NCBI GenBank assembly: GCA_017470945.1
Contig: JAFUXH010000081.1
Coordinates: forward strand, 1 to 33,640
Length of the DNA stretch: 33,640 nt
From: Clostridia bacterium
GTDB taxonomy: Bacteria > Bacillota > Clostridia > Christensenellales > Aristaeellaceae
Reading direction: 5' to 3'
Positions 1 to 33,640 of this stretch are shown in pieces (positions within the stretch are counted from its first letter, which is position 1; each line of letters begins with the position of its first letter). The position numbers and the translations under genes were made by a program. The notes under the pieces were generated by a model. That model searched no databases. It had not been told where the DNA came from and worked only from the letters and a program-made list of their open reading frames with translations.

Positions 1-115
1 AAATCCGCCTCTCTTTTTTCGCATATCTCTTGCAGCTTTTGTTTGCTGTACTCTTTTTTAAGGAATTTTGTATAAAAATGGTGATTTCCCTTATTTTATA
101 AAGATTTTCGAGGTG
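1..115. other. AT-rich stretch at the left edge, no gene seen
   Basis: Only 38 of the first 120 bases are G or C (about 32%), against about 60% in the coding DNA that follows. No open frame with a credible start lies here. An inverted repeat (TATAAAA at 71-77, TTTTATA at 94-100) could be a weak hairpin. The composition changes close to where the solute-binding protein gene at 116-259 loses its family sequence. This could be the edge of an inserted element, a deletion junction or an assembly join; the window does not extend far enough to tell. Confidence 0.6.
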
Positions 116-259
116 TTAACACCAATGTTTCTTGGAGAGCCCGAAGTCGATGCCTTCGACCACTTCGGGATACCCTTCCTTGGGTTCTTCGGCCAGCACG
201 AAGCTGCAGGAAGCCAGCAGCATCATGACAACCAGTGCCAGAGCAACGATTTTCTTCAT
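116..259 (-). pseudogene. N-terminal remnant of an extracellular sugar-binding protein
   Basis: The frame encodes 47 residues starting MKKIVALALVVMMLLASC, a signal peptide (a lipobox-like LLAS-C or cleavage after VLA), then EEPKEGYPEVVEGIDFG, then seven residues and a stop. From memory, PEVVEGIDFGG-type strings begin the mature part of full-length (about 450 residue) solute-binding proteins in clostridial sugar ABC operons. Here the match ends at about residue 40 and the frame closes with LSKKHWC. The start is firm: AAAAGGAGG lies 9 bases upstream of ATG at 259, a promoter lies at 347-375, and the gene follows two permease genes, the usual place for a binding protein. I read it as a gene that has lost about 90% of its length. 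A genuine small secreted peptide is possible but less likely. Confidence 0.7.
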
Positions 260-285
260 GAAAGAAAACCTCCTTTTTTATTTCC

Positions 286-310
286 ATACGGCACGCAGGC
301 GGCGCCGTAT
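286..310 (-). promoter_or_regulatory. Leader stem-loop before the binding-protein remnant
   Basis: ATACGGC and GCCGTAT form a perfect 7-bp stem with an 11-base loop between the promoter at 347-375 and the ribosome binding site. It has no U-tract, so it is not a terminator. A structured 5' end could stabilise the short transcript of a binding protein needed in excess over its permeases; that role is inference. Confidence 0.5.
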
Positions 311-346
311 AGTTACGATGTATGGGGTACTCCTTATTCCAGGGAT

Positions 347-375
347 ATTATATATCAAATTGTACCAAAACTCAA
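347..375 (-). promoter_or_regulatory. Sigma-A promoter internal to the transporter operon
   Basis: On the minus strand TTGAGT (370-375) is followed after 17 bases by TATAAT (347-352). It sits just after the MalG-type permease stop at 394 and would give a separate transcript for the binding-protein gene at 259. Confidence 0.7.
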
Positions 376-393
376 TACCCCGATCTGCGCTTT

Positions 394-1404
394 TTATTCT
401 TTGGAACCGGTCATGGCCAGGCTTTCCACGAAGGTGCGCTGGGTGAAGCAATACAGGATCACCAGCGGCAACGAGCAGATCAGCACGCCGATGGAAATCA
501 GCTGCTGCTGCCGGCCGGAGGGCACCACGATGGGCTGGCCGCTGTTGTTGGAGAAGTAGCGGCTCATGCGGGACACGATGGAGCTGAGCTGGATGGAGTA
601 AATGGAAAAGGAGCTGAGGAAGTTGCGGGAGTAGAACAGATCCGTCCACTGCCACACGAAGGAGAACAGGAAGCAGCTGGCGATGGTGGGCAAGGCGTCG
701 GGCAGCATGATGCGAACGAAGGTGTGCATGGTGCCGCAGCCATCCACATAGGCCGCTTCCTCCAGGCTGGTGGGGATGCCCTTGAAGTATTGCCGCATCA
801 TGTAAATATACAGCCCGTTTTTCAGGCCCATGCACGTAAGGCTCATGACCACGTAGGGGATCACCGAGGAACGCAGGTTGATGGCCTTCCCCGTCAGCGC
901 CTCAATGATGCCGAAGATATCGAAATTGGCAAAATTCATGTACAGGGCGGTCTGGATGGTTTGGGGCGGGATAACAATGAGCAGCACCACGCAGGCGAAC
1001 CAGAATTTTTTCAGCGGAAATTCATACCGGGCGAAGCCATAGGCCACCAGGGTGCAGGAAATGATCTGACAGACGGACACCAGCAGCGACGTCCACAGCG
1101 TGTTGAGCATGGAGGTGGGAAAATCGGTCAGTTCAGCCACGATGCGATAGTTATCCAGCGTCACGTGCCGGGGAAGCAGGATGATGCTGGAATCGTACAG
1201 ATCGCGCTCCTCCATGATGCTGGTGGAAAAACGGGTGAGCAGCGGCTGGATAATCATGAAACACAGGCCGAACAGCAGCAGCGCCCGGATGATGGAAATG
1301 GCGATCTGGGCGGAGCGCCGCTTCAGCAGATAGCCACCGCTGCGCCTGTTGCGATCCCAGAAGCTTTTGTTTTCACCGACAAAGACTGTGTTATTCTTGC
1401 TCAT
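394..1404 (-). CDS. Carbohydrate ABC transporter permease, MalG type (second pair)
   Basis: Inner subunit of an importer channel, 336 residues, with about six hydrophobic segments. The first is near residue 40 and the last ends near residue 325. The cytoplasmic ATPase-coupling loop reads EEAAYVDGCGTMHTFVRI followed by MLP, a clear match to the EAA loop of binding-protein-dependent sugar permeases. MalG-type subunits are usually about 280 residues; the extra length is the 30-residue polar N-terminus and a loop around SGQPIVVPSGRQQQ near residue 290. The ATG at 1404 overlaps the stop of the upstream permease (ATGA), implying translational coupling. It pairs with 1401-2381 to form one channel. 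The substrate is not readable from sequence, and no ATPase is encoded nearby. Confidence 0.93.
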   Translation of the reverse strand: MSKNNTVFVGENKSFWDRNRRSGGYLLKRRSAQIAISIIRALLLFGLCFMIIQPLLTRFSTSIMEERDLYDSSIILLPRHVTLDNYRIVAELTDFPTSMLNTLWTSLLVSVCQIISCTLVAYGFARYEFPLKKFWFACVVLLIVIPPQTIQTALYMNFANFDIFGIIEALTGKAINLRSSVIPYVVMSLTCMGLKNGLYIYMMRQYFKGIPTSLEEAAYVDGCGTMHTFVRIMLPDALPTIASCFLFSFVWQWTDLFYSRNFLSSFSIYSIQLSSIVSRMSRYFSNNSGQPIVVPSGRQQQLISIGVLICSLPLVILYCFTQRTFVESLAMTGSKE

Positions 1405-2381
1405 TGTGCTGATTTCACCGCCTTTGAAATGATGAAGGAGCTGATGCCGATGAACGCCAGCGCGACGCCAAAATAGATCCAGCTCATGGCGGAAGCCTCG
1501 CCGAACTTGAATTGCGAATACATGACCGTGTTGATGCGCTCCATCACCCGGTTATCGTTCTTCATGAAGAAGTCAACGATGGTGTAAATGCAATTCACCA
1601 ACAGCAGTGGACTGACCATGGGGAAGGTGATTTTCCAGAAGGCCTCCCAGGCGGAGCAGCCCTCCACGTCCGCCGCCTCGTAAAGGGAGGGCGAAATGGC
1701 CTGCAAGCCGCTGAGGAACACGATGATCTGAATGCCGCTGGCCATGATGATATCATAGATGGCATCGATCATCTGGAAAATGACGTCGAACACGCCGCTG
1801 CCCACGCCGGAAACGGAAAGCAGATCCTGCAGCGCGGCGGAGAGGTTCACGCCGGAGGCCTCCCCCACCGATTGGGCAATGCCGGCCATCATATCGTAGA
1901 ATTCATTCTGCTTTTCGATGCCGGGCAGTACGCCGGAGGACAGGATCACCGGCAGGAAAAAGATGGCGCGGCACAGGGTGCGCCCCTTAAATTCCTGATT
2001 GAGGATCACGGCGATTACGAAGCTCAGGATCAGGATGGCGATGGTGTTGATCCCCATCCGGCTGATTTCTTCCACCAGGTACTGGTTGTAATAGGGATCG
2101 ACGCCGAAAGCGTACTTGTAGTTATCGATGCCGAGCCACACCTTGTCGTAGCCGTGGCCGGGCACCAGGGTAACGTTGGAGAAGCTCATGATGAGCGACT
2201 CGATCAGCGGCTTGAGCATGAACAGCAGAAAGCCCAGCATGAAGGGAAGCACAAACAGCACGCCCGTCCGGGCCCGCCGGGCCGGCATGGTTTGATACAC
2301 CTTGTTTCCGGGGATGAACATTTGCACGCTTTCCTTGATCCCGTCGTACCAATGCTCCCGGATTTTGTGATTCTTGCTCAC
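1401..2381 (-). CDS. Sugar ABC transporter permease, MalF type (second pair)
   Basis: 326-residue integral membrane protein. A charged N-terminus (about 35 residues) is followed by a first membrane helix around TGVLFVLPFMLGFLLF and several further helices. The coupling loop is YEAADVEGCSAWEAFWKI then TFP, the EAA motif. It should heterodimerise with the MalG-type subunit downstream. The start is GTG at 2381: the sequence AAGGGGG stands 8 bases upstream, and an ATG ten bases upstream is in another frame. The GTG overlaps the DUF5696-type gene stop by 4 bases, so translation is probably coupled. A stretch at residues about 155-215 between helices (IEKQNEFYDMMAG to IYDIIMA) is longer than in classic MalF-like lipoprotein-dependent permeases. 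Confidence 0.93.
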   Translation of the reverse strand: MSKNHKIREHWYDGIKESVQMFIPGNKVYQTMPARRARTGVLFVLPFMLGFLLFMLKPLIESLIMSFSNVTLVPGHGYDKVWLGIDNYKYAFGVDPYYNQYLVEEISRMGINTIAILILSFVIAVILNQEFKGRTLCRAIFFLPVILSSGVLPGIEKQNEFYDMMAGIAQSVGEASGVNLSAALQDLLSVSGVGSGVFDVIFQMIDAIYDIIMASGIQIIVFLSGLQAISPSLYEAADVEGCSAWEAFWKITFPMVSPLLLVNCIYTIVDFFMKNDNRVMERINTVMYSQFKFGEASAMSWIYFGVALAFIGISSFIISKAVKSAQ

Positions 2382-4954
2382 CGCTCATTCCCCCTTTCCA
2401 CCAGATAATCCCTTGCGGGGATTTGAAGCGCGCCCGCGTCATACGCGGTGGTGTTGTAATTCACGTAGACCGTGGTGCCGTCCTCGTAGGTGGTGGCCGT
2501 CACGTTGTCGGCCAGGATCTCATGCCCGGTGATGGCCAGGCGGTTGAGGCCCTTCATCTCCTGCTGATACCGGGTGATCATGGCGGTCACGTGCTCCTTC
2601 CAGTTCTGATAGCCGGAGGAGGTGAAGCAGCTGTAATTCGTATCCTGCAGCACGGCGGTGTTGGCGTACATGAAGGTGAAATTCAGCCCCGCGCCGTATT
2701 CCGCGCATTCCAGCAGGGCGGTCTGGTAATCCCCCTCCAGGTTGATGGCGGAGCCGGTGTAATCCTGATGGCCGTGCAGGGCGATCTGGTAGAAAGGAAT
2801 GTGATCGTCGATGATGGCGTAGGGGATGCCGGACAGGTTCATATCGGTGATCAGATCGGCGTAGGGCACGGCGTATTCGTTGCCCTCCTTGATAATGACC
2901 TTCTCCCCTGCCGCCCGGGCTTCCTGCATGGTTTCAATGTTCAATTGCTTCACCTGCTCGCGGGTGACCAATTCGCGGGAATAATAATCGGCGCTGAGCA
3001 GGTTGCCGATATCGCGGAAGGCCACGCCGCTCACCTGCTTATCCTGCAGATAATGGATCAGGTTGGAAGCGTTCTGCTTGGCGTAGGAGGGCTTGACCAG
3101 ATAGAATTCATCCAGCCACTCGGCGGGCTGATAGGTTACGATATCGTAGGGATACAGCTTCACCTGCTCGCGGGTGGTATGGCGGGCCGTATCGGAGAAG
3201 GTGGAGAAGCCGTCGAAGATATTGCTGTGGTAGGCAAAGCAGGTGATCCCGTCAAAGAAGAGGGAAACGCCCTGCTTCTTGGCCTCTTCCGCCAGCTTTT
3301 TCAGGCCCTTTTCACCGCCCATGGCCCCCACTACGTGCACGCCCGTCAGCACCTTCTGCCGCACGCCGCCGTTGCTCCAGCCGGTCATGCGCACGTTCAG
3401 TGCGTTCACATGCTGATTGCTTAAGTCGGTGATGATTTCCAGCGCCTGGTCGAAGGTGGTGGTGGCGACGACGGAATCGATGGGCAGGCCGAATTTCACC
3501 TGCATCTTGTTGATGGCGCCGACCAGTTCCACGTTCACCGGCATGTCTTCGCTGACCTGCTTGGTTTGCATCTCCGGATAGTGCTTTTGCAGGTAATCGC
3601 CGTACGCCGTGGCCATGGCGACGTAATCCCCGCCGGCCACCGGCCGATACCGCTGCAGGATGGAGCCTTCCGGCAGGTCGTTTTCATACATGTAAACCAG
3701 CCGCGGGGTCTTGGCCGATACGTTGTACTGGTCGTAATGCAGCACGTTGTACATGGCGTACACGGTGTTGTAGCTGTTGTAGCGGCCGGAAATATCGGCA
3801 TTAACGCCGGCGTAGGAATTGCTGCCCTCCATAACGCAGATGAAGGAGCCGTCCGGCTGCATCATGCCAAAGACCGGGAAGGTGTTTTTGGTTTCACTGA
3901 CGGCTTCCTTGCGCTGGATGCCGTAATCCCAGCCGTACAGATTGGCGTAATAAGGATTCTGGGATAATTTGCCGTTGTTGTATCGAATCAGCGCGCCGCC
4001 GCCCTCCGGCAGCATGATCGCGCCTTCCTGCTGGGTGCCTGCTGCGCCGAACATGGGCAGCACGCTGACGTAGGTGATGGGATATTCCGCCTTGTAGCGA
4101 ATTTTCTTGTAGGGGATCTCCACCGTCAATTCATCGTCCTCCAGGCGATAAATGACGGTGACGTTGAACACAGGGCCGCTGTTGTCGGCTTTTTGAGCCA
4201 CCAGCATTTCGTCGATGGCGAAATCCTCCTCGGTGTAGCCGCCCTCCTTGAAATAGCCCTCGATCTTGCCTTTGTTGTCGGCGCTGGTTTCGGATTTCAG
4301 GATGTACAGCGCCTGCTCCGTGATGGAGGGATACATGGCGATCAATTCATCCTTGTTGCTCCGGCTGTCCAGCTTATCGGGCTCCACCAGGGAATAGTTG
4401 GACGACAGCTTCTTCTTGGTGGATTTGGACATGTTGTCGGTAAAGGCGTTGTACCGCTCCTTGGTGATGGCGGTGGGGATCATGAACACCTTTTCGATCT
4501 CGCCGACGGAGTATTCTACCTGGATAGCCTGATCCTCCAGCTGTTCCACGGTATAGGTCTGGTTCTGGATGGAATAGGCGTAATTGTTCAGTGTCACTTC
4601 GCCGCTGCTGGTGGTGTAGGTCACCAGCAATGTTGCCGACAGGGTATCCTTGTTGCTGGTCAGGGCGATAGGATCCGACGCCCGGTCCTGGGGGTTGGAG
4701 TACCAGGTTTTTCCGGTCCGTTTGTCGGTAAGCTGGAAATGGGTGTTGTTCTCATCCAGCTCGAAGGCGAGGCTGTCGTTTTCCATGGTCAGCTTTTTGC
4801 CTTCGCCCTCGTAGTAGGAAATAGAGGGCGGGTTATCCACCTGCTCATCCTTCTGGGAATACAGCGGAATGCCCACAAAGATCACCAGGGCGGCGATCAG
4901 CGCCAGGGCGATGATCCACGACAGCAGCCTGCGGATGATGGATTTCTTTCTCAT
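2378..4954 (-). CDS. Membrane-anchored DUF5696-type protein, possible glycoside hydrolase relative
   Basis: Large surface protein, about 858 residues. Using numbering from the ATG at 4963: one N-terminal membrane helix at about 15-35, beta-rich sequence at 45-300, an aromatic-rich sandwich-like part at 300-460, an alternating beta/alpha part at 475-800 that looks like a TIM barrel, and a small beta C-terminus at 808-861. That order resembles glycosidases with a super-sandwich before the barrel. Acidic residues after predicted barrel strands, D651 in FRDIGN and D719-D720 in AIIDDHIPF, are candidate catalytic groups. The family name is recalled, not searched. ATGs occur at 4963, 4960 and 4954; AAGGAGG is 1, 4 and 10 bases away, so I favour 4954. 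It lies between the Yip1-type gene (15 bases) and a permease (overlap), which suggests handling of the imported substrate outside the membrane. Confidence 0.75.
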   Translation of the reverse strand: MRKKSIIRRLLSWIIALALIAALVIFVGIPLYSQKDEQVDNPPSISYYEGEGKKLTMENDSLAFELDENNTHFQLTDKRTGKTWYSNPQDRASDPIALTSNKDTLSATLLVTYTTSSGEVTLNNYAYSIQNQTYTVEQLEDQAIQVEYSVGEIEKVFMIPTAITKERYNAFTDNMSKSTKKKLSSNYSLVEPDKLDSRSNKDELIAMYPSITEQALYILKSETSADNKGKIEGYFKEGGYTEEDFAIDEMLVAQKADNSGPVFNVTVIYRLEDDELTVEIPYKKIRYKAEYPITYVSVLPMFGAAGTQQEGAIMLPEGGGALIRYNNGKLSQNPYYANLYGWDYGIQRKEAVSETKNTFPVFGMMQPDGSFICVMEGSNSYAGVNADISGRYNSYNTVYAMYNVLHYDQYNVSAKTPRLVYMYENDLPEGSILQRYRPVAGGDYVAMATAYGDYLQKHYPEMQTKQVSEDMPVNVELVGAINKMQVKFGLPIDSVVATTTFDQALEIITDLSNQHVNALNVRMTGWSNGGVRQKVLTGVHVVGAMGGEKGLKKLAEEAKKQGVSLFFDGITCFAYHSNIFDGFSTFSDTARHTTREQVKLYPYDIVTYQPAEWLDEFYLVKPSYAKQNASNLIHYLQDKQVSGVAFRDIGNLLSADYYSRELVTREQVKQLNIETMQEARAAGEKVIIKEGNEYAVPYADLITDMNLSGIPYAIIDDHIPFYQIALHGHQDYTGSAINLEGDYQTALLECAEYGAGLNFTFMYANTAVLQDTNYSCFTSSGYQNWKEHVTAMITRYQQEMKGLNRLAITGHEILADNVTATTYEDGTTVYVNYNTTAYDAGALQIPARDYLVERGNER

Positions 4955-4969
4955 CTTCATCATCCCTCC

Positions 4970-5662
4970 TTAATTCAACCGGAAGAAAACTTCCCGGTAC
5001 ATGCTGACGAAATAGCCGGCCGCGTCGCTGAGCAGGCTGAAGAAAACCAGCATCAGGAAGATGATCACGCAAGCGCCCAGCACCGTGACCAGCAGGAAAA
5101 TGATGGTTTTTCCCGGGCCGTAATCATGCACCTCCATCAAGCCGACAAATACCAGGAACACGCACCAAATCACGCTGATGCTGAGCAGCACGGAATAGAA
5201 GCTGCCCTCCTCAAACGTCAGGGCGTTGCTCACCAGCACCATGGGCAATTGGATCAGCACATAGGGCACCAGCGCGTAGCACATGGCCATGTAGATATCC
5301 TTGAAGCGGCCCTTGCCGTCAAACAGGGTGGTCATGGCCCAGTTTGCCAGGCACAAAATCAGGAAGGGCAGCAACAGCGAGCCCATCTGCTCAAACACGT
5401 TGATATACTGGATGGGCACCAGGATGAATTGGAAACTGGTGCACAGGAGCTTGATGACCCGGGTGAGCAAAAACAGGATCAGGAACGTGTGGGCCGCCGC
5501 CAGGGTGCCCTGCTTTTCATGGATCAGATCCCAGAACCCGTCGAAGGGATGCGTGATCACGTGCAGGGAAAAGCGCAGGGAGGCGACGTACCGGCTCCAC
5601 CAGGCGCTGCGGCCGGAGGCTTTCAAAGCCGCTTGATTACTTGTGGACTTTGCTACGCTCAT
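4970..5662 (-). CDS. Yip1-family integral membrane protein
   Basis: 230 residues with about five membrane helices (around residues 50-75, 90-115, 125-155, 165-190 and 195-225), typical of the bacterial Yip1 domain. A short cytoplasmic N-terminus (MSVAKSTSNQAALKASGRSA) precedes SLRFSLHVITHPFDGFWDL, a usual Yip1 entry motif. The biochemical role of bacterial Yip1 proteins is not established. The start at 5662 has GGGAGG 9 bases upstream and lies inside the last codons of the NHL-repeat gene (26-base overlap). Its fixed position between the NHL-repeat protein and the DUF5696-type protein suggests the three form a membrane assembly alongside the permeases; this is inference. Confidence 0.8.
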   Translation of the reverse strand: MSVAKSTSNQAALKASGRSAWWSRYVASLRFSLHVITHPFDGFWDLIHEKQGTLAAAHTFLILFLLTRVIKLLCTSFQFILVPIQYINVFEQMGSLLLPFLILCLANWAMTTLFDGKGRFKDIYMAMCYALVPYVLIQLPMVLVSNALTFEEGSFYSVLLSISVIWCVFLVFVGLMEVHDYGPGKTIIFLLVTVLGACVIIFLMLVFFSLLSDAAGYFVSMYREVFFRLN

Positions 5663-7157
5663 GGACGATCACCTCCCACTTCATTTTCTTGATTCTGCCA
5701 AGGCCCAGGGGCACGATCAGCACCACCGCCAGGATCAGCACGATGATCAGGATGTTGTTTTCTACCCAGACCTTCCGGTACAGCTTGAACGCCCGGCCGT
5801 AATTTTCCCTGTCGTGGGCCAGCTTGAAGTAGTTCATGGCCTCTTCAAAATGATTCTGCCTCAGCACCGCGCGGCCAATCCCCCGGAAAGCCAGGGGGTA
5901 ATTGGCGTTCAGCTTGAGTACCTCCCGCCAAAGATCGGCGCTCTGGTCGTATTCGCCGCGGGTATAGGCTTCCGAAGCCTGATAGATGGTGTTGCCGTAT
6001 TCCGTGGGGGTAAAGACCGTGATGCTGTTTTCCAATTGGTCTAGCACGATCAAATTGTAGCCCATATGCTCCACGCTGACGGCCCGGGCGAAGGCGCCGT
6101 CAGTATTGCCCTTGGTGCCGAAGGCCCACAGCAGTACGCCCTGGCTGTCATAGCCGAACAGGCGGCCGCGGGTCCTGTCCACCGCCACGTAGATATCGTT
6201 ATCCAGCACCGTGATATCGGCGAATTTGCTGGGACCGTAGGTGCTGCCGCCCTCCTGCCAGAACAGGTCGCCAATGGGCGGGAAGCGGTCGTTCTTGATC
6301 AGGATATCGTTGCCCAGGTTGTTCAGCCGCCGGATGGGCTTGGCGCTGTCCGACTTCAGGTCGTATTCGCTGAACACCGTATTGGTCACGTAAATGAAGC
6401 CCTGGGGATCGATATAGCAGTTTTCATACTCCGTGGGCACGAAGCTGATGGTTTGCGCCCGCTGGGCCTTGGTCATGAAGAAGCGCCGCCAGATGTATTC
6501 CCCCATGCTGACGCTGACGGTGTTGGCGCCGATATAGCCGGTGAAGGTGCCGTCCGCCTCGTATTTGACCAGGCCCTTATTGACGTTGGTCACCAGGCAG
6601 TACACCCGGCCGGCTACGTCCACCACCAGCCGCTTGGGCAGGAAGGACAGGCTCTGGTCGAAGGTGGCGTCGGCAGGCTTGATGAATTCCTTGATGAATT
6701 GAAGATCCCGATCCATAACCACGATGCGCTCGTTGGATGTATCGGCCACGTAAATGGTGCCTTCCTCATCCACAAACACGTCGCTGGGCTGGTTGAAGGT
6801 ATTTTTATCCGTGCCCTGAATGGCGCTGATCACCCGGGCGGTGGTGTAGGTTTTTCCATCCCAATGGATCTGAATGATCCGGTTGTTGCCCGTATCGCAT
6901 ACGTACAGGTCGTTGCCCTGCACGAACAGGGATTGGGGCTGCCTGATCCGGGTGCCATTCAGGGTATCCAGGCCCAGGGTGATGCTGTCGATCACCGTTT
7001 CCACCCGGTAGGCGTCGGGGGATTCCTGCACGTCCTCCCAGTAATCGTAGGTGTATGTATACGCGGTGCTGTATCCGTCATTCACGGCCAGCGCCGCCGA
7101 CGGAAGCAGCAACGCGATCACAGCCAGGATCAGCAGCGCTCGTTTGAACCCTTTCAT
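5637..7157 (-). CDS. Exported NHL-repeat / TPR-like membrane protein
   Basis: 506 residues. A signal peptide (MKGFKRALLILAVIALLLP, cleavage probably after ALA) is followed by at least five beta-propeller blades with NHL signatures such as LYVCDTGNNRIIQI and IYVADTSNERIVVMD. Next comes a helical TPR-like stretch (AYTRGEYDQSADLWREVL, then RQNHFEEAMNYFKLA), and finally a membrane helix (IIVLILAVVLIVPLGLG) with a short basic cytoplasmic tail. The propeller and TPR would face outward, suited to binding protein or glycan partners. The frame extends upstream to 7193, but GGGAGG lies 8-9 bases before the ATG at 7157 and the signal peptide starts there. It overlaps the Yip1-type gene. The fold call is strong; the ligand is unknown. 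Confidence 0.82.
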   Translation of the reverse strand: MKGFKRALLILAVIALLLPSAALAVNDGYSTAYTYTYDYWEDVQESPDAYRVETVIDSITLGLDTLNGTRIRQPQSLFVQGNDLYVCDTGNNRIIQIHWDGKTYTTARVISAIQGTDKNTFNQPSDVFVDEEGTIYVADTSNERIVVMDRDLQFIKEFIKPADATFDQSLSFLPKRLVVDVAGRVYCLVTNVNKGLVKYEADGTFTGYIGANTVSVSMGEYIWRRFFMTKAQRAQTISFVPTEYENCYIDPQGFIYVTNTVFSEYDLKSDSAKPIRRLNNLGNDILIKNDRFPPIGDLFWQEGGSTYGPSKFADITVLDNDIYVAVDRTRGRLFGYDSQGVLLWAFGTKGNTDGAFARAVSVEHMGYNLIVLDQLENSITVFTPTEYGNTIYQASEAYTRGEYDQSADLWREVLKLNANYPLAFRGIGRAVLRQNHFEEAMNYFKLAHDRENYGRAFKLYRKVWVENNILIIVLILAVVLIVPLGLGRIKKMKWEVIVHERSKVHK

Positions 7158-7208
7158 TTCTCCGTTCCCTCCCATTGTTGCGTTTGGATCCAATGGCTCA
7201 TACCGCCG

Positions 7209-8435
7209 TCAGTCCTTGATACCGGAAGACGCCATGGTCTCCAGAATCTGGCCTTGGTTGAAGACGAAGACGATAATGGGAACCGCCACGATGATCACGT
7301 TGGCCGCGGCCATCTGGCCGGTGCGGGCGATGCCGCCGGCCTGGATCTGCTGCAGGGCGTAGACCAGCGTCTTTTTCGCCTCGGAATAAATGACGGTGCT
7401 GGCGCTGTTGTTCCACAGGCCCTGGATGCTGAAAATCATCATGGTCAGCCAGGCGGGCTTCACGTTGGGCATCACGATGCTCCAGAAAATGCGGAACTGG
7501 CCCGCGCCATCGATGGTGGCGGCCTCGATCAGGGGCGTGGGCAGCCCTTCCATGAACTGCTTCATCAGGAACAGCCCGATGGGGGCCGAGAAGGCCGGCA
7601 GGATCAGCGCCCAATAGGTATCGATCATATTCAGGCGGCTGAAGATCAGGTACTGCGGGATGCCGGTCACATAGCCGGAGAACATCAGGAACGTGGTCAC
7701 GATGGCGAAGAAGATCTTGCCGCCGGGGAATTCATACTTTGCCAGCACGAAGGCCGCCATGCTGGCGATCACCAGATGCCCGAAGGTGCCCACCACGGTG
7801 ATGAACACGGTGTTCAGCAGGTACCGGCTGAAGGGCACCCAGCTCTGCCCCATGGTGACGAACAGATCAGAGAAGTTATCCGTCGTGGGCTGCCGGGGCC
7901 ATACGGGCGGCGGGAAGCGGAACAATTCATCCAGGGGCTTCAAGCTGGAGCCAATCAGATAGACCAGCGGGAAAACCATCATGATGCCCACCAGGATCAG
8001 CATCAGGTAGATCCCCAGATCGCCCGTGATGGAGCGGTTGGGATGGCGGCGGTGGATCAAATGATGCTTGGGAGCCTGGATCTTTTCGCCCCGCAGCTCC
8101 GCCAGACGGTGCAATTCATCGCCCCGGGTTTTGGGCGTCACGGGCTGATCCAGCCAGTGCTTATCCATGTAGCTGTACAGCTTCAGGCCCTGATTCAGTT
8201 CGAAAACGTACCGGCTGTCATCCTTGAGGATCACGGTGATCTGGCTGGCGGTGCCGCCCAGGCGGATATTGTCCATCCGGTGCAGGCGCACGTAACGCCA
8301 TTCCACCAGCGGCTGCTCCTGCTTTTTCACGTAAAAGGCGGCGCTGGTTTCCCCGGCCACCAGGGTGCCGTGGTATTTCTTGCCGGAAATCAGCTTCAAT
8401 GTGCCGGTAGACTTGACAGTGTTCAACTCGCTCAT
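7209..8435 (-). CDS. Carbohydrate ABC transporter permease, MalG type, with N-terminal extension (first pair)
   Basis: 408 residues, about 120 longer than usual for the family. The C-terminal 270 residues are a normal MalG-type permease: first helix LGIYLMLILVGIMMVFPLV near residue 140, and coupling loop IEAATIDGAGQFRIFWSI then VMP. The first 125 residues are soluble. Residues 10-75 are beta-rich (TGTLKLISGKKYHGTLV, ITVILKDDSRYVFEL), and a basic linker (KHHLIHRRHPNRS) leads into the membrane. In this topology the extension is cytoplasmic, so it may touch the shared ATPase or a regulator. The start at 8435 follows the MalF-type gene stop by one base. The permease call is secure; the role of the extension is not. 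Confidence 0.92.
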   Translation of the reverse strand: MSELNTVKSTGTLKLISGKKYHGTLVAGETSAAFYVKKQEQPLVEWRYVRLHRMDNIRLGGTASQITVILKDDSRYVFELNQGLKLYSYMDKHWLDQPVTPKTRGDELHRLAELRGEKIQAPKHHLIHRRHPNRSITGDLGIYLMLILVGIMMVFPLVYLIGSSLKPLDELFRFPPPVWPRQPTTDNFSDLFVTMGQSWVPFSRYLLNTVFITVVGTFGHLVIASMAAFVLAKYEFPGGKIFFAIVTTFLMFSGYVTGIPQYLIFSRLNMIDTYWALILPAFSAPIGLFLMKQFMEGLPTPLIEAATIDGAGQFRIFWSIVMPNVKPAWLTMMIFSIQGLWNNSASTVIYSEAKKTLVYALQQIQAGGIARTGQMAAANVIIVAVPIIVFVFNQGQILETMASSGIKD

Positions 8436-8436
8436 G

Positions 8437-9381
8437 TCAGGTACCCACCCTTTCCAGCAGCGCGCTTACTGCTTTCTTGCTCAGGATCATCACCAGGAAC
8501 AGCAGCGTTGCGATGGCACTGGCATAGCCCATTTCAAATCGGCTGAAGCCGTAGTCGAACAGGTGGGTGACCACGGTGCGGGCGGCGTAATCCGTGGAGG
8601 GATAACCGCACAGAAGGCGGGGCACGTCGCTCACGTTGAAAGCAGAGGTGATGCTCATCACCGCGCCAAAGAGCAGCATGGGCTTCATGCTGGGCAGGGT
8701 GATGTGGTACAATTCCTGCCAGCGGTTGCGCACGCCATCCACATACCCGGCCTCGTACATGCTTCTGTCGATGCCCTGGAAGCCGGCCACGAAGGACAGG
8801 AAGCCGGTGCCCATGCTCATCCACAGGCTGACGATGATCACGATGGTCATCATATATTTGGGGTCCAGCAGCCACAGCCGCGGCGCCTCGATGATGCCGA
8901 ATTCCATCAAAATGGAGTTGAACCAGCCGTAAGCGTCGCCACGGAAAATGATGGTGAACACGGTGAACGCCGCGCCGGCGATGGACGGGGCGTAGAACAC
9001 CACCACGCCCACGGCCCGCAGCCATTTGGGCAGTTCGTTGATGAACCAGGCAAACAGGAAAGAAAGGATATAGCCGACAGGCCCCACGATGACGGCGATG
9101 ACGAGGGTGTTTTTCACGGACGTCAGGAACACTTCGTCCTGCAGGATCAGGTTAATGTAGTTCTGCAGCCCCACGAACCGGGCGGGCTCCAGAATATTGT
9201 AGTAGGTAAAGCCGTAAAAGATCGACATGCAGATGGGCAGAACGGACAGGGTGAAAAACAGGATGGCGTAAGGCGCCAGGAACAGGTAACATACCTTGTT
9301 TTTCTTGGCCATCGACCAGCCGTGCTGCATCTTTTCCCGCTTCATCGTCAGGTATCTGGATGCGAACGATTGCGAATTCAT
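8437..9381 (-). CDS. Sugar ABC transporter permease, MalF type (first pair)
   Basis: 314 residues, of ordinary length for the family, with six hydrophobic segments beginning with VCYLFLAPYAILFFTLSVLP near residue 40. The coupling loop is YEAGYVDGVRNRWQELYHI then TLP, a recognisable EAA loop with one A-to-G change. It is the partner of the MalG-type subunit at 7209-8435. The open frame reaches a TTG at 9408, but AGGAGG stands about 10 bases before the ATG at 9381, which gives MNSQSFASRYLTMKREK; I use that start. The upstream gene ends 24 bases before it. Substrate recognition probably comes from the large binding protein at 9405-12302. Confidence 0.93.
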   Translation of the reverse strand: MNSQSFASRYLTMKREKMQHGWSMAKKNKVCYLFLAPYAILFFTLSVLPICMSIFYGFTYYNILEPARFVGLQNYINLILQDEVFLTSVKNTLVIAVIVGPVGYILSFLFAWFINELPKWLRAVGVVVFYAPSIAGAAFTVFTIIFRGDAYGWFNSILMEFGIIEAPRLWLLDPKYMMTIVIIVSLWMSMGTGFLSFVAGFQGIDRSMYEAGYVDGVRNRWQELYHITLPSMKPMLLFGAVMSITSAFNVSDVPRLLCGYPSTDYAARTVVTHLFDYGFSRFEMGYASAIATLLFLVMILSKKAVSALLERVGT

Positions 9382-9404
9382 GCTTTCTGATCCTCCTTTC
9401 TTTC

Positions 9405-12302
9405 TCAATCCACCGGCAGGTTGAATTCCTGCCGTTTGATCTTGATTTCTTCATTGATGGTGCGCGCGTAGTTCAGCAGCGTCTCCCGGGGATCCTCCTT
9501 GGTGTTGATCACGCGGCGAATGGCATTGGTGATGTGGCGGGTGGTGGAATAGCCGCCGGCGATTTCGGGGAAGCCGCGGGTGTGGCTCATTTGCTCCTCC
9601 AGCACCTGCAGTTGATCCTTGCTCCAGGCCAATTGCCTCAGCGCGTCCCGGTTGGCGGTCTGGTACCGGGCGCTGGCGCCCAGCACGCTTTCCATTTCCC
9701 GGCCGAAACGCACCTGCGCATCGGCGCTGACCCACCATTTCATGAATTCCCAGGCGTTGTTTTTCGTGTTCTGATCGTCGGTGGCGACCATCATGCAGCA
9801 CAGCCCGTCGGTATTGGCGGTGCGGTCGATGGTGCCGTCCGCCTGGATCGTTCCCGGGAACAGGGTGAAATCCCACAGCCCGCGGATCTCGGGGGCGGAT
9901 ACCATCAGGGTGTTGTAGGTGGCGTAGGAAGCCAGGCCCAGGGGCATTTCACCGCTGCGGAAGCGGCTGACGAAGTCGAACACCGTGGGCAGGCCGTAGT
10001 CGTTATACAGGCTGGTGTACAGCTTGAAGGCCGTAACGCCGCTCTCGGAATCGATCAGGGTGTGCTTGGCGTCCTGATCGTAAATGAAGCCGCCATTTTG
10101 ATAGATCAAGGAATTCAGCACCGAGATATCCGCCGCGCCGATATCCGGGAAGGGCACGGCCACGGTCAGGCTGTTGCCCTGGATGGTGGGCAGGATGGCG
10201 ATCAGATCATCCCAGGTCTGAGGCACCGCCAGCCCCAGCTCCTCCATCACGTCGGAGCGGTAGAACAGCAGGCTGAAATTCTGGGTTTCGGGCAGGCCAT
10301 ACACGCCCACCTTCTTGCCGTTGTCATAAGTCAGTGGGGTCAGGATGCTGTCATAGAAGGGCTCCACCACCTGCGCGTAATCGGGGAACTGGGTCAGATC
10401 CTCCACGGCGTTGCGCATGGCGTAGTTCACCGCGAACCAGCCGCTGACGCTGATGACGATATCGGGGCCGTTGCCCGCCACCACGGCGGTCAGGATGGCG
10501 TCGGCCGCCACCAATTTCACGTTCACCTTGATGCCGGTCTTGGCGGTGAAGGTATCATCCACCATGGTTTTCAGCACGGTGCTCTGGTCGCGGCCCGTGG
10601 TGATCCAAATTTCCAATACGTCGTCGTTATCTTCGTATTTATCGCCCAGGGAATTGTAATCCACGAAGTAGGAGCTGACGCAGCTTTTGATCTCGTGGGC
10701 AAAGCTCTGGAAGAAGTTTTCGCCTACCTTGGGCACCTTGGCGTTTTCGCCGGTGATCATGATCAGATCCACGTCCAGCTTACTTTCGGACATATTCTGC
10801 ATGGCGGTGCCCAGGGAGGTGATATTGTCTTTGAAGTTGGTGAAAGATTCGGTGATTTTATCGTTGTTTTCCACGAATTGCTCCAGCTGCACGGCCAGGG
10901 TCTGGGCGACGGCCACCCGGTCGCTCTTCTGGCCCGTGATGGCCACGGTGTCATCCACGATCTGGTAAAGCCGCTTGCTTTCCAGGCTCATGGCCCGGAT
11001 GACGTCGGGGTATACGCTGGCCAGGTTATAATCGCGGAAGCGGTCGGGGTTGGCGCCAGTGAGCACCAGGATCTTGCGGTAGATCTGGTTCAGGCGGAAA
11101 ATGCTGTCCTCCACCCGCTTGAGCACTGGGCCCATTTCACCCAGCGTCACCTCCATGCGGATGGTGTGGTCGCCCTTGGTCAGGTAGAAGCGGTAGGGAT
11201 TGCCGTCCTGATCCCCCAGGGTGCGCATATCCCAGGAGGTATTGTAGCCGAAGGTCACAGTGCTCAAAGCGTCGAAGGGCACCTGGCCGTCGATATACAC
11301 CGTGCGGCTGCTCAGCGCGCCGCGCTGATACATCTGCCGGGCCTTGATGGAGATATTGTAATACCCATCCTCCGGCACGGAGAAATCCCACTCGATCCAT
11401 TCGCCGGGATGGGTCCAGGGGTCGCCGCCGATGTAATTGAGGATGGTATTGGTAACGGAGCTGGGCTCGGTTTGGCCGGAGGAGCGGTCATACCGGGCGT
11501 ACAGGCTGGGGCTGGAGCGCAGCTCCGCGCTTTCCCCCTGCACCTTCAGGGAGTAATTCTTGCCCGCGTCGGTCATGGTCACCTGGGGCTGGTCGCTCAA
11601 ATACTGCGCGTAGGTAGCGTACGCCGAAATAGGCGTCAGCGTGATGCCGCCGATGATGGCGGGCTCGTTGACGGCCTTGAGGGACAGGGTGTTCTCCCCC
11701 GCCTGGAAATAAAAGGCGTAGGGCTCCGTCTGGTAACCCATGCTGTCGCGGCAATAGGCGCGCTGCCATTCAAAGCGCTCCACCTGGGTGGGGCGGATAT
11801 CGTTGCCCTGGTTGTCCTTGCGCACTTCGCCCACGTCTGTCCACAGGCGGCTGAAACACAGGGTGGAAGCGCCGGAGAATGGCACCTCGCCATTGATATA
11901 CAGTTCCCTTTCCACGTCCACCCCACGGGATTCCACAGTCAAATAATCCAGCATGATATAGTACATGCCGGCCTTTTCTACATTCACCTTCCAGGTCACG
12001 AAGGAGCTGTCGGGCGTATAGACCACCTGCGTTCCCTGATCGCCCGGACGCGCCTCGGCGTCCCCCTCGAAGGAGGCCACGTCCACCGCGATGCTTTCGT
12101 CCCCGCTCTCCGCGTCCGCGTGGAGGGACAAATAGTAATCGTAGGTGTTGCCCCTGCTGATGCCCGTCACATCGGCGGACAGATCGGCGCCCTCGTATTT
12201 GCTCCGGAAATCCTGAGCGCCGCCGCCGAATACGATCAACAGCACCACCACCGCAGCCAGGCAGACCAGGCCCACCACGATCCCGCGATTCTTTTTCACC
12301 AT
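9405..12302 (-). CDS. Membrane-tethered solute-binding protein with two carbohydrate-binding-like modules
   Basis: 965 residues and first gene of the operon. Layout: an uncleaved membrane helix at 8-27 (no lipobox), a jelly-roll-like module at about 95-225, a second at about 258-390 (EWIEWDFSVPEDGYYNISI is typical of CBM6/35-like folds), a helical stalk at about 395-555, and an extracellular solute-binding domain from about 562 to 950. The last contains VLEIWITTGRDQSTVLK, AVVAGNGPDIV and PQTWDDLIAILPTI, all typical of family 1 sugar-binding proteins. Ordinary binding proteins are about 420-550 residue lipoproteins, so this is a large fusion. The open frame reaches 12377, but GGAGAGGCGG precedes the ATG at 12302 and the membrane anchor starts there. 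The binding-domain call is strong; the N-terminal modules are called from pattern only. Confidence 0.85.
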   Translation of the reverse strand: MVKKNRGIVVGLVCLAAVVVLLIVFGGGAQDFRSKYEGADLSADVTGISRGNTYDYYLSLHADAESGDESIAVDVASFEGDAEARPGDQGTQVVYTPDSSFVTWKVNVEKAGMYYIMLDYLTVESRGVDVERELYINGEVPFSGASTLCFSRLWTDVGEVRKDNQGNDIRPTQVERFEWQRAYCRDSMGYQTEPYAFYFQAGENTLSLKAVNEPAIIGGITLTPISAYATYAQYLSDQPQVTMTDAGKNYSLKVQGESAELRSSPSLYARYDRSSGQTEPSSVTNTILNYIGGDPWTHPGEWIEWDFSVPEDGYYNISIKARQMYQRGALSSRTVYIDGQVPFDALSTVTFGYNTSWDMRTLGDQDGNPYRFYLTKGDHTIRMEVTLGEMGPVLKRVEDSIFRLNQIYRKILVLTGANPDRFRDYNLASVYPDVIRAMSLESKRLYQIVDDTVAITGQKSDRVAVAQTLAVQLEQFVENNDKITESFTNFKDNITSLGTAMQNMSESKLDVDLIMITGENAKVPKVGENFFQSFAHEIKSCVSSYFVDYNSLGDKYEDNDDVLEIWITTGRDQSTVLKTMVDDTFTAKTGIKVNVKLVAADAILTAVVAGNGPDIVISVSGWFAVNYAMRNAVEDLTQFPDYAQVVEPFYDSILTPLTYDNGKKVGVYGLPETQNFSLLFYRSDVMEELGLAVPQTWDDLIAILPTIQGNSLTVAVPFPDIGAADISVLNSLIYQNGGFIYDQDAKHTLIDSESGVTAFKLYTSLYNDYGLPTVFDFVSRFRSGEMPLGLASYATYNTLMVSAPEIRGLWDFTLFPGTIQADGTIDRTANTDGLCCMMVATDDQNTKNNAWEFMKWWVSADAQVRFGREMESVLGASARYQTANRDALRQLAWSKDQLQVLEEQMSHTRGFPEIAGGYSTTRHITNAIRRVINTKEDPRETLLNYARTINEEIKIKRQEFNLPVD

Positions 12303-12402
12303 AATTCCGCCTCTCCGACAGCTGACTACATCGTTTTCGCTGCCTTGTGTAATGATTGTTCGTTCACAGATGCACAAACAAATATAGGCAAAACATGCTA
12401 AA

Positions 12403-12431
12403 ATTATACCGTCTTTGTGCCATTATGTCAA
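12403..12431 (-). promoter_or_regulatory. Perfect-consensus sigma-A promoter of the transporter operon
   Basis: On the minus strand TTGACA (12426-12431) and TATAAT (12403-12408) are separated by exactly 17 bases. A-rich tracts upstream resemble an UP element. Transcription should begin near 12396, giving a leader of about 94 bases before the ATG at 12302. I see no hairpin with a U-tract in that leader. A promoter this strong is normally held down by a repressor or limited after initiation. Confidence 0.85.
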
Positions 12432-12517
12432 TCTTCGTCTTACTTTTTTTGTGCTTTTGTTATATATTCTTCATAATATCTGCTCATTTTTTATCTGTTG
12501 CGCGCACATGCTGCCAC

Positions 12518-12551
12518 AATTCGCAAATTTGTCCGCTAAAATTGCAAATTC
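12518..12551. repeat. Imperfect inverted repeat, possible operator
   Basis: AATTCGCAAATTTG (12518-12531) and AAAATTGCAAATTC (12538-12551) are near reverse complements if one base is skipped, with a 6-base spacer. The element lies about 90 bases upstream of the operon -35 and about 100 bases upstream of the sigma gene promoter, a position for a shared regulator. AT-rich DNA makes chance similarity possible. Confidence 0.35.
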
Positions 12552-12652
12552 ATTCCATCGACCCGTCCCATTCCGGCGTCGATCAGTCGAGGTCAGGGCG
12601 GCCGGGCAGGAAAACGGCGGGCAGGGAACGTATAAAAAATGTGCGCTGACCA

Positions 12653-12678
12653 TGCAACGTTTTGCATTTTCCCGCGTC
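12653..12678 (+). promoter_or_regulatory. ECF-type promoter, probably autoregulatory
   Basis: TGCAACGTTTT at 12653-12663 carries the AAC core (12656-12658), followed after 16 bases by CGTC (12675-12678) and TAAA. AAC-N16-CGTC is the architecture recognised by SigW/SigM/SigV-like ECF factors, and it lies 27 bases before the sigma gene start. This suggests the sigma factor transcribes its own gene. Confidence 0.7.
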
Positions 12679-12704
12679 TAAAGGGTGAAAGGAAGTGAGC
12701 AGGG

Positions 12705-13196
12705 ATGGATTTTGAAGCGGTGTATACCCGCTATTTCCGCAAGGTTTATTCCTTTGCTTATTCCCTTTCCCGCAATGCCCACCAGGCGGAGGAAATCACC
12801 CAGGAGACCTTCTTCCGGGCCATGAAGAACCCGAATCAGTTCGAGGGCCGTTCCTCCATGGATACCTATTTGTGCTCCATCGCCCACAATCTGTTCGTTT
12901 CCGCCCTTCGAAAGCAGCAAAAAAACGCGCCGGACACAGCGCTGGAATTCCTGCCGTCGGATGCCGACGTGGAGGCTGGGTTCGAGCAAAAGGACACCGC
13001 GCGGCAATTGCACAAATTGCTGCATCGATTGGATGATCCGTACAAGGAGGTATTTACCCTGCGGGTATTCGGCGAATTATCCTTTGCCGAGATCGGCGCC
13101 CTCTTTGGCAAAGGCGACGCCTGGGCCCGGAGCGTCTATTTCCGGGCCAAGCAGAAACTGCAAGGCATGCTGAAGGAGGAAACAAACGATGGCTGA
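12705..13196 (+). CDS. ECF-type RNA polymerase sigma factor
   Basis: 163 residues, normal for the group. Region 2 spans about 1-70 (DFEAVYTRYFRKVYSFAYS, AEEITQETFFRAMKN, with DTYLCSIAHNLFVSALRKQ in the -10 binding part). A short linker follows, then region 4 at about 100-155 (LHRLDDPYKEVFTLRVFG, LSFAEIGALFGKGDAWARS) as the helix-turn-helix that reads the -35. The sigma factor would be held inactive by the zinc-finger membrane protein whose gene starts 8 bases before its end. The start follows AAAGGA, 12 bases away. It is divergent from the glycan transporter operon. That operon has a sigma-A promoter, so direct control of it by this factor is unsupported. Confidence 0.93.
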   Translation: MDFEAVYTRYFRKVYSFAYSLSRNAHQAEEITQETFFRAMKNPNQFEGRSSMDTYLCSIAHNLFVSALRKQQKNAPDTALEFLPSDADVEAGFEQKDTARQLHKLLHRLDDPYKEVFTLRVFGELSFAEIGALFGKGDAWARSVYFRAKQKLQGMLKEETNDG

Positions 13197-14205
13197 TCAG
13201 GAACAAATAATTTCCTGCAACATCATACAGGATCTGATGCCCCTGGTGATCGATAACGCGTGCAGCGAAGAAACCCGGCAGGCGGTGGATGACCACGTTC
13301 GATCCTGCCCATCCTGCGGGCAGGTGTTTTCCGCCATGAAGGCGCGTATCCCCGCGCTGCCGGTGGATGAAAACGCGGAAAAAAACATCCGTCAGGCCAT
13401 GAAAAAAACGAAACGAAAAACCCTGTGGCTGAAAGTTCTGGCGGCCTGTCTGGGGGTCATCGTGCTGATCAGCGGTATCTATGCAGCGGCGAACCCCGAA
13501 GTGCTGTTTTATGCCCAGACCAGCGCCCCCGCTTCCTGGTTCATCGGCGCTCATTTGGCGCGTACTCAGGAAGGCGCGCTGCTGGTGCAATTCACCCCCG
13601 ATGCCCAGATGAAAGATTTTTACGGCTTCCGGTATTTCCATCATCAGGACCGCAGCGTGTCCATTGCCAACGCCCGCATCCAGAATACGGCGCCTGTCGG
13701 CACCGCCAGCCTTGAATTCTCCTATTCCTGGCTGGCCCGGCTTTTGAACCTGAAAAAACCCGCCGTCGATCGAACCCATAGCGATATCATCCCGCTGCCA
13801 AACGGTGATTGGGCCGTTCCCCTGTGCAGCTTCGTCGATATCCGGTATGTGGACGGCCAATTGCTGGGGGCCAATTGGCGGCCCCTGACCTTCGAGGAAA
13901 TCAAAGCTCAGGTGGAGCAAGATAAAAAAATCAGCGGCAACGCCCTGATCTTCGATTACGAAAAAGAAGTTACTTTTGTCATTCGCAGCGGCAGCCAGGT
14001 GACGGAGGAAACGGCCCAGAACCCCACCTATGAAACCTGCAAGTGGATCATCACCGGCGGCGGGCAGACCAAGCAAATCTATCAGCCCGGCGAGGATATC
14101 CCCCTGTGCGATGAAGAAACCGAGCAATTGTTCCAACAATGGCGAATGAAGCACGCCTTTGATTTCCCCGCCATCGGCACGATCACCCCAGACGAAAACC
14201 TGTAA
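13189..14205 (+). CDS. Zinc-finger anti-sigma factor, membrane-spanning
   Basis: 338 residues. The cytoplasmic N-terminus carries a ZAS/zf-HC2 motif: C10, H36, C40 and C43, spaced C-x25-H-x3-C-x2-C (local sequence DDHVRSCPSCGQ). One membrane helix follows at about 79-100 (WLKVLAACLGVIVLISGIY), then about 235 residues outside the membrane. That outer part does not match a family I recognise and is the likely stress sensor. Motifs such as WLARLLNLKKP and GGGQTKQIYQPGEDIPL give no clear fold. The gene overlaps the sigma gene by 8 bases, the usual coupled arrangement, and a terminator follows. The anti-sigma role is well supported; the signal sensed is unknown. Confidence 0.88.
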   Translation: MADQEQIISCNIIQDLMPLVIDNACSEETRQAVDDHVRSCPSCGQVFSAMKARIPALPVDENAEKNIRQAMKKTKRKTLWLKVLAACLGVIVLISGIYAAANPEVLFYAQTSAPASWFIGAHLARTQEGALLVQFTPDAQMKDFYGFRYFHHQDRSVSIANARIQNTAPVGTASLEFSYSWLARLLNLKKPAVDRTHSDIIPLPNGDWAVPLCSFVDIRYVDGQLLGANWRPLTFEEIKAQVEQDKKISGNALIFDYEKEVTFVIRSGSQVTEETAQNPTYETCKWIITGGGQTKQIYQPGEDIPLCDEETEQLFQQWRMKHAFDFPAIGTITPDENL

Positions 14206-14212
14206 AAACAAT

Positions 14213-14239
14213 GGACGGAGCAATGCTTTTGCTCCGTCC
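14213..14239 (+). terminator. Hairpin terminator after the anti-sigma gene
   Basis: GGACGGAGCAA (14213-14223) pairs perfectly with TTGCTCCGTCC (14229-14239) across a 5-base loop. The T-rich tail (GTTCATTTATT) is imperfect. It separates the convergent anti-sigma and rnhA genes and may serve both. Confidence 0.75.
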
Positions 14240-14245
14240 GTTCAT

Positions 14246-14758
14246 TTATTCATTGGAATGGCTGACGGTAAAATGGTCGGCGTCCCCCAGATCGGGGTTC
14301 CGGCTCAGGTACTGCTTGATGGCCTCCCGGGCCATGGCGTCGCACCGATTGTTTTCCGGGTGATCGCTGTGGCCCTTGACCTTGTGAAAGGTCATCACGT
14401 GGCCCTTTTTGTTGATGGTCAACAGCAGCAGCCGCCACAGATCCTGATTCTCCACCGGCTTGCCCTCGCTGTTTTTCCAGCCGCGCTTCTGCCAATTATC
14501 GATCCAATGCTCGTTGAAGGCGTTCACCAGGTACGCGGAATCGGAATGCACCGTGACGGCGCAGCGGGTTTTTAATTTGCCCAGCGCGCTGATGCAGGCG
14601 AATACTTCCATCCGGTTGTTAGTGGTTTGGGGCATGCTGCCGCTGATTTCCAATTCATGCTGCCCGTACCGCAGAATGGCCGCCCAGCCTCCCGGCCCGG
14701 GATTGCCGGAACAGGCGCCGTCGGTAAAAATATCCACCGCTTTCAGGGCTTCGCTCAT
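14246..14758 (-). CDS. rnhA: Ribonuclease HI
   Basis: 170 residues. It degrades the RNA strand of RNA-DNA hybrids in the cytoplasm. The acidic active site is complete: D13 in IFTDGACSGNPGPGGWA, E51 in NNRMEVFA, D73 in VHSDSAYLVNA and D140 in NRCDAMAREA, with H130 in KVKGHSDHPEN on the mobile loop. The W-rich basic stretch WIDNWQKRGWKNSEGKPVEN matches the handle region of E. coli-type enzymes. The open frame extends to 14848, but GGGGAGGAAGAGG directly precedes the ATG at 14758 and homology starts there. Its promoter is at 14795-14823. Confidence 0.95.
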   Translation of the reverse strand: MSEALKAVDIFTDGACSGNPGPGGWAAILRYGQHELEISGSMPQTTNNRMEVFACISALGKLKTRCAVTVHSDSAYLVNAFNEHWIDNWQKRGWKNSEGKPVENQDLWRLLLLTINKKGHVMTFHKVKGHSDHPENNRCDAMAREAIKQYLSRNPDLGDADHFTVSHSNE

Positions 14759-14794
14759 TCCTCTTCCTCCCCATTCTGCATGCACTGCCCGAAT

Positions 14795-14823
14795 ACTATA
14801 CCATATCTTGTGGGGAAATGCAA
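14795..14823 (-). promoter_or_regulatory. Sigma-A promoter of rnhA
   Basis: On the minus strand TTGCAT (14818-14823) and TATAGT (14795-14800) are 17 bases apart, 37 bases before the rnhA start. The -35 covers an ATG at 14818 on the other strand, an argument against that ATG being the spoIVFA start. Confidence 0.65.
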
Positions 14824-14846
14824 TCATCCCTGCGCAATCTTTTTTC

Positions 14847-14875
14847 ACATATCCCGGCCTTCGCCCGCATAGGAT
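14847..14875 (+). promoter_or_regulatory. Candidate sporulation sigma-E promoter of spoIVF
   Basis: CATAGGAT (14868-14875) fits the sigma-E/sigma-K -10 pattern CATA-N3-T. ACATAT (14847-14852) lies 15 bases upstream, resembling the ATAT core of sigma-E -35 elements. Transcription would begin near 14882, just before AGGAGG at 14888. In Bacillus subtilis the spoIVF operon is sigma-E dependent. The motifs are short and degenerate. Confidence 0.45.
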
Positions 14876-14901
14876 GGATCAGCGAGCAGGAGGCGGAGCG
14901 C

Positions 14902-15567
14902 ATGATCAAAGCAACGGAAAAAGCACCCCATTCGCCGGATGCGGCGGAAGCGCCGCGCAGCGGAATCGAATACCTGAAAACCGAGGAAAAGCCACACTTT
15001 GGGGAGCGGCTGGCCCGGAACATGGCCCTGGCGGGCATGGTGCTGCTGGCGGTGACCGCCGTGCGCAACGCGGAATTGCCCAGTGGGGAAACCGTGCTGA
15101 CCGCCGTGCAGCAGATGACGACCCCCAACTGGGATGAAAGCCTGGGGAAAATCAGCTTCGTCAGCAACCTGTTTCCCGAATCCGTGGCGGTGTTTTTTGA
15201 TACCGGCGTATCGGAAAGCCTGACGGCCCCCTGCGCCGCCGCCGTTTCCCACATGTTCAGTGCGGAGGAGCCCTATATCGGCTACCAAGCGGCGGGGCAG
15301 AAGGTATACGCCGTATCCGACGGCCAGGTGATGAGCATTGCTCATGGGATGAACGAGGAAAGGATCATCCGCCTGCGGCATGACGATGGGATCGAAAGCC
15401 TGTATTATAACCTGTCGGAAACGGCGGTACGGGAAGGGGATTCCGTCACCGCCTCCACCTGCCTGGGCGTTGCCCTGCCGGGGGCGGAGCCGGCGGTGGA
15501 GGTGCGCCGGGCCGGGCGGGCCATCGACCCGACCGCTTTGATGACGCCCAGGCAGGACGCGCCATGA
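14902..15567 (+). CDS. spoIVFA: SpoIVFA-like sporulation protein with degenerate LytM domain
   Basis: 221 residues. In Bacillus SpoIVFA anchors and helps inhibit the SpoIVFB protease in the outer forespore membrane until engulfment is complete. Seen here: a cytoplasmic N-terminus of about 35 residues, one membrane helix (ARNMALAGMVLLAVTAV), then an outer segment ending in a LytM/M23-like fold (GQKVYAVSDGQVMSIAHG, GIESLYYNLSETAVREGDSV). The M23 zinc ligands are missing: VEVRRAG replaces the HxH motif, as expected for a non-catalytic member. The frame is open back to an ATG at 14818, but AGGAGG 8 bases before 14902 decides the start. The last codons overlap spoIVFB by 4 bases. The gene call rests largely on this pairing. 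Confidence 0.8.
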   Translation: MIKATEKAPHSPDAAEAPRSGIEYLKTEEKPHFGERLARNMALAGMVLLAVTAVRNAELPSGETVLTAVQQMTTPNWDESLGKISFVSNLFPESVAVFFDTGVSESLTAPCAAAVSHMFSAEEPYIGYQAAGQKVYAVSDGQVMSIAHGMNEERIIRLRHDDGIESLYYNLSETAVREGDSVTASTCLGVALPGAEPAVEVRRAGRAIDPTALMTPRQDAP

Positions 15568-16427
15568 CGCTGAACCTGGGCAGGCTCCCCTTGCGCTTTC
15601 ACCCGCTGCTGCCCCTGGCGTGGCTGCTGACATGGCTGCTGGGCGGGCCCTCCATCCTGCCCATGCTGCTGGCGTTGGGCCTGCACGAATGTGGGCATAT
15701 CTGTATGGCGAAGGCGTGCCGCATCCCCATCGAGCGCATTGAAATCACCCCTTTCGGCGGGGTGATCAGCATGCAGGGCATTGACGGCGCGTCGCCCCGA
15801 TCCGCCTTTTTGATTGCCGCCGGCGGGCCTCTGTTCAGTGGGCTGGGCTGCCTGATTGCGCCTGTCCTGCGCGGCATCCTTCCTTTTTCGCTCGTTCAGG
15901 CCTTTGCCCGGTTCTGCCTGCTGATGCTGGTGATCAACCTGCTTCCCGCCCTGCCTCTGGACGGGGGAAGGATGCTGCGGGCTGTACTGTCCCATTTTTT
16001 GTCGGAATCCGCGGCGACCCGCTGGCTGATCCGCGCGGGCTATGCCTTCGGCGCGTGCCTGTGCGGCCTTTCGCTCCTGTTTGCCACGCGGGGGCAATTC
16101 ACCCTTTCCCCCGCCTTCGCCGGCCTGTATCTGATCTACGCCGCCGCCATGGAAGGAAAATCGGCGCCCAGTGCCTATGTGACGGCGCTGATCGCCCGGC
16201 GGCAGAAAATCGAGCGGGGCGATATCCTGCCGGTGGAATTGCTGGCCGCGGGCGGCGGCATGCCCCTGCGCCGATTGCTGGGAAGGCTCAGCGGGCGGGC
16301 CTATCACATCGTGTATGTGCTGTCCCCGGACGGGGTATCCTGCATGGGCATGCTGACTGAGGACCAGCTGTGCGAAAACGCCTTGCAATCCCCCGAGCGC
16401 GCGTTGGCCGAATGCGTAAAAAAATGA
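15564..16427 (+). CDS. spoIVFB: SpoIVFB-like M50 intramembrane metalloprotease
   Basis: 287 residues. Site-2-type zinc protease that, in Bacillus, cleaves pro-sigma-K in the mother cell. The zinc motif is LHECGH (H41, E42, H45) and the third ligand is D133 in LLPALPLDGGRML, both in membrane helices. The conserved ITPFGGVI segment (about 61-68) and AAGGPLFSGLG follow the usual order. The C-terminal third (about 205-287) is soluble and looks like a single CBS-like unit (IVYVLSPDGVSCMGMLTEDQL). The start at 15564 overlaps the spoIVFA stop (ATGA), so translation is probably coupled. No bofA or sigK is in the window. Confidence 0.88.
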   Translation: MTLNLGRLPLRFHPLLPLAWLLTWLLGGPSILPMLLALGLHECGHICMAKACRIPIERIEITPFGGVISMQGIDGASPRSAFLIAAGGPLFSGLGCLIAPVLRGILPFSLVQAFARFCLLMLVINLLPALPLDGGRMLRAVLSHFLSESAATRWLIRAGYAFGACLCGLSLLFATRGQFTLSPAFAGLYLIYAAAMEGKSAPSAYVTALIARRQKIERGDILPVELLAAGGGMPLRRLLGRLSGRAYHIVYVLSPDGVSCMGMLTEDQLCENALQSPERALAECVKK

Positions 16428-16459
16428 CCGGGCGGTCCTTGTGCAGGCTTGCCCGGTCA
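16425..16459 (-). terminator. Intrinsic terminator of the yebC-protease operon
   Basis: TGACCGGGC and GCCCGGTCA form a perfect 9-bp stem with a 17-base loop. On the minus strand it is followed directly by seven T residues, so it ends transcription from 17329. The stem begins at the spoIVFB stop codon, so one arm also lies at that gene's 3' end. Confidence 0.85.
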
Positions 16460-16471
16460 TTGCGAAAGCGC

Positions 16472-17329
16472 TTATTTTTTCGCTTCTTTTTCGATGATGA
16501 TAAAATTGTTGAACTTCGCGGCGGCAATATCACTGTGCTTCAGCGATACCAGCCCCGGCTGGATCAGTGTTACCTTGTTGCCCTGGTTGTAGCCATTATA
16601 GGTGGTGCGGCACAGGGGATCCAGGATATACACCTGCTCGCTGTCCACATTCGCCAGGAACAGGTAATGCCCCTGGTTGGTAAACGCGCCGCCCCGGCCC
16701 GCCAGGCCCACCACGGCCTTCCCCGCCTGCACGGCCTTCCGGGCTTTGCTGTAATCGGGGGTGAAGGTCATTTGCAATCCATACACCTTCAGCAGGTCCT
16801 TCAAATATCCGGTGCCCGTCCCGGCGGCGATGGCCCGGCTGACGCTGCCGGCGGCGTTGTTGCCGGTGGCGAAATCGCCGAAGATCAGGGGAAGGAAGCG
16901 CACATAATCCCTCTCTGACGAAAGCACGTAGCGGGTGTGGCTGCGGTTGCACCGGGCCTTATTGAGCGAGCAGGAGCACAGCGAATATTCCCGCTTGGCC
17001 TGTTTGCTGATTTTGGACAGGTTCTTATCCGGCACCAGCGAAGCCACCGCCATGGCCACCGCCGTGGGGCTGCACCCGGAATCCCGGAAGGGCCGGCGGG
17101 TATTGGTGTCATCCTTTTCGTAAGTCAGATCGCCCCACAGGGAATCATTCTGGGCGTAGTAGCGCATGGGGCCCTTGCCCGGCACGTCGATCAGGCCGGA
17201 GCTGCTTTCGGGCTTGGAAAAAAACGCCTCCATATCGGTCATGGCGTCAGCAAAAGAAACATGCGCATGCCCAAACAAGGCCGCGCACACACACAGCATG
17301 GCCACGATCCTGTTCAGGTACTTGCGCAT
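16472..17329 (-). CDS. Secreted C39-like (papain-fold) cysteine peptidase
   Basis: 285 residues. A signal peptide (MRKYLNRIVAMLCVCAALFG, cleavage likely after SFA) precedes a Peptidase_C39_2-like domain. Predicted catalytic residues are C86 in FRDSGCSPTAVAMAVASL, H221 in NQGHYLFLANV and D237 in VYILDP; the oxyanion glutamine may be Q60 in RYYAQNDSLWGD. An insertion around residues 115-135 carries three cysteines (C118, C120, C127) and is unusual. The gene lies 41 bases after yebC with AGGAAG before its ATG, and the terminator at 16425-16459 ends the unit. Such proteins act outside the cell on peptides or the wall; the substrate is unknown. Confidence 0.8.
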   Translation of the reverse strand: MRKYLNRIVAMLCVCAALFGHAHVSFADAMTDMEAFFSKPESSSGLIDVPGKGPMRYYAQNDSLWGDLTYEKDDTNTRRPFRDSGCSPTAVAMAVASLVPDKNLSKISKQAKREYSLCSCSLNKARCNRSHTRYVLSSERDYVRFLPLIFGDFATGNNAAGSVSRAIAAGTGTGYLKDLLKVYGLQMTFTPDYSKARKAVQAGKAVVGLAGRGGAFTNQGHYLFLANVDSEQVYILDPLCRTTYNGYNQGNKVTLIQPGLVSLKHSDIAAAKFNNFIIIEKEAKK

Positions 17330-17370
17330 GTTTCTTCCTATTCCCGCCCCACCCCTGGGCGAATGAACGC

Positions 17371-18117
17371 TTATTCTTCCTCTTCTTCCTCGGGCAGCTC
17401 GGCGTTGTGATACACTTCGGTCACGTCGTCGTTGTCCTCCAGCATATCCAGCAGCTTCTGCACCTTGTTGAGGGTATCCTCATCCGGCAGGGCAACGGTG
17501 TTCTGCGGGATCATCTGCTTATCGGCGGACAGGAAAGCGTAGCCCGCTTTTTCCAGCTGCTCGCGCACGGCGGAAAAATCGTTGGGGGCGGTGTAGACCT
17601 CGAAGACGTCTTCCTCCACCTTCATGTCCTCCGCGCCGGCGTCCAGGGCGGTCATCATCATTTCATCTTCATCCATGCCGGGCTCCCGCTCGATCACGAT
17701 GACGCCCTTGTTGTCGAACATATAGCTCACGCTGCCGGGGGTGCCCAGGGAACCGCCGTTCTTATCAAAGATGTGGCGCACGTCGCTGGATGTGCGGTTG
17801 CGGTTATCGGTCACGATCTGGCAGATGATGGCCACGCCGCCGGGGGCATAGCCTTCATAGGTCATTTCTTCATAATTGGCGCCCGTGCCTTCACCGGCAG
17901 CCTTTTTGATGCTGCGCTGGATATTGTCGTTGGGCATGTTATTGGCCTTTGCCTTGGCGATGATATCCTTCAGCTTGCTGTTGGATTCGGGGTTGGCCCC
18001 GCCTTCGCGCACAGCGATGGCGATTTCGCGGCCGATTTTGGTGAAAATCTTGCCGCGGGCGGCGTCCGTCTTGCCTTTTTTGGCCTGAATGTTATGCCAT
18101 TTGGAATGTCCCGACAT
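17371..18117 (-). CDS. yebC: YebC/PmpR-family translation or regulatory factor
   Basis: 248 residues, normal for the family. The signature N-terminus [19 protein letters not shown] is intact, followed by the helical domain ([28 protein letters not shown]) and the two alpha/beta domains ([37 protein letters not shown]). The protein ends in a run of seven glutamates. YebC-type proteins were long annotated as transcription regulators; later work ties them to translation through difficult (proline-rich) stretches. The promoter is at 18163-18191 and GGGAGGG precedes the ATG at 18117. It is transcribed with the secreted peptidase gene. Confidence 0.96.
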
Positions 18118-18162
18118 GAAAAATCCCTCCCATAGGAATAAATTCTAAATAATCAACGGCTT

Positions 18163-18191
18163 ATTATAGCATAGATTCCATATCTCGTCAA
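18163..18191 (-). promoter_or_regulatory. Sigma-A promoter of yebC overlapping the upstream stop codon
   Basis: On the minus strand TTGACG (18186-18191) and TATAAT (18163-18168) are 17 bases apart. The TGA inside the -35 is the stop codon of the DinB-like gene (18188-18190), so promoter and gene end share bases. Confidence 0.82.
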
Positions 18192-18718
18192 ACCTTCACT
18201 TCATAAAAATTCGGCATGGGCGCATCAGGGTATGGGGCCGTCATATTCAGCACATAGGGCCATTTGCCCGTATCCTGGATGAGGAAGCCGTAGATTACGC
18301 CCATGTGCCGGTGCCAGTGGCGGTATTGCCCCAGGATCAGCCGGAAGCGGCTCATATCGCATCCCGGCGGGCAGGCGGCCAATTGCTCGTCCCGTAAATC
18401 AGCGACGTAGGCGTCAAGCTTTTGCCGGATCCTGTCAAAATATCCCATGATCTGATCCCGGGTCACCCCTTCCTCCTCCCCCGGCACTTGGTTGAGATCG
18501 GCCAGGTGAGCAGTGTGGAACGGTGGATCCCGGTACGCCGCGTCGTTGGGGTTGATGAACCATCGGTCCATAGAATACAGGGTGTGATACACGTATTTCC
18601 ACATGGGCAATTCGTCGTAGCGTTTTTGCCACAATTCATCCGGGATACACCGGATCAGGTTCTCCGTCTCCCATAGGGCCCTGCCCGTCAGGAAACGGAT
18701 GTCGTCGCACAGCGTCAT
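18188..18718 (-). CDS. DinB-superfamily protein
   Basis: 176 residues. Four-helix-bundle DinB/YfiT-like layout, with histidines placed to bind a divalent metal: H45 in YVYHTLYSMD and H134/H138 in QYRHWHRHMG. The N-terminal helix (FLTGRALWETENLIRCIP) and the DELWQKRYDELPMWKYVYH segment are typical. Members include thiol-dependent transferases (bacillithiol or mycothiol), but most have no known reaction, so none is assigned. The gene starts three bases after the proC stop, so it is second in a proC operon. No terminator is seen; yebC follows from its own promoter. Confidence 0.75.
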   Translation of the reverse strand: MTLCDDIRFLTGRALWETENLIRCIPDELWQKRYDELPMWKYVYHTLYSMDRWFINPNDAAYRDPPFHTAHLADLNQVPGEEEGVTRDQIMGYFDRIRQKLDAYVADLRDEQLAACPPGCDMSRFRLILGQYRHWHRHMGVIYGFLIQDTGKWPYVLNMTAPYPDAPMPNFYEVKV

Positions 18719-18721
18719 CCC

Positions 18722-19531
18722 TCACACCTTCTTTTTGACGGAGCGGGATTTCCGGATCGCCGCGTCCACCGCGTCCATGACGGCGTAGCGGAAGCCGTCC
18801 TTTTCCAGGGCCGCCACCCCTTCGATGGTGGTGCCGGCGGGGGATGTGACCATATCCTTCAATGGGCCCGGGTGCAGGCCCGTTTGCAGCGCCAATCGGG
18901 CGCTTCCCAGCAGCGCCTGGGCGGCGAAGCGCTGGGCCAGGGGCCTGGGCAGGCCGCCCCGCACACCGGCGTCGGCAAGCGCCTCCAGGAACAGGAAAGC
19001 GAATGCCGGCGAGGAGCCCGATACGCCGGTCACCGCGTCCATCAGGTTTTCCGGCACCTCCTCCGCCAGCCCCATGCAGGAAAGCAGCTTCATGGCAAAG
19101 GCCCACTGCTCATCGGTCACATATTTCCCCCGGCAGGCCGCCAGCACCCCCTCGCCCACCAGCACCGGGGTGTTGGGCATGATGCGCACGATGGGAGCCT
19201 GAGGATGCTTCACACATTCCGCCAGCATCTGCAAATCATACCCCATCACGATGGACAGGATCAGCGTGCCCGCCGGGATACAATCGGAAATTTCCTCCGT
19301 TATCTGACGAATGAATTGGGGCTTCACCGCCAGCAGCAGGCAGGGGACCTGGGCGGCCTGCCGATTGTCCTTCGTCGCAACGATCCCCAGTTCCTGAGCG
19401 GTTTGCGAAAGCAGCTGCGGATTCTTATCCGCCACCATGATTTCATCCGGCTGAAAAAAGCCCGCCTTCAGCATTTGCCGCAGCATGGCGCCGCCCATAT
19501 TGCCGCAGCCGATGATGCCCATTTTGATCAT
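18722..19531 (-). CDS. proC: Pyrroline-5-carboxylate reductase
   Basis: 269 residues from the chosen start. It catalyses the last step of proline synthesis, NAD(P)H-dependent reduction of pyrroline-5-carboxylate, in the cytoplasm. The Rossmann motif MGIIGCGNMGGAML opens the protein. VADKNPQL follows at the cofactor-selecting strand, LLAVKPQ in the middle, IVRIMPNTPVLVGEG at the substrate loop, and AVTGVSGSSPAFAFLFLEAL in the dimerisation region, all hallmarks of ProC. A start at 19540 is possible, but AAAGGG ends right at that codon, while the ATG at 19531 has the usual 9-base spacing. The promoter is at 19567-19595. The DinB-like gene follows by three bases. Confidence 0.95.
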   Translation of the reverse strand: MIKMGIIGCGNMGGAMLRQMLKAGFFQPDEIMVADKNPQLLSQTAQELGIVATKDNRQAAQVPCLLLAVKPQFIRQITEEISDCIPAGTLILSIVMGYDLQMLAECVKHPQAPIVRIMPNTPVLVGEGVLAACRGKYVTDEQWAFAMKLLSCMGLAEEVPENLMDAVTGVSGSSPAFAFLFLEALADAGVRGGLPRPLAQRFAAQALLGSARLALQTGLHPGPLKDMVTSPAGTTIEGVAALEKDGFRYAVMDAVDAAIRKSRSVKKKV

Positions 19532-19566
19532 GTTCCGCATCCCTTTCTGTGTGGATTCTTTCTGCC

Positions 19567-19595
19567 ATTATATACCCGTGGGAGCTTCCCGGCAA
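19567..19595 (-). promoter_or_regulatory. Sigma-A promoter of proC
   Basis: On the minus strand TTGCCG (19590-19595) and TATAAT (19567-19572) are 17 bases apart, about 35 bases before the proC start and divergent from the promoter at 19645-19673. Confidence 0.7.
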
Positions 19596-19644
19596 GGAAA
19601 AACCTGTACCGGCTTTGTTTTTGTGAAAAATTGCAGGCGCGCTA

Positions 19645-19673
19645 TTGAATCCCGCGTGCAAAATTTATATAAT
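19645..19673 (+). promoter_or_regulatory. Sigma-A promoter of the sugar isomerase/dehydrogenase pair
   Basis: TTGAAT (19645-19650) and TATAAT (19668-19673) are 17 bases apart, 36 bases before the ATG at 19710. AAAGGAGG at 19696-19703 gives a strong ribosome binding site. Confidence 0.8.
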
Positions 19674-19709
19674 AAATGAAATGATATTTTTACGCAAAGG
19701 AGGATCGCC

Positions 19710-20564
19710 ATGGGCAGATTTTCCATCGGCATCATTCTGGATTCCTTCCGGCTGCCCCTCCCGGAGGCGCTGGATATGACGGCGAAATTTGGCGCGCAAG
19801 GGATCCAAGTATACGCCACGCAGGGTGAAATGGCCCCGGAAAACCTTACAGGGCAAAAGCGGCGGGATTTCCTGCATCAGGTGCGGGATCGGGGGCTGGT
19901 CATTTCCGCCCTGTGCGGCGATCTGGGCCGGGGCTTTGGCAACGCTGCGCTGAACCCCGGGCTCATCGAGCGTTCAAAACGCATTCTGGATCTGGCCAAG
20001 GAGTTGGACACCGATATCGTGACCACCCACATCGGCGTGGTGCCGGGCAGCAAGGATCACCCCCGATACGCCGTGATGCAGGACGCCTGCGGCGAATTGG
20101 CGGCCTACGCCGACAGCCTGAACGCCCATTTCGCCATCGAAACGGGGCCCGAAACCTCTTTGGCCCTGCGGGCCTTCCTGGATGAATTGCATTCCACCGG
20201 CGTGGCCGTCAACCTGGACCCCGCCAACCTGGTCATGGTTACCGGGGATGATCCGGTGCAGGCGGTGCATCACCTGGCCCCCTACATCGTGCACACCCAC
20301 GCCAAGGACGGCGTCATGCTGCGCAGAACGGACCCGGAAATCATCTACGGCGTCACCAACGGCGATAACCGCACCGAAAACGGCCCGGCCTACGCCGAGG
20401 TGCCCCTGGGCCAGGGCGGCGTACCCTTCGGCCCCTACCTGGACGCTTTGACGGCGATCGGCTATCACGGCTTTTTGACCATCGAGCGGGAGGTCGGTGA
20501 AAACCCCGTTCAGGATATTGCCCTGGCGGTGGAATTTTTAAAGGAGAGGATTCAACATGGCTGA
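19710..20564 (+). CDS. Sugar phosphate isomerase/epimerase (xylose isomerase-like TIM barrel)
   Basis: 284 residues, usual for this superfamily. Metal and substrate residues line up with it: E144 in FAIETGPE, D170 in VNLDPANLVM, H195/H197 in YIVHTHAKDG and E259 in FLTIEREVG. Earlier strands include VTTHIGVVPGSKDHPRY, with a further histidine. Members interconvert or epimerise sugars, inositols or keto-sugars; the substrate cannot be read. It overlaps the following Gfo/Idh/MocA oxidoreductase by 8 bases. Such pairs commonly carry out successive oxidation and isomerisation of inositols or modified sugars, so a two-step catabolic route is likely. It has its own promoter. Confidence 0.88.
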   Translation: MGRFSIGIILDSFRLPLPEALDMTAKFGAQGIQVYATQGEMAPENLTGQKRRDFLHQVRDRGLVISALCGDLGRGFGNAALNPGLIERSKRILDLAKELDTDIVTTHIGVVPGSKDHPRYAVMQDACGELAAYADSLNAHFAIETGPETSLALRAFLDELHSTGVAVNLDPANLVMVTGDDPVQAVHHLAPYIVHTHAKDGVMLRRTDPEIIYGVTNGDNRTENGPAYAEVPLGQGGVPFGPYLDALTAIGYHGFLTIEREVGENPVQDIALAVEFLKERIQHG

Positions 20565-21630
20565 CACGATCAAGGTGGCCGTCATCGGCTGCGGCGGCAT
20601 TTCCGGCATGCATCTGGACGCATATCAGAAGAACCCCCACACGGAGATATACGCCCTGTGCGATATCGATGAAAACCAGGTGAACAAACGGGGCGAGGAA
20701 TACGGCGTTCCCGCCCAGCGGCGATTTTTGAACTTCGAAGATATGCTGGCGGCGCTGCCGGATATCGACGCGGTATCGGTGTGCACGTGGAACAGCGCCC
20801 ACGCCCCCTGCGCCATCGCCGCCCTGAAGGCCGGCAAGCACGTGCTGTGCGAAAAGCCCATGGCCCTGAACGCCCAGGAAGCCCAGGCCATGATCGAAGC
20901 CGCCCGGGCCAGCGGCAAGCTGCTGATGATCGGTTTCGTGCGCCGTTTTGGCAACGACTGCGCCATTTTGCAGGATCTGATCGATCACGATACCTTCGGG
21001 GAAATCTATTACGCGAAAGCCACCTACCTGCGCCGTAACGGCAACCCCGGCGGGTGGTTTGGGGATAAGGCCCGCTCCGGCGGCGGCCCGCTGATCGACC
21101 TGGGGGTGCACGTGATCGACCTGACCCGCTACCTGATGGGCAATCACAAGCCGGTATCGGTTTACGGCGCCACGTTCCAGAAGCTGAAGAACCGGCCCGA
21201 CGTGAAGTTAGCGGAGGGCTACAAATCCGTATCCGCCACCGATCACGACCTGTGCGACGTGGAGGACGCGGTGACCGCCCTGATCCGCTTTGACAACGGC
21301 AGCGTGATTTCGGTGGAGGCCAGTTTTACCCTGAACCTGGAAAAGGACAAGGGAGATATCGATTTTTTCGGCACCAAGGCCGGGGCCAAGCTGGACCCGG
21401 AATTGCACGTATACGCCACCATGAACGGCTATATGACCAACATCGACCTGGCTGCCCGCACGGCCCTGAGCTTCGACGGCCTGTTTGCCAACGAAATCAA
21501 TCATTTCGTCGATTGCGTGCGGTTGGGCATCCCCTGCAAAAACCCCGCCGAGGATGGGCTGGCCCTGATGCGCATCCTGGACGGTATTTACGAATCCGCC
21601 CGCACGGGGCACGAGGTGATCCTCGTTTAA
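20557..21630 (+). CDS. Gfo/Idh/MocA-family oxidoreductase
   Basis: 357 residues. The N-terminal Rossmann domain has AVIGCGGISGMHLDAY (about 6-21), ALCDIDENQ at the cofactor-selecting strand, and the family signature HVLCEKPMALNAQEAQAM (about 94-111), whose EKP lysine is catalytic. The C-terminal alpha/beta domain includes GGGPLIDLGVHVIDLTRYL (about 171-189), with the aspartate and histidine that complete the active site. Members oxidise a sugar or inositol hydroxyl with NAD(P). GGAGAGG precedes the ATG, which sits in the end of the isomerase gene. A strong terminator follows. Family certain, substrate not. Confidence 0.93.
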   Translation: MADTIKVAVIGCGGISGMHLDAYQKNPHTEIYALCDIDENQVNKRGEEYGVPAQRRFLNFEDMLAALPDIDAVSVCTWNSAHAPCAIAALKAGKHVLCEKPMALNAQEAQAMIEAARASGKLLMIGFVRRFGNDCAILQDLIDHDTFGEIYYAKATYLRRNGNPGGWFGDKARSGGGPLIDLGVHVIDLTRYLMGNHKPVSVYGATFQKLKNRPDVKLAEGYKSVSATDHDLCDVEDAVTALIRFDNGSVISVEASFTLNLEKDKGDIDFFGTKAGAKLDPELHVYATMNGYMTNIDLAARTALSFDGLFANEINHFVDCVRLGIPCKNPAEDGLALMRILDGIYESARTGHEVILV

Positions 21631-21643
21631 CGGCCCAAAACGC

Positions 21644-21681
21644 AAAAAAAGAACGCCCGTTTTTGCGGGCGTTCTTTTTTT
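21644..21681. terminator. Bidirectional intrinsic terminator
   Basis: GAACGCCCG (21651-21659) pairs with CGGGCGTTC (21666-21674), flanked by seven A on the left and seven T on the right. It therefore works on both strands and serves the oxidoreductase (plus) and rplS (minus). Confidence 0.93.
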
Positions 21682-21684
21682 CGC

Positions 21685-22035
21685 TCAGCGGCGGCCGGCT
21701 TCCTTGATCTTGGCGGCCTTGCCCTGCAGATCACGCAGGTAATAGAGCTTCGCACGGCGCACCTTACCACGGCGGATGACCTCGATATGGTCAACGCGGG
21801 GAGAATGCAGGGGGAAAGTACGTTCCACACCGATGCCGTAAGAAACGCGGCGAACGGTGAAGGTTTCCCGGCTGCTGCCGTTGCGCTTTGCAATCACAGT
21901 ACCCTCAAACGCCTGAAGGCGTTCACGGCTGCCTTCCACAACCTTCACGAATACGCGCAGCGTATCGCCAACGTTGAATTCCGGCAGATCGGTACGGAGC
22001 TGCGCCTGTTCGATCGAACGGATGATTTCGCTCAT
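21685..22035 (-). CDS. rplS: 50S ribosomal protein bL19
   Basis: 116 residues, normal length. bL19 sits at the 30S-50S interface. Recognised by [34 protein letters not shown], the arginine-rich [19 protein letters not shown], and [24 protein letters not shown] split across the C-terminal half. The open frame extends to 22077, but AAGGAGG precedes the ATG at 22035 and the family starts [14 protein letters not shown]. In many Bacillota rplS follows rpsP-rimM-trmD; here it is alone behind its own promoter, downstream of rimI, with a strong terminator after it. Confidence 0.97.
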
Positions 22036-22070
22036 GACGGATGTCCTCCTTCCCTCATAGACGTTCATGC

Positions 22071-22088
22071 GCGGCATTTCCTGCCCGC
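22071..22088 (-). promoter_or_regulatory. Hairpin in the rplS leader
   Basis: Within the leader of about 77 bases, GCGGGCA and TGCCGC pair with one bulged G around a GGAAA loop. Autoregulatory L19 leaders are known in Bacillota, but I cannot show that this matches their consensus. Confidence 0.3.
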
Positions 22089-22118
22089 AGCGGACCGCCC
22101 GTTTGTCACAACAGGAGC

Positions 22119-22148
22119 ATTATATCATAATCCGCCCCCGCAATGCAA
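22119..22148 (-). promoter_or_regulatory. Sigma-A promoter of rplS
   Basis: On the minus strand TTGCAT (22143-22148) and TATAAT (22119-22124) are 18 bases apart, in the 138-bp gap between rimI and rplS. Confidence 0.7.
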
Positions 22149-22173
22149 TACTTTTGCAAAATTTTTCTTGCCG

Positions 22174-22677
22174 TTATTCGCGCGCTGTTTCCGCCTCTTC
22201 AAAATCCGGATCGGCAGGGGGCATGTGCTGGCACACGAACAGAAAGGCGTCCTCCCCGTTGTCCTCGTAATATCGTTTCCGAACGCCCACATACTCAAAC
22301 CCCAGGGAGCGGTACAGGTTCTGGGCCGTTTGATTGCTCCTGCGCACCTCCAGCGTCATGTAGCTGACGCCCAGGTTGGCGGCGTACTGCATCAAGCCCG
22401 CGGTCAATTGCCGCCCAATGCCCCGGCCCCGCTTCGCTTCCGCAACGGCCACGTTGGTCACGTGGGCCTCATCCAGCACGATCCAGGCCCCGGCAAAGCC
22501 CACAATCTCCCCCGCTTCATCTTCCGCCACCAGATACCGGGCGCAGGCATTGGTCGTCATTTCCTTGATGAAATCCTCCCGCGTCCAGGGCTTGGCGAAG
22601 GTGGCCCGCTCGATGGCGTGCACGCCGTCCACATCCTGAAGGGTCATCCTGCGGATGCTTACTGCCTTGTCACACAT
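22174..22677 (-). CDS. rimI: Ribosomal-protein-alanine N-acetyltransferase-like GNAT
   Basis: 167 residues with one GNAT fold. The N-terminal VSIRRMTLQDVDGVHAIE and FAKPWTREDFIKEM are typical of RimI. AHVTNVAVAEAKRGRGIGRQ (about 71-90) contains the acetyl-CoA pyrophosphate loop RGRGIG, and YMTLEVRRSNQTAQNLYRSL (about 106-125) with GFEYVGVRKRYY completes the family pattern. RimI acetylates the N-terminus of S18 in E. coli; other targets are possible. It overlaps tsaB by 8 bases, the arrangement found across bacteria, so it is the third gene of tsaE-tsaB-rimI. The C-terminal tail (DPDFEEAETARE) is acidic and specific to this protein. Confidence 0.93.
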   Translation of the reverse strand: MCDKAVSIRRMTLQDVDGVHAIERATFAKPWTREDFIKEMTTNACARYLVAEDEAGEIVGFAGAWIVLDEAHVTNVAVAEAKRGRGIGRQLTAGLMQYAANLGVSYMTLEVRRSNQTAQNLYRSLGFEYVGVRKRYYEDNGEDAFLFVCQHMPPADPDFEEAETARE

Positions 22678-23368
22678 GGTTCATCTCCCGCAGGTTCTTT
22701 TGCCGTTCCGCCTGGGGCGGGCGCAGATACAGAGGCTTCAAATCCAGGTAGCTCACAGCCTCCCGGGTTTTTTGGGCCGCCAGGAAGGCCGCCGACGCCG
22801 GGCGCAGAAAGCTCAGGTGCGCCGGGGCGAAGCGGGCTTTCTCCCCCATCAGGGCGGCGATTTTTTCCCGGTGCACCGGCATGCCGTCCCCCAGGAACAA
22901 AAATTCATTTCCCAGCGGGGCGATGGCGTCCGCATAGTCCTCCAGCTTGATGGGCTGGTCCTCCATCAGCCGACGCAGCGTTTGCCCGGCGAAGGCGGCG
23001 CCGTATACCTGCCCCGCCCGGGCATCCTGGATGGGACAGATCACCCCGGGATAGGGCATCACCCCCGCCGCCATGCTTTCCAGCGCGTCCACGGCGATGC
23101 AGGGCTTTCCCACCCCATGGGCCAGCCCATTCACCGTGCTGACCCCGATGCGCACCCCGGTAAAGGATCCGGGGCCCACCGTGACGGCAAAGAAATCGGT
23201 CTGTTCTACGTTCAGGCCGGTATGCAAGTAGGCTTCCTCCACCATGGGCAGGATGGATTGGGAATGGGTGAAGGCGTTCACCACCATGGCCTCATAGCGG
23301 ATGACGCCGTTTTCCATCAGCGCCACCCCGGCCACGGGGCCCGACGTATCCAAGCAAAGCAAAATCAT
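22670..23368 (-). CDS. tsaB: tRNA threonylcarbamoyladenosine synthesis protein TsaB
   Basis: 232 residues. Non-catalytic ASKHA-fold partner of TsaD in making t6A at position 37 of ANN-decoding tRNAs. The N-terminal ILLCLDTSGPVAGVALM and TVGPGSFTGVRIGVSTVNG (about 63-81) are diagnostic; ICPIQDARAGQVYGAAFAG lies near the middle. It overlaps rimI downstream (8 bases) and tsaE upstream (4 bases). TsaD and TsaC are not in the window. The C-terminal part (FAPAHLSFLRPASAAFLAAQ) is as in other Bacillota TsaB proteins. Confidence 0.95.
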   Translation of the reverse strand: MILLCLDTSGPVAGVALMENGVIRYEAMVVNAFTHSQSILPMVEEAYLHTGLNVEQTDFFAVTVGPGSFTGVRIGVSTVNGLAHGVGKPCIAVDALESMAAGVMPYPGVICPIQDARAGQVYGAAFAGQTLRRLMEDQPIKLEDYADAIAPLGNEFLFLGDGMPVHREKIAALMGEKARFAPAHLSFLRPASAAFLAAQKTREAVSYLDLKPLYLRPPQAERQKNLREMNHV

Positions 23369-23814
23369 GCGAATATTTCCTCTCCAAAGGGAAAGCCGCC
23401 CAGGGGGATGAGGCGAATTTCCCTGCTTTCTTCATCGATTGCGCGGATTTCGATCCGCAAGGCCCTATTCGGCACGTACTCCGGCGCCTGCTGATACCAT
23501 TCGATCAGGGCGACGCCGTCGCCGCCGATCTGCTCCTCCATGCCCATTTCCCCGATTTCCGCGGGATCGATAATGCGGTACCAGTCGAAATGATACAGGG
23601 GGATCCGGCCCTCGTCATAGGCGTTCAGGATGGTGAAGGACGGGCTGGGCACCGGGCCTGTGATGCCAAGGCCCCTTGCTACGCCCCGGGCCAATTCGCT
23701 TTTCCCGGCCCCCAGATCACCCTGCAGAAGCACCGTATCCCCCGGCCGCAAAAAGCGCGCCAGCGTTTGCCCCAGCGCCCGGGTTTCCTGGGCGGAATGG
23801 GAAATGACGCTCAT
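23365..23814 (-). CDS. tsaE: tRNA threonylcarbamoyladenosine biosynthesis ATPase TsaE
   Basis: 149 residues, normal. P-loop ATPase that drives turnover of the TsaBD complex in t6A synthesis. The Walker A is GDLGAGKSE at residues 32-40, followed by the family motifs VPSPSFTILNAY and LYHFDWYRI and the conserved ALIEWYQ. It is the first gene of the tsaE-tsaB-rimI operon, behind a strong promoter at 23844-23873, with AAAGGAGGGG before the ATG at 23814. Confidence 0.96.
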   Translation of the reverse strand: MSVISHSAQETRALGQTLARFLRPGDTVLLQGDLGAGKSELARGVARGLGITGPVPSPSFTILNAYDEGRIPLYHFDWYRIIDPAEIGEMGMEEQIGGDGVALIEWYQQAPEYVPNRALRIEIRAIDEESREIRLIPLGGFPFGEEIFA

Positions 23815-23843
23815 GAAACCCCTCCTTTCACATTCGTTCCTGC

Positions 23844-23873
23844 ATTATACCGCCGGGATGAAAAGCCTGTCAA
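23844..23873 (-). promoter_or_regulatory. Sigma-A promoter of tsaE-tsaB-rimI
   Basis: On the minus strand TTGACA (23868-23873) and TATAAT (23844-23849) are both perfect, 18 bases apart. The -35 starts 7 bases after the stop of the upstream membrane protein gene. Confidence 0.85.
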
Positions 23874-23879
23874 GCGCCG

Positions 23880-24992
23880 TTACATGATGGAATGGCCCAT
23901 GTAGAAAAACAGGCTGTAGGCAAAATGCAAAAGCGCCGTGGTCAGCAGCAGTATATTTTTCACCATCGGTTTTTTCACGTTTGACAGCACCATGATCAAC
24001 GGCACGCAGCCCAGCATGTACCGTCCGCCGCTGATCATCCAGCCCGACAGGTAGGTAAATCCCAGGTACGCCCCGCCGTACAGAAGCCCCGCCGTCCAAT
24101 CCCGCTTCAACGCGCCGTAAAGCAACACGCCCAGGGCGATAAAATACAGCGCGACCTGCGGATAATAGATGATCCACTCCAGCCCCTTGTATTCATGGCC
24201 CAGCGTCCATTGCAGGGCAATGTTCCGCCCGATCCATTCGCTGGTCTGATACCACGGCTCCCCCGCCTCGTACTGTAAAAATTGGAAGGCGTTGCCATGC
24301 AAAGCGTAATTGATGCCCAGATAAACGCAAAAACCCAGCGGGATCAGGAGGACGAATGCGTCCGTCCATCGGAATTTACGCTTCTCCCCGCTCAAACGCA
24401 GGGCCACCAGCTCATAGACCGCCGGGAAGATAAGCAGCATGCCCTGGGTGCGGCAAAGAGCCGCCAGGAAACCTGTGATTCCCGCCCACGCGAACCGCCG
24501 GGTGCGGATGCAAAAAAGGCAGCTCACGGTCAGTAACAGGAACAGCCCTTCGGTGTACACCCCCATCACGAACACCGAGAAGGGATACAACGCCAGCAGC
24601 AGCACGCCGAACCAGGCGTCCCTGCCGTCCAATATAAGCCATTCGTAAAGGAAAATCGACGCTGCGGCATAACTGCATTGGGACAAAAGCACACCGGCGG
24701 CGGGCAAACTGCCCGTGAAATAAGACAGCGCCCGCATCAGCCAGGGATACAGGGGGTAAAACACCAGATTGATGGCGTTTTCTCCCTCCCGCACATAGCC
24801 ATTGCCCGCAATGTCGATATACCGCACCGCGTCCCCCGGCTGGGTCAGCCGTTCGCGGATCAGATCCAGAAAACCGGATAAGGAAAAGCCGCCCTGGATC
24901 AAAAACTGGCACAGGATCAGCGTTAAATAATGCAAGCCCAGGCTGATCAGGGCCACGCGCAGCCAGGCAATGTACCGTTTCTTCTTTGTCAT
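23880..24992 (-). CDS. PIG-V-like integral membrane mannosyltransferase
   Basis: 370 residues, about eight to ten hydrophobic segments. The first outer loop has GDAVRYIDIAGNGYVREGE, the conserved D and GY of the PIG-V (Mannosyl_trans2) family, followed by INLVFYPLYPWLMRALSYF, its FPLYP-type motif. A later MGVYTEGLFLLLTVSCLF is the YTEG-type segment of the same family. Such enzymes use a polyprenyl-phosphate sugar donor at the outer membrane face. The frame extends upstream to 25292, but those residues are Trp/Cys/Arg-rich antisense-like sequence. GGGGG lies 8 bases before the ATG at 24992; ATG 24998 is an alternative. The donor and acceptor are unknown. It follows a smaller relative by about 14 bases. 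Confidence 0.75.
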   Translation of the reverse strand: MTKKKRYIAWLRVALISLGLHYLTLILCQFLIQGGFSLSGFLDLIRERLTQPGDAVRYIDIAGNGYVREGENAINLVFYPLYPWLMRALSYFTGSLPAAGVLLSQCSYAAASIFLYEWLILDGRDAWFGVLLLALYPFSVFVMGVYTEGLFLLLTVSCLFCIRTRRFAWAGITGFLAALCRTQGMLLIFPAVYELVALRLSGEKRKFRWTDAFVLLIPLGFCVYLGINYALHGNAFQFLQYEAGEPWYQTSEWIGRNIALQWTLGHEYKGLEWIIYYPQVALYFIALGVLLYGALKRDWTAGLLYGGAYLGFTYLSGWMISGGRYMLGCVPLIMVLSNVKKPMVKNILLLTTALLHFAYSLFFYMGHSIM

Positions 24993-25005
24993 GCCCATCG
25001 CCCCC

Positions 25006-25686
25006 TTACCCGAGCCGGCCCAGCACCAGCGCCGCCATGACGAAGGCCGACAGCAGCGCTGATACAGACAGAATGGTGAAATACCCGGCGTCGGAAAGCC
25101 GGACCTGCCCGGCGGGAAGCTTTTTCCCCAGGAAAAAGAACAGCGCCGCCACCAGCAGCAGGGCCATCGGCGGCCAGCCCGGCAAAAAGAAAAACACACT
25201 GCCCGGCAGGCACAGAAGCAGAAAAACGCCCCGCCAGGCCGCCCGGGACGGCCAAATGCCCCGCAGACGGCAGAAAACCAACCCGGCGGCAATCATGGTC
25301 ATCCCCCAGCTCAGCACGATGGAGGCCAGGGTGAATTGCTCAAACAGCACCCGCCCCAGCCCGTGGGCCGCAAATACGAACACGCCCGTGAGCGGCCCCA
25401 GCCAGCGGGGCTCCTGCACCGCTTCATACACCCGCGATAAATACTCCGTGTGAAAATAGACGGGATAATCCGCCGCGCTTTCCAGATTCTGAAAAATGAC
25501 CTGCTGCAGAAGCGCCCCCAGGCCGAAGAAAACGACCCCCGCCGAGAGGACCGCAGCCGCGACGCGGCCCGCCGTTTGGGCAAAGCCTTGGCCTACGCGG
25601 CCGATTTGCCGAAGGAACGCAAAAACCAGGACGCAGATCAGGATCAGCATCCCGCCCCCGGCCAGCGCGCCCAGCCATCCGCTCAT
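25006..25686 (-). CDS. Polytopic membrane protein, possibly a reduced PIG-V-type relative
   Basis: 226 residues with about six hydrophobic segments. I recognise no named family with certainty. The middle reads TLASIVLSWGMTMIAAGLVF and VFLLLCLPGSVFFFLPGWPP, with spacing like the downstream PIG-V-type protein (VLLSQCSYAAASIFL, VLLLALYPFSVFVMGVYTEG). However, the YTEG site is replaced by GWPP, and the protein stops before the C-terminal half. This suggests a shortened, perhaps non-catalytic paralogue or partner. GGAGGG precedes the ATG at 25686; an upstream in-frame ATG at 25701 lacks a site. It lies just after the galactokinase terminator, and no separate promoter is evident. Confidence 0.6.
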   Translation of the reverse strand: MSGWLGALAGGGMLILICVLVFAFLRQIGRVGQGFAQTAGRVAAAVLSAGVVFFGLGALLQQVIFQNLESAADYPVYFHTEYLSRVYEAVQEPRWLGPLTGVFVFAAHGLGRVLFEQFTLASIVLSWGMTMIAAGLVFCRLRGIWPSRAAWRGVFLLLCLPGSVFFFLPGWPPMALLLVAALFFFLGKKLPAGQVRLSDAGYFTILSVSALLSAFVMAALVLGRLG

Positions 25687-25710
25687 ATTCACCCTCCACA
25701 CAGAAAAAAT

Positions 25711-25739
25711 CCATCTGCCGGCGCGAAGCGGGCAGATGG
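25711..25739 (-). terminator. Intrinsic terminator after the galactokinase gene
   Basis: On the minus strand CCATCTGCC and GGCAGATGG form a 9-bp stem with an 11-base loop, followed by ATTTTTTC. It lies 13 bases past the stop of the kinase gene. Confidence 0.85.
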
Positions 25740-25752
25740 AAGATACGTCGGC

Positions 25753-27045
25753 TTACTTATCCTCGGTCGAAAATACCAGCGCCGCGCCTTCGGGCCGCAC
25801 ATCCAGCACAAAGCAGGCGTGCTGACCGAACACGGCTTCCATCCGCTTGACGAAGGTATCCACCAGATCATCGGGCACGATGTTCAATGTGGTACCGGCA
25901 AAGCCGCCGCCGTGCACCCGGCAGGCGCCCCGGCCGCTCAGGATCCCCTCCGCCATGGCCAGCGCCAGGGTCATGGGCTGTTCCGTGCCCACGCAGTATA
26001 CGTTCTGCAGCAGCTTCCAGCTGCTCTGGCCGGAGGCGTTCAATTCCTGCAAAATAGTGGGCACGTCGTGATTCTTAATTGCCTGCACCGTATGCTTGAC
26101 CCGCTTGTTTTCGGTGAAATAATGCATGGCGCGCAGCACAGCCCGTTCGCCCAGCCGCTCCCGCAGCGGGCCCGTCTGCTGGATCAATTGCTCCGGGCGC
26201 ACGCCCCGCAAAACTTTTTGGCCAAAAAACGCGGCCACTGCTTCCATTTCCGCGCGGATGGCGGCGTATTCCGGGGTCAGGTTATCGTGGCTGCCGCCGG
26301 TATTGACCACCACCAGGGCGTAGCCCGCGTCGCTGAAGCTGAAGGTCAGCGGCTCCACCACCGGCTCCTCCTTGAAATCGATGGTCACCAGCCCGCCGGT
26401 GGAGCAGGCCATCTGATCCATCAGCCCGGAGGGCTTGCCAAAGTACGCGTTTTCCGCGTACTGGGCGATCTGCGCCCGGGGCGTGCTGGCGACGGTGAAG
26501 CCGTTGTACAGCGCGTCGATGATGGCGCACACCATGACCTCGTAAGCGGCGGAGGAGGACAGCCCGCTGCCGCCCAGCACATCGCTGGTCACCACGGCGT
26601 CAAAGCCGCCCAGGCGATAGCCCCGATCCAGCATGCCCTTGGCCACGCCCCGCACCAGCGCGGCGGAGGTGCCTTCCTCTTCGGGGTGCGCCTCCACATC
26701 TTCCAGCGTCAGGGAAATGGCGGGGTAGCCCTGGCTGTAAATACACACGTTTTTATCGTCCCGGGGGGATACGCAGGCCAGGCAGTCCAAATTCACCGCC
26801 GCGGCCAACACCCGCCCGTTGTTGTGGTCGGTGTGGTTGCCGATCACTTCCGTGCGCCCCGGGGCGCTGATCAGGTACAGCGGCCGGTCGCTGGCGTGGA
26901 AAAAATCCTCGTGGGCCTTCACCAGGCGGGAATAGCGGGTCAATTGACGGGCCAATTCCCCCTCCCGGCGGCCATACAGGTGGGCAAAGCGTTCCATCGC
27001 GGGGGATTTTTTCAGTTGCGCCAGCATTTGTGCATAGCTGTCCAT
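25753..27045 (-). CDS. Galactokinase-family sugar kinase
   Basis: 430 residues, longer than the usual 380-395 because of an N-terminal extension of about 35. GHMP kinase motifs are complete: APGRTEVIGNHTDHNNG at 61-77, DVLGGSGLSSSAAYEV at 155-170 (ATP loop), FGKPSGLMDQMACSTGG with the probable catalytic base D210, and CRVHGGGFAGTTLNI near the C-terminus. In classical galactokinases the sugar site reads GEHTDY; here N70 replaces the glutamate that contacts the sugar, and H replaces Y. I recall this variant in other clostridial galactokinase-like proteins, so the substrate may be galactose or a related sugar. It starts one base after the binding-protein stop, so kinase and uptake protein are made together. 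Confidence 0.85.
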   Translation of the reverse strand: MDSYAQMLAQLKKSPAMERFAHLYGRREGELARQLTRYSRLVKAHEDFFHASDRPLYLISAPGRTEVIGNHTDHNNGRVLAAAVNLDCLACVSPRDDKNVCIYSQGYPAISLTLEDVEAHPEEEGTSAALVRGVAKGMLDRGYRLGGFDAVVTSDVLGGSGLSSSAAYEVMVCAIIDALYNGFTVASTPRAQIAQYAENAYFGKPSGLMDQMACSTGGLVTIDFKEEPVVEPLTFSFSDAGYALVVVNTGGSHDNLTPEYAAIRAEMEAVAAFFGQKVLRGVRPEQLIQQTGPLRERLGERAVLRAMHYFTENKRVKHTVQAIKNHDVPTILQELNASGQSSWKLLQNVYCVGTEQPMTLALAMAEGILSGRGACRVHGGGFAGTTLNIVPDDLVDTFVKRMEAVFGQHACFVLDVRPEGAALVFSTEDK

Positions 27046-27046
27046 G

Positions 27047-28576
27047 TCAGTTTCCTCCTTGCTGCTCCAGCACGTCCTGCCAGAAGGTCAGGAAGGCGGG
27101 AAGCCCCAGTTCGTTCAGCGTTTGTTCAAATTGATCGAAGGCCGCGTCGGTGATCTCCTCCTCGCCCAGCACCCACCGGGCCAGCTGGATATCCACATAC
27201 GCGCCGATGGCGTTCTGCAGTTCGGTGATCGTTTTCTCCTGCTCCTTGGTCAGCGATACGTAGGGAAACGGCATCACGCACGCATCCTGGATGGCGATTT
27301 GGGTATCCAGGTTCTTTAAATACATTTCGCTTTGCCCGCTGAAGCGGCGCATGAAGGCCGCCGCCGTGATACCGGGATTGCTGGCCCCGCCTTCCAGAAG
27401 GGTGTCCGCGATGAAGGTGGTGCCGCCGCTTTGGGCTGCCTCCAGCAATCGCCAGGTGCCATCGCCATCCACCACGTAATCAACGTTTTCCATGCCGGCC
27501 GAGGAAAGGATGGCCCCCTCCTCGGTGTACATTTGATCCACCCAGGAAAGCATCGTTTCAGGGCTTTTGCAGGCGGAGGTGACGGCGAAGGTGCCCCGCT
27601 GCACCGGACCGAAGAACGCGCGGTACACCTGCGCGCCGTCGTAATACAGCGGCGGCATCACGGCGTACTGATCCGCCCAGGAAACGCGGAAAAGATTGCT
27701 GGCCGCCAGGTTCAGCACCGCCCCGTAGGTGGGGGTGGCGTTGGAATCGGTCACCTGTCGGAAGCTATCCACGGAGGAAAAGCCGTTTTGATCCAGCAGC
27801 CCCTCGGCGTACAGATCCCGGCACCAGGTCACGAATTCCCGGTAGTTTTCCTCCAGCGGCATGAATTTCACCTGATCGCCGTCCACGAATACGTTATAAT
27901 CGTTGGCCACCAGCCCGAAGGCGTGGCCCAGGAATTTGAGGTCGAAGGGCCCCAGGAAGCTGAGGGGGATCTCATCCTGCTTGCCGTTGCGGTTGGGGTC
28001 CCGGGTCTTAAAGGCGGTGAGCACGTTCACCAGTTCCTCCGCCGTGGTGGGCATATCCAGATGCAGCTGATCCAGCCACTGCTGGTTGATCCAAACGTAA
28101 TTTTGGGCGGGCAGGGTGTTGATGTAGGGCAGGGCCACGATGGCGCCGCCGGGCAGGGTGATGGCCTGTTTGACGTCAGGCCGCTCCTGCAAAATGGCCC
28201 ACAGGTTGGGGGCATAATCCGCCAAATAAGGCGTCAAATCGATCAGCACGCCCTGATCCAGCAGGTCGATGCACTCCGCCGGGGTCAGGGACGCCTTGAA
28301 GAACACGTCGGGCAAATCACTCGTCGCCGTCAGGCTTGCCTTGTACGCCGTCCAGGCGTTGGCGTCGCTGTACTGCCGATAGGTGAATTGAACGCCCGTT
28401 TTTTCCTGCATCCGGGAGAAAAAGCGGTTGGTCGACCACTGGCGCATGCTGGTATCGTCAAAACCGGCCATCACGTAAGCCGTGCCGGCGGGCGTTTCCT
28501 CGGCCGCCGCCAGGCCCGCGCAGGCACACAGCAGCGCCGCCGTCAGCAGCCAGCACAACATCCGTTTCCAGTTCAT
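27047..28576 (-). CDS. Extracellular sugar-binding protein (LplA/YtcQ-like) without its own permeases
   Basis: 509 residues. Signal peptide MNWKRMLCWLLTAALLCAC; the cysteines could form a lipobox (ALLC or CAC), otherwise cleavage after LAAA. The mature protein has the type I binding-protein layout: FFSRMQEKTGVQFTYRQY, LPDVFFKASLTPAEC, and MPTTAEELVNVLTAFK. DPNRNGKQDE at 193-202 is the EF-hand-like calcium loop common in large oligosaccharide-binding proteins of this group. The start has AAAGGAGGG 8 bases upstream. No permease gene is adjacent, so it must work with permeases encoded elsewhere. Its coupling to a galactokinase-family gene suggests a galactose-containing ligand. The promoter is at 28607-28635. 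Confidence 0.88.
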   Translation of the reverse strand: MNWKRMLCWLLTAALLCACAGLAAAEETPAGTAYVMAGFDDTSMRQWSTNRFFSRMQEKTGVQFTYRQYSDANAWTAYKASLTATSDLPDVFFKASLTPAECIDLLDQGVLIDLTPYLADYAPNLWAILQERPDVKQAITLPGGAIVALPYINTLPAQNYVWINQQWLDQLHLDMPTTAEELVNVLTAFKTRDPNRNGKQDEIPLSFLGPFDLKFLGHAFGLVANDYNVFVDGDQVKFMPLEENYREFVTWCRDLYAEGLLDQNGFSSVDSFRQVTDSNATPTYGAVLNLAASNLFRVSWADQYAVMPPLYYDGAQVYRAFFGPVQRGTFAVTSACKSPETMLSWVDQMYTEEGAILSSAGMENVDYVVDGDGTWRLLEAAQSGGTTFIADTLLEGGASNPGITAAAFMRRFSGQSEMYLKNLDTQIAIQDACVMPFPYVSLTKEQEKTITELQNAIGAYVDIQLARWVLGEEEITDAAFDQFEQTLNELGLPAFLTFWQDVLEQQGGN

Positions 28577-28606
28577 CCTGCATCCCTCCTTTGGGAGAAT
28601 GACATT

Positions 28607-28635
28607 ATTATACAGGATTTTTCCTCATTTGACCA
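28607..28635 (-). promoter_or_regulatory. Sigma-A promoter of the binding protein/kinase pair
   Basis: On the minus strand TATAAT (28607-28612) is preceded after 17 bases by TGGTCA (28630-28635), a weaker -35 that suggests activation or regulation. Confidence 0.6.
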
Positions 28636-28707
28636 CCCCTATTTTCTGGTGGCGAATCATGAACATCCTGGTAAGTTTTCGCGTACCGATACGAAAGATA
28701 GAAAAAA

Positions 28708-28735
28708 CACGCGGGATCAGCCGCCGGCATAGGAT
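28708..28735 (+). promoter_or_regulatory. Candidate sporulation sigma-K promoter of dpaAB
   Basis: CATAGGAT (28728-28735) fits the mother-cell -10 pattern CATA-N3-T, and CACG (28708-28711) carries the AC core of sigma-K -35 elements 16 bases upstream. The dipicolinate operon is sigma-K dependent in Bacillus. A second CATATTTT at 28745 lacks an AC at the right distance. Confidence 0.4.
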
Positions 28736-28772
28736 GGACCGAAGCATATTTTGCGGAAGAGGTGATGCGATC

Positions 28773-29519
28773 ATGCGGTTTTATCTTGCGGGCGGTGGGG
28801 CCCGGGAAGAGGCCCTGCGCCATTTGCTGATCGAAGGCGGCCACCAGGTTTCCCCCGACGGGGCCTGGGACGCGGTGATCCTGGCGCTGCCCCGCAGTGA
28901 GGTCCCGCCCGATCTGGCCCGGCGCATGCCCCCGGGGCAGCGGATCGTGTGCGGCCTGACCGACGGGGAAACGGATGCTTTGGCAAAAGAAAAAGGCTGG
29001 GTGCCGCTGCGCGTGTTGCGGGATGAAAGCTATACCCTGGAAAACGCCGCCCTGACGGCGGAGGGGGCCCTGTGCGCCGCCATGGAAAAGCGACCCGCTT
29101 CCCTGTGCGCCGCCCGGTGCCTGATCATCGGTTTTGGGCGCATCGGCCAGGCGCTGCAAAAACTGCTGCTGGGCATCGGCGCGCAGGTCACCGTAGCCGC
29201 CCGGCGTCAGGAAAGCCGGGATCAGGCGGGGCCTGGCAGCGTGCCGATCGAACAGATCCCGTCGCTCCTGCCAACGACTGACGTGATATTCAACACAGTG
29301 CCTCACCCCCTGCTGTCAGAAAACGCGTTACGTTTTGTGCAGCCCGACGCCCTGCTGATCGAATTGGCCAGCCCACCCTTTGGCATCGACATATCGGCTG
29401 CCCGCAGGCTTGGCCTGAACGTGCACGTGGAAAGCGGCGTGCCGGGGCGGTATTTCCCCCGCTCGGCGGCGCAGGCCCTGCTGCGTTATTTGGAAAGAGA
29501 GGTCATTCATCATGCGTAA
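28773..29519 (+). CDS. dpaA: Dipicolinate synthase subunit A
   Basis: 248 residues. With DpaB it oxidises (2S,4S)-4-hydroxy-tetrahydrodipicolinate or its dehydrated form to dipicolinic acid for the spore core. The N-terminal half (MRFYLAGGGAREEALRHLLI) is the DpaA-specific domain. The C-terminal half is an NAD(P)-type Rossmann fold with LIIGFGRIGQALQKLL at 117-132, followed by DVIFNTVPHPLL and IELASPPFGIDISAAR. It is shorter than the roughly 300-residue Bacillus protein. AAGAGGTG stands 8 bases before the ATG at 28773; the open frame extends upstream to 28482, but that part is antisense to the binding protein. It overlaps dpaB by 8 bases. Confidence 0.92.
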   Translation: MRFYLAGGGAREEALRHLLIEGGHQVSPDGAWDAVILALPRSEVPPDLARRMPPGQRIVCGLTDGETDALAKEKGWVPLRVLRDESYTLENAALTAEGALCAAMEKRPASLCAARCLIIGFGRIGQALQKLLLGIGAQVTVAARRQESRDQAGPGSVPIEQIPSLLPTTDVIFNTVPHPLLSENALRFVQPDALLIELASPPFGIDISAARRLGLNVHVESGVPGRYFPRSAAQALLRYLEREVIHHA

Positions 29520-30108
29520 AACCCCCATTGGCTTTGCCCTGACGGGCTCCTTCTGCACGTTCCGGCAGGTGTTTGCCGTCATGCGCAGGCTCATCGACCT
29601 GAGCTACGACGTGACGCCCATCGTTTCCTACGCCGCCGGCAGAGAAGATACCAGATTCTATTCCCGGGATCAGGTGTGGGCGGAATTGGAAAGCATCACC
29701 GGCCACGCGCCCTGGTCGACCCTGCCGGAGGTGGAGCCCATCGGGCCCAAAAAGCTGATGGACGCCTATATCATCGCCCCCATGACCGGCGCCTCCATGG
29801 GCAAATTCGCCCACGGCATTTTCGATACCCCGGCGCTGCTGGGGGCCAAATCTCACCTGCGCAATGGCAGGCCCGTGCTGATCGCCCCCTCCACCAACGA
29901 CGGGCTGAGCACGGCGGCGGAAAATATCGGGAAGATTTTGACCATGCGCAACGTTTATATAGTGCCCTTCGGTCAGGATGATCCCGTGGGCAAGCCCCGG
30001 TCCCTGGTGGCGGACTTTGAAAAGATCCCCGAAGCCCTGGCCGCCGCCCTGGCCGGCGCGCAGACGCAGCCCATCCTGCTGGGCGGCTTGAAAAACGAAG
30101 GAAAATAA
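29512..30108 (+). CDS. dpaB: Dipicolinate synthase subunit B (flavoprotein)
   Basis: 198 residues, normal for SpoVFB. The phosphopantothenoylcysteine decarboxylase-like flavoprotein fold is evident: KTPIGFALTGSFCTFRQV at the N-terminus (FMN loop), DAYIIAPMTGASMGKFAHGI near residue 84-103, and VLIAPSTNDGLSTAAENIG near 122-140. The gene begins inside dpaA, which suggests equal amounts of both subunits. Dipicolinate is made in the mother cell and loaded into the forespore. With spoIVFAB this is strong evidence for an endospore former. The promoter of the next gene lies within the last codons. Confidence 0.95.
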   Translation: MRKTPIGFALTGSFCTFRQVFAVMRRLIDLSYDVTPIVSYAAGREDTRFYSRDQVWAELESITGHAPWSTLPEVEPIGPKKLMDAYIIAPMTGASMGKFAHGIFDTPALLGAKSHLRNGRPVLIAPSTNDGLSTAAENIGKILTMRNVYIVPFGQDDPVGKPRSLVADFEKIPEALAAALAGAQTQPILLGGLKNEGK

Positions 30109-30116
30109 GGTATACT
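30088..30116 (+). promoter_or_regulatory. Sigma-A promoter inside the end of dpaB
   Basis: TTGAAA (30088-30093) and TATACT (30111-30116) are 17 bases apart. It would drive the secreted protein gene at 30137 independently of sporulation, with a leader of about 14 bases carrying GGAGG. Confidence 0.75.
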
Positions 30117-30136
30117 ATATGTGTGGAGGTATCGCC

Positions 30137-31363
30137 ATGAAAAACGTAAGGAAAACGCTGGCCGCCCTGGGCCTGAGCCTGCTGATGGCCCTGCCCGTCC
30201 CCGCCGCCTTGGCGGAAGAAGCGCCGGAGGTTCTTTTGATCAGCCAGCAGCAGCGCCTGGAAAACAGCGACGACGGCCTGATCACCTACCCCGTGCTGTC
30301 GGCCCTGAGCGAGGAAATGCAGCCCGCGGCCGATCGGATCAACGTGGCCATTCAGGAAAACGCCCACATTCAGCAATACATGCTGCTGCTGCCCAACCTG
30401 CGCTTTGGCAGCGTGGGCTTACAGATGACCTATGAAGAAATCCTGGGCGAAGGCTTTTACCAGGGCCGGGGCTATTACGCCGTTCTGTTCAGCGTGGAGG
30501 GAAAAATGCTGACCGGGCTGCCCTCCCAGGTGTATTATCCCATGGTGTTCGACGTAAGCACCGGCGAGCAGGTCACCTTCGATCAGGTGTTCGCCGACCC
30601 TGAGGGTGCGCGGGCTTACATGGAGGAGCAGGTGATGGAGCAAGTGGAGGATTCCCTGTCCACTTATTTGGAAAACCGCGATCTGCTGCCCATTCCCTAT
30701 GACCGCTTCGCCCTTTCCGGCCAAGGGCAGATCACCTTCTATTATGACCACGATCAGCTGTCCTTCCTCAGCGGGCAATCGGGGGCCGTCTCCTTCCGTT
30801 ACAGCGAATTATCCGATTTCCTGGATCTTTCCCCCGACGCTCCGGCCATGAACCTAAGCTGGAATGACGGCGGCCTGCACCCCTATTGGTACGCCCTGGG
30901 GCAGCAGGGGGACGTGAAAGGCCAGTTTGAGCAAATCATCGCCCAGGGGCAGCTGCCCGGCCTGGAAAAGGTGCTGCCCGCCGCCATCGGCAGCCCGGTG
31001 GAGCAGCTGATGGCATCGCTGGCCGTCACCACCGATTCCGGCTTTTATCCCGGCGGCGCTTTCCTGGAAACGGAGGATGCCCGCTTGCGTGGCACCTTGA
31101 TCCTGACCGACGAAGGGGAACAAACGATCACGGGCTTTCTGACCGGCCGGGCGGACGCCTACGGCATCGAAACCGGCAGAACCACCGTGGATCAGATCAC
31201 CCAATGGCTGGGCGATCCGGCGGCGAAGCTGCCCATGGATGAAGCCGCGGCGGAGCTTTACCGGGTCTGCCCCGGCACGGCGCTGATCTATCCCCTGGCC
31301 GAGCGCCGCTGCACCCTGTATGCGGATACGGAAAACGTGCTGCAATTCATCAAGGTAGAATAA
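30137..31363 (+). CDS. Secreted protein with DUF3298-like domain
   Basis: 408 residues. Signal peptide MKNVRKTLAALGLSLLMALP with cleavage after ALA. Residues about 45-235 resemble the DUF4163/DUF3298 pair found in RsiV and PdaC: the N-terminal part RLENSDDGLITYPVLSAL, GYYAVLFSVEGKMLTG, then FDVSTGEQVTFDQVFADPEG and an acidic helix before FYYDHDQLSF. The remaining 170 residues (from MNLSWNDGGLHPYW) are of unknown fold. They include GTLILTDEGEQTITGFLTG, which resembles a small SH3-like unit. RsiV-type domains bind lysozyme, so a cell-envelope role is possible but unproven. GGAGG lies 8 bases before the ATG; an upstream in-frame ATG (30119) has no site. Confidence 0.65.
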   Translation: MKNVRKTLAALGLSLLMALPVPAALAEEAPEVLLISQQQRLENSDDGLITYPVLSALSEEMQPAADRINVAIQENAHIQQYMLLLPNLRFGSVGLQMTYEEILGEGFYQGRGYYAVLFSVEGKMLTGLPSQVYYPMVFDVSTGEQVTFDQVFADPEGARAYMEEQVMEQVEDSLSTYLENRDLLPIPYDRFALSGQGQITFYYDHDQLSFLSGQSGAVSFRYSELSDFLDLSPDAPAMNLSWNDGGLHPYWYALGQQGDVKGQFEQIIAQGQLPGLEKVLPAAIGSPVEQLMASLAVTTDSGFYPGGAFLETEDARLRGTLILTDEGEQTITGFLTGRADAYGIETGRTTVDQITQWLGDPAAKLPMDEAAAELYRVCPGTALIYPLAERRCTLYADTENVLQFIKVE

Positions 31364-31399
31364 TTCCCAACGTTATCACCCATCAGAAAGAAGAGAACT

Positions 31400-33640
31400 A
31401 TGAGCGCAACCACCGCGAAAAACAAACAAACCAAGCAGCCCGCTCTGGTCACCACAGGCCAGGGCGCGGCTTTCTGCGTCACCGTGGGCGTCACGATGAT
31501 GACCCTGGGGCTGTTATGGCTGCTTTCCATGCTGTCGGACCCCAGCAGCAGCGAAATCCTGCGCCAGATGGCGCTGACGCTGTACGGCCTGTGCGGCCCC
31601 CTATGCCCCGGCCTGCCGCTGATTTTGATCTGGGGCGGGGTCAAGCTGCTGGTATCCACCCGGCACAAGGTGGCGGTAAGGGATATCCTGATCGTGGCCT
31701 GCCTGTACTGGCTGGTCCTGGCGGGGTATACCCTGATCGCCCGGGTGCTGCAGGGGGCGGCCAGCGTGCCGTATTTGGATTATGTGGGCAACGTAAATTT
31801 CCAGGGCGTGCCGGCCAACCGCGGCAGCCTGAACGATTATCTGTACCTGGCCTTTAAATTGGATACCAAAACCGGCGGCATGCTGGGCATGCTGCTGGCT
31901 TACCCCTTGTGGAAGCTGCTCAGCAGGATGGGGGCTGTTTTCTTTGTCGCCGCCGCCTGCGTGGCGCTGATTTTCGTGCTATTCCGCATCAATCCCGGCA
32001 ATCTGTTCCGCAACGCGTCGGATTTCAGCGAGCGGCAGCGCCAGCGCCGAGAGGAAAAGCGTCTTCAGCAGCAGGCTGCCCAGGCCGATCAGCAGGCCCG
32101 ACAGCAGCCCGCCCCCGTGGTGCAGGAAATGCCCATGGTGAATATGCAGCCCGGGCAATCGGTGCAGCGGCAGGAAACGGTGTACCCCGCGCCGGATTAT
32201 TATCACCCCGCGCCGATTTACAACACCCAGCCCGTTTACGCCGCGCCTCAGGACGCACAGGGGTTCTATCCCGTACAGGCGGGGGAACTGTACAGCGAGC
32301 GCTTCCCCCTTCACGATCAGCAGCAGCCCTGGCAGCAGGAGGCTCCGACGCCGGAGATCCCCGCCGCCCCGGTTTATCAGCAACCCGCCCCAGCGGATAT
32401 CCCCGCCGCGGCGCAAAACGCGCCCTCCGCTCAGGAGGAAGAAGAATCCGCGGTGCCGTCCCGGTTCCGCCGCCGTCGGTATCATGAAAAGCAGGAAGCC
32501 GCTTCCACCGCCGAAACCCACGAAACCCCCGTTCGGCCCATCCTTCCCGCGCGCCAGGCGGAAACGCCCGCGCCGGCGGCGCCTCAGCGGAACGTCGCGG
32601 AACAAACCGTCGAGCAGCATCCTGCCACCCCGGCGGCGCAGCCCGCTTTTGCGAGGACGAGAACGGAAGAAAAGCCCGCCGCGGAGCAGCAGCCGTCCAT
32701 CCCCGCCCAGGCAAAGGAAATCGACGACGATTTGCCCTGGGAGGTGCCGACAAAGCCCCAGCCCGCCAGTCGTCCCGCGTCGCAGCCTGCTATTGAAAAA
32801 GCGGCTTCTCCCCGCCCGACGGCGCCGGCGAACGATTGGGCCGCCCAGGTGCGCCAGAAGCAAAGCGAAGCCAATCAAATCGACATGCCGGTGCACACCA
32901 CCGCCCAGAACGACCCCAAGCCTGTTTATACCGACCCCGTGATGCCCATCACCGGCGAAAAGATCGCCATCACTCCCCGGGCGGAAAAACCCAACCCCAA
33001 CGCCAAATTGGATGGCACCTCCGCCCCCGCCAAGGTGGCGCAGGGCAGCATGCCCTTGGATGTGCCCTATCAGGCCCCGCCCATCCGCCTGCTGAAGGAA
33101 GGCCGTCACGTGCCCATGGAAAACGCCGCCCAGGAGGATGAGCAGCGGGCCCAGATCATCGAAAACACCCTGCGCTCCTTCGGCGTAGAATCCGAGGTCA
33201 AGCAGATCATACACGGCCCCTCGATCACCCGCTTTGCCATCCAGATCGCCCCGGGTGTGAAGGTCAGCCGGGTTTCCAGCACGGCGGACAACCTGGCCCT
33301 GGAATTGAAAACCAAGCACGTGCGCGTGGAAGCGCCCATCCAGGGCACCAATTACATCGGCATCGAGGTGCCCAACCAGCTGGTGAGCACCGTGTCCCTG
33401 CGGGATGTGCTGGACAGCCCGGAAATGAATCACAATCCCTCCCCCCTGCTGGTAGCCCTGGGCAAGGATATCGCCGGCGCGCCCATCCTGTGCGATTTGA
33501 GCAAGATGCCCCATCTGCTCATCGCCGGCGCCACTGGCAGCGGTAAATCCGTGTGCATCAACTCCATCGTGTGCAGCCTGCTTTACCGCACCACGCCGGA
33601 CCAGGTGCGCCTTATCATGGTGGACCCCAAGCAGGTGGAA
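31400..33640 (+). CDS. FtsK/SpoIIIE-type DNA translocase, 3' end outside the window
   Basis: 747 codons, open at the right edge. Four membrane helices lie in the first 200 residues (AFCVTVGVTMMTLGLLWLL; LILIWGGVKLL; ILIVACLYWLVLAGYTLI; VFFVAAACVALIFVLF). A Gln/Pro/Ala-rich linker of about 350 residues follows (about 205-560). The alpha domain starts near 572 (AQIIENTLRSFGVESEVKQI, GPSITRFAIQIAPGVKVSRV). The motor domain shows Walker A GATGSGKS near 710 and ends at MVDPKQVE. This hexameric pump moves DNA through the division septum, or into the forespore if SpoIIIE. The linker is far longer than in Bacillus SpoIIIE (787 residues in total). The ATG at 31400 has only a weak AAGAAGAG site. The gamma domain and C-terminus are not visible. 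Confidence 0.93.
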   Translation, partial: MSATTAKNKQTKQPALVTTGQGAAFCVTVGVTMMTLGLLWLLSMLSDPSSSEILRQMALTLYGLCGPLCPGLPLILIWGGVKLLVSTRHKVAVRDILIVACLYWLVLAGYTLIARVLQGAASVPYLDYVGNVNFQGVPANRGSLNDYLYLAFKLDTKTGGMLGMLLAYPLWKLLSRMGAVFFVAAACVALIFVLFRINPGNLFRNASDFSERQRQRREEKRLQQQAAQADQQARQQPAPVVQEMPMVNMQPGQSVQRQETVYPAPDYYHPAPIYNTQPVYAAPQDAQGFYPVQAGELYSERFPLHDQQQPWQQEAPTPEIPAAPVYQQPAPADIPAAAQNAPSAQEEEESAVPSRFRRRRYHEKQEAASTAETHETPVRPILPARQAETPAPAAPQRNVAEQTVEQHPATPAAQPAFARTRTEEKPAAEQQPSIPAQAKEIDDDLPWEVPTKPQPASRPASQPAIEKAASPRPTAPANDWAAQVRQKQSEANQIDMPVHTTAQNDPKPVYTDPVMPITGEKIAITPRAEKPNPNAKLDGTSAPAKVAQGSMPLDVPYQAPPIRLLKEGRHVPMENAAQEDEQRAQIIENTLRSFGVESEVKQIIHGPSITRFAIQIAPGVKVSRVSSTADNLALELKTKHVRVEAPIQGTNYIGIEVPNQLVSTVSLRDVLDSPEMNHNPSPLLVALGKDIAGAPILCDLSKMPHLLIAGATGSGKSVCINSIVCSLLYRTTPDQVRLIMVDPKQVE

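Follow-up and report, generated by a model that had tools for sequence, protein, structure and literature searches.

Gene content and organization of the locus

The window analyzed here is a stretch of 33,640 nucleotides from a Clostridia bacterium (contig JAFUXH010000081.1). Nine genes lie on its minus strand between positions 12302 and 259, in the order SBP1, P1B, P1A, NHL/TPR, Yip1, DUF5696, P2A, P2B and SBP2. The features are the following:

12403..12431, minus strand: promoter-like site TTGACA-17-TATAAT (12/12 match), 101 bases upstream of the SBP1 start (12302)
9405..12302, minus strand: SBP1, 965 aa, with N-terminal membrane anchor, two beta-sandwich regions, helical bundle and MBP-type sugar-binding domain
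8437..9408, minus strand: P1B, MalF/UgpA-type permease (Pfam BPD_transp_1), EAA loop EAGYVDGVRNRWQELYHITLP; upstream start TTG at 9408, internal starts possible
7209..8435, minus strand: P1A, MalG/UgpE-type permease (BPD_transp_1 from residue 224), EAA loop present
5637..7193 (likely start 7157), minus strand: NHL beta-propeller and TPR protein (Pfam NHL 1.8e-12; TPR matches below cut-off)
4970..5662, minus strand: Yip1-domain membrane protein (Pfam Yip1 2.6e-15), five hydrophobic segments
2378..4963, minus strand: DUF5696 protein, N-terminal anchor and predicted GH129-type fold
1401..2381, minus strand: P2A, MalF/UgpA-type permease, EAA loop present; BPD_transp_1 at 26.8 bits, barely over the cut-off of 26.4
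394..1404, minus strand: P2B, MalG-type permease (BPD_transp_1 1.5e-11), EAA loop present
347..375, minus strand: promoter-like site before SBP2 (10/12 match)
142..259, minus strand: 5' part of SBP2, the second solute-binding protein, interrupted; 39-bit match to the SBP2 of a related locus (L047)
1..141, no strand: end of an ISL3-family insertion element, and contig end

The first-pass annotation had described a ten-gene operon. The operon is real, but it counts nine genes; a tenth can be ruled out, as the remaining frames listed in 259-12302 overlap the nine. The single direction of the genes, their overlaps and short gaps, and the arrangement of two BPD_transp_1 permease pairs around three membrane proteins (NHL/TPR, Yip1 and DUF5696) were all borne out. 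By their coordinates, the NHL/TPR and Yip1 genes overlap by 26 bases, 6 bases separate Yip1 from DUF5696, and 134 bases separate P2B from the SBP2 fragment. The gap between P1A and NHL/TPR amounts to 51 bases if the latter starts at 7157, where the NHL profile match begins. An Rfam scan of the window returned nothing over the gathering scores.

SBP1 is a family 1 solute-binding protein by its Pfam SBP_bac_1/8 match, and its C-terminal domain adopts an MBP-type fold according to a structure comparison that barely tests the sandwiches. This domain resembles the sugar-binding proteins Lin1841 and CbpB, whereas the anchor, two sandwich regions and helical bundle of SBP1 add about 550 residues to that pattern. 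The earlier label of a carbohydrate-binding module is weak by profile (Pfam CBM_35 reaches 16.3 bits, below its cut-off of 28), although the structural model does show two beta-sandwich regions. The N-terminal part compared with PDB sequences gave a best E value of only 0.63, and a viral structure library gave only partial matches to SBP1 (best TM 0.11). Among the other proteins, P1A carries an N-terminal extension of about 130 residues, with its first hydrophobic segment at 140, and the NHL/TPR protein has hydrophobic segments at 13-31 and 481-499, corresponding to a signal-like N-terminus and a C-terminal membrane helix.

EAA loops are intact in all four permeases; these and the promoter-like sites were scored against what we take to be the consensus forms. 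The operon contains no ATPase gene. Outside the window, the genome encodes three UgpC-type ATPases over the curated cut-off, in line with the earlier idea of a shared MsmK-type ATPase. All components of a CUT1-type importer were thus found, namely a family 1 binding protein, two BPD_transp_1 permeases with EAA loop and an ATPase in the genome, and the permease pairs are predicted to transport sugars.

The segment at 259-142 had been annotated as a remnant. It is indeed a partial gene, but not a degraded one: it matches, by homology, the beginning of intact SBP2 genes that occupy the equivalent position in related loci, and diverges exactly at the repeat formed by the insertion element. The 141 bases of this element at the contig end recur identically at the start of contig C39 and at the end of contig C77, which carries an ISL3-type transposase (DDE_Tnp_ISL3). 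Neither C39 nor the examined end of C77 matches SBP2, so both were dismissed as its continuation. The 3' part of SBP2 lies on contig C162 (C162:18143-19456), and TCGACTTCG is common to both junctions. The window contig (C51) and C162 are therefore probably linked through the interrupted gene, as judged from the repeat they share and from the duplicated bases rather than from a joined contig. Since SBP2 is broken by the element in this assembly, some members of the population may have an impaired module B (defined below), to which SBP2 is assigned.

Conservation and co-inheritance of the genes

To compare relatives we used the best 80 loci of at least 579 matches, which by this choice are close relatives. 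Among these 80, the complete set of nine occurs in 44 of the 47 loci with enough DNA, where presence was scored within the locus rather than by strict adjacency and one locus (L070) has SBP2 on the other strand; the three exceptions (L078, L085 and L096) lack SBP2. SBP1, P1B, P1A, NHL/TPR and Yip1 occur in 56/56 loci with room on the contig, and P2A and P2B stand beside the middle genes in 62/62, again among the best 80 of at least 579. The first-pass annotation would have failed had the middle genes rarely travelled with the permeases; these counts say the opposite. Another 18 loci, drawn from the strong matches of a separate search, overlap the 80, several being the same contigs.

Co-occurrence at a wider range gave a similar picture. 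Across 249 genomes of the phylum, DUF5696 scores over cut-off in 20 (five more with weak sub-cut-off matches were left out) and NHL/TPR was detected in 21, with 20 in common, making the two near-perfect partners. All 20 also carry SBP1. The SBP1 profile matched 28 genomes, nearly full-length in 21, cut by a contig end in one (G202) and over the C-terminal part only in six (G106, G153, G179, G192, G226 and G256). Two genomes (G203 and G253) have SBP1 without DUF5696 or NHL matches, both at contig edges, and one (G342) has a short NHL relative without partner. In the richer genomes at most four DUF5696, six NHL and three SBP1 candidates were scored each, so copy numbers are lower bounds. The joint occurrence of the gene set exceeds chance.

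The same core is present in distant Bacillota, and in 12 of 20 further loci the NHL/TPR and Yip1 genes are fused. Eight loci, from four genomes of two families, are half sets: NHL-Yip1, DUF5696 and SBP2 are present without SBP1 and permease pair 1 in the stretch examined. P2A and P2B are in view in seven of the eight; in the remaining one (L175) the contig ends before P2A. In L176 a different permease pair, with low scores, lies farther along. In loci found through NHL, P2A and P2B adjoin the middle genes in 10/10 with room, L197 apart. Judging from these half sets, the middle genes seem to be associated primarily with permease pair 2. Pairwise identities among 48 distinct close loci (sequences under 98% identity; an earlier set of 54 from 87 contained duplicates) correlate at 0.76-0.87 for NHL/TPR, Yip1, DUF5696, P2A and P2B, whereas SBP1, P1B and P1A correlate less well with P2A and P2B (0.41-0.64). 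These correlations ignore shared ancestry, and the P1A values are affected by its variable N-terminus. They alone fail to split the locus into modules, since SBP1 and P1B track NHL/TPR, Yip1 and DUF5696 (0.69-0.78) about as well as each other (0.74).

The earlier claim of one perfect promoter stands for the 12/12 site before SBP1, yet the further 10/12 site at 375-347 means that the nine genes need not depend on a single promoter. A promoter-like site alone proves little, because the whole scan gives 10 such sites against 8.3 in shuffles. Relatives were compared with shuffles that preserve base content only. Within 300 bases upstream of SBP1, the best site averages 10.0 against 8.04 in shuffles and reaches 11 or 12 in 41/82 distinct relatives (before removal of duplicates, 47 of 90 stretches at 11 or above). 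In the gap between P2B and SBP2 the mean best score is 8.29 against 7.30, with 10 or more in 27/66 distinct relatives (29 of 73 before removal). A separate promoter-like site thus precedes SBP2 in some of the relatives, and transcripts may partly break before this gene.

Such a separate site, together with the half sets and the presence of one binding protein for each pair, would fit two ordinary sugar importers that lie side by side by chance, along with three unrelated passenger genes. We consider this explanation unlikely, given the integrity of the nine-gene set in close relatives, the recurrence of the core in distant ones, the constant position of P2A and P2B next to the middle genes and the fusion of NHL/TPR with Yip1. 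The fusion is also the sole observation that points to physical contact, and scaffolding by these two proteins is putative, as is the import of a different product by each permease pair.

The DUF5696 protein

The predicted structure of the DUF5696 protein has the overall fold of NagBb, a GH129 enzyme. The presumed catalytic residues, assigned by strand position in a weak sequence register, are D651, present in 101 of 124 distinct sequences, and E693, present in 42; both occur in 40 (109, 46 and 44 of 132 before removal of duplicates). The protein in the window carries both. Since this pair is not conserved, trimming of a glycan by DUF5696 is putative, as would be any alpha-N-acetylgalactosaminidase activity of the GH129 kind, and we have dropped its assignment as a certain glycosidase. 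In the long forms of the protein (matched stretches of L107 and L111, frame of L202) Pfam recognized DUF5696 alone and gave no functional hint. From NagBb and the GH129-like DagB of Zobellia (PMC5698469), DUF5696 differs by its membrane anchor, by an identity of 15-19% and by the presumed acid/base Glu, which is not conserved here.

The GH129-type fold raises the question of whether the locus serves turnover of the bacterium's own envelope glycan, with DUF5696 processing alpha-linked sugars like its GH129 relatives and the permeases recycling the products. The high conservation of SBP1 relative to what a binding protein would usually show (a mean identity of 0.69, against 0.55 for SBP2, in 48 distinct loci) speaks in its favor. 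Nevertheless, we give this idea little credence: the system is patchy (20/249 genomes), as many as five DUF5696 matches stronger than 1e-100 fall in one genome (G055), and enzymes for plant polysaccharides adjoin the genes.

Neighboring enzymes and regulators

These enzymes were counted in 57 downstream ORFs of relatives, hand-picked by position and size, with the GH10 of L047 known beforehand. After removal of two duplicates, one of them a GH5, the 55 distinct ORFs include 11 GH10, 6 GH5 and 6 GH43. An upstream control of 57 ORFs (54 distinct), taken from 75 that were drawn from 105, contains two GH10, two GH5, one GH67 and one GH39; this control is weak because both strands were taken, hence more spurious ORFs. 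In the genome under study, the sole GH10 gene found, together with GH5 and GH130 genes, adjoins the 3' part of SBP2 on C162. The downstream genes thus point to plant hemicellulose as a likely target, and the glycan role proposed at first sight gains support from them and from the binding-protein fold. No single substrate follows, because the neighboring enzymes vary by locus (GH10, GH5, GH43, GH26, GH38, pectate lyase) and some neighbors are unrelated to sugars.

Candidate regulators are found on the upstream side. An ECF sigma/anti-sigma pair diverges from the operon, and an AraC regulator is encoded by 6/54 distinct upstream ORFs of relatives. The NHL relatives of known structure also include PknD (1rwi), the extracellular domain of a receptor kinase. 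One could therefore picture a sensing device in which the NHL/TPR propeller detects bound glycan outside and Yip1 relays the signal to pair 2 or a regulator, uptake being secondary. Such a device seems very improbable to us, since Pfam assigns none of the eight intact proteins a kinase, anti-sigma or DNA-binding domain, and the EAA loops for ATPase coupling are kept in all four permeases.

Proposed function and comparison with known systems

We think it rather probable that the locus encodes a cell-surface system of two modules, mostly inherited together, which captures and imports oligosaccharides of plant hemicellulose (xylan, mannan and related beta-glycans) with ATPases encoded elsewhere. 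Module A would consist of SBP1, anchored and with a helical stalk that carries two lectin-like sandwiches, and permease pair 1; module B would comprise NHL/TPR, Yip1, DUF5696, permease pair 2 and SBP2. The polymer would be cut by secreted hemicellulases, and the fragments would be held at the membrane by SBP1 and by DUF5696 with its GH129-type barrel; where a copy of DUF5696 retains the acidic pair, it may also cleave them. NHL/TPR and Yip1 could act as one unit that joins the SBP1 and DUF5696 parts to permease pair 2, and both pairs would be driven by UgpC/MsmK-type ATPases. A more tentative version, possible but rather doubtful, is that NHL/TPR, Yip1, DUF5696 and pair 2 combine into a single stable complex in the membrane, which would be a functional Gram-positive counterpart of SusCD with a fixed core for glycan handling. 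In this version the GH129-fold protein would, in most copies, bind or thread the glycan instead of hydrolyzing it, and exchangeable binding proteins (SBP2) would feed the core and set substrate specificity.

To our knowledge, fiber breakdown by rumen and gut Bacillota is less understood than that by Bacteroidota. The nine-gene core is kept across several families of Bacillota; cultured carriers include Lachnotalea glycerini DSM 28816 (locus L116). If the core does form one machine, it would provide these bacteria with a recognizable marker of glycan uptake that could be used much like the SusCD pair, and Yip1 and DUF5696 proteins of bacteria would gain a testable function.

One known class is that of CUT1-type ABC importers for oligosaccharides that rely on a shared MsmK/UgpC ATPase. 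The present system shares with them the family 1 binding protein, MalF/MalG-type permeases with EAA loops and UgpC-type ATPases elsewhere, but differs by two permease pairs and two binding proteins, by the size and anchoring of the 965-aa SBP1 and by the NHL/TPR, Yip1 and DUF5696 proteins. Our literature searches returned no description of these three in a glycan uptake role, and NHL, Yip1 and DUF5696 as words are absent from the main text of two papers on Gram-positive polysaccharide utilization loci (gpPULs; PMC5320581; Blautia, PMC10318527). Of the elements of a gpPUL, the transport system is present, and a polysaccharide-degrading enzyme would be supplied by GH10, GH5 and GH130 through the probable link to C162; candidates for a transcriptional regulator are the diverging ECF sigma/anti-sigma pair and, in relatives, the AraC regulator. 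As in the gpPULs of Sheridan et al. (2016, PMC5320581), a transport system lies near hemicellulases; here, in contrast, varying enzymes accompany a constant core.

Organization of the operon

We read the nine-gene set that runs from one solute-binding protein, SBP1, to a second, SBP2, as a surface importer built of two modules that takes up fragments of hemicellulose. Module A comprises SBP1 and permease pair 1 (P1B and P1A); module B comprises three middle genes (NHL/TPR, Yip1 and DUF5696), permease pair 2 (P2A and P2B) and SBP2. The source assembly (G000) is fragmented, with 165 contigs at 95% completeness and 8% contamination. The window spans its contig C51 from end to end, and the copy of the set found there reads as follows.

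Genes of the operon with Pfam matches and predicted membrane segments
12302-9405, minus strand: SBP1; SBP_bac_8; one strong N-terminal hydrophobic segment
9408-8437, minus strand: P1B; BPD_transp_1
8435-7209, minus strand: P1A; BPD_transp_1
7193-5637, minus strand: NHL/TPR protein; NHL; signal-like N-terminus and a single C-terminal membrane segment
5662-4970, minus strand: Yip1 protein; Yip1; five membrane segments
4963-2378, minus strand: DUF5696 protein; DUF5696 (4.7e-186); one strong N-terminal segment
2381-1401, minus strand: P2A; BPD_transp_1, barely above the cut-off
1404-394, minus strand: P2B; BPD_transp_1
259-116, minus strand: 47-codon frame, the start of SBP2; resembles the SBP2 starts of relatives

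None of the eight intact genes matched an NCBIfam model above cut-off. All four permeases keep their EAA loops, and three UgpC-type ATPase genes above cut-off lie elsewhere in the genome. P1A (window 7209-8435) carries about 130 additional N-terminal residues without a Pfam match, and the Lachnospiraceae copies seen, at about 280-325 aa, are too short for such an extension. The stretch 12705-14205 (plus strand), divergent from the operon, codes for a sigma factor of the ECF type together with a zf-HC2 anti-sigma-like protein.

Probable interruption of SBP2

The likeness of the 259-116 frame to SBP2 of relatives ends at position 141, and bases 1-141 are identical to the start of contig C39 and the end of contig C77, the latter of which encodes an ISL3-type transposase. 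This end of the window contig is formed by an ISL3-family element. The remaining part of SBP2 was found at C162:18143-19456, where it starts beside a sequence sharing 97% identity, across 105 bases, with the C77 region on the far side of the transposase. Since a repeat is shared with C77, and TCGACTTCG is present at both SBP2/element junctions, as expected for a target duplication, we infer from these separate contigs that an insertion element breaks SBP2 in some or all of the population sampled. Beyond SBP2, C162 encodes GH10 (tail to tail with SBP2), GH5 and GH130 enzymes; no other GH10 gene was found in the genome.

Conservation of the set

Eighteen loci from the window's family, each covered over 14.6 to 20 kb, all contain SBP1, P1B, P1A, NHL, DUF5696, P2A and P2B. 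Yip1 is a separate gene in 17 of them and fused to NHL in the other (L043), and SBP2 is present in 17. A wider contig search returned gut and rumen Clostridia and Lachnospiraceae, including Lachnotalea glycerini; among the best 80 of 579 loci, some of which are the same contigs as the family loci, SBP1, P1B, P1A, NHL and Yip1 were each present wherever enough DNA was available (56/56), as were P2A and P2B (62/62) and, with three exceptions, SBP2 (59/62). All nine genes occur in 44 of the 47 loci in this group that are open at both sides, counting L070, though SBP2 is inverted there. At L103 the first set is followed by another SBP1-P1B-P1A-NHL run, more divergent in sequence, up to an NHL-like frame at 21244-22557.

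In an even draw of 249 genomes across the phylum, DUF5696 was above cut-off in 20 and NHL (threshold 1e-30) in 21, including all 20 with DUF5696. In the additional genome (G342, locus L197) the NHL match is a short fragment located at a contig end, and no partner follows it. SBP1 was matched over almost the whole profile in 21 genomes and by a contig-cut copy in another (G202); these 22 comprise the 20 genomes with DUF5696 and two others (G203 and G253), in which SBP1 lies about 700 bases from a contig end. Seventeen NHL places without a partner in the phylum DUF5696 listing were subsequently fetched: 15 have DUF5696 within the same cluster (at L209 only a piece, at a contig end), and the other two are L208, cut by a contig end, and L197.

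Far longer DUF5696 frames of 1,302 to 2,887 aa occur at L202:3-8663, L107, L108, L110 and L111; the extra parts of those scanned (L107, L111 and L202) matched no Pfam family. Proteins of about 600 aa (G038:C41, G029:C13 and others) align weakly with the central part of the DUF5696 profile.

Two proposed modules

Twenty further loci, six from the window's family, retain the core with some rearrangement, and in 12 of them NHL and Yip1 are fused into one protein. Eight loci (L167, L168, L175, L176, L200, L205, L207 and L212) are half sets, with NHL-Yip1, DUF5696 and SBP2 present and SBP1 and pair 1 absent from the fetched stretch; P2A and P2B are visible in seven, L175 ending earlier. Four genomes, belonging to two families, account for the half sets, and each of these genomes has another copy with SBP1 and pair 1. 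Across 48 distinct close loci, pairwise identities correlate at 0.76-0.87 among NHL, Yip1, DUF5696, P2A and P2B, and at 0.41-0.64 between SBP1, P1B or P1A and P2A or P2B. SBP1 and P1B correlate with the middle proteins at 0.69-0.78, close to the 0.74 between the two of them, so the link of the middle genes with pair 2 comes more from the half sets than from the correlations.

In the same loci, identity is highest in P1B (0.81) and lowest in DUF5696 and SBP2 (0.55 each), and the spread is widest for SBP2 (0.12), in keeping with SBP2 as the exchangeable part. A promoter-like site precedes SBP2 in part of the loci (66 distinct gaps; best score per gap 8.29 on average vs 7.30 shuffled), with scores of at least 10 in 27 gaps. 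At L166:10525-18000, several tandem SBP2-like genes follow P2B, as though binding proteins had multiplied. A protein with three CBM65 stretches lies between P2B and SBP2 at L036:15898-17661 and L043:12695-14428; the two copies are divergent, and one is from the window's genus (G030).

Proposed substrates and mechanism

The 55 distinct same-strand ORFs downstream of relatives' sets include GH10 (11), GH5 (6), GH43 (6), FGGY sugar kinases (4) and GH130 (2), along with others that have no sugar connection. Thirty downstream ORFs at more distant loci include GH26, GH43 and an arabinofuranosidase C-terminal domain (3 each) and GH38 (2), along with methyltransferases and others. The 54 distinct upstream ORFs include GH10 (2), GH5 (2) and AraC regulators (6). 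The closest PDB sequence to SBP2 of L046 is an arabino-oligosaccharide binding protein (6e-5). These neighbouring enzymes and the L046 match point to hemicelluloses as the likely substrates, differing from locus to locus.

Our literature search, with subscription papers and preprints outside its scope, returned no paper on DUF5696 and nothing on Yip1 in combination with an NHL repeat, an ABC transporter and a solute-binding protein together, or with carbohydrate or sugar ABC transporter permeases, nor on NHL repeats with xylan and an ABC transporter. Judged by their titles, the papers for Yip1 and xylan concern fungi and plants, and the one listed of two for the Yip1 domain, Clostrid and ABC transporter concerns bacteriocins. 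The terms NHL, Yip1 and DUF5696 are absent from the main texts of two papers on Gram-positive polysaccharide utilization loci (PMC5320581 and PMC10318527). In the set described here, the NHL/TPR-Yip1 unit probably connects permease pair 2 with DUF5696 and with the binding proteins; the NHL-Yip1 contact is supported by the fusion of the two proteins, and the other contacts are those we infer.
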